Source of the DNA: Simplicispira hankyongi
GTDB lineage: Bacteria; Pseudomonadota; Gammaproteobacteria; Burkholderiales; Burkholderiaceae_C
Direction of reading: 5' to 3'
Length of the DNA stretch: 64,000 nt
Assembly (NCBI RefSeq): GCF_003570885.1
Contig: NZ_QXJC01000010.1
Span: 62,001 to 126,000, forward strand
Made by a program: the position numbers and the translations under genes. This document shows positions 1 to 64,000 of the stretch, piece by piece; within the stretch, counting starts at the first letter, position 1; every line of letters begins with the position of its first letter. The notes under the pieces were generated by a model that was not told the origin of the DNA, made no database searches, and worked only from the letters and a program-made list of their open reading frames with translations.

Positions 1-1373
1 ATCAGACGGTTCGGGCCCGACGCAATGTCCGGCATCAAGGTCTCGCCGTGGCGCTGGTTCCATGCGCCTATTGCAACTCCCGTCATGACCACAAACAGCG
101 TGCCCGCCAGCGCGACGAAGCGCCGCTTTTTTCCCGCTGTGATCATTAGCCCGAGGCCTGCGGCAGCCAGCAAAGTCAGGGGTGGATCCAGTGCGCTGGC
201 ACTGTACCGAGGGTTGTACATCACGGGAATATGCACAGCGCACTGGTAAGCTGCTGCGCCTGCCAGCAACCAAACGAGCGGCTTTTTTCGCCCCGCAATC
301 AACCCCCCCAGCGCCAGCACCAGCAGACCTATACGCATAGCCCGATCATTGAAGACGTGACGAGATAACTGAGCGCGGCTGAAGAACAAAAATGCGCCCA
401 GCTTCTGAAAATACAGGTGAAAGAGCTGGGCTGGCGCCGTATCAAGCAGTGCTGCGCGCGTGACGGCGAGCAGCCGTCGGTCTCCTTCCAGCGATAGGTG
501 TCCTAAGTTGTCGGTGACCGTGAATTCGTCGTGCGCGAGGCCGAAAAAGGGAGGCTCATAGCCATGCAGAACTGCATTGCTGCCGAAGTACAAAGCTGCG
601 CCGCTTCCCGTTGCAACTAGTGGGCGGCCAAATGCTTCGCGCTGGTGCAGCATGAAGCTGCCAACCAAAGCCAACGCTATCAGGTGAATGGTGGCCAGGC
701 GCAAAAATACACGACGTGTGTCTCCCTTGCACAGGAGTGCCATTACCAAGCCGGCCAGACTTGCTGCGGGTAGCCAATAAAGCCAAGTGGCGCGTGTCAG
801 CGTGGCTGCGGTGAGCGCGACCCCACCTAGAACCACGGCGGCAACGCGATTTTTGCGCGGGAGCTGAGCGCCGTCACATGCCCAAGAGCAGGCCCATAAC
901 CACAAGACCACCAAAAAAACGAACGGTGCCTCACCCATCAGTGTGACGCCCGTTGTGACGAGCATCTGAGACGTGGCAAATCCCCACGCTGCAGCGGCAC
1001 CAGCCGCTGGGCCGGCCAGTCGCCTCACGGCGTCGGATGCAAGCAACAAGGAGGCGAGACCGATGAACAAGTTGGCCGCCTTGATAGCGACAGGGTCTGC
1101 TCCCCATATGGCCATGTAAAGCACCGCGCCCGGTGCTACGGTCACACTGTTCGGGAGTGTGAAATAGGAGGAAGGATCTTCAAGAAATGCCCTTGCAAGC
1201 GGTAGATAGGTGTGCAGCGTGTCGTAGGGGATCCGAGGATCGGCAAGAATGTAAACAGCACGTGTGGCATAGACCAGCGTGGGCAGAACCACGCCCAACC
1301 ACCACCACTGGGCGGGCAATAAGCGACACGAAATCGTCGCGTGCGGCGCGCCGCTTGGTGTTGCCGAGCTCAA
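1..1373 (-). CDS. ArnT/GT39-like integral membrane glycosyltransferase (3' end outside window)
   Basis: The minus frame stays open from about 1373 to the window edge (at least 457 codons) and reads as a very hydrophobic protein with many membrane segments. An early stretch resembles GT39/ArnT-type polyprenyl-phosphate sugar transferases: a luminal loop with DPRIPYDTLHTYLP, then repeated Ala/Leu/Val-rich helices. The best available start is a TTG overlapping the stop of the upstream GT2 gene (TTGA), because no ATG lies in frame upstream. With the GT2 protein and the small transporter it would form a pathway that loads a sugar on undecaprenyl phosphate, flips it and transfers it outside the cell. 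The family call is by topology and context; acceptor and sugar are unknown. Confidence 0.6.
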   Translation of the reverse strand, partial: MSSATPSGAPHATISCRLLPAQWWWLGVVLPTLVYATRAVYILADPRIPYDTLHTYLPLARAFLEDPSSYFTLPNSVTVAPGAVLYMAIWGADPVAIKAANLFIGLASLLLASDAVRRLAGPAAGAAAAWGFATSQMLVTTGVTLMGEAPFVFLVVLWLWACSWACDGAQLPRKNRVAAVVLGGVALTAATLTRATWLYWLPAASLAGLVMALLCKGDTRRVFLRLATIHLIALALVGSFMLHQREAFGRPLVATGSGAALYFGSNAVLHGYEPPFFGLAHDEFTVTDNLGHLSLEGDRRLLAVTRAALLDTAPAQLFHLYFQKLGAFLFFSRAQLSRHVFNDRAMRIGLLVLALGGLIAGRKKPLVWLLAGAAAYQCAVHIPVMYNPRYSASALDPPLTLLAAAGLGLMITAGKKRRFVALAGTLFVVMTGVAIGAWNQRHGETLMPDIASGPNRL

Positions 1374-2392
1374 GGCGTGGCCCGTGGCAGTGCGCGGTCG
1401 GCTTCCTGAAGTTCAGGGCTGCGCGGTTCCGTCGGAACGCTGCTGACGTCGTATTGCACAAAGGCAATAAGCAGCTGAATACCTATGAGCACCGGCATAG
1501 CGGCCAGCATCACCGTCCCGCTGGAAGCAGGATGGTTGCTTGTGTTGCTCCCGATCCAGTGGAGGACACCGAATACCCCGCCTGTGATGAGAAGAAAGCT
1601 ACCCGCCAAGCTGTAAATAGTGCCGATATTGAAATCGCGAACCAAATAGCTGTACACATAGCGACGAAACAACCGAGAAAGGTGTTTGCCGAGGAATTCC
1701 GGGAGTACCCTTTTGATGTTCAAGTTGGATTCTTCGTCGGCATAGACCGCGTCCATGGGAATGTCGCGTACCACGGCGCGCAGGGTATTGAGGCGAAAAA
1801 GCATGTCGGTCTCAAAAAAGTAGCGGCGCTCGAGTTTGTCCAGGGGCAATTCCCGAAGTACGGTCGTGTGAATGGCGGTGTAGCCGTTGGTCGGATCCAT
1901 GAGTTGCCAGTAGCCACAGCTGAGCTTTGTGAGAAACGACAGCAAGGCGTTGCCGATCAGTCGCATGGGCGGCATCGTTCGTACCGACTCGGGTCGATAG
2001 AAGCGGTTGCCCTTGGTGTAATCGGCACGGCCGGCAAGAATGGGGCGCACAAAAAGTGGTAGCAGACGCGGGTCCATTTGACCGTCACCATCAATCTTGA
2101 CCACGATGTCCATGCCGTCTTTCAATGCCGCGCGATATGCTGTGATCAGGGCTCCGCCCACCCCCTGATTGCTCGTGTGGCGCAGCACCCGCACGCGTGG
2201 ATCGGTGCAGTAACGCTCGATATGGTCCCCGCTGGCATCAGGGCAGGCATCGTCGACTGCATAAATGCGCTGTACGCTGGGCGGAATGGCGGCTATTACC
2301 TCCAGCACGTGTCCTGTCACCTTGTAGCTCGGAATCGCGACGGCGATAGAGGGCTGGCGATGCCTCTCGAGCATGCTGATGCCCTGCGTCAT
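1370..2392 (-). CDS. Family 2 glycosyltransferase, polyprenyl-phosphate sugar synthase type
   Basis: 340 aa. The N-terminal GT-A domain has the nucleotide-sugar motifs of the dolichol-phosphate mannose synthase group: AVAIPSYK near residue 18, AVDDACPD, the metal-binding KIDGDGQMDP near residue 100 and a YFFETDMLFR acceptor-site segment. Two hydrophobic helices at the C-terminus (about 255-315) anchor it in the membrane. Proteins of this type move a sugar from a nucleotide donor onto undecaprenyl phosphate at the cytoplasmic face. Its start overlaps the stop of the upstream transporter gene by four bases and its stop overlaps the GT39-like start, so the three genes are translationally coupled. 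The exact sugar cannot be read from the sequence. Confidence 0.85.
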   Translation of the reverse strand: MTQGISMLERHRQPSIAVAIPSYKVTGHVLEVIAAIPPSVQRIYAVDDACPDASGDHIERYCTDPRVRVLRHTSNQGVGGALITAYRAALKDGMDIVVKIDGDGQMDPRLLPLFVRPILAGRADYTKGNRFYRPESVRTMPPMRLIGNALLSFLTKLSCGYWQLMDPTNGYTAIHTTVLRELPLDKLERRYFFETDMLFRLNTLRAVVRDIPMDAVYADEESNLNIKRVLPEFLGKHLSRLFRRYVYSYLVRDFNIGTIYSLAGSFLLITGGVFGVLHWIGSNTSNHPASSGTVMLAAMPVLIGIQLLIAFVQYDVSSVPTEPRSPELQEADRALPRATP

Positions 2393-2739
2393 TGCGCCCT
2401 GGCTGCCAGAGTGATGCCGGCCAGAATCAGGGCGCCACCCAGCAAGGTCTGCAGGTGCAGTGGCTCACGCAGCAGCATCCAGCCCATCACAGGGACCAGC
2501 ACAAATGCCAACCCCATGAAGGGGTAAGCAAGGTGCAGCGGCGCTGTGCGCAGCACCCAAATCCACAGCAGCGTTGTTGCACCGTAAAGCGCCAGGGCGG
2601 TGATTAGCCATCCGTTGAAGGCCCAGTCCCGCCAGCCGGCATGCGCCGGAATCAACAAAGCTGCCTTCTTGAACAAAAGCTGACCGAGTGATATTCCTAC
2701 AACGCAGACGAGCGTCATCAACGTAAGAGCGGGTGTCAT
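2389..2739 (-). CDS. Small EamA/SMR-type membrane transporter, putative lipid-linked sugar flippase subunit
   Basis: 116 aa with four predicted membrane helices, a GLAFVLVPVMGW segment and a C-terminal LILAGITLAAR helix, as in single-domain EamA/SMR proteins such as ArnE/ArnF. I chose the ATG at 2739, because an upstream start would add a basic, Pro/Arg-rich extension with no hydrophobic character. It is the first gene of the three-gene cluster and overlaps the GT2 gene by ATGA. In comparable clusters such proteins flip undecaprenyl-phosphate-linked sugars across the inner membrane; here that is an inference from the neighbours. A drug-efflux role of the SMR kind is the main alternative. Confidence 0.7.
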   Translation of the reverse strand: MTPALTLMTLVCVVGISLGQLLFKKAALLIPAHAGWRDWAFNGWLITALALYGATTLLWIWVLRTAPLHLAYPFMGLAFVLVPVMGWMLLREPLHLQTLLGGALILAGITLAARAQ

Positions 2740-2762
2740 AGTGGTGTTTCCGGTGGATGGTA

Positions 2763-4391
2763 TCAACCGCCCGATTGCAGCGCCAGCCCCGCATGCTCGC
2801 GCAGCGGGTGGAAGTGGATCTTGGGAAAGCGTTCCTGTGCCAGGCGCACGTCGTAGGGGCTGGTGCACAGGTAGGCCAGGGTGTTGGCCGCGTCGTGCGC
2901 CATGCGCAGCGGGTAGGCATTTTCAAATTCGCGCAGCTCGGCCGGGGTGTCGGCGGTGATCCAGCGCGCACCCGTGTACTGGCAGCCCTCCAGCCGCACG
3001 TCGGCGTCGTATTCGCCTTTCAGGCGGTGCTGCACCACTTCAAATTGCAGCTGGCCCACGGCGCCCAGCAGCATGTTGCCGCCGGTGTCGGGTTTGAAGA
3101 CCTGGATGGCGCCTTCCTCGCCCAGCTGGGCCAGGCCTTGCTGCAGTTGTTTGGTGCGCAAGGGGTTCTTGAGCACCACGGTCATGAACAGCTCGGGGGC
3201 AAAAAACGGCAGGCCGGTGAACTGCAGGTTGGCGCCATCGGTGATGGTGTCGCCCAGCTGCACGCCGCCGTGCGTGGTGAAACCGATGATGTCGCCGGCG
3301 TAGGCTTCTTCGACAGCTTCGCGGCGCTGGCTCATGAAGGTGACCACGCTGGTGGGGCGCAGCTCCTTGCCGGTGCGCTGCACCTTGAGCTTCATGCCGG
3401 GCTGGTATTTGCCCGAGGCCACGCGCACGAAGGCGATGCGGTCGCGGTGGTTGGCGTCCATGTTGGCCTGCACCTTGAAGACCACGCCAGAAAAACCTTC
3501 GTCCTCGGGCTGGACGGTCTTGACCACCGGTTGCTTGTTGACTTCCAGCGTGCTGATGCGCGGGCCGGGCGGCGGGGCCATGTCCACCAGGGCGTCGAGC
3601 ACTTCCATTACGCCGAAGTTGTTCACCCCCGAGCCGAAGAACACGGGTGTGAGCTTGCCCGCCAGAAACTGCGCATGGTCCCAGGTGGGCGACGCGCCCA
3701 CCGCCAGTTCCATGCTTTCCATGGCGGTGTCGAACTCGCTGCCAAAGCGTGCCCGCAGCCGGGCAGTTTCGGTGAGGGGAATGGTTTCGAAATCCTGGGG
3801 CCGGCGCTCGCTGCCCGACTCGAACACCGTCATCGCCTGGGTGCGCAGGTTGATGATGCCGCCAAAGCGCTTGCCCTGGCCCACCGGCCAGGTCATGGGG
3901 CAGCAGGGCATGCCCAGCTCGCGCTCGACCTCGTCCATGATGTCCAGCGGGTCGCGCACTTCGCGGTCCATCTTGTTGACGAAGGTGATGATGGGGGTGT
4001 CGCGCTGGCGGCAGACCTCGATCAGGCGGCGCGTCTGGGCTTCCACGCCGTTGGCGGCGTCGATCACCATCAAGGCCGAATCGACGGCGGTCAGCACGCG
4101 GTAGGTGTCTTCCGAGAAGTCCTTGTGGCCGGGGGTGTCGAGCAGGTTGATGACGTGCTCGCGGTAGAGCATCTGCATCACGCTTGACGCTACTGAAATG
4201 CCGCGCTGTTTCTCGATCTCCATCCAGTCGGAGGTGGCATGGCGGCTGGCCTTGCGGCCTTTGACGGCGCCGGCGATCTGGATCGCGCCCGAGAACAGCA
4301 GGAGCTTCTCCGTCAGCGTGGTCTTGCCGGCGTCGGGGTGGGAAATGATGGCAAAGGTGCGGCGGCGCCGGGTTTCAGAGGCGTAGGACAA
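2763..4391 (-). CDS. prfC: Peptide chain release factor 3
   Basis: 542 aa, normal for RF3. The translational GTPase core shows SHPDAGKTTL (G1, about 17-26), DTPGH (G3) and FVNKMDRE (G4), followed by domain II and the RF3-specific C-terminal domain. RF3 uses GTP to remove RF1 or RF2 from the ribosome after peptide release and assists post-termination quality control in the cytoplasm. The stop codon lies only 23 bases before the start of the downstream transporter gene on the same strand, so read-through transcription into the glycosyl cluster is possible. The strong plus-strand reading frame over this gene is a GC-rich shadow. Confidence 0.97.
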   Translation of the reverse strand: MSYASETRRRRTFAIISHPDAGKTTLTEKLLLFSGAIQIAGAVKGRKASRHATSDWMEIEKQRGISVASSVMQMLYREHVINLLDTPGHKDFSEDTYRVLTAVDSALMVIDAANGVEAQTRRLIEVCRQRDTPIITFVNKMDREVRDPLDIMDEVERELGMPCCPMTWPVGQGKRFGGIINLRTQAMTVFESGSERRPQDFETIPLTETARLRARFGSEFDTAMESMELAVGASPTWDHAQFLAGKLTPVFFGSGVNNFGVMEVLDALVDMAPPPGPRISTLEVNKQPVVKTVQPEDEGFSGVVFKVQANMDANHRDRIAFVRVASGKYQPGMKLKVQRTGKELRPTSVVTFMSQRREAVEEAYAGDIIGFTTHGGVQLGDTITDGANLQFTGLPFFAPELFMTVVLKNPLRTKQLQQGLAQLGEEGAIQVFKPDTGGNMLLGAVGQLQFEVVQHRLKGEYDADVRLEGCQYTGARWITADTPAELREFENAYPLRMAHDAANTLAYLCTSPYDVRLAQERFPKIHFHPLREHAGLALQSGG

Positions 4392-4511
4392 GGGAGATCC
4401 AGAATTCAGGGGTGAGCAGGCGCACGGCAGGGCATGCGTGCTTAAAGCCCGTTGATTTTACGGGGCCGATAGGCAGAGCAGGGTTCGCGCGCCCGTGTCA
4501 CAGTTGCGCCC

Positions 4512-5738
4512 ATGCAGGAATCCGACCCATCGCCCGCCACCCGTACCTGGGTGCAAGCGGGTTCGCCCGCCTACCGGCGCATCAGCCTGGCCTTGTTTAT
4601 GGCAGGTTTCGCAACCTTCTCGTTGCTGTACTGCGTGCAGCCGGTGCTGCCGGAGCTGGCGGCGCACTTTGGCCTGGGGGCTGCGGGCAGTTCGCTGGCG
4701 CTGTCGGTCAGCACCGGGTGCCTGGCGGTGGCCATTTTTGTTGCCGGCGCCTTGTCGGAAGGGCGGGACAAACGGCGGCTGATGTTTGCCTCCATGGCGC
4801 TGGCGGCGGTATGCAATGTGCTGGCAGCCGTGGCGCCCACCTGGGGTGCGTTGCTGGTGGCGCGGGCGCTGGAGGGCATTTTGCTCGGCGGTGTGCCCGC
4901 CGTGGCCATGGCCTATCTGGCCGATGAGATCCACCCGCGCGGGCTGGGGTTCTCCATGGGCCTCTACATTGGCGGAACGGCATTTGGCGGCATGGCCGGG
5001 CGGGTGGGGACGAGTGCGCTGGCCGACCAATTTGGCTGGCGCGCAGCAATGGCCACCATCGGTGCGCTGGGGCTGCTGTCAGCGATCGGGTTTGTGCGGT
5101 TGCTGCCCAAAACCAGCGGGGCAGTGCCGTCTGGCACGCGGCAGTCGCAGAGCTTGCAGTTTCATCTGGACGCCTGGCGCGCGCACTTGCACACGCCCGG
5201 CTTGCCATTGCTGTTTCTGTCGGGCTTTGCGCTGATGGGGGTGTTTGTCTCGCTCTTCAATTACGCGGGCTTTCGCCTGGCGCTGCCGCCCTATGGCTTG
5301 AGCCAGACGCAGATTGGCCTCATCTTTTGCGTCTACCTGTTTGGCATCCTTGCTTCGCCCACGGCTGGCGCGCTGGCGGACCGGCTGGGGCGCGCGCCGG
5401 TGCTGGTGGGCGGTGTGGCGCTGATGGTCGCTGGCGTGGTGCTGACCTTGGTGGCGCCGCTGCTTTGGGTGATTGTGGGCATTGCCGTGCTCACTTTTGG
5501 TTTCTTCGTGGCGCATTCGGTCGCCAGTGGCTGGGTGGGGCAACTGGCACGCCAATCCAAGGGGCATGCGTCCTCGCTGTATTTGCTGGCGTACTACCTG
5601 GGCTCCAGCGTGCTGGGTTCGGCGGGTGGCTGGTTCTGGGAGCATGGGCGCTGGCCGGCCTTGGTGGGGTTCTCGCTGGTGCTGCTGGCGGGTGCGCTGG
5701 CGATGGCACTGCGCCTGCGGGAACGCACGCCGATATAA
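4512..5738 (+). CDS. MFS transporter (12-helix family)
   Basis: 408 aa with about twelve hydrophobic segments in two six-helix halves. The SEGRDKRRL loop between helices 2 and 3 and the [13 protein letters not shown] loop between helices 8 and 9 match the conserved MFS cytoplasmic loops. The N-terminus (residues 1-25) is soluble. YnfM-type proteins, often annotated as arabinose or drug efflux permeases, have the same architecture, but the substrate cannot be assigned. It is divergent from prfC across 120 bases. Its stop codon overlaps the TATAAT hexamer of the ahcY promoter, so the two genes are packed without any spacer. Confidence 0.9.
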
Positions 5739-5739
5739 T
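5734..5739 (+). promoter_or_regulatory. -10 element of the ahcY promoter
   Basis: TATAAT at 5734-5739 overlaps the TAA of the MFS gene and sits about 13 bases before the first helix of the SAH riboswitch, where transcription would start. The -35 region is weak (TGGCAC at 5704-5709 is spaced too far). Confidence 0.6.
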
Positions 5740-5751
5740 CCGCATTCTTCT

Positions 5752-5862
5752 CCCGAGGAGCGTTGCAGCGTCCCGCTATTTCAGCAGGCGTGAGGCTCGG
5801 GAGGCCGGGCCGAACGGTCTGTCAGTTCGACAGGCTCACAGATCCGCTGTGCAACGACGCTC
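5752..5862 (+). ncRNA. S-adenosylhomocysteine (SAH) riboswitch
   Basis: The leader carries the SAH riboswitch signature. CCCGAG (5752-5757) pairs with CTCGGG (5796-5801). The conserved GAGCG-TTGC strand (5758-5766) pairs with GCAA (5851-5854) and CGCTC (5858-5862), giving the pseudoknot typical of this class. The conserved GAGGCTCGG core is present. In known cases SAH binding turns on SAH hydrolase expression, so accumulated methylation by-product induces its own removal. Here it precedes ahcY by 76 bases, with a Shine-Dalgarno GGAG at 5929-5932. Confidence 0.92.
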
Positions 5863-5938
5863 ATCCACCTTGCGTGCGATGGGCTCTCAATCCCCCCTCG
5901 CGGCAGGTGGTGTTTCAAAACAGCTTTTGGAGCCACCC

Positions 5939-7372
<1,434 letters not shown>

Positions 7373-7385
7373 CGGGCGCTACTGC

Positions 7386-7483
7386 GCGGCCCGCAGGCGT
7401 CGTTGCGGGGCCTCCCGTGAATCCTCACGTAGCGCCGCTACGTTCCGGTTTCCGGGGCCTCCCGCGCCTAGCCTGCGGGCCGC
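7386..7483. repeat. Structured intergenic element between ahcY and tlyA (nested inverted repeats)
   Basis: Perfect 13-base arms GCGGCCCGCAGGC (7386-7398) and GCCTGCGGGCCGC (7471-7483) enclose an almost loop-free palindrome, ACGTAGCG-C-CGCTACGT (7427-7443). The enclosed DNA also has a direct repeat CGGGGCCTCCCG at 7406-7417 and 7453-7464. It would fold into a strong cruciform or RNA stem. It may limit read-through from ahcY or be a mobile palindromic repeat. Confidence 0.75.
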
Positions 7484-7531
7484 TCGCTATGCGCTGACAG
7501 GGCAGAGAAACAAAAAAACCATCGGAACTCC

Positions 7532-8317
7532 ATGCGAATTGACCAACTTCTTGTCGAACGCGGCCTCGCCGCTTCGCGCGCGCAGGCGCAGCGGCTGCTG
7601 GCGGGCGGCGCGCAGTGGCGCGTGGGGCAGGGCGCCTGGAAGCCGGTGGCCAAGAATGGCGACAACGTACCGGACGATGCCGAGTTGCAACTGCAGGACA
7701 ACTCGGAGGCGCGCTACGTCTCGCGCGGCGGGCTCAAGCTCGAAGGGGCGCTGGCTGCTACCGGCCTGGACGTGTCGAGGTGCCTGTGCCTGGACGTGGG
7801 CCAGTCCACCGGCGGTTTTACCGATTGCCTGTTGCAGCAAGGCGCTGCCCATGTGGTGGGCGTGGACGTGGGCCAGGGGCAGTTGCACCCGCGCCTGCGG
7901 GGCGATGCGCGCGTCACCTGCATCGAGCAGGTCAACGCACGTGCCCTGGATGCTTCTGATTTAATAGCTGCTTGCGCATATGGAATAAGCGCTGAAGGCC
8001 AATTTGACCCTAAATTCTCGGTCATTGTGGGCGACCTCTCGTTCATCTCGCTAACCTTGGTGCTGCCCGCGCTGGTGCCGTTGCTCGCGGACGGCGGGGC
8101 GCTGCTGATGCTGGTCAAACCTCAATTCGAGCTGCAGCCAGGCCAGGTGGGCAAGGGCGGCATCGTGCGCGACGCGGCGCTGTACGCGGTGGTCGAGCAG
8201 CGCATCCGCGCCTGCTGTGCCGAGCTGGGGCTCACGGTCCAAAGCTGGTTCCCAAGCCCTATTGAGGGTGGCGACGGCAACCGCGAATTTTTTGTTTTTG
8301 CGAGGAGGGCCGCATGA
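7532..8317 (+). CDS. tlyA: TlyA-family rRNA methyltransferase (hemolysin A type)
   Basis: 261 aa. The N-terminal S4 RNA-binding domain starts with MRIDQLLVERGL and RGGLKLEGAL carries the first catalytic Lys. The Rossmann methyltransferase domain has DVGQSTGGFTDCLLQ as SAM motif I and VKPQFE for the later catalytic Lys and Glu. TlyA enzymes 2'-O-methylate cytidines in 16S and 23S rRNA. Residues around 143-160 (AACAYGISAEGQF) are encoded by a dispersed 60-bp repeat that also occurs in glmU. The stop overlaps the metF start by ATGA. The methyltransferase produces SAH, which links it to ahcY next door. Confidence 0.9.
   Translation: MRIDQLLVERGLAASRAQAQRLLAGGAQWRVGQGAWKPVAKNGDNVPDDAELQLQDNSEARYVSRGGLKLEGALAATGLDVSRCLCLDVGQSTGGFTDCLLQQGAAHVVGVDVGQGQLHPRLRGDARVTCIEQVNARALDASDLIAACAYGISAEGQFDPKFSVIVGDLSFISLTLVLPALVPLLADGGALLMLVKPQFELQPGQVGKGGIVRDAALYAVVEQRIRACCAELGLTVQSWFPSPIEGGDGNREFFVFARRAA
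7957..8016 (+). repeat. Dispersed ~60-bp repeat, in-frame copy inside tlyA
   Basis: The core TTAATAGCTGCTTGCGCA, then ATAAGCGCTGAAGGCCAATT, matches the copy in glmU nearly base for base and the intergenic copies at 19085 and 22970. It contributes about 20 codons without a stop or frameshift. Confidence 0.75.
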
Positions 8318-9195
8318 GCGCTGCCAATATCCCTGATGCCTCTAACGCCGCCTGCCCGGTGAGCTTTGAATATTTTCCGCCCAAGACGCCCGAGGGCGCC
8401 GCCAAACTGCGCGGCGTGCGCCAGCAATTGCAGGCGCTGGCGCCCGAGTTCTGCTCGGTGACCTACGGTGCGGGGGGCTCGACCCAGCAGGGCACTTTCG
8501 ACACGGTGCGCGAAATCCTCCAGGAAGGCGTTGCCGCCGCTTCGCATTTCTCCTGCATCGGCGCCACGCGCCAGTCGGTGCGCGAGCAGCTCGCCATGTT
8601 GGGCGCCATGGGCGTCAGGCGCCTGGTGGCGCTGCGCGGCGACTTGCCCAGTGGCTATGGGTTGGGCGGCGAGTTCCATTACGCCAGCGACCTGGTGGCC
8701 TTCATTCGCGCCGAAACGGGCGATGCGTTCCACATCGAGGTCGCGGCCTACCCCGAGGTGCACCCGCAGGCACGGTCGCCTGAAGCCGATCTGCGCGCCT
8801 ACGTCGCCAAGGTGCAGGCGGGCGCTGATTCCGCCATCACCCAGTATTTCTACAACGCCGACGCCTACTTCCGCTTTGTGGACGACGCCACGCGCCAAGG
8901 TGCGCGCGTGCCGGTGGTGCCCGGCGTCATGCCCATTGGCAGCTCCAGCCAGTTGCTGCGTTTTTCTGATGCCTGCGGCGCCGAGGTACCGCGCTGGATC
9001 CGCCTGCGCCTGCAGTCCTATGGCGACGATGTGGCCAGTATCAAGGCGTTTGGCCTGGATGTGGTGACGCGCTTGTGCGAGCAGTTGCGCGCCGGCGGCG
9101 CCCCGGCGCTGCACTTCTACACCATGAACCAGAGCCAGGCGGTGCTGGAACTGTGCCGGCGCCTGGGACGTACAGCGCCTGTATCAGCCGCCTGA
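8314..9195 (+). CDS. metF: 5,10-methylenetetrahydrofolate reductase
   Basis: 293 aa, typical for MetF. It reduces methylene-THF to methyl-THF with FAD and NADH, supplying the methyl group for methionine synthesis. Family segments visible are FEYFPPKTPEGAAKL near residue 19, TYGAGGST near residue 50, ALRGDLP near residue 107 and ITQYFYNADAY near residue 173. It overlaps tlyA by four bases with GGAGGG upstream. Its 3' end overlaps the convergent rlmJ gene by 12 bases. Transcription is probably from the SAH riboswitch promoter through ahcY and tlyA. Confidence 0.96.
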   Translation: MSAANIPDASNAACPVSFEYFPPKTPEGAAKLRGVRQQLQALAPEFCSVTYGAGGSTQQGTFDTVREILQEGVAAASHFSCIGATRQSVREQLAMLGAMGVRRLVALRGDLPSGYGLGGEFHYASDLVAFIRAETGDAFHIEVAAYPEVHPQARSPEADLRAYVAKVQAGADSAITQYFYNADAYFRFVDDATRQGARVPVVPGVMPIGSSSQLLRFSDACGAEVPRWIRLRLQSYGDDVASIKAFGLDVVTRLCEQLRAGGAPALHFYTMNQSQAVLELCRRLGRTAPVSAA

Positions 9196-10077
9196 TTCCA
9201 GTGTGAACGCCGCGTGCTGGTCCTGCCCCAGCCGTGCGACGAGCTGTGGCATGGCCGGCGCTAGCGCGGCCTTGAGCGTGTGCGGCGGGTTGATGAGGAA
9301 CATGCCGCTGGCCGGCAGGCCAGGGCGCACCACCTTGCCGTCGGCGAGCTCCTTGACCTTGCCCGCCTTCACGGTCAGCGTGGCGTGCAGCCAGCTTTTG
9401 CCACTCTTTGTCGCCAGCGTTTTCAGGCGGCGTGGCAGATCATGCGCTTCGGGCCGGGCAATCAAGGGGTACCACACGGCGTAGGTGCCGGTGGGGAAGC
9501 GCTTCATGCCCTCGGTGGCAAGGTCCAGCACCTTGGCGTAGTCGCTCTTGATTTCGTAGCTGGGATCGCACAGCAACAGGGCGCGGCGGGCTGGTGGAGG
9601 TAAAAACTTGCGCCAGCCCTCAAAGCCGTCTTCACTCAGGACGGCCACCTGGCGGCCTGCATTGAGCTGCGCCACGTTGCCGGCCAGTGCACGGGCGTCG
9701 GTGGGGTGCAGCTCGAACAGTTTGAGCCGGTCGTGCGCGCGCAGCAGGTGCTGGACGATGAAGGGCGAGCCCGGATACACCTTCAGGTTGCTGCCATGGT
9801 TGAACGAGCGCACCAGGTCCAGGTAGGCCTGCAAGGCAGGTGCCAGGGGCTCGGCATCTGGCGCAGGCGCTGCCAGGCGCAGCAGGCCCCCGCCTGCCTC
9901 GCCGCTGGTGCGTGCGTAGTCGCCGTCGAGCCGGTAGAGGCCGGCACCGGCGTGGGTGTCCACGACGGTCAGCGCGGCATCTTTCTCGGTGAGGTGCTGC
10001 AGGACGGCAATCAGCACCGTGTGCTTGAGCACATCGGCGTGGTTGCCTGCATGGAAGGCGTGGCGGTAACTGAACAT
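9184..10077 (-). CDS. rlmJ: 23S rRNA (adenine(2030)-N6)-methyltransferase
   Basis: 297 aa from the ATG at 10077. The start MFSYRHAFHAGNHADVLKH is the conserved RlmJ N-terminus; the frame upstream adds only basic filler. SAM motif I is DTHAGAGLY near residue 53, and the catalytic motif IV reads DPSYE, a known variant of the N6-adenine DPPY motif. RlmJ methylates A2030 of 23S rRNA. It is convergent with metF (12-base overlap), so the end of each gene lies inside the other's transcript. Confidence 0.95.
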   Translation of the reverse strand: MFSYRHAFHAGNHADVLKHTVLIAVLQHLTEKDAALTVVDTHAGAGLYRLDGDYARTSGEAGGGLLRLAAPAPDAEPLAPALQAYLDLVRSFNHGSNLKVYPGSPFIVQHLLRAHDRLKLFELHPTDARALAGNVAQLNAGRQVAVLSEDGFEGWRKFLPPPARRALLLCDPSYEIKSDYAKVLDLATEGMKRFPTGTYAVWYPLIARPEAHDLPRRLKTLATKSGKSWLHATLTVKAGKVKELADGKVVRPGLPASGMFLINPPHTLKAALAPAMPQLVARLGQDQHAAFTLESGG

Positions 10078-10305
10078 GGGGCGATGGTAACCATGCCTGC
10101 CCGGACCTTGGGCACTGCGGGTCGGTTTGGCATGTTTGTTGCTGAAAATCAGGAGATGCACCTGCGCGCCGGCCATGCGCTACGCAAAACGTGCAATTTT
10201 TGTCTCAGAAAGTCATTTTTGCTCTCACCGACCCTGGAAACCTATGATGATGGAGCCGGCCAGCGCCTTGGCCGGCCTGTGTCCCGCCACGTCTCCTTCG
10301 CCCGC

Positions 10306-12231
10306 ATGACCGAAAGCTCCCGTTCAGAACACCGCTCCCAGGTGCGCCACCTTGATGCGCTGCCGGCGGGCACGCGCCTGGCCGAATTTGAAATCCTGTC
10401 GCTATTGGGCGTGGGCGGCTTTGGCATGGTCTACAAGGCGTTTGACCATTCGCTGCACCGCACGGTGGCCATCAAGGAATACATGCCGGCGGCGCTCGCC
10501 GCCCGCGCGGGCGATGGGACACTCTGGGCGCGTTCGTCTACCGACGAGCCAGCATTCCAGGCGGGCCTGCACTCGTTCGTGGACGAGGCGCGCATGCTGG
10601 CGCAGTTCGACCACCCCTCGTTGGTGAAGGTGTTTCGCTTCTGGGAGTCGCACAACACCGCCTACATGGTGATGCCGCTGTACCGGGGCATGACCTTCAA
10701 GCAGGCACGTACCCAGATGCGCGCACCGCCCCCGGAAGCCTGGCTGCGCCAGGTGCTGTGGGCCGTGCTCGACGCACTGCGTGTGCTGCACGGCGCCAAC
10801 ACCTTGCACCGCGATATTTCCCCCGACAACATCTTCTTGCAGGATATGGGGCCTCCCGTGCTGCTGGACCTGGGTGCCTCGCGCCACGCCATCAACGACC
10901 GCGACCGCAAGCACACGGCGGTGCTGAAGGTGAACTACGCGCCCATAGAGCAGTATTCGGATGGCGAAGGTGAGGGCCACGCCGAGATGGCCCAAGGGCC
11001 TTGGAGCGACCTGTACTCCCTGGCGGCTGTGGTGCACGGTTGTTTGTGCAACGACGCGCCACTGCCGGCCACGCTGCGGGCCCTGCGCGATCGCATGGTG
11101 CCGTTTTCGCGCGTGGCCAGGACGGTGCACAAGCAGTTTGGCCAGGAATATTCCCCGCCTTTTATCGAGGCCATCTCCCAGGCGCTCAAGCTGCAGCCTG
11201 AAGACCGACCCCAGAGCATCGATGCGTTTCTGGCGTTGATGGCGATGCCATCGGCGCCAGCGGGACTGGACCATTTCGACTTCCGCGCGGGTTTGGGGGA
11301 CCTCTGGGTCGAGCCCACCGACCAGCCTGACGCCACCATGACGGCGAGTACCGTGGACCTCACGGGCCAGGCGCCTGCGGGGGGTGCTGCAGTGCAGCTA
11401 CCGGCGGGCCCTGCGTCCGCTCCCCTGCATGCCAAGCCCGTAGCTCCCCAGGTAATCGCTTCCACCGCCCCGGGGGCGCAGGACGCGGCACAGACCGATG
11501 CCGCCGATACGGTCTTTCTAGGCCCTGACACGGTGTTTCGTGACCCAGACACGGTCCAGCCGGCCGAGCCCCTGGCGCCGGCACGGCAGGCTCCTCCCAA
11601 GAAGGCTTTGCTCGAATCCGAGTGGACCCGCGAGAGAGCTGCCGCGCCGCCTGCGCGGCGTTTGCTCTGGCCCTGGCTTGGCGCGGGCGCGGTCGGGTTG
11701 GCGGCGGTTGCCGTGGCATGGGCCCTGCGCGGACCGGCTCAGGCGCCGCTGCCGAAGCCGACGACAGCGCCGGCCGACGCCATCATCACGGAATTGAAAC
11801 CGCCGGTGTCGGCGCCCGAAGCGGCTCCCGCTGAGCAAGCTGCCACAGACCTCACGGCTGCGCAGGCGGCCGCGAGCATGCCCCCGCCCAACGACGGACC
11901 GGCACCGGCGTTTGTGTCTTCCGGCGACCCGCGCGCGGTGTCCAAGACGCCGCCCCGATCGGCACGACCAACCAAAGCCACCAAAGAACCGCCCGTGCCA
12001 GCGACAAGCCCGGTGCAAGAGCCGGCGCCAGCTCCGCCGCCTGCGCCGCTGCCAGCCCCCGCGCCGCGCAAGGCACCACCGCCAGCGCCGCTGTGTGCCA
12101 ATACCAACGTGCTGACCCGCAGCATGTGTCTGCGCGAGGAATGCGGCAAGCCGGGCAATGCTGGGCGCTCGGCCTGCGTCGAGTTCCGCAAGGCCATGGA
12201 GCCGCTGGAGAGCAACCACTTTGCCAATTGA
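10306..12231 (+). CDS. Membrane-anchored serine/threonine protein kinase (Hanks type)
   Basis: 641 aa. The kinase domain spans about 28-310: glycine loop GVGGFG (35-40), Lys57 in VAIKEY, catalytic HRDISPDN (168-175), and a DLG in place of DFG (188-190). A Pro/Ala-rich linker with a repeated DTVF motif (about 400-415) leads to one membrane helix near 452-475. A long low-complexity extracytoplasmic part follows, ending in a Cys-containing module (CLREECGKPGNAGRSAC). I start at ATG 10306; the frame is open upstream but overlaps rlmJ antisense. There is no phosphatase or FHA partner nearby, so its signalling pathway is unknown. Confidence 0.88.
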   Translation: MTESSRSEHRSQVRHLDALPAGTRLAEFEILSLLGVGGFGMVYKAFDHSLHRTVAIKEYMPAALAARAGDGTLWARSSTDEPAFQAGLHSFVDEARMLAQFDHPSLVKVFRFWESHNTAYMVMPLYRGMTFKQARTQMRAPPPEAWLRQVLWAVLDALRVLHGANTLHRDISPDNIFLQDMGPPVLLDLGASRHAINDRDRKHTAVLKVNYAPIEQYSDGEGEGHAEMAQGPWSDLYSLAAVVHGCLCNDAPLPATLRALRDRMVPFSRVARTVHKQFGQEYSPPFIEAISQALKLQPEDRPQSIDAFLALMAMPSAPAGLDHFDFRAGLGDLWVEPTDQPDATMTASTVDLTGQAPAGGAAVQLPAGPASAPLHAKPVAPQVIASTAPGAQDAAQTDAADTVFLGPDTVFRDPDTVQPAEPLAPARQAPPKKALLESEWTRERAAAPPARRLLWPWLGAGAVGLAAVAVAWALRGPAQAPLPKPTTAPADAIITELKPPVSAPEAAPAEQAATDLTAAQAAASMPPPNDGPAPAFVSSGDPRAVSKTPPRSARPTKATKEPPVPATSPVQEPAPAPPPAPLPAPAPRKAPPPAPLCANTNVLTRSMCLREECGKPGNAGRSACVEFRKAMEPLESNHFAN

Positions 12232-12254
12232 GGCGGCGCCTGCATGAAAGCCAG

Positions 12255-12284
12255 TGGACTGTTTTGATGTGGCCCCGTTATAAT
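12255..12284 (+). promoter_or_regulatory. Promoter of the rplM-rpsI operon
   Basis: TGGACT (-35, 12255-12260) and TATAAT (-10, 12279-12284) are 18 bases apart. The hexamers fit a strong sigma-70 promoter, as expected for ribosomal proteins, and leave a leader of about 160 bases before rplM. Confidence 0.7.
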
Positions 12285-12412
12285 GGCGGGCTTCGCAGCG
12301 CTTGCGTGCTCCGCGGCGAAGTGTAAAAACGGGTTCAATCCGGTTTTGCAAGTACCACCTAAGAGGTTTCCATTTCAAGAGAAACACCGACCGTGGAAAA
12401 GAGCCCAAGGAC

Positions 12413-12434
12413 GCCGGCCCCTTTTCAGGCCGGC
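12413..12434 (+). promoter_or_regulatory. Hairpin in the rplM leader
   Basis: GCCGGCC (12413-12419) and GGCCGGC (12428-12434) form a 7-bp stem 16 bases before the rplM ATG. L13 is known to autoregulate its own mRNA in some bacteria; whether this stem is the operator is inference. Confidence 0.45.
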
Positions 12435-12450
12435 CAAACCAAAGAAACTC

Positions 12451-12879
12451 ATGAAAACCTTCAGCGCCAAACCCGCTGATGTGACGCACGAGTGGTTTGT
12501 GATTGACGCCACCGATAAGGTGCTCGGCCGGGTAGCCAGCGAAGTTGCCCACCGTCTGCGCGGCAAACACAAAGCCATTTATACGCCTCACATCGATACC
12601 GGTGACTTCATCGTCATCATCAACGCCGCTCAGCTTCGAGTGACCGGCGCCAAGTCGACGGACAAGATCTACTACCGCCATTCGGGCTATCCCGGCGGTA
12701 TCTCGGCCACGAATTTCCGTGACATGCAAGCCAAGCACCCCGGCCGCGCGCTGGAGAAGGCCGTCAAGGGCATGCTGCCCAAGGGGCCGCTGGGTTACGC
12801 CATGATCAAGAAACTCAAGGTGTACGGTGGTGCTGAGCATCCCCACACCGCCCAACAGCCCAAAGTGCTGGAACTGTAA
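12451..12879 (+). CDS. rplM: 50S ribosomal protein L13
   Basis: 142 aa, the standard length. The sequence shows the L13 landmarks [44 protein letters not shown] and the C-terminal [16 protein letters not shown]. It binds 23S rRNA early in 50S assembly. The ATG at 12451 is the first in-frame start after the leader hairpin; a longer upstream frame exists but covers the promoter. It is cotranscribed with rpsI, 11 bases downstream. Confidence 0.99.
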
Positions 12880-12890
12880 GGAGCCTTGAG

Positions 12891-13283
12891 ATGATTGGTG
12901 AATGGAACAATGGCACCGGCCGTCGCAAATCCAGCGTCGCCCGCGTGTTTCTGAAAAAAGGCAGCGGCAAGATCACGATCAACGGCAAGGACATTCAGTC
13001 CTACTTCGGCCGTGAGACCTCGATCATGATTGCCAAGCAGCCGCTGATGCTGACCAGCCACGCCGAAACGTTTGACATCATGATCAACGTGCACGGTGGC
13101 GGTGAATCCGGCCAAGCTGGCGCAGCCCGCCACGGCATCACCCGTGCGCTGATCGACTACGACGAAACCCTCAAGCCGGTATTGAGCCAGGCCGGTTTCG
13201 TCACGCGCGATGCGCGCGAAGTGGAACGCAAGAAGGTCGGCCTGCGCTCTGCACGCCGCGCCAAGCAGTTCTCCAAGCGCTGA
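12891..13283 (+). CDS. rpsI: 30S ribosomal protein S9
   Basis: 130 aa. It has the conserved [15 protein letters not shown] start region, [19 protein letters not shown] and the basic C-terminal tail [17 protein letters not shown] that contacts P-site tRNA. It is the second and last gene of the operon and is followed by an intrinsic terminator. Confidence 0.99.
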
Positions 13284-13305
13284 TCCGCAGCGGCGGATCT
13301 CGCAC

Positions 13306-13339
13306 AAAAGCCGCACCGGTTCGCCGGGGCGGCTTTTTT
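13306..13339 (+). terminator. Rho-independent terminator of rplM-rpsI
   Basis: AAAAGCCGC (13306-13314) pairs with GCGGC followed by TTTTTT (13329-13339), a GC-rich stem with a U tract 23 bases after the rpsI stop. Confidence 0.92.
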
Positions 13340-13426
13340 CATGGTGGACGCGGTTTGGCCCACAATCGCCCCTTTTGCCCACCACAGAGTGCCCATGTCC
13401 TTCACCCGGCTCGCCACAGGAGACGC

Positions 13427-14143
13427 ATGCGTTTTCGACTGCTCAGACGCCGCCTGACGATCAGTGCCCCACGCGTCGCCGTGCGCAGCGCGCTGCCGTG
13501 GCCGCTGCGCTGGCTGGTGCTGGCGGTGTTCCTCGGGTTTTGTGCTGCGGTGTCGCTGTGGGCGTTCGATTTTGGCCGCTCGATTGCCGGCTTGGACGCG
13601 GGTAGCCGCGAAGAACTGGTGCGCCTGCGCAGCGATCTGGCGCGCTTGCGGGCCGACTCCCAGCAGGCGCAGACGATTGCCAACACCTCGGGCAGCCTGC
13701 TGCTGGCCGAGCGCTCGGCCCTTGAGCAACTAAAGCTCCAGCTCAAGCAACTTGAGAGCGAAAACCGCTCGCTGCGGGAGGATCTGGGGTTCTTTGAAAA
13801 GCTTATTCCCAGCAGCACCTCGGGCGATGACCTGGCGATTCGCGGCCTGCAGGCCGACCAGCAGGCCGATGCCAAACTGCATTGGCAGGTGCTCCTGATG
13901 CGGCCCGTGAAAAACGCTACGGAATTTTCAGGTCAGCTGGAGCTGGTGGCCGCGGGAACACGCGATGGCAAACCCTGGAGCCAGCGCTTCGCTGGCGACG
14001 CGCAGGCCTTCAAGCTGCGCCAGTACCAGCGGCTCGAAGGCATTGCGCCGTTGCCGCCCCATACCGTGGTAAAAACCTTGACTGTCAGAATCCTGCACGA
14101 GGGGCGTGTTCGTGCCTCGCAAACCACGGACCTCAGTCCGTGA
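13427..14143 (+). CDS. DUF6776-like membrane-anchored coiled-coil protein
   Basis: 238 aa from ATG 13427. A basic N-terminus (MRFRLLRRRLTI) precedes one membrane helix at about 26-47, then a coiled coil rich in Leu, Glu and Arg (about 60-125) and a small beta-rich C-terminal part (about 140-235). It looks like the conserved betaproteobacterial DUF6776 family, placed next to a bactofilin, which fits a cell-envelope or cytoskeletal role. No enzyme motif is visible. The start follows ACAGGAGACGC, a good ribosome-binding site. Confidence 0.7.
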   Translation: MRFRLLRRRLTISAPRVAVRSALPWPLRWLVLAVFLGFCAAVSLWAFDFGRSIAGLDAGSREELVRLRSDLARLRADSQQAQTIANTSGSLLLAERSALEQLKLQLKQLESENRSLREDLGFFEKLIPSSTSGDDLAIRGLQADQQADAKLHWQVLLMRPVKNATEFSGQLELVAAGTRDGKPWSQRFAGDAQAFKLRQYQRLEGIAPLPPHTVVKTLTVRILHEGRVRASQTTDLSP

Positions 14144-14192
14144 GCGGTGGCGCCCACTGCTCGCTTGATTCGTCCCCAGAGGAGCCTCGCCC

Positions 14193-14591
14193 ATGTTTTC
14201 CCGCAACAAGCAACCCGCTATCAAAAGCCTGATCGCCCAGGGCAGCCGCATCGAGGGCGATGTGCATTTTACGGATGGCCTGCGCATTGATGGCCAGGTG
14301 CGTGGTGATGTGCGTGCCGAAGAGGGGCAGAACGGTTTGCTGGTGATTTCAGCGCTGGCCAAGGTGGAGGGTGCCGTCCATGCTGCGCACGTCATCGTCA
14401 ACGGCGAGGTCGTGGGGCCTGTGCATGCGACGGTGCTGCTTGAATTGCAGCCCAAGGCGCGCATCACGGGCGATGTGCACTACAAGGCCTTGGAAATGCA
14501 CCAGGGCGCCACCATCTGCGGCAGCATGGTGCCTACCGACGCTGTGCTTGAAGCAAAGCCCCCACTGAAATTAGCGTCTAACGCCCAGTGA
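14193..14591 (+). CDS. Bactofilin family polymer-forming cytoskeletal protein
   Basis: 132 aa. A short basic N-terminus (FSRNKQPAIKSL) precedes a right-handed beta-helix core with the regular Gly/Val spacing of bactofilins: GSRIEGDVHFTDGLRIDGQV, GDVRAE, VEGAVHA, GEVVGPVHA and ARITGDVHYK. Bactofilins assemble without nucleotide into filaments that position cell-wall enzymes at the membrane. It lies 49 bases after the DUF6776-like gene with GAGGAGC upstream, so the two are probably cotranscribed. The nearby M23 peptidase and anmK may be functional neighbours. Confidence 0.93.
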   Translation: MFSRNKQPAIKSLIAQGSRIEGDVHFTDGLRIDGQVRGDVRAEEGQNGLLVISALAKVEGAVHAAHVIVNGEVVGPVHATVLLELQPKARITGDVHYKALEMHQGATICGSMVPTDAVLEAKPPLKLASNAQ

Positions 14592-14651
14592 AAAGAAATC
14601 CCCCAAGGACTTCATTAGTATTCCCCCAAGACCCAATTCTGGAGCCTCGCC

Positions 14652-15014
14652 ATGACTGCCGCCATCCAAGCTGCCCCTACTGAAATGCCCGATCCCATTC
14701 TCTTCACCGAGAGCGCCGCTGCCAAGGTGGCCGATCTGATCGCGGAGGAAGGCAACCCCGAGCTCAAACTGCGCGTCTTTGTGCAGGGCGGCGGGTGCTC
14801 AGGCTTCCAGTATGGCTTTACCTTCGACGAAATTACCAATGAGGACGATACCGTGATGACCAAGAACGGTGTCTCGCTGCTGATCGACGCCATGAGCTTT
14901 CAGTACCTGGTGGGCGCCGAGATCGACTACAAGGAAGACCTCCAGGGCGCGCAGTTCGTCATCAAGAACCCCGGAGCCACCTCCACCTGCGGCTGCGGCT
15001 CCAGCTTCTCCTGA
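14652..15014 (+). CDS. erpA: Iron-sulfur cluster insertion protein ErpA
   Basis: 120 aa A-type carrier. The three cluster-binding cysteines are present: [11 protein letters not shown] near residue 49 and the C-terminal TCGCGSSFS. ErpA hands Fe-S clusters to apo-proteins, including enzymes of isoprenoid synthesis and respiration. Its GGAGCC ribosome-binding site is 7 bases before ATG 14652. It converges with anmK, with only six bases between the two stop codons. Confidence 0.96.
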
Positions 15015-15020
15015 AACGCT

Positions 15021-16181
15021 TCAGGCGGGGTAGATTCCCCCGAGTACACGGGCGCCTTGGGCGCCCGTTGCTTTGGGCAGATTGCCCGGCAGGCCGGCGA
15101 TGGCCTGGTGCGCCAGCCAGGCGAAGGCCGCCGCCTCCACCTGCTGCGCGGGCAGGCCGAGCGCATCGGTGGTCGTCACCCGCGTCGCGGGCAGCAGCGC
15201 CTGCAACCGCGCCATGAGGAAGGTGTTGCGCGCGCCGCCGCCGCATACGGCCAACAAATCGCTATCACTTCCATAGCTGTTAACACAGTCTGCACAAGCG
15301 CTGGCGGTCAATTCCGTCAAGGTGGCCTGCACGTCCCGCGGCGCCAGCGCGGCGTGGCGCGCCAGGTGCGCTTCCAGCCATTCCCTATGGAACAGGTCGC
15401 GCCCGGTGCTCTTGGGCGGCGGCTGGGCGAAGTAGGGCTCGGCGCGCAGCGCCGACAGCAGCGGGGCCGCCACCCGGCCGCTGGCAGCGAAGGCGCCGCC
15501 GTCGTCGTAGGCCTGGCCGGTGTGGCGCTGGCACCAGGCGTCCATGAGCGCGTTGCCGGGGCCGCAGTCGAAGCCCAGCACCCCGCCGCCCGCCTGCAGC
15601 ACGCTGAGGTTGGCGATGCCGCCGATGTTGAGCACGGCGCGCGTTCGCCCCGGCAGGCCGAAGACGCGTTGGTGGAAGGCGGGCACCAGGGGCGCGCCCT
15701 GGCCGCCGGCGGCCAGGTCGCGGCTGCGGAAGTCCGCCACCACTGTGATGCCGGTGCGCTCGGCGAGCAGCGCGGGGTTGTTGAGTTGCAGGGTATAGCC
15801 GGTGCCGCCGAATTCCTGCGGCCGGTGGCGCACCGTCTGGCCGTGGGCGCCGATGGCGCGCACGGCGCCGGGCGCCAGGCCGCTTTCGGCCAGCAGCGCC
15901 TGCACGACGCCGGCATAGGCCAGGGCCAGCGCGTTGCCGGCCAACGCGGCGCGGTGCAGTTCGTTCGGGCCGGGGCTGTTGAGCGCCAGCAATTCTGCTC
16001 TTAATTCAGGAGCTATCGGGGTGGACTGGTAGAGCGCTACCGTGCATTTTTGCTCTGAAATCTCGGCCAGCACCCCGTCCACCCCATCGAGCGAGGTGCC
16101 CGACATCAGGCCGATGTACAGCCCGGGAGCGCAGGAGGTGCTCACGCCGGTCCGCAGCCACCAAGATCGCACAAGAGGCAC
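15021..16181 (-). CDS. anmK: Anhydro-N-acetylmuramic acid kinase
   Basis: 386 aa. It phosphorylates and opens 1,6-anhydroMurNAc to MurNAc-6-P in peptidoglycan recycling. [18 protein letters not shown] is the sugar kinase phosphate-binding start, GAHGQTVRH and [12 protein letters not shown] are family motifs, and [14 protein letters not shown] lies near the C-terminus. The first 20 residues before LYIGLMSG are not conserved, so the true start could be slightly later. The gene contains two repeat-derived stretches (15259-15322 and about 16000-16063) in the opposite orientation to its reading frame. Confidence 0.94.
15049..15067 (+). terminator. Possible terminator hairpin of erpA inside the anmK 3' end
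   Basis: CGGGCGCC (15049-15056) and GGCGCCCG (15060-15067) form a perfect 8-bp stem with a 3-base loop, 35 bases after the erpA stop. The following TTGCTTT is a poor U tract, so function is uncertain. Confidence 0.4.
15259..15322 (+). repeat. Dispersed repeat copy inside anmK
   Basis: CCATAGCTGTTAACACAGTC, then TGCACAAGCGCTGGCGGTCA, aligns with the tlyA and glmU copies but is more diverged. It lies antisense to anmK and stays in frame. Confidence 0.55.
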
Positions 16182-16230
16182 TGCGCGCCAGGCCAGCGGC
16201 CGCCGCGCAAGGGCCGTCCCGCCGCGCAGG

Positions 16231-16257
16231 CGGCGTCCCCCTGGGGGGAAGACGCCG
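16231..16257. repeat. Palindromic intergenic hairpin of a Comamonadaceae-type repeat
   Basis: CGGCGTC (16231-16237) pairs with GACGCCG (16251-16257) around CCCCCTGGGGGG. GC-rich elements with this centre are very common between genes in this family, from memory. It lies between the M23 peptidase gene and anmK and could act as an attenuator. Confidence 0.65.
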
Positions 16258-16278
16258 CAGGCGGCTCAGGGGGGAGCA

Positions 16279-17712
16279 TTATTCGGCGCTGGCCTGCTGG
16301 ATCAGCTCGGCCGAATTGAGCTGGGTGCGCATCAGCGCGGCCACGCGGTCAAAGGCTGGCCGCGAAGCCGCGGAGATGGGGGCCGCTGCCTCGCTGGAGC
16401 GGGCGATGCCCATCGGGTCCTGCTGCTTGCCGTTCACGCGGAACTCGAAGTGCAGGTGGGGCCCAGTGGCCCAGCCGGTCTGGCCCACTGCGCCTATGGT
16501 TTCACCCTGCGTGACCGACTCGCCCTTCTTCACGTCGATGCGGCTCAGGTGGGCATAGACCGTCTCGTGTTCGCTGCGGTGCTTGACGAAGATCACGTTG
16601 CCATAGCCATTTTGCACGCCGGCAAACTCGACCACGCCATCGCCGACGGTGCGCACGGCCGTGCCGGTGGGGGCGGCGAAATCGGTGCCCAGGTGGGCTT
16701 TCCACTTCTGCAGAATGGGGTGAAAGCGCATGGAGAATGTGCTGGAGATGCGCGTGAATGCCACTGGGGCGCTCAGGAAGGCGCGCCGCAGGCTTTCGCC
16801 CGCCAAGGTGTAGTAAGCCCCCTTGCTGCCGGGTTCTTCGAACCACATGGCTTCGTGCTTCTTGCCGTTGTTCACGAACTCGGCGCTCAGCACGCGGCCC
16901 GTGCGCAGCGGTTCGCCGTCGGCTTCCAGGGTTTCATAGACCACCGAGAAGCGATCGCCCTTGCGCAGCGAGCGGCGGAAATCGATATCGCCCGAGAATA
17001 TTTCAGCGAGCTGGACCGCCACCGGGTCGGGGATATTGGATTCGTCGGTCGCGGCAAACAGCGAGCTGCGGATCACGCCGCCCGACAAGCGGCTCGACGC
17101 CGTGAGCGGTGCCGACTCGACGCGGGAGGCAAAGCCGTCGCCCGAACGCTCAATGACGAGGCGTTTGAAATTGCCGCTATCGTCCGGTGCCCAGCGTGCC
17201 GTCAGACGCGTAAGGCGGTGGTCGTCGGTGGTCTCGGCCGTTACCGAGCGGCCCGTGCGGCCGAGCAGGTTCTGGTGCACGTTGGGGTCGCGGCGCAGCC
17301 AGGCGGCAGCGGCCGGATCGGCCACGCCCAGGCGCTGCAGCAGCGATTCGGCCGTGTCGCTGCTGCGCAGCTGCTCGCTGCGGTACAGCGTGAAGGCGGG
17401 ACGGTCGGTGAGTTGGGCCAGCGTCGCGTCGCTGGCGAGCGACTGCACGGGTTGCGCGATGCGCTGCTGCGGCAGATCGGCGGCGTCGGGCCCCAGCGAG
17501 GCCACGGCGAAAGCGCCGCCGCCAGCGGTCAGCAGCAGGGCCGCAAGGGCGGCAGTAATGCGTTTGGGGTGGTTGCGCAGGCTGCGGGAAAGCGGTTGCA
17601 GCAGCGCGCGGCTGGCATCGGTCAAGCCATTGGTCAAAATTCTGTCCCCAGGGTGGCGTGGGTCTGGCACGGCAGGCGACCGGGTCGGTCGAGGGCTTAC
17701 CAAGGCGCACAT
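16279..17712 (-). CDS. M23 family metallopeptidase (LytM-type cell-wall endopeptidase)
   Basis: 477 aa from ATG 17712. A membrane anchor lies at about 50-70 ([18 protein letters not shown]), then a LysM-like/OapA-like region, then the catalytic domain near the C-terminus. The first zinc ligands are in [12 protein letters not shown] and the last in [19 protein letters not shown] lies between them. Such enzymes cut peptidoglycan cross-bridges in the periplasm. The start is uncertain: no Shine-Dalgarno precedes ATG 17712, and a TTG further in (before [12 protein letters not shown]) has GGGGACAG in front. It is divergent from tyrS and upstream of anmK, a cell-wall recycling enzyme. Confidence 0.88.
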
Positions 17713-17838
17713 ACTGTCAGGAGGGCCGTCCGGCAGTGCAAACCAAGCCGCATAAACGGGGTGGCTACTAGAATCCGCGACGGCGAGGTGGCCCGCAGTA
17801 TAGCCAACCGGCCGCCAGAGGCACCCTTGAAAACCCTT

Positions 17839-19071
17839 ATGAATCATTCAGTTGTTACAACTTTTCCGCTCACTGAGACTGTAGGACAAGCGCTGGAAGT
17901 GTCGCTCCGCGGTGCCGACGAACTGCTGCCGCAGCAGGAGTGGGTGCAAAAACTGGCCCGCTCGCAGGCCACCGGCCAGCCGCTGCGCATCAAACTCGGC
18001 CTGGACCCGACGGCGCCCGACATCCACATCGGTCACACCGTGGTGCTCAACAAGATGCGCCAGTTGCAGGACCTGGGCCACCAGGTGATCTTCCTGATCG
18101 GTGACTTCACCAGCCTGATCGGCGACCCATCCGGCCGCAACAGCACGCGCCCGCCGCTCACGCCCGAGCAGATCAAGGTGAACGCCGAAACCTACTACCG
18201 CCAGGCCAGCCTGGTGCTGGACCCGGCGCGCACCGAGATTCGCTACAACAGCGAGTGGAGCGAGCCCCTGGGCGCCAGCGGCATGATTGCCCTGGCCGCC
18301 AAATACACGGTGGCGCGCATGATGGAGCGCGACGATTTCCACAAGCGCTTCACCAGCGGCCAGTCGATCAGCGTGCACGAATTTCTCTACCCGCTGATGC
18401 AGGGCTACGACTCCGTGGCCTTGAAGAGCGACCTGGAACTCGGTGGCACCGACCAGAAGTTCAACTTGCTCATGGGCCGCCACCTGCAGCAGGAATACGG
18501 CCAGGAGCCGCAGTGCATCCTGACCATGCCCTTGCTCGAAGGGCTCGACGGCGTCGAGAAGATGAGCAAGAGCAAGAACAACTACATCGGCATCAGCGAG
18601 CCGGCGAACACCATGTTCGCCAAGGTGCTGAGCATTTCCGACACGCTGATGTGGCGCTGGTACACGCTGCTGTCGTTCCGCTCGCTGGCCGAGATCGCAC
18701 GGCTCAAGGCCGAGGTGGAAGGCGGGCGCAACCCCAAGGATGCCAAGGTGATGCTCGCCAAGGAGATCACCACGCGCTTTCACAGCGCTGCGGCGGCCGA
18801 TGCGGCCGAGCAGGATTTCGCCAACCGCAGCAAGGGCGGCGTGCCGGACGATATTCCCGAAGTGCAGCTCGCGGGCGCGCCGCTGGGGATTGGCGCTTTG
18901 CTCAAGCAGGCCAACCTGGCGCCCTCGTCCAGCGAGGCCAACCGCCTGATCGACGGTGGCGGCGTGCGCGTGGATGGCGGCGTGGTGAGCGACCGGGGCC
19001 TCAAGTTGGCGGCAGGCAGCTACGTGGTGCAGGTGGGCAAGCGCAGGTTTGCGCGCGTGGTGCTCGCCTGA
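17839..19071 (+). CDS. tyrS: Tyrosyl-tRNA synthetase
   Basis: 410 aa. It charges tRNA-Tyr. Class I signatures are visible: [11 protein letters not shown] (HIGH, about 58-68) and [11 protein letters not shown] (KMSKS, near 235). The C-terminal S4-like domain starts around residue 345 ([20 protein letters not shown]). I chose ATG 17839, the first Met matching the family; the very long open frame upstream is antisense to the M23 gene. Confidence 0.98.
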
Positions 19072-19084
19072 AACGCGCCTAATT

Positions 19085-19147
19085 TTTGGCTAAAAATAGC
19101 CTCTATCGCTTATCTGGTAAGCGCTTGAAGCTATTTAATTAATAGCG
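19085..19147. repeat. Dispersed repeat copy between tyrS and the LysR gene
   Basis: Reverse-complemented, it begins GCTATTAATTAAATAGCTTC and continues through CAGATAAGCGATAGAGGC, the same order as the copy at 22970-23035. It fills the space between the converging tyrS and LysR genes and can form a hairpin, so it may serve as a bidirectional terminator. Confidence 0.7.
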
Positions 19148-20152
19148 TTAATAGGGCGAGGCCAGGGTGTCCGGGTCGGGCATGTCGCCAATGGCGCGGC
19201 GGGTGCTCTCGGCTTCGAGGGCCAGCCAGGCGCAAAAGGCCTGGATTTCGGGCCGCTGGCTGCTGCGCGGGCCCGTCAGCAGCCAGTAGGCCAGCGGCGA
19301 ATCGAGCCGGTGGCCCGGCATCACCTCCACCAGGTCGCCTGAGGCCAGCGCATCGGCAATCAGCGGCATGCGCGCCAGCGCCAGGCCCTGGCCGGCCAGG
19401 GCCGCCTGCACGATCTGGTGCGCGTAGTTGAAATACAGCCAACGCTTGGGCTGGAGCTGGCCGCAGCCCTGCGTATCGAACCAGCGCCGCCAGCTCAGCC
19501 ATTCGAGATTCGCCGTGCGGTGCGCATCGCCTGCTTCAATCAACGTGAAGTGCGCCAGATCGGCCGGCATCTTGGGCGTGCCGCTGGCCTTGAGCAGCCA
19601 GGGGCTGGCGACCACGGCGAGCTGCTCCCCAAACAGGCGCTGGCCGCCCTGCATGCGGTGGCCGGGCAGCCCGTAGCGCAGCGCCAGGTCGACATCCGAG
19701 GTGTCCAGGTCGACGGCGAGGTCGCTGGCGTCGATGCGGATGTCGATGTCCGGGTGCACACGCTGGAAATCCTCCATGCGCGGAATCAGCCACATCGAGG
19801 CAAAGCTGGCCCAGGTGGTGATGGCCACGCTTTTGCGCCCTGCGCTCTGGCGCGCCAGGCGCACGGCGGCATCAATGCGCTCGATGGCGGGCGTGCAACT
19901 GCGCAGCAATTGGGCGCCGGAGCCGGTGAGCTCCACGGCCCGCGTATGGCGCAGGAACAGCGGCAGGCCGATTTCGTCCTCCAGCGCCTGAATCTGGCGG
20001 CTGACGGCCGATTGCGTGAGCGACAGGGACTCGGCCGCGGCGCGAAAGTTGAGGTGCTCGGCCACGGCCAGGAACGCGCGCCAGTGGCCCAGCCCCACGG
20101 GGCGGCTGCGGGGCAGTGGGCGCGAAAGAGGCGGGTTGGATGCGTTTGCCAT
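19148..20152 (-). CDS. LysR-family transcriptional regulator
   Basis: 334 aa. The winged helix-turn-helix at about 25-85 (FRAAAESLSLTQSAVSRQI, then LEDEIGLPLFLRH) is followed by a type 2 periplasmic-binding-like effector domain. The Trp-rich DNA-binding start HWRAFLAVAEHLNF and the length resemble the GcvA-type subgroup. It is divergent from the DUF2917 gene, separated by 116 bases. Regulators of this family often control the adjacent divergent gene, so that is its likely target. The effector is unknown. Confidence 0.93.
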   Translation of the reverse strand: MANASNPPLSRPLPRSRPVGLGHWRAFLAVAEHLNFRAAAESLSLTQSAVSRQIQALEDEIGLPLFLRHTRAVELTGSGAQLLRSCTPAIERIDAAVRLARQSAGRKSVAITTWASFASMWLIPRMEDFQRVHPDIDIRIDASDLAVDLDTSDVDLALRYGLPGHRMQGGQRLFGEQLAVVASPWLLKASGTPKMPADLAHFTLIEAGDAHRTANLEWLSWRRWFDTQGCGQLQPKRWLYFNYAHQIVQAALAGQGLALARMPLIADALASGDLVEVMPGHRLDSPLAYWLLTGPRSSQRPEIQAFCAWLALEAESTRRAIGDMPDPDTLASPY

Positions 20153-20268
20153 GGCACCATTCTATTGATGCGCCTGGTGCATCAATGCAGCCAGGCGTTT
20201 TCATTGGACGGATGGGGTCTGAACGCCGACCATGACAAGCCTCATCACTGCATTTTCAGGAGCTTCTC

Positions 20269-20640
20269 ATGTCCGCCCCCGCATCGTTGTTCCGTAGCCG
20301 TAGCACGGACGCCGCGTCTGCCCTGCCCGCCACCGCTGCCGGACAGCGCCTGGCGCCGGGCGAGGTGGCCCGGCTGTCGGCGCCCCGCGCGCAGTTGCTG
20401 CGCATCGATTCCGGCTGTGCCTGGCTCACGTTTGGCCGCGGCCCGTTCGAGCCGGGTGGTTCGCGCGCGGGCGACGTCTTTGTGTGCGCCGGCCAGACGC
20501 TGCGCGTGCCGGCCGGCTCTCGCGTGCTGATCGAGGCGGCGCGTGGCATGGAGCTGCGCTTTGCCTGGCAGCGGCCCGATGCCGTGCAGCGCCAGGTGCT
20601 GCGCCGCGCGCCTGCTTGCGCCCCGACGGCAAGCTGCTGA
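20269..20640 (+). CDS. DUF2917 domain-containing protein
   Basis: 123 aa. After a 25-residue variable start, the sequence LAPGEVARLSAPRAQLLRID, then GCAWLTFGRG, and GDVFVCAGQTLRVPAGSRVL give a small cupin-like beta fold typical of DUF2917 proteins of betaproteobacteria. No catalytic residues are recognisable. It is divergent from a LysR regulator, an arrangement I associate with this family, and is probably its target. GGAGCTTCTC precedes ATG 20269. Confidence 0.8.
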   Translation: MSAPASLFRSRSTDAASALPATAAGQRLAPGEVARLSAPRAQLLRIDSGCAWLTFGRGPFEPGGSRAGDVFVCAGQTLRVPAGSRVLIEAARGMELRFAWQRPDAVQRQVLRRAPACAPTASC

Positions 20641-20718
20641 GCCAGCCCATCGGCCCCAACGGGCGGCGGGGATAATGCGGCGCGAGGCCGGGCGCCGCCC
20701 GGTGCACAGACGCGAAGC

Positions 20719-22149
20719 ATGAACCCCATTGACACCGTGATCATGGCTGCCGGCAAGGGCACGCGCATGAAAAGCCGCCTTCCCAAGGTCTTGCAGGGCC
20801 TGGCGGGCCGTCCGCTGCTGCAGCATGTGCTGGGCCAGGCGAGCGCGCTGGGCGCGCGCAGCGCCATTGTCGTCACCGGCCATGGCGCTATGGAAGTAGA
20901 AGCTGCTTGCGCAGGTGTGGTAAGCGCTGGAGGCCAATTCAACCTGAAATTCGTGCGCCAGGAGCCGCAGCTCGGGACCGGCCACGCCGTGCAGCAGGCG
21001 GCGCCGCTGCTGCAGGACGACGGCACCGTCGTCGTGCTCTCGGGCGACGTGCCGCTGACCCAGCCGGACACCGTGCGCGCCCTGGTGCAGGCCTGCGCCG
21101 ACCAGGCGCTGGCGCTGCTGACCGTGCGCCTGCCCGACCCCAAGGGCTACGGCCGCATCGTGCGCGGCGCCGACGGCACCGTGTGCGGCATCGTCGAGGA
21201 AAAAGATGCCAGCGACGCCGAGCGCGCCATTACCGAGGTCTACAGCGGGATCCTGGCCGTGCCCGCGCGCCTGCTGCTGCAGTGGCTGCCGCGCCTGTCG
21301 AACCAGAACGCCCAGGGCGAGTACTACCTGACCGAGGTGGTGGCGATGGCCGTGGCGCAGGGCGTGCCGGTGGCCACGCACACCATCGACGACGCGGTGC
21401 AGGTGGCGGGTGTCAACAGCCCGGCGCAACTGGCCGAGCTGGAGCGTGCCCACCAGACCCGCAGCGCCGCCGCCTTGATGGAGCAAGGCGTGCGCCTGGC
21501 CGACCCGGTACGCTTTGACCTGCGCGACGACGCCCGCAGCGGCGCACGCGCCGAACTGGTGTGCGCGCAGGATGTGGAGATCGACGTCGGCTGCATCTTC
21601 ACCGGCCGGGTCGAACTGGGCGAGGGGGCGCGCATCGGCGCCTACTGCTGCATTGCCAATGCGCGCATCGCAGCGGGCGCGGTGATTCACCCCTTCACGC
21701 ACATCGACGGCGAAGCCGCTGGCGTGCAGGTGGGCGAGGGCGCGCTGGTCGGCCCCTTTGCCCGGCTGCGCCCCGGTGCGCAGCTCGGCCGCGAGGTGCA
21801 CATTGGCAATTTCGTCGAGGTGAAAAATAGCCAGTTGGCCGACGGCGCCAAGGCCAACCACCTGGCCTACCTGGGCGACGCTACAGTGGGCGAGCGCGTG
21901 AACTACGGCGCCGGCAGCATCACCGCCAACTACGATGGAGCCAACAAGCACCGCACGGTGATGGGGGCCGATGTGCACATCGGCAGCAACTGCGTGCTGG
22001 TGGCGCCGGTCACCATTGGCGCGGGCGCCACGGTGGGCGGCGGTTCAACCATCAGCAAGGACGTACCCGCTGGCGCGCTGAGCGTGGCGCGCGGACGGCA
22101 AACCAACATCACCGGCTGGAAACGGCCGGCCAAGAAACCCGCGCCCTGA
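20719..22149 (+). CDS. glmU: Bifunctional GlcN-1-P acetyltransferase / GlcNAc-1-P uridylyltransferase
   Basis: 476 aa. It makes UDP-GlcNAc for peptidoglycan and LPS. The N-terminal uridylyltransferase has MAAGKGTRMKSRLPKVLQ (about 10-27). The C-terminal left-handed beta helix acetyltransferase shows repeated hexapeptides (GALVGPFARLRPGAQLG, YGAGSITANYDG). Residues about 58-80 (EAACAGVVSAGGQFNLKF) are encoded by the dispersed repeat and replace a normal surface loop. glmS, the first enzyme of the same pathway, lies about 4 kb downstream. Confidence 0.98.
   Translation: MNPIDTVIMAAGKGTRMKSRLPKVLQGLAGRPLLQHVLGQASALGARSAIVVTGHGAMEVEAACAGVVSAGGQFNLKFVRQEPQLGTGHAVQQAAPLLQDDGTVVVLSGDVPLTQPDTVRALVQACADQALALLTVRLPDPKGYGRIVRGADGTVCGIVEEKDASDAERAITEVYSGILAVPARLLLQWLPRLSNQNAQGEYYLTEVVAMAVAQGVPVATHTIDDAVQVAGVNSPAQLAELERAHQTRSAAALMEQGVRLADPVRFDLRDDARSGARAELVCAQDVEIDVGCIFTGRVELGEGARIGAYCCIANARIAAGAVIHPFTHIDGEAAGVQVGEGALVGPFARLRPGAQLGREVHIGNFVEVKNSQLADGAKANHLAYLGDATVGERVNYGAGSITANYDGANKHRTVMGADVHIGSNCVLVAPVTIGAGATVGGGSTISKDVPAGALSVARGRQTNITGWKRPAKKPAP
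20889..20949 (+). repeat. Dispersed ~60-bp repeat, in-frame copy inside glmU
   Basis: AGAAGCTGCTTGCGCAGG, then TAAGCGCTGGAGGCCAATTC, is nearly identical to the tlyA copy and in the same frame, so both proteins carry the pattern AACA...SA-GQF..KF. Confidence 0.78.
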
Positions 22150-22175
22150 GAGCGGCGCGCCGAAGGAGCGAGAGC

Positions 22176-22943
22176 ATGACCGGCACCGCACCCGAAGGTT
22201 TTTCGTCCACCTCCCCCCAGGGTGAGACGCCCGCACAGGAACTGGCGCGCCTGCGGGCCGCGCACCAGGACTTGCTGCGGGCCATTTCGCACGACCTGCG
22301 CGCGCCGCTGCGCCACGTCACGGCGTTCGCACCGCTGCTGCGCGAAATTCTGGAGCCCGCTGCCCTGCCGCCCCCCGAGCGCGAAGAAGCGCTGGAGTTT
22401 CTGGGCACCATGGAGCAGGCGGGCCAGCGCATGGGCCGCATGCTCGATGCCCTGCTGGCGCTCTCGCGCATCCAGGCGGCGCCGCTGCGGATCGAAACCG
22501 TGGACCTGCAGCACCTGCTGGCACAAGTGGTCAATGAGCTCTCCAGCGTTTCCCAGGGCCGGGCCATCGCCTGGCAGATCGCCTCGCCACTGCCCGCTGT
22601 GCAAGCCGACGCGCAGCAGCTGCGCCTGCTGCTGAAGGAGCTGCTGGCCAACGCCATCAAGTTCACGCGCCCCTGTCCGGCACCGCACATTGCGGTTGCC
22701 TGCACGCGCGATGCCTCGGGCCTGTGCCGCTTGAGCGTGCAAGACAACGGTGTGGGGTTCGATCAGGCGCAGTCCAAGGGCCTGTTCGATCTGTTCCAGC
22801 GCTTGCACCCCGAGCGCGAATTCGAAGGCGTGGGCGCGGGTTTGGCGTTGGTGGCGGCCGTTGCCGGGCGCCACGGCGGCAGCGTCAGCGCGCAGGCAGC
22901 GGTGGGTCAGGGCTGCACGGTCACCGTGCAATGGCCGGGTTAG
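22176..22943 (+). CDS. Small sensor histidine kinase lacking an input domain
   Basis: 255 aa. The phospho-acceptor is His39 in AISHDLRAPLRHV. The ATP-binding domain has an N box (LLKELLANAIKF), G1 (DNGVGFD) and G2 (GVGAGLALV) boxes, in the bacteriophytochrome-like HATPase style. There is no membrane segment or sensor domain before the His, so it must be driven by another protein or be a phosphotransfer partner. No response regulator is adjacent. It starts 26 bases after glmU with GAAGGAGCGAGAGC upstream. The stop lies in a 9-base tandem repeat with three in-frame TAG codons. Confidence 0.88.
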   Translation: MTGTAPEGFSSTSPQGETPAQELARLRAAHQDLLRAISHDLRAPLRHVTAFAPLLREILEPAALPPPEREEALEFLGTMEQAGQRMGRMLDALLALSRIQAAPLRIETVDLQHLLAQVVNELSSVSQGRAIAWQIASPLPAVQADAQQLRLLLKELLANAIKFTRPCPAPHIAVACTRDASGLCRLSVQDNGVGFDQAQSKGLFDLFQRLHPEREFEGVGAGLALVAAVAGRHGGSVSAQAAVGQGCTVTVQWPG

Positions 22944-22961
22944 CCGGGTTAGCCGGGTTAG
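22934..22961 (+). repeat. Tandem GCCGGGTTA repeat (x3) at the kinase stop
   Basis: Three consecutive 9-mers GCCGGGTTA begin at 22934. Each supplies an in-frame TAG, so copy-number change would not alter the protein's end. Confidence 0.85.
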
Positions 22962-22969
22962 CGGAATAT

Positions 22970-23035
22970 TGCTATTTTTTAAGTAGCTATAAACGCTTGT
23001 CAGATAAGCGTTAGAGGCCGAAAATGCTATCAATA
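22970..23035. repeat. Dispersed repeat copy after the histidine kinase gene
   Basis: GCTATTTTTTAAGTAGCTAT and CAGATAAGCGTTAGAGGCCG show the full-length form of the repeat. It sits between the converging kinase and diguanylate cyclase genes and overlaps the last bases of the latter. Confidence 0.75.
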
Positions 23036-24130
23036 GGGGCGCTGAAGTTCGCCGCCGTCCAGCGCGCCGAACACGCTGGCCACTTGGTTGCGGCCTTCGT
23101 GCTTCGCGCGGTAGAGCGCTGCGTCGGCCGCATTGAGCCAGTCGCGCAGTGTCATGTGGCTGTGGCTGGCACGCGCCATGCCAATGCTGCTGGTCAGGCG
23201 CAGCTCGGGCAGTTCGGCCAGGCGCAGCGCTTCGATGCGCTCACGGATGCGCTGGGCGATGGCATGGGCATGGGCTTCGTCGGTATCGGCGCAGACCACG
23301 GCGAACTCGTCGCCGCCATAGCGCCCGGCGCAATCACGGTCGCGCACCGATTCGCGGATGACTTCGCCCACCACGCGAATCGCTTCGTCGCCCACGGTGT
23401 GGCCGTGTACGTCATTGATCGGTTTGAAGTGGTCGATGTCGATCATCAGCAGCCAAGCTGGCCGGTCGCTGCGGCGCGCGCCTTCCAGCACGGCCTGGGC
23501 TTGCTCCTGCCAGTGTGCGCGGGCGAAGAGCCCGGTCTGCGCATCGCGCTGGCGCAGCGCTTTCAACTCCTTGTTTTGCCGCGCCACGGTGCGAATCAGC
23601 CGGTAGCTCGTGAAACTCACCGCCAGGCTGTGCAGCACGATCACCGGCAGCGTGGCGATGATGACGGACAGCGAGCTGGCCAGTACCGGCTCGGGGCGCA
23701 GTACCAGCGTGCCCAGCAGCGCCATGCCTGCCATGCCAGGCAGCGAATACAGCCACAGCCGCTTGATGCCGGTGCCGAATTTGTCGTGCGTGGTGATCAC
23801 CGCGAGCACGACGGAGGGCAGCAGGTTGAAGTGCATCAGCGGAATCCACAGGCCGACGATGGCCGAGTCGATCAGCAGGTTGCGGACTTCAGCGCGGTAG
23901 GGGTTGCGGCTGGTGCGCGCGTGCAGGTAGGCCAGGTGCGGCCACAGCCCCAGGGTCACGAGCGCCAGCCAGCCAAAGCGCGCCAGATCGCCGGTCTGAA
24001 TCAACACGCTGCAGATCACCCACAGCCCGAGCCCCATGCCCAGGATGCGCAGCGGGTAAATGCTGCGGTAGGTGTTTGCGCGCGCGCTGGCGCTGCGGTG
24101 CTTGGGGGCAGGCTGCGGGGCGGCTGTCAT
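23030..24130 (-). CDS. MASE2-type membrane diguanylate cyclase (GGDEF)
   Basis: 366 aa. The N-terminal half (about 25-185) has several membrane helices in the style of the MASE2 sensor (RILGMGLGLWVIC, LNSGL-free loops, TTHDKFG). The GGDEF domain at about 200-355 has the intact active site RYGGDEFAVV and metal/substrate motif IDIDHFKPIND. It should make cyclic di-GMP from two GTP. No RxxD inhibitory site is obvious immediately before GGDEF (the residues are RDRDCAG). The start overlaps the cbpM stop by ATGA, placing it last in the cbpA-cbpM operon, so c-di-GMP synthesis may respond to the same stress or stationary-phase cues. Confidence 0.9.
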   Translation of the reverse strand: MTAAPQPAPKHRSASARANTYRSIYPLRILGMGLGLWVICSVLIQTGDLARFGWLALVTLGLWPHLAYLHARTSRNPYRAEVRNLLIDSAIVGLWIPLMHFNLLPSVVLAVITTHDKFGTGIKRLWLYSLPGMAGMALLGTLVLRPEPVLASSLSVIIATLPVIVLHSLAVSFTSYRLIRTVARQNKELKALRQRDAQTGLFARAHWQEQAQAVLEGARRSDRPAWLLMIDIDHFKPINDVHGHTVGDEAIRVVGEVIRESVRDRDCAGRYGGDEFAVVCADTDEAHAHAIAQRIRERIEALRLAELPELRLTSSIGMARASHSHMTLRDWLNAADAALYRAKHEGRNQVASVFGALDGGELQRPY

Positions 24131-24471
24131 GACCCAGGCACGGGGGGGCGCAGTTGCCGCAACTGGCGGCGCAGATCGCCCACTTCCTCCATCAAATCCA
24201 CGGTGAGCGCCGCCAGATGCGGGTCGGCATCAAAGCAGGCCTCAAGCTGGGCCACGCGGCGCGCGCGGACCAGCGTGGTGCTGGCAAAGCGCCAGGTGAC
24301 CATCCCGCCGCTGACTGCGTCGGCGGGCTGGGGGGCAATGACCCCGGCTTCGACATGTTCGCTCACCCATTCGGGTGCGCGGCGGCAGGCGCGGGCCAGT
24401 TCTTCGAGGCTCAAACTGTCGTCGCCCAGCAGTTCCGCCATCTGGGCAGGGAGGTGAAAGGCATGGGGCAT
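24127..24471 (-). CDS. cbpM: Chaperone modulator CbpM
   Basis: 114 aa MerR-like helical protein. Its start (MPHAFHLPAQMAELLGDDSL) and LEELARACRRAPEWVSEHVE are typical for CbpM, with the C-terminal helix LEEVGDLRRQLRQLRPP. CbpM binds the J-domain of CbpA and blocks its action with DnaK. It begins three bases after the cbpA stop, and its own stop overlaps the diguanylate cyclase start, so the three genes are one operon. Confidence 0.88.
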   Translation of the reverse strand: MPHAFHLPAQMAELLGDDSLSLEELARACRRAPEWVSEHVEAGVIAPQPADAVSGGMVTWRFASTTLVRARRVAQLEACFDADPHLAALTVDLMEEVGDLRRQLRQLRPPVPGS

Positions 24472-24474
24472 GGT

Positions 24475-25461
24475 TCAGGCTCCTTGCTGAGTTTGCGAGG
24501 GGGCGCGCGGGTTGAACGTGGGGAACGCTTTGCCAAGCGCTGTCCAGGCAGCGCGCGCGGCGTCGCTGTCGGCCGGTGGCAGGGCAATGTCGATCTCCAG
24601 GTACAGGTCGCCCGGCGTCGCCGCGGGAATGCCGCGGCCCTTGAGGCGCAGCTTGCGCCCCGCGCGCGAGCGCGCCGGGATGGTCACTTCGACGGTGCCG
24701 CTGGGCGTCTGCACCTCGACGCTGGCGCCCAGCGCTGCTTCCCACGGAGCAAGTGGCAGCGGCTGGTACACGTCGCGCTCGACACTGCGCCAGCGTGCAT
24801 CGGGCCGGAAGTGCACTTCCAGGAACAGATCCCCCGCCGGTGCGTCGCCTATGCCCGGGGCGCCTTGGCCAGCGAGGCGAATGAGCTGGCCTTCGCGCAC
24901 GCCCTTGGGAATCTTCACCTCGAGATTGCGTTCCTCACTCGCCATGCGCCCGTCCGGGCCAGGGCGCGCGGCGCGCAGCGACAGCGTGCGCGTGCCGCCC
25001 TGGTAGGCGTCGAGCAAATCGAGCTCGATCTTGGCGTGGTGGTCGCTGCCGCGCCGGGCCGCATGGCCGCCGCCTTGGCCAAACCCGCCTGCACCGCCGC
25101 GCTGGCGCGCAGCCTGGCCGAAAAGCTGCTCGAAGAAGTCGCTGTAGTCGCCACCGCCATCGGACGGGCCGCCCGAGAATTCAAAACCGGTATCCCAGCC
25201 CGGCGGTGGGCGGAACTCGCCGCCGCCGCGCGCCCCTTGGGCGGCTGCCTGCGCGCTGACGCTGTCGTAGGCGGCGCGCTTTTCCGGGTCGGAGAGCACG
25301 GTGTTGGCCTCGTTCAACTGCGCCATCTTGGCGGCGGCGTCCGCCTCTTTGCTCACGTCGGGGTGGTACTTGCGCGCCAGCTTGCGATAGGCCTTTTTGA
25401 TCGCGTCCTGGCTGGCGCTTTTCTCTACGCCCAGCGTCTGGTAGTAATCCTTGAATTCCAT
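24475..25461 (-). CDS. cbpA: DnaJ-type co-chaperone / curved DNA-binding protein CbpA
   Basis: 328 aa. The J-domain (1-70) begins MEFKDYYQTLGVEKSASQD and has the HPD motif in KYHPDVSKE that activates DnaK. A Gly/Phe-rich linker (about 85-145) follows, then two beta-rich C-terminal client domains. There is no zinc finger, which separates CbpA from DnaJ. It is coupled to cbpM, its antagonist. In E. coli CbpA is produced in stationary phase. Confidence 0.95.
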   Translation of the reverse strand: MEFKDYYQTLGVEKSASQDAIKKAYRKLARKYHPDVSKEADAAAKMAQLNEANTVLSDPEKRAAYDSVSAQAAAQGARGGGEFRPPPGWDTGFEFSGGPSDGGGDYSDFFEQLFGQAARQRGGAGGFGQGGGHAARRGSDHHAKIELDLLDAYQGGTRTLSLRAARPGPDGRMASEERNLEVKIPKGVREGQLIRLAGQGAPGIGDAPAGDLFLEVHFRPDARWRSVERDVYQPLPLAPWEAALGASVEVQTPSGTVEVTIPARSRAGRKLRLKGRGIPAATPGDLYLEIDIALPPADSDAARAAWTALGKAFPTFNPRAPSQTQQGA

Positions 25462-25548
25462 GCGTCAGGACTCCGGTTGGGGTGGCTCAGGCCATAGTGT
25501 GAACTCTAAGCCAGGCGCTTTGCGTCACACGTCGGACTTTGTCTCAAA

Positions 25549-25582
25549 GTGAGAAAAGTTTGATAGCAGCAAGCGCTTACTG
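25549..25582. repeat. Half copy of the dispersed repeat at the lrp 3' end
   Basis: TTTGATAGCAGCAAGCGCTT matches one arm of the family and overlaps the stop codon of the Lrp-type gene. A CTCAAAGTGAG palindrome lies next to it and may help termination. Confidence 0.45.
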
Positions 25583-26068
25583 CGCCTGCGCAAGAGGCAG
25601 TTTTGTCTCGAATTTTGCTCGGCGTGTGGCGAAGTGCAGTTTGACGTTGCGCACGTTGGCATCCTGCGTGAACAGGCGCGCGGCAAGCTCCAGGTAGTGC
25701 GGCATGTCGCGCACCTGCAGCACCAGCACGAAGTCAGCCCCCGAGGCCATGCGCCAGCACTGCGCCACGCAGGGCTCGGCCACGGCGCGCGCCTCGAAGG
25801 CGTCCTGCGCCTCGGCGGTCTGGCGGTCGAGCAGCACCTCGCCAATCGCGTGCAGGCCATGGCCCAATGCCGCTGCCAGCACCTCGGGCTGCAAGATGGC
25901 GACTTGGCGCGCGATGAGCCCGGCCTCCCGCAGCCGGCGCACGCGGCGCAGGCAGGTGGGAGGGGATATCCCCAGCTGTGCAGCGAGTTGCTGGTTGGTG
26001 GGCGTGGCGTCCTCTTGCAAGGCAGCGAGAAGTTTTTTATCAACTTTATCAAGCAATAAATTTTCCAT
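25577..26068 (-). CDS. Lrp/AsnC-family transcriptional regulator
   Basis: 163 aa from ATG 26068 (MENLLLDKVDKKLLAALQED). The helix-turn-helix is at about 20-45 (TNQQLAAQLGISPPTCLRRV), then the RAM ligand-binding domain (about 70-150) with ADFVLVLQVRD. Members sense amino acids and bind DNA as dimers or octamers. An AT-rich stretch with several TTTTATG and ATAATTTG blocks (26060-26125) lies between it and glmS, which is divergent; it is the natural operator region. The two upstream Met codons are possible alternative starts. Confidence 0.9.
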   Translation of the reverse strand: MENLLLDKVDKKLLAALQEDATPTNQQLAAQLGISPPTCLRRVRRLREAGLIARQVAILQPEVLAAALGHGLHAIGEVLLDRQTAEAQDAFEARAVAEPCVAQCWRMASGADFVLVLQVRDMPHYLELAARLFTQDANVRNVKLHFATRRAKFETKLPLAQAQ

Positions 26069-26186
26069 AAATTTCATATATTTGATTGAATGAATTTTAT
26101 GGAAATAATTTGTTGAAAACAATGCCACACATTTCTAGTCGCCGCACCTAGCATGCCGGCTGTTCCTTCCACAGCAAAGGCTTTCC

Positions 26187-28097
26187 ATGTGCGGCATCGT
26201 TGGCGCAGTTGCGCTCCATGACATCGTTCCCACCCTCGTCCAGGGCTTGCAGCGCCTCGAATACCGTGGCTACGACTCCTGCGGTGTGGCCATTCACGCC
26301 GCCAGCCTGAATCCCGCCGCCGCCGGAGGCCTGGTGCGCGCGCGCAGCACCCAGCGTGTGGCCGAGTTGTTGGAGCAGGTGCGCACCGAGCACTTGAGCG
26401 GCGGCACCGGCATTGCCCACACCCGCTGGGCCACGCACGGCGCACCTGCGGTGCACAACGCCCATCCGCATTTCAGCCATGGCTGCACGCCGGGCGCCGC
26501 GGAGCAGCCAGGCCGTGTCGCCGTGGTGCACAACGGTATCATTGAAAACTACGAGCAGCTGCGCGAGCGCTTGCAGGCGCGGGGGTACGTGTTTGCCAGC
26601 CAAACCGATACCGAAGTCATTGCCCACCTGATCGACCACCATTACAGCGGCGACCTGTTTGCCGCCGTGCAGGCCAGCATTGCCGAGCTGCGCGGCGCCT
26701 ATGCCATTGCCGTGATGCACAAGGATGAGCCCCACCGCGTGATGGGGGCACGCGCCGGCTCGCCGCTGGTGCTGGGTGTGGGAGCGGGTGGCGAGGCGCA
26801 CTTCCTGGCGAGCGATGCCATGGCGCTGGCCGGCGTCACCGACCAGATCGTCTACCTCGAAGAAGGCGACATTGCCGATCTGCAGCGCGGCCGCTACTGG
26901 ATTGTGGGCAGCAGCGGCAAACCGCTCAGCCAGGGCGATCGCCCGGTGCGCACCGTGCACGCCCACAGCGGCGCGGTGGATCTCGGGCCTTACCGCCACT
27001 ACATGCAAAAGGAAATTTTCGAGCAGCCGCGCGCCATTGCCGACACGCTCGAAGGCGTGGCCGGCATCGTCCCCGAACTTTTCGACGGCCCCGAGCACAA
27101 CGGCGCGCCGGGCGCGGCTGCCTGGCGCGTGTTCGAGCAGATCGACCGCGTGCTGATTCTTGCCTGCGGCACCAGCTACTACAGCGGCTGCACGGCGCGC
27201 TACTGGCTTGAAGACATTGCCGGCATCCCCACCCAGGTGGAAGTGGCGAGCGAATACCGCTACCGCACCAGCGTGCCCGACCCGCGCACCTTGGTGGTCG
27301 TCATCAGCCAGTCGGGCGAAACGGCCGACACGCTCGCTGCCCTGCGCCATGCGCAAAGTCTGGGGATGGAACACACGTTGACCATCTGCAACGTCGCCAC
27401 CAGCGCCATGGTGCGCGAATGCAAGCTGGCCTATGTGACGCGCGCCGGTGTCGAGATAGGCGTGGCCAGCACCAAGGCCTTCACCACGCAGCTTGCCGGC
27501 CTGTTCCTGCTCACGCTCGCGCTGGCGCTGGCCAAGGGGCGCCTGACCCCCGAGCAGGAAGCCGCCCACCTCAAGGCGATGCGCCACCTGCCCGTCGCCT
27601 TGCAGGCGGTGCTGGCGCTGGAACCCCAGCTCATCGCCTGGGCCGAGGATTTCGCCCGCATGGAAAACGCCCTGTTCCTTGGCCGGGGCCTGCATTACCC
27701 GATTGCCATGGAAGGTGCGCTCAAGCTCAAGGAAATCAGCTACATCCACGCCGAGGCCTACCCGGCTGGCGAACTCAAGCACGGCCCGCTGGCGCTGGTG
27801 ACCAGCAGCATGCCGGTGGTGACGGTGGCGCCCAACGACGCGCTCTTGGAAAAGCTCAAAAGCAACATGCAGGAGGTGCGCGCGCGCGGCGGCGTGCTGT
27901 ATGTGCTGGCTGACGCCGATACGCGCATTGCCAACGGCGAGGGCGTGCACGTCATCCGCATGCCCGAGCACTACGGGGCGCTCTCACCCATCCTGCACGT
28001 GGTGCCGCTGCAGTTGCTGGCGTATCACACTGCTCTGGCCAAGGGGACGGATGTGGACAAACCCAGAAACCTGGCGAAGTCGGTTACGGTGGAGTGA
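26187..28097 (+). CDS. glmS: Glutamine-fructose-6-phosphate aminotransferase
   Basis: 636 aa. It makes glucosamine-6-phosphate, the first step to UDP-GlcNAc (see glmU). Cys2 in [12 protein letters not shown] is the N-terminal glutaminase nucleophile; TRWATHGAP and the two SIS domains (about 310-450 and 480-625) with ACGTSYYSG and [10 protein letters not shown] complete the synthase half. The C-terminus [12 protein letters not shown] is almost identical to that of E. coli, and its codons form the binding site of the transposon protein TnsD. The gene is intact, as expected for Tn7-type insertion. Confidence 0.98.
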
Positions 28098-28125
28098 GGC
28101 AGGGCCGGGAATACAGGGGCTATTC
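28056..28125 (+). promoter_or_regulatory. attTn7 site: TnsD-recognition region of glmS plus insertion point
   Basis: The last 13 glmS codons ([13 protein letters not shown] plus stop) match the DNA bound by Tn7 TnsD. The transposon begins about 28 bases after the stop codon, near the distance used by Tn7. The 5 bases before the proposed end (28121-28125, TATTC) are the candidate target duplication; its second copy was not found. Confidence 0.75.
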
Positions 28126-28230
28126 TGGGTAATTAAAGTCGTAAACACGCAAATAAAGTCGTAAACAAGCCTCCAGCATTTATGCGGGTTTGCGGGGTGG
28201 TCATTTGTAACAGTAAAGTCGTAAACTCGA
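28126..28230 (+). mobile_element. glmS-proximal end of the Tn7-like transposon with three TnsB-type sites
   Basis: AAAGTCGTAAAC occurs at 28135-28146, 28155-28166 and 28215-28226, each preceded by T or AT. Spacings are 20 and 60 bases, so all sites face the same side of the helix. Tn7 TnsB sites of the form ATAAAGTCTTAAAC differ at a single position. The terminal bases are probably TGGGTAATT from 28126. No inverted partner copies could be found in the window. Confidence 0.85.
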
Positions 28231-28298
28231 ACTTGACAGGCAGAGACGACCTAGAAATACGAAGCAAACCGCAGCCCTGTTTGGGCTTGTTGCTATAT

Positions 28299-28330
28299 AA
28301 AAAAGAGCACTCAGCTTGAGCGCTCTTTTT
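28299..28330. terminator. Bidirectional intrinsic terminator
   Basis: AAAAGAGC (28301-28308) pairs with GCTCTTTT (28322-28329). A T tract on both strands (TTTTT at 28326-28330 and its mirror image) allows termination in either direction, isolating the cargo from glmS transcription. Confidence 0.8.
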
Positions 28331-28538
28331 CTTTGGTTTTTCGAGAAGTTTTTGCGGCCCGAGCAGCTCCTAAACGCTCCGATGACTGCAAGAGGCTGGT
28401 TGCAGTCGTTCGAGCGCTAACTGCTGACCAACTGCTCTCGTGATGCATAGACAAACAAGCGACACCCCGCACAAACGCGAACTTCTTGGCCAATGAGGTT
28501 CGCGAGAGCCCGCGGAGCCCGGGGCGCACAAGCAGCAC
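28311..28538 (-). CDS. Doubtful small reading frame with a basic C-terminus
   Basis: 75 codons ending KTSRKTKEKERSS, with the stop lying inside the terminator hairpin so that the U tract follows immediately. This arrangement suggests the 3' end of a real or decayed gene. There is no recognisable domain and no good ribosome-binding site. It may be a remnant. Confidence 0.25.
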   Translation of the reverse strand: MLLVRPGLRGLSRTSLAKKFAFVRGVACLSMHHESSWSAVSARTTATSLLQSSERLGAARAAKTSRKTKEKERSS

Positions 28539-28764
28539 AGGTGTTCTAGTTCATCGTTGGTTGCCCTCCCGCTGTCTAGGTTGTCGCGCCTACCAATTCG
28601 CGCGCTGGCCTGCAGGCTCCATCATGAGCGACCCAATCCCTACCGAACCAGGGCGTGCCACTGATGCCGTGGCTGCCACCAATTCATACTACAGTAGTTT
28701 CACTATTTTTATGCAGTTTTCTGTATTTATGAGACAATATGACGTTATTAATCCATAAATTTTT

Positions 28765-29046
28765 GTGTCTCAAATACAGGAAGCATTAGGTCAAATCATG
28801 CGGCGGCTACAGGTCTCTGAGGGCCGCCGCCTGACCTATCGCGACCTGGCGCAAATGGCCGGCACCAGCGAGCGGACAATGGCCGAGTGGATGCGCGGCG
28901 CTACCTCGCCCATGGCGATGAACGGTCTGCTCAATTTGATGTCCGCCCTCAAAGCGGACGATGCGATACAGGTGCTGGAGCATTGGCGCGATGCGGCACC
29001 ACATGACCCTATCAGTGCCGAAACGGCCCAGGAGAACCAGAAATGA
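28765..29046 (+). CDS. Small helix-turn-helix protein paired with NADAR
   Basis: 93 aa from a GTG at 28765; an internal ATG at 28799 (MRRLQVSEGRRLTYRDLAQ) is an alternative start. The segment LTYRDLAQMAGTSERTMAEWMRG (about 25-47) is a classic Xre/Cro-type helix-turn-helix. It overlaps the NADAR gene by ATGA, so the two are translationally coupled. It may autoregulate the pair through the palindrome at 28687-28697, or act as a partner of NADAR. The family was not identified beyond the fold. Confidence 0.72.
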   Translation: MSQIQEALGQIMRRLQVSEGRRLTYRDLAQMAGTSERTMAEWMRGATSPMAMNGLLNLMSALKADDAIQVLEHWRDAAPHDPISAETAQENQK

Positions 29047-29639
29047 CCAAAATCAAGATCGAGCCGACTGAAGTGCGCTTCTACCGTGCCAGCGAGAAGC
29101 CGTACGGCGCCCTTAGCAATCTGTACCGGCGTGAGATCGAGTTTGAGGGCGAAAAATTTGCGACCTCCGAGCACGCCTATCAGGCCGGGAAGGCGCGCAA
29201 GCCAGAGGTGCGGAAGTGGTTAATGGAAGCCCCCTCTCCCGCACTGTTGGCCATGGCCGCCCACGGTCTCTACGTCTGGGACATCAACTCCGACTGGTCG
29301 AAGATCAAGTTCGACCGGATGAAGCGCGTTCTTCAGGCCAAGTTCACGCAGCACGAGGATCTGAAGGAACTGCTCCTGAGCACCGGTACGGCGCGCCTGG
29401 TTGAATCAGCCACCGTCAACAATGCCGTGAACCGCCTTTGGGGTGAAGTCAACGGCGTCGGCAAGAACAAGCTGGGCGAACTGCTCATGGAAGTGCGCGC
29501 GGAACTCGCGGCGGCTGCTGCGCCTGTAAAGACCCAGCCCAAGACACCGGTCAAGCGCCGCGCCGCGCGGCCAAGCGCGGCCGTCGACGAAGCGCCTCGG
29601 TCAAAGCTGGGAGCAGCAGCCGAACCCATCGCCGCGTAA
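29043..29639 (+). CDS. NADAR-family protein (YbiA-like, putative ADP-ribosyl glycohydrolase)
   Basis: 198 aa. The NADAR core (about 10-150) shows VRFYRASEKPYGALSNLY, FATSEHAYQAGKARKPEVR with the conserved Glu-His-Ala-Tyr-Gln, and NRLWGEVNGVGKNKLGELLM. Relatives hydrolyse N-glycosidic bonds of ADP-ribosylated guanine or of riboflavin intermediates, and some serve as antidotes or defence factors. The C-terminal 45 residues are Ala/Lys/Pro-rich and probably disordered. Its 3' end overlaps the converging PfkB-type gene by 39 bases, suggesting they arrived as one unit. Confidence 0.82.
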   Translation: MTKIKIEPTEVRFYRASEKPYGALSNLYRREIEFEGEKFATSEHAYQAGKARKPEVRKWLMEAPSPALLAMAAHGLYVWDINSDWSKIKFDRMKRVLQAKFTQHEDLKELLLSTGTARLVESATVNNAVNRLWGEVNGVGKNKLGELLMEVRAELAAAAAPVKTQPKTPVKRRAARPSAAVDEAPRSKLGAAAEPIAA

Positions 29640-30665
29640 GGCCGTCGTCGACGACGTCAGACCGACGTCGTGCGCAAAGCTGCGGAAGGTCTGATCTACG
29701 AACTGGCCCGACCCCGTACGCGCTTGCGTTGCGGAGCGAGCGGCCCGAACGATCTGATCGGGAGACCAGATGGCCAGCAAGCCGCGAGCCCCTTCCGTCA
29801 TGCAGTTCAGGGTCGAGAGCACCTGGCCGAATGCCAGCGCATGCTCGATCGTCTTGCGATCGATGGTCCGAACACCAGCGGCGGCGCCGAACAGTTCGTA
29901 CAGCATGCCAGCGGTACACCAATCGCCAGCGCCGGCGGTGTCGTGGATGAAAGGCAGTCGGAAGGCCGGCAGGTAGGTCCACGAGCGATCCACCTTCCCG
30001 CAACGGAACCGCAGGCCATGCGAGCCACGGGTCTGGATTTCAATGCCGTCGGGCCGCAGGTGGTAGGCGCCCAGATCTCCGAGTCGCTCATCCGCATACT
30101 TGACGATGTGAGCAGCGCGCGCGGCTCTCACGAACAGGCCAACGTCGTCGCCCACAGCCGACGGCTCGAAGACCACGGTCGCACCACAGGACGCGTACTG
30201 CTCAGCGGCCGCCACGCCGAGTCGGGTCGGTCGGTCCAGGTAGAAGACGCTAGCCGGCGGCAAATCGGCTCGGACATCCGCGAACTCGGGATCGTCTTCC
30301 CAGTAAGGGCAGCGTCGGTCGCCACAGTTCGGGCAGGCAAAGGTAAAACGATGTGTCGCATCGTCCTGGGCGGCTTGCCTGTCGAGTTGGTGCTGGAAGA
30401 TCACCGGCGTGGAACGGGCTATGGAGCGCCGCAGCAAACGCGTGTCGGCACCCACGCGCTCGAAGTCGCGTCGTATGGTGTGGCCTGCGGCGTCGTCGCC
30501 CAGCAAGCCCATCGGCGCGGCACCCCAGCCCAGAGCGCCCAGGATTGACAGCACATTACCGGCCGAGCCGCCGAGACTCGGAGTGGCCTTGGAACCGTCC
30601 AGCCGGACGATTACGTCGAGCGCAAACAGACCCGTACCGGCGATGGAGGGGGTTGTAGTCCTCAT
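29601..30665 (-). CDS. PfkB-family sugar/nucleoside kinase with an inserted Cys cluster
   Basis: 354 aa from ATG 30665. The PfkB signatures are present: GGSAGNVLSILGALG (32-46) and DTAGAGDWCTAGMLYEL with the catalytic Asp248. An unusual lid-region insertion holds CPNCGDRRC (Cys111, Cys114, Cys119), which looks metal-binding and is not normal for ribokinases. The enzyme should phosphorylate a sugar or nucleoside with ATP. It is the last gene of the five-gene cargo operon, 22 bases after the unknown gene, and its end overlaps the NADAR gene on the other strand. Confidence 0.85.
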   Translation of the reverse strand: MRTTTPSIAGTGLFALDVIVRLDGSKATPSLGGSAGNVLSILGALGWGAAPMGLLGDDAAGHTIRRDFERVGADTRLLRRSIARSTPVIFQHQLDRQAAQDDATHRFTFACPNCGDRRCPYWEDDPEFADVRADLPPASVFYLDRPTRLGVAAAEQYASCGATVVFEPSAVGDDVGLFVRAARAAHIVKYADERLGDLGAYHLRPDGIEIQTRGSHGLRFRCGKVDRSWTYLPAFRLPFIHDTAGAGDWCTAGMLYELFGAAAGVRTIDRKTIEHALAFGQVLSTLNCMTEGARGLLAIWSPDQIVRAARSATQARTGSGQFVDQTFRSFAHDVGLTSSTTALRGDGFGCCSQL

Positions 30666-30687
30666 GTGCGGGATCTCGGCTGTGTGT

Positions 30688-31743
30688 TTACGGGCGAAGC
30701 CAGATGTGCCAAAGGTGTTCAGGCGGATTTTGCGAAAGGTCGGGGACGGAAGACAACGGGGAGTAGTAACCGATGTTTTCCTCGTACATGATAGGCAAAT
30801 CCTGTTCCATCGCTGCCAGCAACATTCCCACGCTGCCAATCCGGGAGCCAGATGGCGAGAGCACGGTGACCGAGGGCACCGCGCAGGAAGCGGAAAGCGC
30901 ATCCGTGCGGCTGCGGTGAATCCGCATGATCGTCATGCAGACGTCCATCGGATTCGACTCGTGGGCGTAGATAACGTCCAGCAGGTTGACGTTCCAGTCG
31001 TCTAGGAAGGGCCCTTGGAACTCCTTTAAAAGCCTGTCGCCGCGGCGAGGGTCCCAGGACGGGAAAGGAAGAATGGGGCATGTCTCGTCAGGGGCAAGTT
31101 TGCTCTGGATACGGCTTAGTGACGTGACTGCATTTTCTGACAGTTGCGGGATCCACAGCTTGATGGCCTTATCCATCTGATATGTATCCATCACGCCCTG
31201 GAAGCCATGCACAAACTGCGGTGAGTCGCTCGAGGTCGACTGAACCTTGATCGTCGAACAGTTGCGGCCGGCGGTCATGACGTGCGCACAGGCATGACCC
31301 GGCTTCTTCGACTCCTCGAAGACGTACTTCACCACGGGGAAACAGACCCCACGTGACATCGAACTGGCATCGACAAACACGTCGGTGTAACTCTGCTGCA
31401 GAGCCTTCCTGCAAGTTTGAGCAGCCCGCCGTCCAGCCACATTCGCCGTGTCTTCAGACGCCACGATCTCGATCGTTTCGAAAGTCACCTTCCGTTGGGC
31501 TAGCACCTTCATCAGCACATCCTGGTTGCGGACGGCTGCGGCACGCAAAATTTCGGAAACCTCGGGCCGGTCCTCCACGAGAAACAGGAAGTCCACCTGC
31601 GCGAATCCGGCCAGCGTCAGGGGGAAGTGTAGACAGATGTCATTGAAGCCAAGCGTCGCGATGCAGAGCACCTTGCGATCCGCCGTGATGTAGTCGCGGA
31701 AAAATTGGGCGCAGTCCTCGCCCTGGCTGACGATGTGATTCAT
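30688..31743 (-). CDS. Unrecognised 351-aa protein of the cargo operon
   Basis: I do not recognise a family. The N-terminal half looks like a Rossmann-like alpha/beta fold: VLCIATLGFNDICLHFPL near residue 25, FLFLVEDRP near 52 and TDVFVDASSMSRGVCFPVVK near 120, with a Cys-containing loop. The C-terminal half has SWDPRRGDRLLKEF and repeated short strands, without a catalytic motif I can name. There is no membrane segment. It sits three bases after the AAA ATPase and before the kinase, so it probably works with them. It could be a ligand-sensing or substrate-binding subunit. Confidence 0.8.
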   Translation of the reverse strand: MNHIVSQGEDCAQFFRDYITADRKVLCIATLGFNDICLHFPLTLAGFAQVDFLFLVEDRPEVSEILRAAAVRNQDVLMKVLAQRKVTFETIEIVASEDTANVAGRRAAQTCRKALQQSYTDVFVDASSMSRGVCFPVVKYVFEESKKPGHACAHVMTAGRNCSTIKVQSTSSDSPQFVHGFQGVMDTYQMDKAIKLWIPQLSENAVTSLSRIQSKLAPDETCPILPFPSWDPRRGDRLLKEFQGPFLDDWNVNLLDVIYAHESNPMDVCMTIMRIHRSRTDALSASCAVPSVTVLSPSGSRIGSVGMLLAAMEQDLPIMYEENIGYYSPLSSVPDLSQNPPEHLWHIWLRP

Positions 31744-31746
31744 CGG

Positions 31747-33666
31747 CTACGCCCCCTCCCCTGGGACCATCGCCTGCAGCTTGCGAAGTGTGCTCTCAAT
31801 GAAGCCACCGCGGTTGAGCGTGAGCCCATACGCGAGGTTCGGCAGCGCGCCCAATTCCAGCAGGCACCAGACCTTGTTCTTGCAGCGGTAGCCAGGCACG
31901 AACATAAGGGCGTTGTAGGCAAACGCAAAGTGCAGCACGCGTGCCAGGCGCCCGTCGCGCCGCAGGATTGCATCCATCTCCTCCTGCGGGATGCCGATGG
32001 CATTGGCACCCGCGCCGAGCGGTGCATTCCCTTGCAGGGTCTTGGCCAGGCACTGCACGGCAATCTCTTTGACCAGCGCACGGACCACCGCGTTGTATGG
32101 AAAGTCCCAGTCGGCCATCGCTTGCTTGGCCTGCCCCACCAGAGCGACGTGCTGCGCCTTGGGTGCCAAGTAGGGCTCGCGGTTGCGAATCACGCGCGCC
32201 AACAGCTCATCGACCAGCGTGCCGGCTAGGCGAACGAATTGTTCAATGTTCCAGTTGCTGGCCGCGATGAGCTTGTCCATGCCGAAGTAGTACGGCCGCT
32301 CGAACTCGTGCATCAGTTGCACGCGTGCACCCTCCAGAACCGTGGAGTTGACTTTCTTGTCGTCGGAGACCGGCTCGTCCAGCAGCTCATCGTCGCCCAG
32401 AAGATCGATCTGAGGGGTCTTATTCTTCTCCCGATAGATGAGGATCCGCAGTGCCGCCAGCGACTCGTCCGCCAGAGCGTCTTCTCGCACGCGTGCATGC
32501 AGAGACTCCACGAGTGTCTTCGAAAAGCGTGCATCTTGGGCGAGCTTGTCGACCTTCTCCTCGAGCTGCCGATAGACCCCTGGCGCGAGCTCGACCGCAG
32601 CGGTCTGGTTCAGCAGGGGCTTGAGGTCCGAGATGCCGCGGCGGCGAAACTCGGGGATGCTGGCAATGTATCGGCTCGCGATGTCCGTTGCCACATGCTT
32701 GAAGCGCTTTGCGGTCCCCAATTGCATCAGCTTCATGATGTAGTCGCGATCGCGTGTCGACCCCGGCTGCATGTCTTCTTCGGCGATGACGTCCTTGGCC
32801 AGGGCTTCCCGATAGTCGTCGGCCGAGACGATGTCGGGGCGGCACATGAGCCAACGCGAAACGCCCATGGCTTTGGTCTTCAGCCAGTCCCGCAACTGCG
32901 TGAATTGCGTCGGATGCAACTCGTGCGCGTCGTCGACGATGATCATCGGGCGCAGGACGACATCGGTATCGACGGGTGCGTCAGGCGACCCGGGCCAGCG
33001 GCGAACCCGGAAGCCGCGGAGCACTTCGAACACGTCGTAGCTCGTATTCAGAAAGTTCTCGGCCATGTCCTTTTCGTCTGGCGGCACCAGCGAGGTCACG
33101 ATCTTGAAGATGGCCAGCTCAATGCTGCGCGCATACTCGCGGAAGCTCTCCGCGCGATCGGCCGCTGTCGTCGTGAACACCGACTCCGAGTTGGCGCCCA
33201 TCACGATCTCAACATGCTCTAGCGAGACGCCCATCACGTCCAACTGATTGAACCAGCCAAGGACAGCCTTTGACTGCAGGAAGGCGCGCAGCAATGCCAG
33301 CCGCGTCTGCTCCGAATAAGGCAGCTCCCAGATGTCGCGGAAATTGGTCGACATCGCCAAGCGGTGCCCCAGGATGGCCGGCAAGCCGTCCTTGATCAGC
33401 TCGTGGCCCGTGAGCACATCCACGAGATCCCGGTTGATCGGGCTGGCTGTCTCCAAGCACAGGTTGTAGAGCGACTCAAATTCAACGACCTGGGCGATCG
33501 TCGTCTTGCCGCAACCGGGCGTGCCCACCACCAGCGTGAGCTTTTCCAGCAGTTGCTTCTTCTCGGGCTCGAAAAACTCCTCGATGGGGACGGAGCTGAC
33601 GAGCGAGAGCAGCGTTCGCCGGTCGGTGATCAGTTCCGTCCGGCGCTTCTTGAATGGGTTATCCAT
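31747..33666 (-). CDS. AAA/STAND-like ATPase of the cargo operon (ORC/Cdc6-like)
   Basis: 639 aa. Walker A is GTPGCGKTT (48-56) and Walker B is MIIVDDAHE (241-249), followed by an Arg-rich sensor region. The start MDNPFKKRRTELITDRRTLL and the position of the P-loop resemble ORC/Cdc6-type P-loop proteins associated with conflict systems. The C-terminal 350 residues are helical, with no nuclease motif. It overlaps the upstream PRTase gene by 8 bases. A role as an ATP-driven sensor or clamp for the operon's enzymes is inference. Confidence 0.82.
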   Translation of the reverse strand: MDNPFKKRRTELITDRRTLLSLVSSVPIEEFFEPEKKQLLEKLTLVVGTPGCGKTTIAQVVEFESLYNLCLETASPINRDLVDVLTGHELIKDGLPAILGHRLAMSTNFRDIWELPYSEQTRLALLRAFLQSKAVLGWFNQLDVMGVSLEHVEIVMGANSESVFTTTAADRAESFREYARSIELAIFKIVTSLVPPDEKDMAENFLNTSYDVFEVLRGFRVRRWPGSPDAPVDTDVVLRPMIIVDDAHELHPTQFTQLRDWLKTKAMGVSRWLMCRPDIVSADDYREALAKDVIAEEDMQPGSTRDRDYIMKLMQLGTAKRFKHVATDIASRYIASIPEFRRRGISDLKPLLNQTAAVELAPGVYRQLEEKVDKLAQDARFSKTLVESLHARVREDALADESLAALRILIYREKNKTPQIDLLGDDELLDEPVSDDKKVNSTVLEGARVQLMHEFERPYYFGMDKLIAASNWNIEQFVRLAGTLVDELLARVIRNREPYLAPKAQHVALVGQAKQAMADWDFPYNAVVRALVKEIAVQCLAKTLQGNAPLGAGANAIGIPQEEMDAILRRDGRLARVLHFAFAYNALMFVPGYRCKNKVWCLLELGALPNLAYGLTLNRGGFIESTLRKLQAMVPGEGA

Positions 33667-34777
33667 GACTTGAGTGCCTCTTGCGGCGTGCGAACAGCGG
33701 CTTCATGCGCGGCGTTGCTTCTGATTTTGAATCGGCCCAAAGGAGCGCGATCGAGTTGTTAGGCGTGTTGTGCTCAAGAACGAGGGGCAAGCCACACTGC
33801 TTGTAGCCGTACCAAATGTCCTTCTTGGTGTGCTCGTCTTCGATATCAGCGTCGTAGTGCGCCTTGATCAAGGCAGTGAGCCCCGCGTCCTCGCATTGGT
33901 CGTCGATCACCACCTCCGGCGGCAGCACGTATGAGAACGATGTGTCGTACTGGAACAGAGTGAACTCGGGGGCGAAGTCCTTCAGATCCTGCACGATCTG
34001 CGCGCGCGCTTTCGCTGATGCAAGGTGATGATGGACATGCAGCATGCAATCCTTGGCCAAAAATTTGCCGAAGCGATCCACGCTGGACTCGCAGAACTTC
34101 TTAATCTTGCCGCCCCACCCCTTCTCTAGATCGTTGCGAAGAAGTGATGAGCCAGATCCCGAGAAGTCATCGACCAAGCAGATTGCCTCGAACGTCGCGC
34201 TAGCCTCCACGGCCTCTTGGCTCAATCCCAATGCCTTGAGGCTCTTCCGAAGTTCCTTCTGCAAATCCTCCCACTTGGCAGTAGTGATCTCGCTGAATGC
34301 GACCACTTGCTCGTTGGAGACCTTGCCTTCGTTGTAGCGCCGGAAGACGTCGATGCGCGCGCCATCGCTCAAGCCGACATAGAGCGTGCGACGGAGCAAC
34401 TGCGCGACGCGGTCGATGGCGGCCTGGTCGATGTACGTCTTGTACAGCGGGATCTGCATTTCCTTTGCAACACGGTGATGCGCGTTGCGCTCGATGGTGG
34501 GCATCATCAAGCTTACAAGGTGGTGCATCTCGCGCTGGCTCACATAGGCCAGCCGGTCCTTGACGAACTGGTAAGCGGTCTTCTTTTCCGCCATAGTCGA
34601 GAACTGGCTGAGCCAGTTCAGCAGGTTGACGTGAAACCGCGTGCCCGGCTGGAAGCCCTGGTAGCCGTCGTACTTGTGGTCGATCATCAGTTGCAGCTCG
34701 CGGAACTCCTTCGCGAAATCTGCATCCGTCCAGTTGAGCTGTTCGCCGATGAATTTAAAGGCCGTCTCGTGCTTCAT
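33659..34777 (-). CDS. Phosphoribosyltransferase-like protein of the cargo operon
   Basis: 372 aa. The diagnostic segment ICLVDDFSGSGSSLL (199-213) is the PRPP-binding loop of type I phosphoribosyltransferases (two acidic residues, then Ser-Gly-Ser-Gly). The flanking N-terminal region is helical, and the C-terminus is basic (RRKRHSSHG). Canonical enzymes move a ribose-phosphate between PRPP and a base; the substrate here is unknown. Such PRTase-like proteins are found beside HAD and ATPase genes in predicted nucleotide-metabolite and defence modules. It lies 20 bases after the SIS-HAD gene and overlaps the ATPase gene. Confidence 0.8.
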   Translation of the reverse strand: MKHETAFKFIGEQLNWTDADFAKEFRELQLMIDHKYDGYQGFQPGTRFHVNLLNWLSQFSTMAEKKTAYQFVKDRLAYVSQREMHHLVSLMMPTIERNAHHRVAKEMQIPLYKTYIDQAAIDRVAQLLRRTLYVGLSDGARIDVFRRYNEGKVSNEQVVAFSEITTAKWEDLQKELRKSLKALGLSQEAVEASATFEAICLVDDFSGSGSSLLRNDLEKGWGGKIKKFCESSVDRFGKFLAKDCMLHVHHHLASAKARAQIVQDLKDFAPEFTLFQYDTSFSYVLPPEVVIDDQCEDAGLTALIKAHYDADIEDEHTKKDIWYGYKQCGLPLVLEHNTPNNSIALLWADSKSEATPRMKPLFARRKRHSSHG

Positions 34778-34797
34778 GGGGTGTTCAGGATCGAAGG

Positions 34798-36786
34798 CTA
34801 CGTGCCGAACAGGGCCGCCGGCAGTAGCCGGAACGCGCTACCGTGGCGTGAGAGACCGCGCAGGTAGGTACTGGTCACATCGACCTGGTTGCTGCCCGAC
34901 GCACCAAAATTCCAGCACGTGGCCAGGTCGACCGACACGCGCTCACAGCTCAGGCTCAGGCCTTCGCTCAACAGCTCGTAATCGTTGCCTCCCTCATGAC
35001 CGGCGTCGCCCAAGCGCAGGATCTCGGTGTTCGGGTCGATCTGGCACTGGGAAGCGACGTGGGCAACGATCTTTCTTTTCGATGTGTCCGCGTCCAGGAT
35101 ATCGATGGAGTGTCCGGAGCTGAAGGCGCGCCAGCCGCGCAAGCCGTTGCGCTCCAGCCAGTGCTGGACGGCCACGAGCAAGCGGGAGCATTCATGGGCG
35201 CTATCCAGGCGGATGCTAAGCTGACCGCCGCGGGCCAGATCCGACAAAGGCTTGCAGTGCTGGTGGTATACCGACTTCTGGAGCCAATCCCACAGATCCT
35301 GGAAGGCGGCGTTGGCCGGCGGCTGCTCGAAAGGTTCGTCCAGCCGGGCAATCAGCGACCCGCTGTAGTAGCCCACGGTGATGGCGCTGTGCAGCTCGGG
35401 GGCAAATCTATTGCGCAAGTCGTCATACAGAGAGTTCCCTCGACCCGTCGCGATGGCCAGCACCATGCCCTGGCGGAGCAGCGAAGACACCTGTTCTGCA
35501 TGCTCGACGGCCATCGGATCAAAACGGTTTTCGGCCCGGCACAAGGTGCCGTCGAAGTCGCAGACGATCGCTTTGACCTCGGCCCGGGTCAGGGTGTCGG
35601 CATAGTCGGCTGCAGCCGCCACGACACTGGGCTTCGCCGCCCGTTCGCGCCGACCTTGTGGAGCCTCCTTGCGGCGCGCCGCGAGCTCCAGCCGGCTCTG
35701 CACCTTGGGCAAGGATTGCAACACGGATGCCGAATCGATGGCGTGAATGGCACGCCCGAATTCCGGCACCTCCGGCTGGCCAGGATCAAAGCCGGCCGCC
35801 TGCGCAAAGGCATCGGTCACGAACATGGCATCGATCAGGCCCGCGATTGCCGTGTCTTGCTCGCGCAGACCATCAAGCTCGATCGTCCATTGCTGCACGG
35901 TGGGCGGCAGCAGTTGAGCCGTGGCAGCGGCGAGCGGGGCTTCCTCGGCCGACGTCACCAGGACCACCGCCATTGGGGAATGCGCTGCGAGCTGCAGATG
36001 CCGGCCGTGGGCGAACTGGCGCAGGTCCGCTAGCTGCACATGGGCGAGCGCAGCCTCGGCAAATTTCGACTCCAAGTCCATCGCGAACGGCTTGGCCTGG
36101 GCCGAGAACAGGACCAGCACGCCAGACCGGCACGCGCGCTCGAGCCCTGTCCACGAGCGGAAATGATCGCGGCGTGCGGCAAGCCGCCCCGGGTGGAACA
36201 GAGGCCCGAGCTGCGCCATGAAATCGTTGTGGCCGAAAAACGCGCGGTAGGCCAACATGCTGGTGGCCAGCAGTGAGTTCGTCGCTAGGTAGCCGTCCTT
36301 GCCCCAGTCCATCTGGAAGGCAAAGGCTCGCAGCGATGTATGCGCGGCGGCGAACTCGAGCAGCGGGTTCGATGTCGTGAGGACCAGCGCGGCACTGCTG
36401 AGGTCGGCGGCCTGCGCAGCGTGGGCTGCCGCGAGCACATCTCGGTTCTTGCCCTCAGCCGACAGTAGCAGTGCGTGCGGCGAGAGCCGACGCAGCATGG
36501 CCTCGAACTCGAGCGGGGTGACCGCCGAAGTGGGGGAATGATGGACAAGCTCACGGAACAGGGCGACGACGAACGCCGCTGAGTACGAGCCACCAGAGCC
36601 GACCACGGCCACATGATCTCCACTCCACCGACTCAGAAAACGACGCAGTTGATCAACCGGCTGCTCACCGACCCACTGAAAGGTACGAGCAAAGCCATCC
36701 AGCTCGTCCGAATATGGTTTGCCCAAAAGCGCTCCTTTTTGCCAAACTGTTGCATTATCGCGTTGTCGACGCTGAAGACTTGCCAT
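34798..36786 (-). CDS. SIS domain - HAD phosphatase fusion of the cargo operon
   Basis: 662 aa from ATG 36786 (a TTG five codons upstream is weaker). The N-terminal half carries a double SIS fold like the GlmS isomerase half: VVGSGGSYSAAF (61-72), LVLTTSNPL and the ESKFAEAALAHVQL helix (239-252). The C-terminal half is a Cof-type HAD phosphatase: CDFDGTLC (409-416) with catalytic Asp410 and Asp412, ATGRG motif II, a conserved Lys before IVAHV, and GDAGHEGGND (593-602). This pairs a phosphosugar-binding or isomerase module with a phosphatase. It is the first gene of the five-gene operon, divergent from tnsD. Confidence 0.83.
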   Translation of the reverse strand: MASLQRRQRDNATVWQKGALLGKPYSDELDGFARTFQWVGEQPVDQLRRFLSRWSGDHVAVVGSGGSYSAAFVVALFRELVHHSPTSAVTPLEFEAMLRRLSPHALLLSAEGKNRDVLAAAHAAQAADLSSAALVLTTSNPLLEFAAAHTSLRAFAFQMDWGKDGYLATNSLLATSMLAYRAFFGHNDFMAQLGPLFHPGRLAARRDHFRSWTGLERACRSGVLVLFSAQAKPFAMDLESKFAEAALAHVQLADLRQFAHGRHLQLAAHSPMAVVLVTSAEEAPLAAATAQLLPPTVQQWTIELDGLREQDTAIAGLIDAMFVTDAFAQAAGFDPGQPEVPEFGRAIHAIDSASVLQSLPKVQSRLELAARRKEAPQGRRERAAKPSVVAAAADYADTLTRAEVKAIVCDFDGTLCRAENRFDPMAVEHAEQVSSLLRQGMVLAIATGRGNSLYDDLRNRFAPELHSAITVGYYSGSLIARLDEPFEQPPANAAFQDLWDWLQKSVYHQHCKPLSDLARGGQLSIRLDSAHECSRLLVAVQHWLERNGLRGWRAFSSGHSIDILDADTSKRKIVAHVASQCQIDPNTEILRLGDAGHEGGNDYELLSEGLSLSCERVSVDLATCWNFGASGSNQVDVTSTYLRGLSRHGSAFRLLPAALFGT

Positions 36787-37131
36787 GGGCAAGGCGCCCA
36801 ACTTTCGACGCTGTAGTTAGGTCAGCCCTAGACAGGGTCTTTCAGTTTGCTTGACGTTAACGCTATTAACCCGAGATCATCGGCTCGGAGTCCGAGCGCC
36901 ATCCGGCCCGCAATCTCGGCCGTTTGACAGCAGCCCAGTCTGGGGGCGCGCGTCCAACTGCTACGGTGAGCGACCGCTATTCGTCTACGAAACCGTGAAC
37001 ACGCGCCTCCGTGTCGAGTGACAGCAAACGCTGCATTTCTGCCACCGGCGCAAGTCGATCGCAGCGACGACTTGCAATATCCCTAAGCGAGGCACCTTGT
37101 GCTGCGGCCTCGTTCGGAATAGCCTACCGTA
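36787..37131. other. Divergent promoter region between cargo operon and tnsD
   Basis: 345 bases without a convincing gene. It contains GTTAA-CGCTA-TTAAC (36856-36870) and CTCGGA-G-TCCGAG (36884-36896), two palindromes that may be operators of the element's Xre proteins. Promoters for both directions should lie here, but no strong -10/-35 pair is clear. Confidence 0.55.
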
Positions 37132-38865
37132 ATGCCAGAAACGGACAGGCTTTTTCCCGGATACCAACTTCTGTCCTGGCTGCCTGACGAGACATTCTTC
37201 AGTCTCGTAAGCCGTCATCACCAGCTTTGGGGGCACGTCACATCTGCGCAAACCTGCCAACTGATCTTCGGCAGTACACGCGCTGGCACCCATCATGATT
37301 TACCTAACAGTCTGGGTGCCTTCGCGCAGCGCACGAACCGATTCCTTGGCGAAGTCGATTCCATAGCGAAAGAGCGGACACTGCTCAAGTTCTACGCTGC
37401 CTTCACTCCTGCATCCGAGACAGAAAACGCAGTCGCGTGCATGTCCAGCGCCAGTGTGGCCCATCTGAAGCTGCGCCTGGGTATCCTCACGAGCCGCTTT
37501 CGTGCGAACCATCCCCTCAAAGCATGCCCGCACTGCATGGAAAAGGACCTACGCGAGACTGGATGGGCGTACTGGCATCTGAAGCACCAGTTTCCCGGCG
37601 TATGGATATGCACAACACACCAGCAACCGCTCTTGCAGTCCGCTCTCAAAGCCAATGGAGTAGATCGCTTTCAATGGCTTTTGCCTCGCTTGAGCGAATT
37701 GAATCCTGCATGTGCGGCGCCTGAAGAGGCAAGTTCTCATTCGGTGCTCTTGAGTCTCGCTGAACTCGTTGAGCACCTCATCCAATCAGGATCAAAGCAA
37801 CCACTGCAGTTTGGAAAACTCCACGAGGTCTACCGCCCGGAGCTGCATCAGCGTAGCTGGATCGCTGGTGCTGCCAATCTGCGCATGGCACAGATCGTGC
37901 CCGCCTTTCTCAACTACTGCGAGCCGCTCAGGCACATCCCAGAATTCGCGGCGCTCGCCGAAAACGACGCGGATATGAGGGCGCAGCTGAGTCGCCTGCT
38001 GCGACCACCTCGCACTGGTACACACCCGCTCAGACACATCCTGCTAATTCATTGGCTGTTTGGCGATGGCCACCGATTTGATCTCGTGAGGTCCGAAGGA
38101 GGCAATGGTGCGGTGTGCACGCAAGACGGTTCTCCGCCGGTAGCACCTGTCGTTGATTTACGAATGGACTACCTATGCAGACTGATTCGGGATCAAGGAC
38201 ATTCGGTGCGCAAGGCAGCGAGCTTGGTGGGCGTTGATCCGCAAACAGCTCTGGTCTGGGCGGCAAGGGCTGGAATCGCTGTGTCACGTAGGCCCCAGAA
38301 ACTTTCGGCAGAAGTACGTTCCAAGGCGCTCCGGGAGCTGCGCAAAGGTGCGGAAAAGGCGCAGGTAGCCTCTCGAGCGGGCGTCTCCGTCGGGACCATC
38401 ACTCGGCTGTTGCTGAGTGACACCAGGTTGCATGCGGACTGGGCCGAGGCGCGAAGCGAAAAGATGAGAGCCCATTCGCGGTCCCTGTGGCTTCAACTTC
38501 TGGAGTCTTCCGGATGTCTCGGCATCAAATGGATGCGCCAGCTGGATCCCCGCACCTATATCTGGCTCTATCGCAACGACCGCGCATGGCTGGATGCACA
38601 CAGACCAGACGCTGTGGCGCAGCGTCCAAGGCATTCTTCTGTCGACTGGCAGGCCAGAGACGAACATCTGCGCGACTTGGTGCGCAAAGCCGCTCTGCGC
38701 CTCATGGACAACGATGACGTGAGGCGCATCCATTTCTGGCAGTTGTGCCAGCAAATACCTGACCTACGCGCAAAGCAGGCATCACTGCACCGTTTACCCC
38801 GAACCCTTGAAGCCATCAAGGCGGCGCTGACAGCGCATCGCTCTCCCCAGGATCTTTTTCGCTGA
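37132..38865 (+). CDS. tnsD: TnsD-like target-selection protein (TniQ family)
   Basis: 577 aa. The TniQ N-terminal domain (FPGYQLLSWLPDETFFSLVS) leads to a zinc ribbon with CPHC (132-135) and CTTH (160-163). The long C-terminal part is TnsD-specific: YIWLYRNDRAWLDAHRPD, then VDWQARDEHLRDLVRKAALR, lines up with the Tn7 TnsD C-terminus. Tn7 TnsD binds the end of glmS and directs insertion next to it, which fits this element's location. It is slightly longer than Tn7 TnsD (508 aa). It is transcribed away from the cargo operon. Confidence 0.92.
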   Translation: MPETDRLFPGYQLLSWLPDETFFSLVSRHHQLWGHVTSAQTCQLIFGSTRAGTHHDLPNSLGAFAQRTNRFLGEVDSIAKERTLLKFYAAFTPASETENAVACMSSASVAHLKLRLGILTSRFRANHPLKACPHCMEKDLRETGWAYWHLKHQFPGVWICTTHQQPLLQSALKANGVDRFQWLLPRLSELNPACAAPEEASSHSVLLSLAELVEHLIQSGSKQPLQFGKLHEVYRPELHQRSWIAGAANLRMAQIVPAFLNYCEPLRHIPEFAALAENDADMRAQLSRLLRPPRTGTHPLRHILLIHWLFGDGHRFDLVRSEGGNGAVCTQDGSPPVAPVVDLRMDYLCRLIRDQGHSVRKAASLVGVDPQTALVWAARAGIAVSRRPQKLSAEVRSKALRELRKGAEKAQVASRAGVSVGTITRLLLSDTRLHADWAEARSEKMRAHSRSLWLQLLESSGCLGIKWMRQLDPRTYIWLYRNDRAWLDAHRPDAVAQRPRHSSVDWQARDEHLRDLVRKAALRLMDNDDVRRIHFWQLCQQIPDLRAKQASLHRLPRTLEAIKAALTAHRSPQDLFR

Positions 38866-38931
38866 TGCCAGCACTGTCTTATCTGCATTCACGGGTTGAT
38901 ATGCGGATATGCAATGGGTTATGCTTATTGC

Positions 38932-39261
38932 ATGATCGAGTTGGAAGTTAAGGCACGAGCAGCCAATGCACGTCGCATCTGTGCAGCGCATGGCATTGCT
39001 CAAGCCGACATCGCCGCTCATGTGGGGGCCAGCCAATCGCAGGTCAGCCGCATCCTCAACGGAGAGGGCGTGAGGGCTTCCCGCTTGTTTGAAGAGGTGT
39101 GTCTTTTTGTGGAGCGCTTGGAGGGCGGTATCAGTGCCGATGCTGTGCGAGGCAATCACGAGTTGATTGGGGCGCTTCAGGCTACGTGGGATGGATCCGC
39201 GTCGCATGCCAAGGCTTTGGCCGCCGTGATTCGGTCGTTGGCGATCCTCAAACCCGTCTGA
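38932..39261 (+). CDS. Xre-family regulator between the two TniQ genes
   Basis: 109 aa from ATG 38932. The helix-turn-helix is AQADIAAHVGASQSQVSRIL (about 23-42), with a helical C-terminus. It lies 66 bases after tnsD and 19 before the second tniQ. Tn7-like and CAST elements often carry an Xre repressor that sets transposition or cargo expression, so this is its likely role. Upstream Met codons at 38896 and 38914 are possible starts. Confidence 0.8.
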   Translation: MIELEVKARAANARRICAAHGIAQADIAAHVGASQSQVSRILNGEGVRASRLFEEVCLFVERLEGGISADAVRGNHELIGALQATWDGSASHAKALAAVIRSLAILKPV

Positions 39262-39280
39262 CTTGAACAGGAGGTGGCCG

Positions 39281-40666
39281 ATGAATATGCTTGTGCAGCC
39301 AGCACCCTTGCCAGAGGAGATGGATCGCGGCTACTTGGGGCGGATCATGCGGATCAACCGGTACAGTTCCCCGAAGGACATGGTCGAGGCGATTGCAGCG
39401 CACTTGGGCGAGGAAGGGCGGACGCGCCGTGAAGTGACGACGCATGAGCTGCTTGGCCGCATGGCCGGAATGAACTCAGAACAGTTTGCGCAACGCCACA
39501 CGACCCTGCCGTTGCGCAGGGGAATCACGTCCTATTTTCCAAGCCTTGTCCATGGTGGTGAAGAAAGAAGGTCGCTGCTTTACAACAGCGCCAGTTTGCG
39601 CAAAGGCCAGGTAGCCTTCTTCTGCAAGGAATGCGTGGAGGCAGATATTCGTTTTCATGGGACGAGCTACTGGCGTCGGGATCTGCAGACACCGGGCCAG
39701 ATATGGTGTCCCAAGCATTTGACGCCTTTGTACTTCGTTGCTTCAGCGGATCCATTTATTGCATCCCCTTCCATGGCTATGGAGGTTGCAGATCAGATCC
39801 CAGAAGAGTGGGTGAAACCAGCCATCGGCAACGCTTATGTAGAGCGGTTCTTGGAGCTGGCTGCTGCGCTCTATGATCGTGCAGCGCCGTTGGACGTCGC
39901 TCTCATCGCCCCCTTGCTCCGGGATGCGGGAAGTGAGCAGAGTTTCAAGGCCAACGCTTCTTCAAAGCAAGGGACGCTGATCAGTGACCGCATGAAAGAG
40001 CTGTTTCCTGAGCAGTGGCTGAGCACCGTGTTCCATGAACTGGTCGTAAAAGCTCCGGGTGCGTATCTCCACCAAGTGGATGGGACGCTCTACTTGCGCA
40101 AGTCGGCTTCGTCTGTGATTGCATACATACTGGTGCTGTCAGTGCTGTTTGAAAGCGCCGACCAGGCCATCAATGCACTGGTTGACGCTTGCAATGGAAA
40201 AGTGGTACCTGCCAGGCGTCCACGATCAGCGAAGCACAGTGTTCCGGAAATGGATGAGCTCCTTGGGTACTATGCTGCTGCGAAGGGCGCGCATGCCGAG
40301 GTTGCCCGGCTGCTTGAGCTACCGGTTCACGTGGTCCGCAAGACCTTGTGCGATCTCGGTTTGCCCAGCCTGCCTGAGTGTGATGCGACGTCGGAGATCG
40401 GCGCTGTTGCTGCTTTGCGGGCGTACTACCTGGATAAGCGTTCCTACATCTCATGCCTGAAAATCTCCGGTATGACAGAAGCGCGCTTCGATACGCTGAT
40501 GCGTCAGTGCGGCCCGAACCTGGCCATGGCCCTTGTTCGGATGACTCCGAAGACCAGGATCCGGCCAAGGGCACGGCAAGCGAAAGGGCTACTGCCTCAT
40601 CAGCGCCTGGCGACTGCGGCCGCACCTTCCGTCAATCAACTGCGTGAAACACTGCTCCAGAACTGA
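39281..40666 (+). CDS. tniQ: Second TniQ-family protein (alternative target selector)
   Basis: 461 aa from ATG 39281, preceded by AGGAGGTGG at good spacing. The TniQ zinc ribbon is FCKECVEADIRFHG (Cys115, Cys118) with WCPKHLTPL (Cys143, His146). The N-terminus (EEMDRGYLGRIMRINRYSS) is typical of shorter TniQ proteins, but the C-terminal half differs from the TnsD-like protein. A second TniQ usually opens another target pathway, such as plasmids or a different chromosomal site. Its 3' end overlaps the converging tnsC by 31 bases. Confidence 0.9.
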   Translation: MNMLVQPAPLPEEMDRGYLGRIMRINRYSSPKDMVEAIAAHLGEEGRTRREVTTHELLGRMAGMNSEQFAQRHTTLPLRRGITSYFPSLVHGGEERRSLLYNSASLRKGQVAFFCKECVEADIRFHGTSYWRRDLQTPGQIWCPKHLTPLYFVASADPFIASPSMAMEVADQIPEEWVKPAIGNAYVERFLELAAALYDRAAPLDVALIAPLLRDAGSEQSFKANASSKQGTLISDRMKELFPEQWLSTVFHELVVKAPGAYLHQVDGTLYLRKSASSVIAYILVLSVLFESADQAINALVDACNGKVVPARRPRSAKHSVPEMDELLGYYAAAKGAHAEVARLLELPVHVVRKTLCDLGLPSLPECDATSEIGAVAALRAYYLDKRSYISCLKISGMTEARFDTLMRQCGPNLAMALVRMTPKTRIRPRARQAKGLLPHQRLATAAAPSVNQLRETLLQN

Positions 40667-41922
40667 GCCCAGAAGCTGTGATCCTCGGGAGAAAGATCCT
40701 CGAACATGGCGAGCCGTCGGGGATCATTGCTGTGCAGCGCTGCTACCGCTTGGGCCACGGGCGAGAGATACGTGTCCGCGGCGACCTTGAAATCATCGAG
40801 GCGAAGGTCGTCGTCGCTACGCTCGAAGGCCACCCGATGCGCTGCAATCCAGAGTGCAATGATCAAACGCTGCACGCCAGCGGTCTTTTCGAGAATCAGA
40901 TTACCCAACTCGCCCGTGATAGGCATGGGCCGAGCGACGAACTGGTAGTGCCCGAGCCTTGGAAGAAAATGCTGCCGGAAAGCGGCATCATGGTCTCCCC
41001 AGAAGTGCTTGAATGAGTGATACCCCGATGTGACGATGCGTTCGGTATTGCTCAGGCGCTTGGTCAGGGCGCCGAAGCCATCCGGCGTGCCTGACACCAG
41101 CAACGGAATCTGCCATTCGTTCAGTGCGGTGAGAATCCACTTGAGGGACTGATCATCGATGACACGCAGTTCTGGCGGAGGCTCTCCCGGTTTGCTCCTT
41201 CTTCGAGTTTTAAGTGTGGGGAGCTTGAACAGGTTCTGAATCTCATCCAGGTGAAGAAGGCCCAGAAAATGACTGGAAGCGACCTGACGCCACTCGTCCA
41301 GCATTTGCGGCCCGTTGCGCCATTCACCGGCCAGCGTCTTGTCAAAGCGAGTGCTGCCCGTTGCTTTCTTCCATGCCGCCATCAGCGCTGCTGCGAGATC
41401 GGTAGCTTTGCCGCCCGCCGGTACATCCAACGAGAGCCACACTACCTGCTGCAGACCATTGACCATCCGGAAGAATGAAGTGTGCTGGACGATTTGGGGA
41501 AACGTGGTGAGACACCTACGAATCGCTTGCGTTTTTCCGGATCCGGAAACGCCAACGACTGCCGCCCCATACGTCGGTGCGGTCACGGGTGGTCTGTAGC
41601 GAGCCTCCTCGCCGCTGATCAGGCTCCATGTGTGGGAGGATGACGGGTGCAGGTGGTGGTAGTTCTGCCGGATCATCATGTCTATCGTCTCGTACAACTG
41701 CAGCTCTTCCATGCTAGGCACGTGCAGATCGCGCACACTCATCAACATGTGTAGGCGGACGTGGCGCGGAATAGAGGCCATGTCTTTGGGGGGACGAGGT
41801 GGAAACTCCACCAAAGCTTTGGCCGCCTCCGGGCGTGAACGCATCGGTCCGAGTTGGGCGATGAGTGTGTTTCCGGCGTAAGGGTCGTGCACTCCTGCGG
41901 TTTCGGATGCACTTTTAGTCAT
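40636..41922 (-). CDS. tnsC: TnsC-type transposition regulator ATPase
   Basis: 428 aa. Walker A is GVSGSGKTQAIRR (about 125) and Walker B is GLLHLDEIQNLFKL. The final helical part resembles TnsC. TnsC forms ATP-bound filaments on DNA that link target selectors (TnsD/TniQ) to the TnsAB transposase and impose target immunity. ATG 41922 overlaps the tnsB stop by 8 bases. It is the third gene of tnsABC, converging on tniQ. Confidence 0.93.
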   Translation of the reverse strand: MTKSASETAGVHDPYAGNTLIAQLGPMRSRPEAAKALVEFPPRPPKDMASIPRHVRLHMLMSVRDLHVPSMEELQLYETIDMMIRQNYHHLHPSSSHTWSLISGEEARYRPPVTAPTYGAAVVGVSGSGKTQAIRRCLTTFPQIVQHTSFFRMVNGLQQVVWLSLDVPAGGKATDLAAALMAAWKKATGSTRFDKTLAGEWRNGPQMLDEWRQVASSHFLGLLHLDEIQNLFKLPTLKTRRRSKPGEPPPELRVIDDQSLKWILTALNEWQIPLLVSGTPDGFGALTKRLSNTERIVTSGYHSFKHFWGDHDAAFRQHFLPRLGHYQFVARPMPITGELGNLILEKTAGVQRLIIALWIAAHRVAFERSDDDLRLDDFKVAADTYLSPVAQAVAALHSNDPRRLAMFEDLSPEDHSFWAQFWSSVSRS

Positions 41923-44173
41923 GCATGGCCTCCGCATCCATGGCTTGGCAAAGATTCCCCATCATCGCGTCATAGTTGGATGTGGACTCCGAAAGTGTCT
42001 TCGCCGTACCTCGGACTTCACCCACCATCTGTTGACCTGCAAACTCATTTTCGATTGCACGAGCCTCACGGATCGTAGGAGTGAGTCCACGTGCGCGTCG
42101 GCGGGCAGCACGAGTTTCTTCAACGGCTTGTTTCCGGATGAGTTCCATACGGTGATATCCAAGCACCGCTTCCTGCACGCGTTGGTGTTGTACGTCTGCT
42201 GCCTTGAGCTTCTGGAACGCAAAAGCATCAACCAGCTCGTCATGAGTAAGCGCAGGATCTGCGCGGGAGTGGTCTGAGAGAGTGAGATCGATAAAACCGT
42301 TTCCGCGTTCGTAGGGCGTCCAGACGCGCGAAACCGAGCCAGGGTAGTACTGCGCCGGGATTTCCCAGCTACCCCGGACGGATCGGGCGCGAGTTGTCCA
42401 TTGCTCAGTTTCAACGATGGGCGCGCTGTACCGATTGGTTCGGAACATGACGCCGTTTCTGGTAACACGCGCGTTGGCCTCAGGTAGGAGCTGAGCAATT
42501 AACTCCGCCTGCGACTGCGCGCGCGAGAAGCCAATTCCCATTGCATGTCCCCAGTGCCAAATCCCCGCAGGGCTGGGGTACACCCCCAGCGCGATCATGT
42601 GGGCGTCCAGGCGCTTGCTTCGGTCCGCTGTCAGGTTGTAGACATAGAAGCACTCGTGCAGAAAATGCATGTACTGGCGTACCGACATGGTTGCTGCCGC
42701 AGGGTTTGAACGGCGCAAGTCGTACTCTTTGCGGCGGGCGTCCATGGCACCAGGGATGAAGTGATACTGAACGTTCTTCATGATGCGATGCATAACTTCC
42801 ACCACGCCCTTCAAGTCGGGCCGGAAGGGCGCGGTGTAGCTGAGCGTCGTGCGCAAGTCCATACCCGTGGCCTTTGCCCGCTTGGACAGATATTCCCCAC
42901 GGTCGCATAGCAGCCTTGCAGGAAGGGTAGGTGCCGGAAATAACGACTGTCGCATGTCGTATCCCCAGAGGTCGCTCATGAGCTCGGAAGATGCAACCGT
43001 GTTGAAGATGCTCACCTGGGCTGTATCCCAGCTGGGGCCCGTCAGACAAACATAGAAACCCACAACGGCTGTCGAGAAAACATCCACGATGACATACACG
43101 ATCGGTCGGCCAATGATCCAGGTGGGATCGATCGATGACCTCAAGTAGACATCCCCGATGGTGGAGTCGATGGCGTATATCAGCCCGGGGCCTTCGGATC
43201 CTTCCCAACTGCATCCAACAAAACCTCGAAGAGCACGTTCAAAGTGTCCTTTGCTGGTTTTTTCCCGTATGCGCTCAATCTCCTCGACATCCTCCGTCAG
43301 TACCCGCTTGACCTGCTGATAGTTGGGGTACTGACCCTTCGTCAGTTCTACCGCCACGATATTGCCGCGCTCGTCGAGGCGCATTGCGGTAGTGAAGTTG
43401 CTTGCAATGATGCGCTTGTAGCGCTCTGGCATCGAAGGCTTGGGGAGGGCGATGTGCTTGTCGGCTGAGGTGATACTTGCGCGCCACATCTCGCTCATGC
43501 CGGGTTGAATGGATTCTCCCCAGCATCCGAATATCAGTTTGGAGAGCCGCTGTGAGAATGACTTTCTTCCCGCCTTTTTCCTTGTACCGGTGGCCGAAAG
43601 ATCCCGTCGCTTGCCACGTGCTCCACACTTGTCCCATCGTGCCCGAAGACTGGTTTGTGTAAGCCCACATATGCACAGTACAGACCAGAGCCTGTAGACA
43701 TGAGATCTACTCACCTTGTGCTTTTGGACTGCGTCCTGCACCAGGCCAGCAAGGCTGCCGTGGATCAGAACACTTTCTTTGAGCTTTTCGTTATCGAGGA
43801 ACTGCTCCATGATTCGGCAACGTTTGTCAAAGGCGTTGGCCGCGCTCGGTTGATCAATCTTTGTGTAGTACAGCCCTGGGAGGTCCAGGCTGAGAGAGAT
43901 CAATTCATGGCTCTCAATCAGAGCAAAGAAATCTTGTCGCCCCACTTTGTGCAAAGCCCCCACGAGAGGTGGTTTGGGAAAGCGTTTTGTCCGCTTGAGT
44001 ACCTCAAATTTTGGTCGGCCGCCTCGAACTTTGACGGGCGGTGTGTCAGGCTTGATCAACACACAGTAGATGAACTCAGCGATAGTGTCATCCACGACGA
44101 TTCGATAGATTCCTGCGGAGAGCCCGTGAGCATCCGTAATCAACCTATACAGCTGGTTGGGCATCAGATGCAT
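41915..44173 (-). CDS. tnsB: TnsB-type DDE transposase
   Basis: 752 aa from ATG 44173, which has GGAGGT at the right distance. The rve integrase domain provides the catalytic triad: Asp in YAIDSTIGDVY, Asp in LLCDRGEYLS and Glu in LKGVVEVMHRIMK. Helix-turn-helix segments precede it (KHKVSRSHVYRLWSVLCICG), and a C-terminal beta and helical tail follows, used in other systems to contact TnsC. TnsB binds the AAAGTC-type sites and joins the 3' ends. It overlaps tnsA by 10 bases. Confidence 0.94.
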   Translation of the reverse strand: MHLMPNQLYRLITDAHGLSAGIYRIVVDDTIAEFIYCVLIKPDTPPVKVRGGRPKFEVLKRTKRFPKPPLVGALHKVGRQDFFALIESHELISLSLDLPGLYYTKIDQPSAANAFDKRCRIMEQFLDNEKLKESVLIHGSLAGLVQDAVQKHKVSRSHVYRLWSVLCICGLTQTSLRARWDKCGARGKRRDLSATGTRKKAGRKSFSQRLSKLIFGCWGESIQPGMSEMWRASITSADKHIALPKPSMPERYKRIIASNFTTAMRLDERGNIVAVELTKGQYPNYQQVKRVLTEDVEEIERIREKTSKGHFERALRGFVGCSWEGSEGPGLIYAIDSTIGDVYLRSSIDPTWIIGRPIVYVIVDVFSTAVVGFYVCLTGPSWDTAQVSIFNTVASSELMSDLWGYDMRQSLFPAPTLPARLLCDRGEYLSKRAKATGMDLRTTLSYTAPFRPDLKGVVEVMHRIMKNVQYHFIPGAMDARRKEYDLRRSNPAAATMSVRQYMHFLHECFYVYNLTADRSKRLDAHMIALGVYPSPAGIWHWGHAMGIGFSRAQSQAELIAQLLPEANARVTRNGVMFRTNRYSAPIVETEQWTTRARSVRGSWEIPAQYYPGSVSRVWTPYERGNGFIDLTLSDHSRADPALTHDELVDAFAFQKLKAADVQHQRVQEAVLGYHRMELIRKQAVEETRAARRRARGLTPTIREARAIENEFAGQQMVGEVRGTAKTLSESTSNYDAMMGNLCQAMDAEAMHD

Positions 44174-45066
44174 GCTGACCTCCGCGCCAAGATGGGGTTC
44201 AGAGAAGCAAACGCTTCTACAGAGAGCAAGGTCAAAGGTTGGGAAGGCCTCCATCCCCGACGGAGATCGACAGGCAGCAAACCATGCCATACTGCTTGCC
44301 ACAGCGCTCGCTGCGCTGCGTGTCGTTGTGTCTCACCGCCGAAGCTATCTGTGAGCTGATGAATCACATCTGAGTACGGGTGCGAGGGCATGGAGCGAGC
44401 CGTCTGGCACGCGATCCGTATTTCCCTCTCGGACGCTGGATCGTCGAATCCCCATGGTGAAGTTCGGCGAAGGGTAAGGGCCACACTCTTTTCGTATTGC
44501 TCTGGAGTGATGAGCAGCCAATCCACGCCCCGGTGCGCCCAGTAGGTCTTCTCCAGGAGCAGTAGTTCCTTGGCGCGTTCGGTGAGGACGCTCGATGGTT
44601 TGCAGGAAACTGCGAGAAGTTCCAGCCTTTCGTGTTGATTTCGGAGGATCAACAGCAAGTCGGTGGTACTGGTCCATATGTGGGTTTGGTCGCCGTCAGC
44701 CAGCGCTGGGTGTTTGATGCCAAGTATTTCGGCAATCTCTCGTGTCCCAGGGAATTGCTTTAGCCCCTCACCCACATGCCAACGAGAGAGGTCATGTGGG
44801 GCACTTTCCTGGTTCAGCGGAAACTGCTCAGCGAGGTCGACCAAGTTCGGAATCAGGCCTGCGAAATTCAGGCCCCCCCATTCTTGGTCTGAGAGAAGTT
44901 CGCGCTGCCGGTCGCGCCAGACGATCAAATGGGAACGCCCTTTGCTGGATGGATCGCCTCGCGATACCCTGTGCCAGGGTATGTAGTCGGCATAGCTGCC
45001 GGTGCCTCGTCCCTCCCTTAGAAAGCGTTCGAGGACCTTCGGAGTGAAACGTTTTTCGGTCCTCAT
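44164..45066 (-). CDS. tnsA: TnsA-type endonuclease
   Basis: 300 aa. The restriction-enzyme-like fold supplies Glu in LVDLAEQFPL, Asp in TSTTDLLLILRN and Lys in LLAVSCKPSS, matching the E-D-xK catalytic set of TnsA. A C-terminal winged helix follows, as in the family. TnsA cuts the 5' ends, making transposition cut-and-paste rather than replicative. It heads tnsABC and follows a small gene by an ATGA overlap. Confidence 0.9.
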   Translation of the reverse strand: MRTEKRFTPKVLERFLREGRGTGSYADYIPWHRVSRGDPSSKGRSHLIVWRDRQRELLSDQEWGGLNFAGLIPNLVDLAEQFPLNQESAPHDLSRWHVGEGLKQFPGTREIAEILGIKHPALADGDQTHIWTSTTDLLLILRNQHERLELLAVSCKPSSVLTERAKELLLLEKTYWAHRGVDWLLITPEQYEKSVALTLRRTSPWGFDDPASEREIRIACQTARSMPSHPYSDVIHQLTDSFGGETQRHAAQRALWQAVWHGLLPVDLRRGWRPSQPLTLLSVEAFASLNPILARRSACI

Positions 45067-45245
45067 TGCTGCACCTCGACGTCGTGGAGGAGGCGATCGG
45101 ACTGGAGTGTCTGTGCTGCATGCAGCGGCTTGGTCGGATAGCGTTTCGGCACAGAACCGGGGGCCAATTTGATGTGCGGAGCTTGGCGTGGGCGAGCCAA
45201 GACCTCACCGCGAAAAGTGATGGTTTTCATGGATCTGACTTTCAT
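45063..45245 (-). CDS. Possible small protein coupled to tnsA
   Basis: 60 aa (55 aa from the second Met), basic, without recognisable domain: it contains RGEVLARPRQAPHIKLAPGS. Its TGA overlaps the tnsA ATG (CAATGAGG), a sign of translational coupling. It could be a genuine small component of this Tn7 subtype or a leader peptide for tnsA. The ribosome-binding site is weak. Confidence 0.4.
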   Translation of the reverse strand: MKVRSMKTITFRGEVLARPRQAPHIKLAPGSVPKRYPTKPLHAAQTLQSDRLLHDVEVQQ

Positions 45246-45374
45246 GTTCGCCTGTTAGGCGCGAACAGTTCCACCAACCGTGCGTCAGATCTGATAATCT
45301 AGCGTTGCGACTCGCGAAGACTTCGGTCTGAGCACCCGGACGGCGGGGCTTCTGAAAAGGGGTCCTGCCGTTTT

Positions 45375-45857
45375 CTATGGCATAGCGACCTCCAAGGATT
45401 GACGAATTGAACGCACCTGCGCGGGCGACAACTGTTGGCCCATGCAGGCGATGTCTCGGAGAAGATCCGCCACGTGCCGTGGTGTTGCACGCGCGACGCG
45501 CAGCCCAATTCCACCGCGCTCTTGCGAGGCGAGTGTGGCGAGAAGCAATGCTTCGTCTGGGGGTAGTTCGAGGGCCTGAGTCAGTCGAGATACAACCAAC
45601 TCACCAGGCGGCGGGCGCCGTGCGTTCTCAAATTCGCTGACTAGAGACGCTGCCATATTGGCTTTCTCGGCGAGACAACGCAAAGTCATTCGTTGCCTGC
45701 TCCGAAGGACAAACAGGAGTTCGCCAAAGGTCTTTGCATCCGTGGCGACATATTGACTTGGGCAGCGCTGGCCATGGCAGCCAGCGAGCTCAACAAGCTG
45801 ACGGCCATTGTTTCGATACTTGCTGGGAGTCGTCGTGGGGCGAGCGTGCGAAGTCAT
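45375..45857 (-). CDS. Xre-family regulator upstream of tnsA
   Basis: 160 aa. The helix-turn-helix is at about 55-80 (MTLRCLAEKANMAASLVSEF), followed by ENARRPPPGELVVSRLTQAL as in Xre repressors; the first 40 residues are less ordered. Its position 130 bases before the tnsA leader suggests that it controls tnsABC. The GCATAA-rich palindrome at 45888-45902, just behind its start, is the obvious operator. Confidence 0.82.
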   Translation of the reverse strand: MTSHARPTTTPSKYRNNGRQLVELAGCHGQRCPSQYVATDAKTFGELLFVLRSRQRMTLRCLAEKANMAASLVSEFENARRPPPGELVVSRLTQALELPPDEALLLATLASQERGGIGLRVARATPRHVADLLRDIACMGQQLSPAQVRSIRQSLEVAMP

Positions 45858-46491
45858 GGGGCCACATTGATTGATGGCAGGTGAAGTGCATAAATTTTAT
45901 GCGATACGCAAAAAAGTTGCTAAAAATTATGCTGTGATGGACATTTTGTTTGCATAAACATAGTTTGACGCACAAAATGTTCATGGCGATTTAGGGGTGA
46001 GCATGGGGATCTGGGACGCAACTCGCTGTGCAACGCAGCTGTTGTTCAAAGCATCGACTTGGACCGACTTGGCGATTTATCAGTGTTGGGCGCTGCCCTA
46101 CTTTGTGTTGATCTGAAATGAGCAACTGCGGTTGATTCGCGCCGCGATGTTGGTACGAATCAGATGTTTGCCACATAAAACCTCAACGCATGGCGGCGGG
46201 ACCTTCGCTCCCGCACCCAGTCCCTGTAGAGGTACACCTTCAGTTCACCGGGGTATGTCGTGCTGTTTGACGACTCACCATTCGTGCTGCATCATGAATC
46301 GCATGTTGTTCTCCACCCCGCGCTCCATTCGCATTGCCATTCGGGTAGCCATAGCTACCCCGGCGTGCCGCGCGCGAGTGGTGATCATCTAGTCCACCTT
46401 CCCCCGCCAGCCCGCTGTCCTAAACCACGCGGAGCCTGGCACCAGCCAATGACATGACCCCCGGGCTCCCCCCGTTTCACAGGAGCCCGCC
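45858..46491. other. AT-rich regulatory region and probable right-end area of the transposon
   Basis: 634 bases. The first 150 are AT-rich with repeated GCATAAA and GCAAAAAA blocks. The rest holds a hairpin GGGTAGC-CATA-GCTACCC (46343-46360), which may lie in the AAA operon leader. No gene is supported; the short open frames have no homology-like features. A transposon end with inverted AAAGTC sites is expected here but was not seen. Confidence 0.5.
45888..45902. promoter_or_regulatory. Palindromic operator candidate for the Xre protein
   Basis: GCATAAATTTTATGC is an almost perfect 15-base palindrome located 30 bases upstream of the Xre start. Related half-sites (ATTATGC, GCATAAAC) follow within 60 bases. 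Confidence 0.5.
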
Positions 46492-47934
46492 ATGTCTCTC
46501 AAGCCCGCCAGCAACAGCCCAGCCGATCCCCCGGAGCCCGCCAGCTATGCCCTGCGCAAGTTGACCCACTTCGATGGCACGCATGTGCATCAATGGCGCA
46601 TCCTGTTGCCCCGGGATGTCATGGACGAGAGCGAGGAGCAGGAACGCAACCAGCGGGCCAGCGAGGCACTGAGCAAGTCTGTTGCGCCTCCCCCTGGCAC
46701 CACGTTGGCACCGATGCCCAGTCGAGTAGCGACGACTTCCACCGACCGGGGGGCCGTGGCCCCCAAGAAGGCCTTGACCCATGTGGAGCCAGCACGTCCC
46801 AAGGGCCCTCTGAGCGAACTGGACATGGAAGTCGAGCACGAATTCCTGCGCATGCGCGCCCAGGCCGTCGCCAAGCGCCCCCAGCGCGCCTTCGAGCGCG
46901 TCCTCAAGGCACGCGGCCCGTTGGCCGTGCCCTGCGTCCCGGTGTATGCCTGGGACGCGCCGCTCCAGCTCATCGCGCGCAACCACAGCACGCCTGACAG
47001 AGAAGTGCACAAGAGCAACAAGGAGCTCTACCTCAAGCTCGCGACCAAGGGCCATTTGCGCACCGTGGGCTACCCGCTGCGCGAGCACGACCAGGTGCTG
47101 GCCTCGCTCGAACACCTGCGGCAGCAGATGCCGCATTTCAGGGGGGTGCTGGACCTGGTGCGCGAGAGTCTGAACCTGGCCTTGGCCCGCCAGAAGTCCA
47201 TGACGATCCCTCCGCTATTGCTGCTGGGGCCGCCGGGCATCGGCAAGACGCATTTCACGCACGCACTGGCCAAGGCCTTGCGCCTCCCTGTGCGCCGCCA
47301 CGGCTTCGACGGCGGCGTCACCGACGCGGCGCTGCTGGGCAGCGACAAGCATTGGGCCAATACCTCCCTCGGCCTGGTCTTCGACATGCTGGCCCTGGGC
47401 GACTCGGCCTCGCCTGTCGTCCTGCTCGATGAGCTCGACAAGGCCCGGCATGAAGGACGCGCAGATCCTGTCGCCCCATTGCACGTGCTGCTCGAACCGG
47501 TGACGGCCAAGGCGGTGCGAGACATCAGCGTGGACATGGAAGTCGACGCGAGCCATGTCGTGTGGATCGCCACGGCCAACGAACCCTGGAGGGTTCCGGC
47601 GCCCGTGCGTTCCCGGTTTCGGGAATTCAGCATCGAGGCACCGACGGGCGAAGCCGCCTTGCGGGCCGCCCAGGTGGTGGCCGCTTCCGTGCACCAGCGT
47701 ATGGGCAGTGAGTTGTTCGACCCTCCGGGGCCGCGCATCGTCAGCGCGGTGGCCCATCTGTCCGCGCGCGAGCAGATCCAGGCGCTGGAGCAGGGCTACG
47801 CGCGGGCGCTGGCCCACCGGCGGCGCGCCATCATCCAGAGCGATCTCCCGACCGACATGCTCATGGCCGATCTGGACCGGGAGGACACGGGCAACGCCCC
47901 CCATGGCCCCCCTTCGGGTGGCTGGCTGCACTGA
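46492..47934 (+). CDS. AAA+ ATPase (Lon-like ATPase module, no protease domain)
   Basis: 480 aa. The first 150 residues are divergent and partly disordered. The AAA+ core has Walker A GPPGIGKTHF (about 244-253), Walker B VVLLDELDKARHEG (about 308), sensor 1 WIATANEPWR and a sensor 2 region; the sequence matches Lon-type ATPase modules but ends without a Ser-Lys protease domain. It precedes three metallophosphoesterase genes with only 11 bases to the first, so they probably act together. A remodelling or unfoldase role is inferred. Confidence 0.82.
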   Translation: MSLKPASNSPADPPEPASYALRKLTHFDGTHVHQWRILLPRDVMDESEEQERNQRASEALSKSVAPPPGTTLAPMPSRVATTSTDRGAVAPKKALTHVEPARPKGPLSELDMEVEHEFLRMRAQAVAKRPQRAFERVLKARGPLAVPCVPVYAWDAPLQLIARNHSTPDREVHKSNKELYLKLATKGHLRTVGYPLREHDQVLASLEHLRQQMPHFRGVLDLVRESLNLALARQKSMTIPPLLLLGPPGIGKTHFTHALAKALRLPVRRHGFDGGVTDAALLGSDKHWANTSLGLVFDMLALGDSASPVVLLDELDKARHEGRADPVAPLHVLLEPVTAKAVRDISVDMEVDASHVVWIATANEPWRVPAPVRSRFREFSIEAPTGEAALRAAQVVAASVHQRMGSELFDPPGPRIVSAVAHLSAREQIQALEQGYARALAHRRRAIIQSDLPTDMLMADLDREDTGNAPHGPPSGGWLH

Positions 47935-47945
47935 GGGAGCCGGTG

Positions 47946-48602
47946 ATGACGTACGACGATGCACTGGAGCTCTTCAAGCGCCTGCTGGCGACCGAGCGCG
48001 CGCGCCCACAGGTGCACGGCACGATGCTCGCCCTGGCCAATCCGGCCCTCATCGGCAGGATCAGCCTGTCCCTGCAGGAAGCCCTCGATGGTGGCGAGCG
48101 GGTGTGGATGACCTCGGACCTGCATGTGGGGCACGGGAACATCATTGACTACTGCAACCGGCCGTTTGCGGAAGTGACCGGGATGAACCGGCACCTGCAG
48201 GCCCAGCTGGCCAAGGTGCAGCCGAGGGAGTGGCTCGTCATCGTCGGCGACCTGGCCATGGGCGACCACGATGAGGCCATGGCCTGGATCCGGAGCATCC
48301 CGGGCCGCAAGGTCCTGGTGCTGGGCAACCACGACCTCAAGCGCAATGGCCGGTGCCTGTACCTCGATGAGCAGACCCCGGACGGCTCGCCGCTCTTCGA
48401 GGCCGTGGTGCCCTTCCTGCACTGGCAGGGCGTGGGTGGCCAGGCGGTGTTTGTCTCGCACTACCCCGCGACCGTGGACCACAAGGCCGAGCGTCTGCTG
48501 AACTACCACGGGCACCTGCACCGGGAAGTACTGCCCGCCACGCAGCGGACCCACTTCGTCAATGTCGGCTGGGATGTCACCCAAGGATTGCTATGCCTTT
48601 GA
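47946..48602 (+). CDS. Calcineurin-like metallophosphoesterase (first of three)
   Basis: 218 aa from ATG 47946 (GTG 47943 is an alternative). Metal-binding motifs are TSDLHVGHGNI, VGDLAMGDHDE, LGNHDLK, SHYP and GHLH. It resembles small MPE proteins of the DLHxGH type found with phage and plasmid genes. It follows the AAA+ gene by 11 bases. The substrate (nucleotide, phosphodiester or protein) is unknown. Confidence 0.85.
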   Translation: MTYDDALELFKRLLATERARPQVHGTMLALANPALIGRISLSLQEALDGGERVWMTSDLHVGHGNIIDYCNRPFAEVTGMNRHLQAQLAKVQPREWLVIVGDLAMGDHDEAMAWIRSIPGRKVLVLGNHDLKRNGRCLYLDEQTPDGSPLFEAVVPFLHWQGVGGQAVFVSHYPATVDHKAERLLNYHGHLHREVLPATQRTHFVNVGWDVTQGLLCL

Positions 48603-48655
48603 ACCAACGCACGCTCAAGGACTGCTCCCCTCCGCCGTCCACCCTGGAGTCGCCC

Positions 48656-49468
48656 ATGAAGCTGCTTGTTCTCTCCGACCTGCATGTGGAGTTCTCTCCC
48701 TTCAGCCCGAACCTGGTCGCGGCCGCTGCCGCCGACGTGGTGGTCCTGGCCGGCGACATCCACAAGGGACGGGAGGTGGTGCCCTGGGCGCGCCGGACCT
48801 TCGAAGACAAGCCGGTGGTCCTGGTCGCGGGCAACCACGAGTTCTACTGGGGGGAATGGGACCGCACGCTCGACGCCCTCCGCAAGGATGCCTTGGCCCA
48901 CCAGGTGCACTTTTTGGAGAACGATGCCGTCACGCTCGAAGGCGTGCGGTTCCTGGGGACCTCCCTCTGGACCGACTTCGCGTACTTCGGGCAGCACACT
49001 GTCGAGGCTGCGATGGCCGCGGCACGCCAGTTCATGACCGACTACCGGCGGATCGCAGGCTGCACGCCCCAGCGCACCATCGAGCGCCACCAGGCCAGCC
49101 GGGCCTGGCTGGAACGTGAATTGGCGCGGTCCGATGAGGGAGAGCGCCCGGTGGTGGTGACCCACCACAGCCCGAGCAAGAGGTCGACGGCGGCCCGGTA
49201 CAGGAACGATCCCTGCACCCCGGCGTTTGCTTCGCAGCTGCCCGCGGCGCTGCTCGACCAGGCCGGGCTGTGGATCCATGGCCATACGCATTCCTCGCAC
49301 CTCTACCGGGTGGGCCGCTGCCGGGTGGTCTGCAACCCCCGGGGCTACCCCTTGGGGTGGATCGATGGGGAATACGAGAACCGGGAGTTTGATGCCGGGC
49401 TGCTGATGGAACAGACCCATGATGGGCGCTGGGTGCGCGGCGACGCGCCAGGGGAGGTCTCGCCATGA
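48656..49468 (+). CDS. Calcineurin-like metallophosphoesterase (second, tandem paralogue)
   Basis: 270 aa from ATG 48656. Motifs: LSDLHVEFSPF, LAGDIHKG, AGNHEFYWG, THHSPS and HGHTHSS, giving the full set of dinuclear metal ligands. It shares most of these blocks with the next gene (LENDAVTLEGVRFLG vs LENDSVTIAGVRFLG), so the two arose by duplication. It may hydrolyse a cyclic or linear nucleotide or a phosphoester. Confidence 0.87.
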   Translation: MKLLVLSDLHVEFSPFSPNLVAAAAADVVVLAGDIHKGREVVPWARRTFEDKPVVLVAGNHEFYWGEWDRTLDALRKDALAHQVHFLENDAVTLEGVRFLGTSLWTDFAYFGQHTVEAAMAAARQFMTDYRRIAGCTPQRTIERHQASRAWLERELARSDEGERPVVVTHHSPSKRSTAARYRNDPCTPAFASQLPAALLDQAGLWIHGHTHSSHLYRVGRCRVVCNPRGYPLGWIDGEYENREFDAGLLMEQTHDGRWVRGDAPGEVSP

Positions 49469-50259
49469 GAATGCTGGTGTACTCCGACCTGCACCTGGAT
49501 CTCCACCCGTTCGAGCACCAGCTGCCTCCCGAGGTGCTGCGTGGCATCGATGTGGTGGTTCTGGCCGGGGATGTGGCGGAAGGGGCGCATGGGCTGCGCT
49601 GGGCCCGGGAGGCGTTCCCGGACACGGCGATCGTCTATGTCGATGGCAACCACGAGTTCTACGGCCAGCACTGGGACCGGCACCAGGATGTCATGCGCAC
49701 CCTGGCGGCCGAGCGCGAGATCCACTACCTGGAGAACGACAGCGTGACGATCGCTGGCGTTCGCTTCCTGGGGTGCACCCTCTGGACAGACTTTGCCTTG
49801 GCCGGCGCCGATACCAAGCTGGAGTCCATGCACGCCGCTCGGCACAGCATGAACGACTACAAGCGCATCAAGGTCTCTCCTTCGTCCGAGATGTACTGGC
49901 AGATCAAGCACCGGCTGTTTCCTGCGCTGGCGGCGCGCCGGCACGAAGCCAGCCGCCTGTGGCTGCAGGAGCAGCTCGGTCAGGGCGATCCGCAGCAGAC
50001 CGTGGTGGTGACCCACCATGCGCCACATCCACGATCGATCCCTCCCAAGTTTGAAGGGCACAGGCTGTCACCGTGCTACGCCAGCGACCTGGAGGCGCTG
50101 ATGGGCCGGTCCCGGCTGTGGATCCATGGCCATGTGCATGAGAGCGTGGACTATGGGGTGCGTGGGACGCGGGTTCTGTCCAACCCCCGGGGGTACAAGC
50201 TCCTGGGCCAGGGCATGGAGAACCAGGCGTTCCGGGCGGATTTCGTGGTGGAGCTGTGA
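49465..50259 (+). CDS. Calcineurin-like metallophosphoesterase (third, tandem paralogue)
   Basis: 264 aa. Metal ligands lie in YSDLHLDLHPF, LAGDVAEG, DGNHEFYGQ, THHAPH and HGHVHES. It overlaps the preceding gene by ATGA and is overlapped by the HAD gene's upstream frame. The pair of paralogues may form a heteromer or have split specificity. Confidence 0.87.
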   Translation: MRMLVYSDLHLDLHPFEHQLPPEVLRGIDVVVLAGDVAEGAHGLRWAREAFPDTAIVYVDGNHEFYGQHWDRHQDVMRTLAAEREIHYLENDSVTIAGVRFLGCTLWTDFALAGADTKLESMHAARHSMNDYKRIKVSPSSEMYWQIKHRLFPALAARRHEASRLWLQEQLGQGDPQQTVVVTHHAPHPRSIPPKFEGHRLSPCYASDLEALMGRSRLWIHGHVHESVDYGVRGTRVLSNPRGYKLLGQGMENQAFRADFVVEL

Positions 50260-50273
50260 GACGGGAGGGGGCG

Positions 50274-50873
50274 ATGACAGGAATCATTGCACTGGACGCC
50301 GATGGCGTGCTGCTGGACTATGGGGCCGCGTATGGACGGGCCTGGGCCCGGCACACGGGAATCGAACCGATGGAGCGTGATCCCCAGGCCTACTGGCCGA
50401 TGGAGCGCTGGGGCGTGCCGCGCCTGTCAGGGCAGGAGCTGCAGGCGCTGCGCACGCAGTTCGACGAGAGGTTCTGGGGCGCGATGCCCGCCATGCCGGG
50501 GGCCTTGCAGGCGTGCTAGCTGCTGGCGCGCCATGGCTACGAGCTGGTGTGCGTGACCGCCTTGGAGGAACGGTTCGCCGCCATGCGCCGGCGCAACCTG
50601 GAAAGGCTGGGGTTTCCGATCGAGAGGGTCATCGCCACGGGCCATGGGACAGACCAGGGAAGTCCGAAGGCGGCAGCGCTGCGGTCCCTGCGACCCGTGG
50701 CGTTCGTGGATGACTACGGGCCGTACTTTGCGGGGGTGGAGGCGGGGATTCACAAGGCGCTGGTCATGCGGGGGCCCCATGGGAGTCCGAACACCGCGGA
50801 TGTACTGCGCCTGGTGGACTCGAACCACCCGGACCTGCTGGGATTTGCACAGTGGTGGGTGGGACGCCCATGA
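50274..50873 (+). pseudogene. HAD-superfamily phosphohydrolase broken by one in-frame stop
   Basis: The frame from ATG 50274 begins MTGIIALDADGVLLDYG (HAD motif I, Asp-x-Asp) and continues after a TAG at 50517-50519 into CVTALEERF and FVDDYGPYFAG with the later HAD motifs. Both halves are in the same frame, so a single base change (for example TGG or CAG to TAG) explains the break. It overlaps the preceding phosphoesterase gene and the following gene (ATGA at 50870). Two fragments could still be made if the second half starts internally at 50547. Confidence 0.8.
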
Positions 50874-51250
50874 AGATTCAGTTCTTGAACGACCGCTTGG
50901 CCCCGGACGTGGAGTCACAGCCCTGCGTGGAACTCCACCACTGGCGCATCCTGGTCCGGGGCAATGGGGACATGCACCTGGCCGCGCAGCTGGATTCGGG
51001 ATCTCTGCGGGTGACATCCAGACTGCAGTGCATGGAGGTATCGCGGGGGATGGTGAGAACGGAATCGGGTCGCAGCTATCGGTTGTGCGCTCCACCCGAG
51101 GAAGATGAGTTGCTACGGCCCCTGATAGAGCTCAACGCCTTGCGAAACTTGCTGATGATCTCGGGCGACGTGAGCCAGGCCATCTGGAATGCCATCGATG
51201 CGGGTGCCTGGCCGGCAGGGAGCGCGGTGCTTCTGCCTCCTTTGCAGTGA
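50870..51250 (+). CDS. Unrecognised 126-aa protein at the end of the AAA-phosphoesterase operon
   Basis: 126 aa from ATG 50870, overlapping the HAD stop. It begins MKIQFLNDRLAPDVESQPC and contains HHWRILVRGNGDMHLAAQL, a beta-rich pattern, with Cys residues and no known motif. No membrane segment. It is the last gene of the run starting at 46492 and is likely a functional partner. Family not recognised. Confidence 0.65.
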   Translation: MKIQFLNDRLAPDVESQPCVELHHWRILVRGNGDMHLAAQLDSGSLRVTSRLQCMEVSRGMVRTESGRSYRLCAPPEEDELLRPLIELNALRNLLMISGDVSQAIWNAIDAGAWPAGSAVLLPPLQ

Positions 51251-51368
51251 GGCAATGCAGTAAGCCGGGTGATGTCTTGATTGCTGCGGTTGCGATGGGC
51301 CCGGACTGGACCGTGCCCGCGCGGGCCGGGTTGGCGGTTTCTGATTCTGAATTGACGTAGTGAACGCA

Positions 51369-52028
51369 CTAGTGCCCGTCGGAGCAGGAACTCAGCGCAG
51401 CTTGCTCGTTCAACCAGCTGGCCCGGTCGTACACAAAGCCTGGAAACTCCTGGCCCAAGGTGGTTTTTTGCAGGATGAGTCCACGGGCCAGGCAAGCGAC
51501 CTGCGCCAGTTCTTTCTCGTTGCGCACTTCCAGCGGCGCCACCAACTCAACGCCCATCGCCCAACGCAGGCGCGTCCATTTCCAGGAAGGTCGGACCTCC
51601 AAAGCGATCCCCTCCCGGGTCATTCGGTCTTCGATCTGCTGCAGCTTGGTGTAGTACTGCAACTGTGCCTCAGGAGCTGATCCGATCGTGTAGCCGCTCT
51701 GTTTTTTGCGTCTGGCGGATTTGCCGACCATCTTGTAGTTCTTGGTGCCGCTCTCACGGACCCAGTCTTCATGTGGGTCATCTCCGGCTTCTTTCCAAGC
51801 CATGGTCGCAATGGCGTCCGCATAAACATGGCGGGGGTGCTGCCACCGGACGATGATGCGCCGCCCATTGAGGATGAAGCCCACATCATCCCAATAGGAC
51901 AGGCTTTCTGGTCCCACGTTGCTGTAGGCATGGGGGATGAATAGGCCGCCTTCTGACAATCGCCACTGATGCGTGCGGTGGTACTCACGCATGCGCCGGC
52001 CCAGATGCTCATAGTGTGTGTTCTTCAT
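51369..52028 (-). CDS. Orphan 219-aa hypothetical protein
   Basis: Starts MKNTHYEHLGRRMREYHRTH. It shows WDDVGFILNGRRIIVRWQHP and Trp-rich segments, suggesting a nucleic-acid or phosphate-binding role, but I recognise no family. It is on the opposite strand to the AAA-phosphoesterase operon, with 118 bases between their ends, and no partner gene follows it. Confidence 0.55.
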   Translation of the reverse strand: MKNTHYEHLGRRMREYHRTHQWRLSEGGLFIPHAYSNVGPESLSYWDDVGFILNGRRIIVRWQHPRHVYADAIATMAWKEAGDDPHEDWVRESGTKNYKMVGKSARRKKQSGYTIGSAPEAQLQYYTKLQQIEDRMTREGIALEVRPSWKWTRLRWAMGVELVAPLEVRNEKELAQVACLARGLILQKTTLGQEFPGFVYDRASWLNEQAALSSCSDGH

Positions 52029-52158
52029 GCGGCTCCATCTCCAGGGAAGGACGTGAATGCGTGGCGGCTGGCGTTCGACACAGCCTGCGCGGAGCGCGAT
52101 CGGCGACCGTTTGTGGCTCCAATTGTGTCTGGACTGCTCCTGGTTTGGGAAATAGACA

Positions 52159-52300
52159 CCTTCTAGTGATAGCCCCGTCCCGGATCAGCGGCCCTTTCGA
52201 GCGCCTGCACCAGCGCCTGCGCTGACTCCTGCCAACCCTCCTTCGGCAGCGCCGTGAGCGCGGCCCGCCACTCTTCTGTGAAATCCCCTCGAATTCCTGA
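52159..52300 (-). pseudogene. C-terminal remnant of an unknown gene
   Basis: A minus frame reads EEWRAALTALPKEGWQESA and then a stop at 52163-52165; it lacks a start and runs directly into the IS3 fragment. It looks like the tail of a gene cut off by the insertion. Confidence 0.35.
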
Positions 52301-52305
52301 GCCAG

Positions 52306-52638
52306 TCAAAAGTAGAAGTTGGGAAATAGTTTGACACGGTACTCGACAGGTGGGATGCGGCCGAGGGCTTCATGGGGTCGATGGTGGTTGTAGCGGCGCA
52401 GTCAGTCGGCTGTCATGTCTCGTACTTCCTGCAGGCTGTCGAAGACGTAGCAGTCGAGCACCTCGGTGCGGTAGGTCTTGTTGAATCGTTCGACATCGGC
52501 GTTTCGAGTGGGCTTGCCTGGTTGGATGTGCTGCAGGGCGATGCTCTTGCTCTGAGCCCACTGGGCCAGCGCGTGGGCGATGAACTCCGGGCCGTTGTCC
52601 AGGCGAATCGACAGCGGCGCCGCAAGATTGCAGCACAT
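52306..52638 (-). pseudogene. IS3-family transposase (orfB) remnant
   Basis: The C-terminal third of an IS3-type integrase: [17 protein letters not shown] (second catalytic Asp), [15 protein letters not shown] (catalytic Glu) and YNHHRPHEALGRIPP. The first Asp and the N-terminus are missing, and TGA at 52402-52404 stands where Trp is usual. It is dead. It abuts the 3' end of the SRAP gene, which may be shortened by the same event. Confidence 0.85.
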
Positions 52639-52662
52639 GGGGCTGATTCGACGGCCGGGCTT

Positions 52663-53304
52663 CTATCCCACCCGAAGGCTCTCTGCCGGGAAGGGTCGCA
52701 GGAACTCCATGCTGCAGCTCGCGGGAGCCTGCAGCCAGTCATCGAACTGCTCTGGCTCCAGGATCACCACCATGCGCTTCTCGTCCGTGGGCTTGTGGAA
52801 CAGGTTCATCAGCGGATGGTGGTCGGCATTGATGGTCAGCATGGTGAAGCTATGTACGACTTCACCCCGAGGAGATTTCCACTGATCCCACAGCCCGGCG
52901 ATCCCCATGGGCTGGCCATCGGCGCGGCTGATGCGGGTGGGGGCGGCCTTGCCGCTGCGCCAATCCGGTTCGTAGATGGCCATGGCGGGGATGATGCAGT
53001 GGCGTGCATGGCGCCAGGCATCTCGGAAGCTCGGCTTGGTGGCGACTGTTTCGGACCGTGCGTTGTAGGTGCTGCGGCCGAGTTTGAGATCATCAGCCCA
53101 GTGCGGCACGAGACCGTACTGCCCGAGTAGGGCTTCTCTGGGCGGTACAGCGTCATCACCGACCTCGGCATGCGGATGCCTGCGGATGAAGCTGCCCTGG
53201 TAGCACGGCCACATGTCCTCCTTGCCCTCCACTGCGGGCGGATCGGCCCTGAAGACCTTACGGTAGGCTTCTTCCTGCTTGATGCCTTGGTAGTGGCTGC
53301 ACAT
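52663..53304 (-). CDS. SOS response-associated peptidase (SRAP, YedK/HMCES-type)
   Basis: 213 aa from ATG 53304, giving the required Met-Cys N-terminus (MCSHYQGIKQ); Cys2 forms the thiazolidine link to abasic DNA. YNARSETVATKPSF, AIYEPDWRSG and the His before KPTDEKRMVVIL supply the Asn, Glu and His of the active site. SRAP proteins shield abasic sites in single-stranded DNA. The C-terminus ends beside an IS3 remnant and could lack a few residues. It is divergent from the Cho-like gene, with a shared LexA box between. Confidence 0.92.
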   Translation of the reverse strand: MCSHYQGIKQEEAYRKVFRADPPAVEGKEDMWPCYQGSFIRRHPHAEVGDDAVPPREALLGQYGLVPHWADDLKLGRSTYNARSETVATKPSFRDAWRHARHCIIPAMAIYEPDWRSGKAAPTRISRADGQPMGIAGLWDQWKSPRGEVVHSFTMLTINADHHPLMNLFHKPTDEKRMVVILEPEQFDDWLQAPASCSMEFLRPFPAESLRVG

Positions 53305-53679
53305 GCCTTGCTTCCTATCGTCCTGTGGTGCGTAGTTGTCCCCAGTCGCTGGGGCCAAGGTTGTGGATAGTTGCCGGGATAACCCGCGCATGCCGCGCCA
53401 GTGTTGGTCCGCAGCGCTGCGCTTAAATGATGGGCACTCCCCGTGGTCGGGATAGGCCCATGCGCATGGCTTAGGAATACACTGTATCTAAAAACAGTAT
53501 TTGGTGCACTTCTGCCTTGTCCCTCCGGGCTCTATGACCATGCTTCCCGTCCTTGATGATTCCCGTTCCGTGCCTCGACTTCCCGCCTGTGATGCATGGA
53601 GGCAGGCGCATGTTGGCCGTGCCGCAGCGCCAGGGCGTTCGGCACCCAGCACCCCGACATCCCTGACCTGAGCGTCGCC
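53305..53679. other. Divergent SOS promoter region
   Basis: 375 bases between the SRAP and Cho-like genes with no credible gene. The LexA box lies almost exactly in the middle (178 and 183 bases from the two starts), so long leaders are implied for both transcripts. Confidence 0.7.
53482..53497. promoter_or_regulatory. LexA box 1
   Basis: CTGTATCTAAAAACAG fits CTGT-N8-ACAG exactly, with an AT-rich centre and flanking TA-ACAGTA extension as in E. coli LexA sites. It should repress both divergent genes until DNA damage. Confidence 0.88.
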
Positions 53680-54573
53680 ATGCACATTCCCGCACGCCGC
53701 CGTCCTGAGTTCGACGAGGCCCGGATCTACGAATACCCGGCCCACCTGCGCGAGGCCATCGCGGATATGCCTTCGGCACCCGGGGTCTACATCTTCCATG
53801 GCGAAGAAGGAGACCTGCCGCTGTACATTGGCAAGAGTGTGAATCTGCGCAGCCGCCTGCTGGCCCACCTGCGCACGGCGGATGAGGCCCGCATGCTGCG
53901 CCAGACCCGGCGCATCATCCATGTCCGCACTGCTGGCGAAATCGGCGCCTTGCTGCTCGAAGCCCACCTCATCAAGCAGATGCACCCGCTGTTCAACCAG
54001 AAGCTGCGCCGCAGCCGCCAGCTGTGTGCGCTGCGCATGGACGGCGACAGGCCCGAAGTGGTGTATTCCAAGGACATCCAGTTCGCCACCGAGCCCGGCC
54101 TCTACGGCCTGTTCAGCAGCCACCGCGCGGCGCAGGATGGACTGCGCAACCTCGCGGACCTGCACAAGCTCTGCTACGGCGCGCTCGGTTTAGAAAAACT
54201 CCCGCCCGGCAAGGCGTGCTTCCGGGCCATGCTGCGCCAGTGCGCGGGGGTATGCCGGGGCGATGAATCGCCGGGCGCACACCGCCAGCGGCTCTTCACC
54301 GCGCTGCAAGACCTGCAGATCGCCACCTGGCCCTATCCGGGTGCCATTGGCCTGGTCGAGCGCTTCGTGCCCGAGCGAAGCGAATCCGCGCAGCCGCCGC
54401 ACCCCCACGACTTCCAGATCCATGTGCTGCGCCACTGGTGCTACCTGGGCAGCGTGACCGACCGCCAGGAGGCGGCGGCCCTGGACAGGGTGAGCGCGGG
54501 GTTCGACGCCGATGGCTACAAGATCCTGTGCAAGCCCTTGCTCAGCGGGCGCGCCGAGATCATCCTGCTTTGA
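53680..54573 (+). CDS. Cho-like GIY-YIG endonuclease
   Basis: 297 aa from ATG 53680. The GIY-YIG nuclease is at about 28-110: APGVYIFHG (GIY equivalent), PLYIGKSVNLRSRL with Arg, and GALLLEAHLIKQMHPLFN with the catalytic Glu. A C-terminal Cys-containing part follows (CAGVCRGDES). UvrC-homologous Cho makes the 3' incision in nucleotide excision repair and is SOS-induced in E. coli, which fits the LexA box here. It ends five bases before the stop of dnaE2 on the other strand. Confidence 0.86.
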   Translation: MHIPARRRPEFDEARIYEYPAHLREAIADMPSAPGVYIFHGEEGDLPLYIGKSVNLRSRLLAHLRTADEARMLRQTRRIIHVRTAGEIGALLLEAHLIKQMHPLFNQKLRRSRQLCALRMDGDRPEVVYSKDIQFATEPGLYGLFSSHRAAQDGLRNLADLHKLCYGALGLEKLPPGKACFRAMLRQCAGVCRGDESPGAHRQRLFTALQDLQIATWPYPGAIGLVERFVPERSESAQPPHPHDFQIHVLRHWCYLGSVTDRQEAAALDRVSAGFDADGYKILCKPLLSGRAEIILL

Positions 54574-54577
54574 GTGC

Positions 54578-57500
54578 CTACCTGAAGTCCCGGCTCTCCG
54601 TTGCCAGCCGGCCCAGCAGCGGTGACAGATCGACCAGCCGGTAAGCGATCAGGTTGCACACTTCACCCTCGCGCTGCCAGCGCCCCTTGACCCCCAGCAG
54701 CCGTGCGCCCAGCAGCACCTGCCGCTGTGCTTGCCGGACATGCTTCCACACGATCACCTGCGTGCTGCCGTGCTCGTCTTCCAGCGAGACGAACACCGTG
54801 CCCTTGGCCGTTTCGGGTTGCTGCCGCAGTGTGACGATGCCGGCCGTGCGCACGGTCCTGCCATCGGGCATGCGGCGCAGATCCTCGGAAGTTTGGAGCT
54901 TGTAGGTGTCGAGCTTGCGCCGCAGCAAGGCCATGGGGTGGCTGCGCAGCGTCAGCCCCACCGAAGCGAAGTCCCAGACCACTTCCTCGCCCTCGGGCGC
55001 GGCGGGCAGTTCCAGAAACTCCTCGTCCACCGGCGCATCCTGCAACAGTGCGGGTGGCGCATGCAGGGCCGCTGCTTCCCATACCTGCTGGCGGCGGTGG
55101 CCCGACAGCGTCGCCAGGGCACCGGCCGCCGCCAGCAGCTTCATCTCGTGCTGTTCCAGCCGGGCGCGACGCGCCAGCTCCTCGGTGCTGTCGAAGGGCG
55201 CCATGGCGCGCTCGGCCGCGATGCGCTCGGCACTGATGGCCTGCAGGCCATGGACCATGTGCAGCCCCAGCCGCACGGCAGGGGTGGCGGGCAGGTCTTC
55301 CAGCGTGGATTCCAGCGCGCTGTGCATCACATCCACGGGCCGCACCTCCACGCCATGGCGGCGCGCGTCCTGCACCAACTGGCTCGGCGTGTAAAAACCC
55401 ATGGGCTGGCTGTTGAGCAGCGCCACGAGGAAGGCCGCCGGTTCGTGCCGCTTGATCCAGGCCGAGGCGTAGACCAGCAGCGCGAAACTGGCCGCGTGGC
55501 TCTCCGGGAAACCGTATTCCGAGAACCCCTTGACCTGCTCGAAGATGGCCTCGGCGAACTCCAGCGCATAACCCCGGGAGGTCATGCCATCGACAAGCCG
55601 GTGGTAATACTTCTCCAGCCCGCCCTTGCGCTTCCAGGCCGCCATGGCGCGGCGCAGACCGTCGGCCTCGCCGGGCGTGAAGCCTGCCGCGAGCATGGCG
55701 ATTTGCATCACCTGTTCCTGGAACACCGGCACGCCCAGCGTGCGGCCCAGCGCGGCGCGCAGGGCCTCGCTGGGGTAGGTGACCGGCTCCTTGCCTTGGC
55801 GCCGGTTCAGGTAGGGATGCACCATGCCGCCCTGGATCGGTCCGGGCCGCACGATGGCCACCTCGATCACCAGGTCGTAGAAACACCGGGGGCGCAGGCG
55901 CGGCAGCATGCCCATCTGGGCCCGGCTCTCGATCTGGAACACGCCGATGGTGTCGGCCTGGCAGACCATGTCGTAGGTAGCACTGTCTTCGGCGGGAATG
56001 TCCTGCATCCCAAAGACATGACCGCGCCGCAGGCCGATGAGGTCCAGTGCGCGCCGGATCGCCGACAGCATGCCCAGGGCCAGCACATCGACCTTGAGCA
56101 GGCCGGCGGCGTCGAGGTCGTCCTTGTCCCATTCGATCACCGTGCGATCGGGCATGGAGGCGTTCTCCACCGGCACCATCCGGCACAGCAAACCCCGGGT
56201 GAGCACGAAGCCGCCCGTGTGCTGAGACAGGTGGCGCGGAAACCCCATCAGCTGCTGCGTGAGCGTGATGAGCTGGCGCACGGCCAGGTCGTCCGCTGGG
56301 ATACCCAGCTCCTCAAAGCGTTCCTGGCGCACGCCCGCGCCGTCAAACCACTTCTGGCCCTTGGCGATGGCATCCACCGTGGCCAGATCGAACCCCAGGG
56401 CCTTGCCCACATCACGGATCGCCGACTTGGGGCGGTAGCTGATGACCGTGGCCGTGAGGGCGGCGCGATCGCGCCCATACTTCTGGTACAGGTACTGGAT
56501 CACCTCTTCGCGGCGCTGGTGCTCGAAGTCGATGTCGATGTCTGGAGGCTCGTTGCGCTCCTTCGAGATGAAGCGCTCAAACAGCACCGACATGCGCGCC
56601 GGGTCCACCTCGGTCACGCCCAGGCAGTAGCAGACCACGCTGTTGGCGGCCGAGCCGCGCCCCTGGCACAGGATGTGGCGAGAACGCGCGAAGGCCACGA
56701 TGTCGTACACCGTGAGGAAGTAGTGCTCGTAGCGCAGCTCGCAGATCAGGGCCAGCTCGTGCTCGATCAGCTCCTGCACCGGGGCAGCAATGCCTTGCGG
56801 CCAGCGGCGCCCCGCGCCCTCGTAGGTCATCTGCCGCAGATAGCTGGCGGCCGTGTACCCTGGCGGAACCACCTCGTCCGGATACTGGTACTTCAGCTCG
56901 TCCAGGCTGAAACTGCAGCGCGCCATCACGCGCAGCGTCTCGGCCAACAGCTCGGCAGGAAACGTCTGCGCCAAGCGCAGGCGCGTGCGTAGATGCTGCT
57001 CGGCGCTGCGCTGCAGCGCATGGCCGCATTCCGTGAGTGGCTTGCCGATGCGCGTGGCCGTGAGCACGTCCTGCAGCGGCTTGCGCGAGCGCACATGCAT
57101 GTGCACATCGCCCACCGCCACCAGGGGCAGCGCCGTCAGCTCCGACAGGGCGCGCAGGCGGTGCAGCCAGAGTTCATCGTCCAGGCGCCGCAGCTGCTCC
57201 ACCCCGATCCAGCACCGACCCGTGAAATGCCCCAGCGCCCAGCGCCCCATGGCTTCGAGCTGGGCATCGGTGGCCTGGCGGTCCGGGCACAGCAGGGCCA
57301 GGCAGTCCGCCAACTCGGCGCCCGTGATGTGGTCCAGGGTCAGGTGGTAGCTGCCTTTCTCGGAAGCGCGCCGTAGCTTGGTGATGAAGGCACACAGGTT
57401 GCCGTAGCCATGCAGGTTCTGCGCCAGGAGGACCAGCGTGAACGGAGCCTCCCCCTCGTCACGGGGCTGGATGCCAAACTGTGAGCCCAGCAGGAGGGGC

Positions 57501-57700
57501 AGCCCCACCGCCTGGGCTGCCACATGGGCACGCACCACACCGGCCATGCTGCATTCGTCGGTGATCGCCAGTGCCCGGTAGCCCAGTTCCTTGGCGCGTT
57601 CGACCAGCTCTTCGGGCCGGCTGGCTCCGCGCAGGAAGGTGAAGTTCGAGATACAGCGCAGCTCGGCATAGTCCGGCAGCGATCGTGGGGGGCGGTTCAT
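54578..57700 (-). CDS. dnaE2: Error-prone DNA polymerase DnaE2 (ImuC)
   Basis: 1040 aa from ATG 57700. A PHP domain lies at the N-terminus (CISNFTFLRGASRPEELVE), then the C-family polymerase with the catalytic Asp pair in PPDIDIDFEHQRREEV, KVDVLALGMLSAIRRAL and a C-terminal OB fold. The length is typical of ImuC/DnaE2, shorter than replicative DnaE. With ImuA and ImuB it performs mutagenic lesion bypass under SOS control. It follows imuB by 10 bases. Confidence 0.97.
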   Translation of the reverse strand: MNRPPRSLPDYAELRCISNFTFLRGASRPEELVERAKELGYRALAITDECSMAGVVRAHVAAQAVGLPLLLGSQFGIQPRDEGEAPFTLVLLAQNLHGYGNLCAFITKLRRASEKGSYHLTLDHITGAELADCLALLCPDRQATDAQLEAMGRWALGHFTGRCWIGVEQLRRLDDELWLHRLRALSELTALPLVAVGDVHMHVRSRKPLQDVLTATRIGKPLTECGHALQRSAEQHLRTRLRLAQTFPAELLAETLRVMARCSFSLDELKYQYPDEVVPPGYTAASYLRQMTYEGAGRRWPQGIAAPVQELIEHELALICELRYEHYFLTVYDIVAFARSRHILCQGRGSAANSVVCYCLGVTEVDPARMSVLFERFISKERNEPPDIDIDFEHQRREEVIQYLYQKYGRDRAALTATVISYRPKSAIRDVGKALGFDLATVDAIAKGQKWFDGAGVRQERFEELGIPADDLAVRQLITLTQQLMGFPRHLSQHTGGFVLTRGLLCRMVPVENASMPDRTVIEWDKDDLDAAGLLKVDVLALGMLSAIRRALDLIGLRRGHVFGMQDIPAEDSATYDMVCQADTIGVFQIESRAQMGMLPRLRPRCFYDLVIEVAIVRPGPIQGGMVHPYLNRRQGKEPVTYPSEALRAALGRTLGVPVFQEQVMQIAMLAAGFTPGEADGLRRAMAAWKRKGGLEKYYHRLVDGMTSRGYALEFAEAIFEQVKGFSEYGFPESHAASFALLVYASAWIKRHEPAAFLVALLNSQPMGFYTPSQLVQDARRHGVEVRPVDVMHSALESTLEDLPATPAVRLGLHMVHGLQAISAERIAAERAMAPFDSTEELARRARLEQHEMKLLAAAGALATLSGHRRQQVWEAAALHAPPALLQDAPVDEEFLELPAAPEGEEVVWDFASVGLTLRSHPMALLRRKLDTYKLQTSEDLRRMPDGRTVRTAGIVTLRQQPETAKGTVFVSLEDEHGSTQVIVWKHVRQAQRQVLLGARLLGVKGRWQREGEVCNLIAYRLVDLSPLLGRLATESRDFR

Positions 57701-57710
57701 CGCCGGTACC

Positions 57711-59039
57711 TCACGCAAAGCTGCCATGCAGGAACCACGCCGTCTGGTCCCGCGCCAGGCGTTGCTGGAACACCCACAGCACCCCCGCATGCGGGCTCAG
57801 GGCCAGCCAGTAGTCCCGCTGCACATTGAGCGGCTGGGCCTCTGCACCGCTGCCGCTGCGGTGCCACCAGCCGCCTTCGACCCGGTCCGGACCGAGCAGC
57901 AGTTGCAGCGGTCCCTGGTAGTGCGGCCGGTGGTTGCGTTCGATCAGGCGCAGTGGCTTCTCCAGCACCCAGGTGGGCAGAGGCAGTGCATGCCGGGGCT
58001 CCTGGCCCTGGCTCCGGACCCGTCGGGCCGGATCGCTGTTCCAGCCCTGCATCCATTCCAGCCGGTGGTCGGCGTACAGCACCGGGCGTTGCACGCTGGC
58101 CTGGCCCAGCCGCGCCTGGATACGCTCCAGCGCCAGATCGCTGTCTGCGCCCTGGCGCAGGGTCTCGGGAATGAGCGATCGGCACTCTTCGACGAAGGGG
58201 GTGACCTCGCTGGCCAGCAATTCGATGTCCCCGGCGGGCGCCAGCAGCGTGATCTTGGCCAGGTGCTCGGCCAGCAGGCGCGAGAAGTGCTCCACGTTCT
58301 GCATGGGCTGGGCGGTGCGCACCGTGATCTCGCCGCCGGTGCCCGCATCCTTGGCGCGCATCACGTCGTGGCACCAGCGCAGTGTGAAAGCGGTGGCCCC
58401 CAGTCGGCGCGCTGCCAACCAGCCGGCCATCTGCACCAGCAGGCGCCGGGCGCCGAAGAGCAGGGCAGGCGCTGTCTCCACGCGCGACATCAGCTCCAGC
58501 CGCGCATGGAACGTCTCGGGCAGAGTAATCCATGCGTAGGCCTCGGGCCGCAGCCCGTAGGCCAGGTCCAGTCCCACCAGCAACGCCTTGCCGAAACGGC
58601 GTGACAGACCGCCGCGTGGCAGCGCACGCACATCGCCCAGGGTGTGGCAGCCCACGCGCGCCAGCGTGGCGTGGTGCTGGCCCACCGCCATGATGGCGTG
58701 CAACGGCAGCGGGTCCAGGATGCCGGTCAACGGGCCACGAAACCCATCCCGCTCCGCAGGCCCCGCGCCCTGGCGTGCGAGGGCCAAGGCCGCCGTGGCT
58801 GTGGGTGCCCAGGCCACCCGGGCGCCCAGTTCCTCGGCCCCGGCCTGCACCTTCAGGCGCAACTGCTCCATGCCACCGAACAGCCGTGCGCAGCTCGACA
58901 CCTCGGCCACCACGGCCTCCTCCAGCAGAGCCACCCGGGGTGTGAACTGCAAGGCCCAGGTGCCGAGGGATGCCGCATCAATGGGAGAGGGGCTCGGCGG
59001 CAGGGAAAGGGGAAGCAACGCGGCCCAATGCCCGAGCAT
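57711..59039 (-). CDS. imuB: Mutasome protein ImuB (catalytically dead Y-family polymerase)
   Basis: 442 aa. The Y-family fold is recognisable by LQFTPRVALLEEAVVAEVSS, then CARLFGGMEQL, GLSRRFGKALLVGLDLAYG and the finger/little-finger part, while the acidic active-site residues of Pol IV and V are absent. ImuB links the beta clamp to DnaE2 and ImuA. Its start overlaps the imuA stop by 62 bases, an unusually long coupling. Confidence 0.93.
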   Translation of the reverse strand: MLGHWAALLPLSLPPSPSPIDAASLGTWALQFTPRVALLEEAVVAEVSSCARLFGGMEQLRLKVQAGAEELGARVAWAPTATAALALARQGAGPAERDGFRGPLTGILDPLPLHAIMAVGQHHATLARVGCHTLGDVRALPRGGLSRRFGKALLVGLDLAYGLRPEAYAWITLPETFHARLELMSRVETAPALLFGARRLLVQMAGWLAARRLGATAFTLRWCHDVMRAKDAGTGGEITVRTAQPMQNVEHFSRLLAEHLAKITLLAPAGDIELLASEVTPFVEECRSLIPETLRQGADSDLALERIQARLGQASVQRPVLYADHRLEWMQGWNSDPARRVRSQGQEPRHALPLPTWVLEKPLRLIERNHRPHYQGPLQLLLGPDRVEGGWWHRSGSGAEAQPLNVQRDYWLALSPHAGVLWVFQQRLARDQTAWFLHGSFA

Positions 59040-59769
59040 CGGAGGACTCCTTGCGCGATGGCGCTGCCGTGGGAGCCGGCAGTGTCCGCAATCTGGGTGG
59101 CAGCACGCCTTCCAGGTTCAAAGGCATGGCGGCCAGGTGCAGGGGTTCGTCGAACGACGCGCCTCTGCGCTTGGGGATACGAACTTCCAACTGCCACCCA
59201 TCGGCCAGTGCGACACACACCCGCAAGGGAGCCGGTGAGGCGTCGTGCAGCGCGGTCACAGGCCGGAACAAGAAGACCGGCGCATCGCAGGACTGCGCAT
59301 GGATCTGCAAGCGGCGGATCTGCTCGGGCCGGGCTTGGGGGAGCCAGGACAGCACGGCGCCCGTGGGGTCGGACTTCACGATCTGCTCGGTGACCCAGAG
59401 ACCGTCCATGGGGGTGGTGGTCCGCACCCAGATCAACTGGTCTGCCGATACCCCCAGTTGCGCCAGCCCCGGTGCATGCGGCTGCTTGGGAGGGGCGATC
59501 AGGTAGATCCGTCCCCCGGACTGCACCAGCGCCGGGAGCGCAGGCCCCAGCAGGCGCCATTCACACAGCGCCGCCTGCGGCAGGAGCAGCTCTGTCAGGC
59601 TGTGCGTGGGCCAGCCACCACCGGGCAACTGCGCATCAAGTGCCCCGAAACCGGTCGGTACAGTGCGTGCCGCAGCACCCCCGACTTCACAGCCACGCCA
59701 GACAGCATCGGCCACATGGCGCGGGAGCACGCCAGGGTCGAAGGGGCGGGAAGCTGCGGGAACGGACAT
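58978..59769 (-). CDS. imuA: Mutasome protein ImuA (SulA/RecA-like)
   Basis: 263 aa from ATG 59769 (MSVPAASRPFDPG), chosen because an upstream start would read through the LexA box. PTGFGALDAQLPGGGWP is the RecA/ImuA start of the core and QIHAQSCDAPVFLFRPV lies later; there is no intact Walker A. ImuA is an accessory of ImuB-DnaE2 in damage-induced mutagenesis. First gene of the imuA-imuB-dnaE2 operon. Confidence 0.93.
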   Translation of the reverse strand: MSVPAASRPFDPGVLPRHVADAVWRGCEVGGAAARTVPTGFGALDAQLPGGGWPTHSLTELLLPQAALCEWRLLGPALPALVQSGGRIYLIAPPKQPHAPGLAQLGVSADQLIWVRTTTPMDGLWVTEQIVKSDPTGAVLSWLPQARPEQIRRLQIHAQSCDAPVFLFRPVTALHDASPAPLRVCVALADGWQLEVRIPKRRGASFDEPLHLAAMPLNLEGVLPPRLRTLPAPTAAPSRKESSDARALGRVASPFPAAEPLSH

Positions 59770-59811
59770 GGGCGACTGCCTGGTGGGGCACGGTAATGGG
59801 CTGCATAAATA

Positions 59812-59827
59812 CTGTATGAAACAACAG
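59812..59827. promoter_or_regulatory. LexA box 2 (imuABC operator)
   Basis: CTGTATGAAACAACAG fits CTGT-N8-ACAG exactly, 43 bases before the imuA ATG. It overlaps the likely promoter, so LexA would block initiation. Confidence 0.92.
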
Positions 59828-59841
59828 TATATACATGCCAC

Positions 59842-60061
59842 TCAAGAACGTGAAATGCCAAAAGAGCCGTGCCAAAACTTATAGCAGCGTTGGCTTGGAT
59901 GGTGCGGGGCAGGGCACTGGTGAAGCGAATGGGCCTACGCCATGCTTGGTCTTGCGAGGATGTTGCCGGGCTTAACCGCAGCACGTCATTGGGCGTCGAT
60001 TTGTTCGTACGTGAATATCTGCTTTGCAGCGGTCTCTGCCCTTCACGATGTCCGCGTTGGC
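59842..60061. other. Spacer between imuA operator and IS21-type element
   Basis: 220 bases with no credible gene. GTTGGC at 60056-60061 is the left copy of the IS target duplication. Confidence 0.6.
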
Positions 60062-60147
60062 TGTTAGCGCCGGAGTAATACTGACCCACTGCGCCGAAGT
60101 AAAGGTGACCCACCTGGGCGAGGATGGCGGCTTTTTGCGAGCCGTCG

Positions 60148-61931
<1,784 letters not shown>

Positions 61932-62067
61932 TCGGCGAGCCGCGCTGCTCGGCCTCTACGGGCTACGCCCTACGCGTCCGAGCAGCGCAATCGAAGGAGC
62001 CCAGGTGGGTCAGATTTACTTCGGCGATCAAGCAGGAAAGTGGGTCAGATTTAAATCGGCGTTGACA

Positions 62068-62339
62068 GTTGGCGACTTCCTTGCCCGAATTTTTGAACAA
62101 CGTGCCACGAAACAGAGGTAGTACGGCGGAGGGTTTTCAGCGGGGGTGTGGCTCGGTCACCCAAGCCGATCCTTTGAAGAGTGCCGACGCTCGCAGGAGC
62201 GGGTGCGTGCCCTGTACTTTTCGTACCTGCACTCAGTCTTTGGTCCTTGACCACTGCACTTCCGCACTGAGCACGAGCATCAAAGAAAAATCAAGTGGTT
62301 CGCTACCATCACAACATTCCAGAACCACAGGAGTGAGGG
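62068..62339. other. Intergenic region after the IS element
   Basis: 272 bases. GTTGGC at 62068-62073 is the right copy of the target duplication. A weak resemblance to an inverted TnsB site (GTTGGCGACTTCCTT) follows but is within chance. I see no gene. Confidence 0.5.
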
Positions 62340-62891
62340 ATGAGCATTGAGACCTACTTGATCGAGTGGGCTGCACGGGAAGTCGTCAAAGTCTTTGAGA
62401 GGTCGAAGGCCGCGGGGATTGCCTTTGTCATTGCAGTGATAGGCATGTCTATTGGTCTGGGTGTCTTTGCCTTCAAGTTCGGCAAGGGTCTGGCCGAGCG
62501 TGAGAAGGTGGCGAGGCTCGCTTCTGCCCCAATCCAGAGCGAGCGCGACCTAGCCGAAGCTTTACGAGCTATCTCCGACTACTCCGAGCGCAAAGCCCAA
62601 GAAGCCCGGGACACGGCAGCAGAGGCCCAACGCGCCCAAGTAGTCCTCGAAGAATCGAGGAAGCAAGCTGAACACTTCAACTCCATCGCAGCAACCAACA
62701 AGAGTGCGGTTGAGGCGATCTTCCGGGAGCAGGACGCACGGGCCGAGCAAAGCTTCTGGAAGGTGCAGTGGTTCAGCTTCCTCGTGGGTATCCTCAGCAC
62801 CTTCGCAACGATGGGAATGCTTTGGGTGGGCAGGAAAGCACGAGCCCTTTGGAAGGCAGGGCACCCAACCGACCCGGGGATTCACGGCTGA
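62340..62891 (+). CDS. Two-helix membrane protein with a coiled-coil centre
   Basis: 183 aa. One membrane helix at about 25-48 (GIAFVIAVIGMSIGLGVFAF), a coiled coil rich in Ala, Glu and Arg (about 60-130) and a second helix at about 142-165 (FSFLVGILSTFATMGMLWV). It resembles no family I can name. Small membrane proteins of this plan occur beside mobile elements and as effectors in defence systems, but no partner is adjacent. GGAGTGAGGG precedes the ATG. Confidence 0.7.
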   Translation: MSIETYLIEWAAREVVKVFERSKAAGIAFVIAVIGMSIGLGVFAFKFGKGLAEREKVARLASAPIQSERDLAEALRAISDYSERKAQEARDTAAEAQRAQVVLEESRKQAEHFNSIAATNKSAVEAIFREQDARAEQSFWKVQWFSFLVGILSTFATMGMLWVGRKARALWKAGHPTDPGIHG

Positions 62892-63238
62892 CCCCTCCGA
62901 GCGATGCGAGCCATGCGATGTCGAGACTCTAGCGCGCCGTCCGTATTGGCAGTTTTCAGTGGTGCCGATGCATCAGATAGCAGTTGCTTAAGGCGGCAAG
63001 CGAGGGGCCGCAGTCGCTGCATTCCCGACAGTCAACCCAGCAATGCACCGATAGCGAAGCATTCGATCGAACAACATTCATTGACTGTCGCGCGCGTCAA
63101 TCAACCGCTGTGATGCTGGACGCACTGTAGAGCAAGCCGGACCAAGAGGGCCCATATTCAAAGAGCGCACAGTGGAACGTCAGTGGCGCTGAGGAAGTCA
63201 GAGCAGCCTGGCTCCATAGAAGGACGAGAATGGAATGA
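62892..63238. other. Intergenic region before the lytic transglycosylase
   Basis: 347 bases without a convincing gene. The AAGGACGAG just before ATG 63239 is a plausible ribosome-binding site. Confidence 0.55.
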
Positions 63239-64000
63239 ATGCCAACAACATTCCGTTTTACAGCGCCCGCTCGCCTCTGGTGGGCCCTCCATTTGCTGGC
63301 GATCTTCGCCGTTGCGGGTTGCGCCTCCCCTCCACCTGTCGAAACCCAAGCACCGGCTGTACCGACGGTCGCCACTAAGCCGCCCCTCGCCGTATCCGAC
63401 GAGGTGGAACACAACCAGAAATTTGCCCGCTGGGTAGCCGAATTCAGCACCAGTGCACGCGCAGCGGGCATCGACGAGGCAACGCTCCAAATCGCATTCG
63501 GTGATGTCCGCTTCCTTCCTCGTGTCATCGAGCTGGACCGGGCGCAGCCCGAGTTCACCCGCACGGTCTGGGACTACCTCGATAGCGCGCTGTCGACGCA
63601 GAGAATCGCCCGTGGTCAGGACAAACTGCTGCTACTGCGACCCGAAGTTGACGCCATTGCAGCGCACTACGGCGTCCCGACAGAAGTGCTCGTCGCGATC
63701 TGGGGCATGGAGAGCAATTACGGCAGTTTCGTCGGCGACATTCCGACCATCGACGCCCTGGCGACGCTTGGCTTCGAGGGCCGGCGCGAGCAGTGGGCAC
63801 GTGACCAATTGCTCGCAGCATTGAAAATTCTGCAGAGTGGTGACATCGGCCGCGCGCAGATGCTTGGCTCGTGGGCTGGGGCGATGGGTCAGACGCAATT
63901 TTTGCCATCGAACTTTCTGGCGTATGCGGTGGATGCTGACGGTGATGGCCGCCGCGACATTTGGGGCAGCGTGGCCGATGTGATGGCTTCGACCGCGAAC
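63239..64000 (+). CDS. Lipoprotein lytic murein transglycosylase, MltB/SltB type (3' end outside window)
   Basis: 254 codons seen. A signal peptide with the lipobox FAVAGC (Cys28) is followed by a Pro/Thr linker, then the GH103 catalytic domain: IWGMESNYGSFVGDIPT with the catalytic Glu in MESNYG, and GAMGQTQFLPSNFLAYAVD. The enzyme cleaves peptidoglycan to 1,6-anhydroMurNAc products, the substrate pathway of anmK. It looks like core genome resuming after the accessory region. Nothing downstream is visible. Confidence 0.92.
   Translation, partial: MPTTFRFTAPARLWWALHLLAIFAVAGCASPPPVETQAPAVPTVATKPPLAVSDEVEHNQKFARWVAEFSTSARAAGIDEATLQIAFGDVRFLPRVIELDRAQPEFTRTVWDYLDSALSTQRIARGQDKLLLLRPEVDAIAAHYGVPTEVLVAIWGMESNYGSFVGDIPTIDALATLGFEGRREQWARDQLLAALKILQSGDIGRAQMLGSWAGAMGQTQFLPSNFLAYAVDADGDGRRDIWGSVADVMASTAN

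What the first reader, a model, noticed from the sequence alone, without database searches (positions are those of the whole stretch)
28690..36801. Undescribed-looking cargo system: SIS-HAD, PRTase-like, AAA ATPase, unknown protein and PfkB kinase, facing an HTH-NADAR pair
Five minus-strand genes are packed with gaps of 20, -8, 3 and 22 bases, and the last overlaps NADAR on the other strand. Four of them handle phosphorylated sugars, PRPP or nucleosides: SIS plus HAD phosphatase, PRTase, PfkB kinase, with NADAR acting on ADP-ribose-type bonds. An ATPase and an unrecognised protein complete the set. I know of no named system with this exact composition. It could build, sense or remove a nucleotide-like molecule, perhaps as anti-phage defence carried by a transposon.
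Basis: partly seen in the sequence, partly recalled or inferred. Interest (0 to 1): 0.88.

Follow-up and report, generated by a model that had tools for sequence, protein, structure and literature searches.

The report
CARF-gated PRTase defence cassette
A mobile element carries a tightly packed five-gene set, found together in bacteria of many phyla, that looks like an anti-virus or self-poisoning system in which a nucleotide-sensor pair controls a sugar-phosphate-transferring enzyme; its chemistry is unknown and untested.

Summary
All five minus-strand genes occur together in 86 of 100 loci examined; 11 of the 14 others end at a contig edge.

The "unrecognised" protein belongs to PADLOC's CARF6 family (499 bits). 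The ATPase is ORC-CDC6-like. The PRTase belongs to Pfam PRTase-CE, the family of the type III-A retron effector.

PRTase, ATPase and CARF are contiguous in 95 of 96 loci. Relatives of this block stand alone or carry another first enzyme (HD-CE, metallophosphoesterase): an effector-ORC-CARF6 triad with interchangeable effectors. SIS-HAD plus PfkB forms a second module. NADAR is optional (41 of 100) and the most conserved protein. A NADAR gene also follows PRTase-CE in an unrelated Hma-like operon.

Best reading: a CARF/ATPase sensor-switch gating a PRPP-using toxic effector, with SIS-HAD, PfkB and NADAR clearing its product. Composition and modularity are shown. Defence, ligand and target are inferred.

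SIS-HAD and PfkB match no PADLOC model, and ten literature searches showed no such gene set. Pfam and PADLOC have already catalogued the triad's parts, so this is a new variant of a known kind.

The parts
34798..36801 (-). SIS-HAD fusion: N-terminal sugar-isomerase-like part, C-terminal HAD-IIB (Cof/SPP-type) phosphatase
   Evidence: Pfam Hydrolase_3 6.7e-8; solved structures 3mpo 5.6e-7 (HAD) and 3hba 3.7e-5 (SIS); D415, D417, K575, D599 invariant in 12 aligned (their role as HAD residues is recalled)
33659..34777 (-). PRTase-CE family phosphoribosyltransferase-like protein, proposed effector
   Evidence: PF24390 1.1e-18; PADLOC PRTase_III-A 1.5e-17; PRPP-loop-like motif in 100 of 100 sequences labelled cassette members, by a pattern written from recall (one of the 100, L017, is a lone PRTase)
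31747..33666 (-). ORC-CDC6-like AAA+ ATPase, proposed switch
   Evidence: PF24389 5.2e-7, 29.2 bits against cut-off 27; G51, G53, K54, T55 and D245, D246 invariant in 80 aligned
30688..31743 (-). CARF6-family protein, proposed nucleotide sensor
   Evidence: PADLOC CARF6 model PDLC01916 1.8e-150, residues 3-350 of 351; 73 of 73 aligned members match CARF6 models, 16 also a CARF1_HEPN model
29601..30665 (-). PfkB-family sugar or nucleoside kinase
   Evidence: PfkB 9.2e-9; fructokinase structure 5ey7 4.5e-21; D242, G245, G247, D248 invariant in 12 aligned
29043..29639 (+). NADAR (YbiA-type) N-glycosidase-like protein, facultative partner
   Evidence: NADAR 6.7e-26; E. coli YbiA structure 2b3w 4.7e-29; NADAR in 41 of 100 loci
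28765..29046 (+). small HTH protein next to NADAR
   Evidence: HTH_31 1.2e-4, below its cut-off; a cluster of similar small proteins beside the cassette in 8 other loci (likeness to the window's judged by eye)
26187..28097 (+). glmS, chromosomal neighbour of the element
   Evidence: SIS 1.4e-49 plus glutamine amidotransferase domain
28131..28230 (.). three copies of a 20-base repeat with core TAAAGTCGTAAAC, the first starting 34 bases past the end of glmS: candidate transposase sites at one end of the element
   Evidence: three exact copies of the core here; counted with up to 3 mismatches the window total (4) is not above the shuffle mean (2.55; 26 of 100 shuffles reach 4). Opposite end not found
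37132..38865 (+). TnsD-type target selector
   Evidence: TnsD 2.8e-56
39263..40666 (+). second TniQ-family protein
   Evidence: TniQ 1.4e-12
40636..41937 (-). TnsC-like ATPase
   Evidence: AAA_22 7e-9; role from position
41915..44302 (-). TnsB-like transposase
   Evidence: no Pfam hit at 0.001; assigned from position and from tblastn matches in L019, L027, L030 and L035
44164..45066 (-). TnsA-like endonuclease
   Evidence: Tn7_TnsA-like_N 2.7e-7

Best explanation
The cassette is a two-module conflict system, most likely anti-phage. Module 1 is an effector-ORC-CARF6 triad. The CARF6 protein senses a nucleotide-type ligand that appears during infection, the ORC-CDC6-like AAA+ ATPase is the switch, and the PRTase is the effector, which uses PRPP to transfer phosphoribose to, or otherwise disable, an essential nucleotide or nucleobase target. 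Module 2 (SIS-HAD, PfkB and, where present, NADAR) breaks down, recycles or resets the phosphoribosyl product, or keeps it in check in healthy cells. The element is a Tn7-like transposon at glmS.

Shown: membership of sequence families, operon structure, the two-module organisation, exchange of effectors in related triads, the PRTase-NADAR pairing elsewhere, no match to one Cas10 and one SMODS model in the host, and mobility. Inferred: that CARF is the sensor, that PRTase is the toxic part, what it modifies, that module 2 is protective, and that phages are the trigger.
For: (1) PRTase, AAA and CARF are contiguous in that order in 95 of 96 loci having all three (the other has a split AAA), while SIS-HAD sits before or after the block. 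Pairwise-identity correlations over 67 loci are higher inside the modules (PRT-CARF 0.90, AAA-CARF 0.87, PRT-AAA 0.79; SIS-HAD-PfkB 0.83) than across them (0.59-0.72) (no phylogenetic control). (2) Two plasmids carry two divergent triads (AAA 27%, CARF 29-31% identical) beside a single SIS-HAD and PfkB. (3) The triad stands alone in L138; the first gene is HD-CE in L171 and L173 and a metallophosphoesterase in L172, each followed by ORC-CDC6-like and CARF6; L175 has the same genes as L172 by ORF list. (4) Of 18 PRTase-CE loci over cut-off in 398 genomes, 9 are PRTase plus reverse transcriptase with no CARF match in the stretch read (two of the nine are on contigs under 7.1 kb); RT_III-A matches 2 of 2 scanned. 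PRTase is called a probable retron effector, mode unknown, and PRTase plus DprA protects against T7 and lambda (passage of PMC9122126; passages of PMC12548924). (5) A NADAR gene also follows PRTase-CE in an HmaA-HmaB-DUF499 operon (L135, L136; Pfam and PADLOC run on L135). (6) No PF22335 (Cas10) or PF18144 (SMODS) match in the host; Csm1 over cut-off in 1 of 32 host genomes of relatives.
Against: CARF and PRTase have no convincing sequence match among solved structures. The CARF label rests on PADLOC models; Pfam does not recognise it above cut-off. No nuclease or classic toxin was recognised, so the effector role of the PRTase is by analogy, and I did not test whether the DprA-linked PRTase is of this family. 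My PRPP-motif pattern matched only 3 of 9 retron and 0 of 2 Hma-like PRTases, so chemistry may differ between contexts or the pattern may be too strict. Several parts are ordinary metabolic enzymes. The proposed sensor and switch are not the fastest-evolving parts: median identities are SIS-HAD 0.32, PfkB 0.33, CARF 0.37, AAA 0.39, PRTase 0.43, so no arms-race signature points to CARF or AAA. NADAR is missing in 59 of 100 loci, though some contigs end early. PfkB is missing in L015, L104 and L149 without a contig end to explain it, so module 2 is not fixed. ORC-CDC6-like is not always in a triad: of 11 genomes matched I read 9, of which 3 are cassettes, 5 are triads and 1 (L174) is a kinase fusion without one. 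I ran no controlled test of enrichment in defence islands.
Confidence: 0.48

Rival explanations
1. Signal-synthesis reading, as proposed for Ter systems: PRTase, SIS-HAD and PfkB together make a nucleoside- or nucleotide-like messenger that the CARF protein senses, and the ATPase or an unknown host part is the effector.
For: PRTase plus HAD as makers of a nucleoside or nucleotide derivative is the model quoted for Ter systems (passage of PMC7824862). A CARF sensor is encoded with the enzymes, and no Cas10 (PF22335) or SMODS match is present in the host.
Against: PRTase-CE occurs without a CARF match beside retron reverse transcriptases and in Hma-like operons. Triads exist without SIS-HAD and PfkB (L138) or with other enzymes in place of the PRTase. 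The window PRTase hit PRTase-CE and no other PRTase family of Pfam at E up to 1.
Confidence: 0.2
2. Metabolic or repair operon: salvage or clearance of an unusual sugar phosphate, N-glycoside or glycated compound, carried as fitness cargo and not directed at phages.
For: SIS, HAD, PfkB and NADAR are metabolic or repair families. NADAR, the slowest-evolving partner (median pairwise identity 0.68 against 0.29-0.41 for the other proteins in the same pairs), suggests a constant substrate. CARF and AAA are not the fastest-evolving parts.
Against: Sparse distribution (SIS-HAD family at 1e-20 in 6 of 398 Pseudomonadota), no transporter inside the cassette, a CARF-family protein, a PRTase of a retron effector family, and transposon and plasmid carriage.
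Confidence: 0.17
3. Accessory effector of type III CRISPR: CARF answers cyclic oligoadenylate made by Cas10 elsewhere in the cell.
For: CARF domains are the cyclic-oligoadenylate sensors of type III systems (recalled), and the family cross-matches CARF1_HEPN (16 of 73) and Csx1 (3 of 73) models.
Against: No PF22335 match in the host. Csm1 (TIGR02578) matched 2 of 32 host genomes of relatives, 1 of them over cut-off. No other Cas10 model was tried.
Confidence: 0.05

Closest known systems
Effector-ORC-CARF6 triads (Pfam PF24389 ORC-CDC6-like, PF24390 PRTase-CE, PF24391 HD-CE; PADLOC CARF6 models)
   Same: Same gene order and families for PRTase, ATPase and CARF; the three Pfam accessions are consecutive, so the set was probably curated from one source that I could not identify.
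   Different: Adds SIS-HAD and PfkB, and in 41 of 100 loci NADAR; neither SIS-HAD nor PfkB has a PADLOC match at E up to 1.
Retron type III-A
   Same: PRTase of the same Pfam family and PADLOC model set (PRTase_III-A).
   Different: No match to nine such reverse transcriptases in any of 101 cassette records searched; CARF and ATPase instead.
PRTase-DprA defence system (PMC9122126, one passage read)
   Same: PRTase as proposed effector with a separate regulator.
   Different: Regulators are ORC-CDC6-like plus CARF6, not DprA; the window PRTase matched only PRTase_III-A models in PADLOC. Family of the DprA-linked PRTase not tested.
DarT1-NADAR and YarT-YbiA toxin-antitoxin pairs (PMC11125620, passages read)
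   Same: A NADAR next to a sugar-transferring enzyme; the window's is YbiA-like.
   Different: No ADP-ribosyltransferase among the Pfam hits of the cassette genes.
Ter-associated nucleoside-like metabolite module (PMC7824862, passages read)
   Same: PRTase plus HAD phosphatase in a stress or phage-related operon.
   Different: CARF and ORC-CDC6-like in place of Ter proteins; PRTase family is PRTase-CE.

Membership tests
CARF superfamily (CARF6) | Full-length match to CARF family models | tested here: met
   PDLC01916 1.8e-150 over residues 3-350; 73 of 73 aligned members match CARF6
CARF superfamily (CARF6) | Rossmann-like CARF fold in a structure | tested here: inconclusive
   no convincing structure match by sequence; prediction unavailable
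CARF superfamily (CARF6) | Binds a cyclic oligonucleotide or other nucleotide ligand | not testable with these tools
   needs binding assays
Effector-ORC-CARF6 triad | Effector gene, ORC-CDC6-like ATPase and CARF6 gene contiguous in that order | tested here: met
   window gene order; 95 of 96 loci. The window ATPase only just passes PF24389 (29.2 bits against 27), and the host was not reported in the whole-genome search at 1e-6
Retron type III-A | PRTase of the PRTase_III-A set | tested here: met
   PDLC02935 1.5e-17
Retron type III-A | Retron reverse transcriptase in the locus | tested here: not met
   no tblastn hit at 1e-5 with nine RTs in window 20001-50000 or 100 other loci
Type III CRISPR-Cas | Cas10 in the genome | tested here: not met
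   PF22335 absent in host; no other Cas10 model tried there
CBASS | SMODS-type nucleotidyltransferase | tested here: not met
   PF18144 absent in host
NADAR toxin-antitoxin (DarT1 or YarT type) | Adjacent ADP-ribosyltransferase toxin | tested here: not met
   no ADP-ribosyltransferase among Pfam hits of the 10 proteins scanned
Ter-associated module | A PRTase of the families used in Ter modules | tested here: not met
   only PRTase-CE and three unrelated weak hits at E up to 1; that Ter PRTases have Pfam families of their own is recalled
Ter-associated module | TerB, TerC or TerD genes in the genome | not tested
   -
Tn7-like transposon | TnsABC plus TnsD or TniQ, at glmS | tested here: met
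   TnsA-like, AAA, TnsD, TniQ and glmS matches; the first end repeat starts 34 bases past glmS; TnsB assigned by position and tblastn only
Tn7-like transposon | Paired ends and target duplication | tested here: inconclusive
   repeat array at one end only
Any named system in PADLOC or NCBIfam | Models for SIS-HAD and PfkB within a defence system | tested here: not met
   0 PADLOC families for both at E up to 1; of the ten proteins scanned only NADAR passed an NCBIfam cut-off, riboflavin-intermediate N-glycosidase

The most novel reading that the evidence does not exclude
A reversible phosphoribosylation immune system: once CARF and the ATPase fire, the PRTase attaches phosphoribose from PRPP to a nucleobase or amine of a nucleotide or nucleic acid. 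NADAR cleaves that N-glycosidic bond, and the kinase (PfkB) with the SIS-HAD enzyme removes rearranged or released sugar adducts, as the kinase-deglycase pairs of glycation-product catabolism do (FrlD/FrlB, recalled). This would be a new type of effector chemistry with its own antidote, matching the PRTase-NADAR pairing seen independently in the Hma-like operons.
Probability: 0.15. Interest if true: 0.92.

Novelty: new variant of a known kind. Interest (0 to 1): 0.72.

Why it matters
PRTase effectors occur in type III-A retrons and in a PRTase-DprA system, and the retron PRTases' mode of action was called unknown (PMC9122126). This cassette places such a PRTase beside enzymes whose substrate classes are known (N-glycosidase, sugar kinase, phosphatase, sugar isomerase), so the PRTase product could be deduced from what these partners accept. 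That makes an open question directly testable. It also points to CARF sensing apart from CRISPR, through an interchangeable effector-ATPase-CARF design.

Tried and rejected
Literature: ten searches listed no paper that I could recognise as describing this gene set. For 'PRTase-CE', none of the 25 papers listed of 148 holds the term. Ten papers were opened for passages only; none was read whole. Three papers were not held, among them the CARF census that I recall as the likely source of the CARF6 name.

Single-protein patterns for CARF found nothing in genome contigs or viral contigs; a PRTase alignment worked. No relatives in annotated phage records for AAA or CARF. GlmS against the SIS-HAD profile gave only a weak SIS alignment. 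The opposite transposon end was not found. Dropped: an arms-race argument (CARF and ATPase evolving fastest), because one search does not bear it out; I lowered the best explanation from 0.50 to 0.48 and raised the metabolic rival from 0.15 to 0.17 for that reason. Dropped: a controlled defence-island test, because the family tool lists only 25 families per call.

Rows dropped before counts: L001, L002, L014 (decayed copy), L018 (overlaps L007) and L021 (near-copy of L005) are outside the 100 loci. X-containing members were left out, and short ones. Gene starts are my choice among ATGs, so gap medians depend on it. The nine RT-linked PRTase loci were recognised first by eye; RVT_1 was confirmed by Pfam in L139, L141, L144 and L145 and similarity in all nine by phmmer. 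G643 and G737 were not read.


Full report
What is in the window. Five minus-strand genes run from 36801 down to 29601 with gaps of 20, -8, 3 and 22 bases, facing a plus-strand HTH-NADAR pair whose last gene overlaps PfkB. Pfam gives HAD (6.7e-8), PRTase-CE (1.1e-18), ORC-CDC6-like (5.2e-7), PfkB (9.2e-9) and NADAR (6.7e-26); the protein at 30688-31743 has no Pfam match over cut-off. PADLOC names that protein CARF6 at 1.8e-150 over its whole length. All 73 aligned members, the window's included, match CARF6 models, 16 also match a CARF1_HEPN model and 3 match Csx1. Solved structures support the SIS-HAD, PfkB and NADAR calls; none gives a convincing match to CARF or PRTase.

Setting. The genes lie next to glmS with TnsD, TniQ, TnsC-like, TnsB-like and TnsA-like genes. 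Three copies of a 20-base repeat begin 34 bases past the end of glmS; the other end was not found. GC is 0.616 in the cassette and 0.571 in the tns genes, against 0.66-0.68 in the flanks. The host genome has one CARF copy. Of 106 loci checked, the window included, 13 hold matches at 1e-6 to Tn7- or Tni-type genes, some of them weak, and L035 also has both a TnsD match and glmS. Seventeen plasmid records hold PRTase, AAA and CARF matches, one of them decayed (L014).

Co-occurrence. A PRTase-alignment scan of the genome collection (84,980 species) found 323 relatives; the best 80 plus 3 viral-contig loci were examined. Of the 83, AAA is found in 81, SIS-HAD in 81, CARF in 80, PfkB in 72 and NADAR in 34. 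By record title, or my reading of it, they come from Proteobacteria, Planctomycetota, Actinobacteria, Chloroflexi, Bacteroidota, Gemmatimonadota, Verrucomicrobia and others. With the window and 16 plasmid loci, 86 of 100 loci have all five genes. Of the 14 others, 11 are cut by a contig end (locus ranges) and 3 are not: L015 and L104 lack PfkB, and L017 is a lone PRTase. Median gaps between neighbours are -4 to +6 bases in the commonest order. NADAR is on the opposite strand in 32 and on the same strand in 9 of 41 loci. Turned round, the SIS-HAD family at 1e-20 occurs in 6 of 398 Pseudomonadota genomes: 4 in the five-gene set, 1 (L149) in a set with NADAR but no PfkB, and 1 on a 4-kb contig with CARF and PfkB.

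Two modules. PRTase-AAA-CARF stay together in 95 of 96 loci while SIS-HAD changes sides. Pairwise identities over 67 loci correlate better within the modules (0.79-0.90, and 0.83) than across them (0.59-0.72). The margin is small for some pairs, and there is no phylogenetic control. Two rhizobial plasmids hold two triads with one SIS-HAD and PfkB; the triads are diverged (PRT 38-41%, AAA 27%, CARF 29-31%), and each is closer to its counterpart on the other plasmid (AAA 35 and 52%, CARF 38 and 48%, PRT 43 and 58%) than to its neighbour. NADAR pairs have a median identity of 0.68, against 0.29-0.41 for the other proteins of the same loci. Over all 67 loci SIS-HAD (0.32) and PfkB (0.33) are less conserved than CARF (0.37) and AAA (0.39), which does not support an arms race at the proposed sensor.

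What the modules do elsewhere. Of 18 PRTase-CE loci over cut-off in 398 genomes, 4 hold the five-gene set, 1 holds SIS-HAD, PRTase, AAA, CARF and NADAR without PfkB (L149), 1 is a bare PRTase-ORC-CARF6 triad (L138), 2 are Hma-like operons with HmaA-like helicase, PRTase-CE, NADAR, an HmaB-like methylase and DUF499 (family scans on L135; L136 by likeness), 9 are reverse-transcriptase pairs and 1 is unassigned. ORC-CDC6-like was matched in 11 of the 398. I read nine: three are cassettes, five are triads (L138; HD-CE in L171 and, just over cut-off, in L173; a metallophosphoesterase in L172 and L175), and one (L174) is a kinase fusion without a triad. In L173 the triad sits beside PDC-M33 genes and a cytosine methylase. 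Hence the first gene is exchangeable, as effectors are, while ORC and CARF are the constant pair.

Why PRTase is the likely effector. One paper says that some PRTases are probable retron effectors of unknown action and that a PRTase with DprA protects against T7 and lambda (passage of PMC9122126); another describes PRTase as the usual type III-A effector (passages of PMC12548924). DefensePredictor's legend to its figure of validated systems lists PRTase among its abbreviations (passages of PMC13092281). PRTase-CE occurs without a CARF match in the retron loci, so it need not make the CARF ligand. Against this, my recalled PRPP-loop pattern is met by 100 of 100 PRTases labelled cassette (one of them, L017, a lone PRTase) but by only 3 of 9 retron and 0 of 2 Hma-like ones. 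A FastTree tree groups those 100 together, with modest support of 0.63, apart from the 9 retron ones at 0.95.

Why NADAR matters. NADARs hydrolyse guanine-ADP-ribose bonds, act as antitoxins and are annotated as N-glycosidases linked to riboflavin synthesis (passages of PMC11125620). A PRTase makes N-glycosidic or similar bonds (general knowledge). The same pairing in two unlike settings, and the strict conservation of NADAR, suggest that it acts on what the PRTase makes. This is inference. The two NADARs are distant relatives, and NADAR is absent from 59 of 100 loci, so it is not essential everywhere.

Signals. Type III CRISPR and CBASS are poor sources of a CARF ligand here: PF22335 and PF18144 find nothing in the host. 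Csm1 matches 2 of 32 hosts of relatives, 1 over cut-off. Only these models were used.

Novelty. The window's SIS-HAD and PfkB match no PADLOC model, and none of the ten proteins scanned except NADAR passes an NCBIfam cut-off. Ten literature searches listed no paper that I recognised as describing the set, but many relevant papers are not in the library. The consecutive Pfam names ORC-CDC6-like, PRTase-CE and HD-CE and the CARF6 models show that others have seen the triad's parts, so the new element is the five-gene extension and its partner NADAR. I file it as a new variant of a known kind.

Noticed in passing
L135 7246-9035 and L136 7477-9267: PRTase-CE followed by a NADAR gene inside an operon with HmaA-like helicase, HmaB-like methylase and DUF499: the PRTase-NADAR pairing in a second, unrelated defence-like setting.
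   Followed up: partly
L173 530-4016: HD-CE (just over cut-off), ORC-CDC6-like and CARF6 triad in a genome of the same family as the window's host, beside PDC-M33 genes and a C-5 cytosine methylase.
   Followed up: partly
L172 4912-9370 (and L175): Calcineurin-like phosphoesterase ahead of ORC-CDC6-like and CARF6: another effector type for the triad.
   Followed up: partly
L174 5994-9713: A 1239-aa protein joining a weak protein-kinase match to an ORC-CDC6-like domain, without a triad.
   Followed up: no
L015, L104, L149: Subtype with NADAR as first gene of the operon and no PfkB (NADAR, SIS-HAD, PRTase, AAA, CARF).
   Followed up: no
L007 and L008: Two diverged PRTase-AAA-CARF triads sharing one SIS-HAD and PfkB on rhizobial plasmids.
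   Followed up: yes
11 loci, e.g. L005 5626-6738: A protein annotated RHE_PE00001 or DUF1612 recurs beside rhizobial cassettes; role unknown.
   Followed up: no
L014 9986-17534: A decayed copy of the cassette in a Rhizobium plasmid, with PRTase, CARF and SIS-HAD each broken into pieces.
   Followed up: no
window 38896-39261 and 45375-45857: Two further HTH genes in or near the transposon, one between the TnsD and TniQ genes and one beyond tnsA.
   Followed up: no
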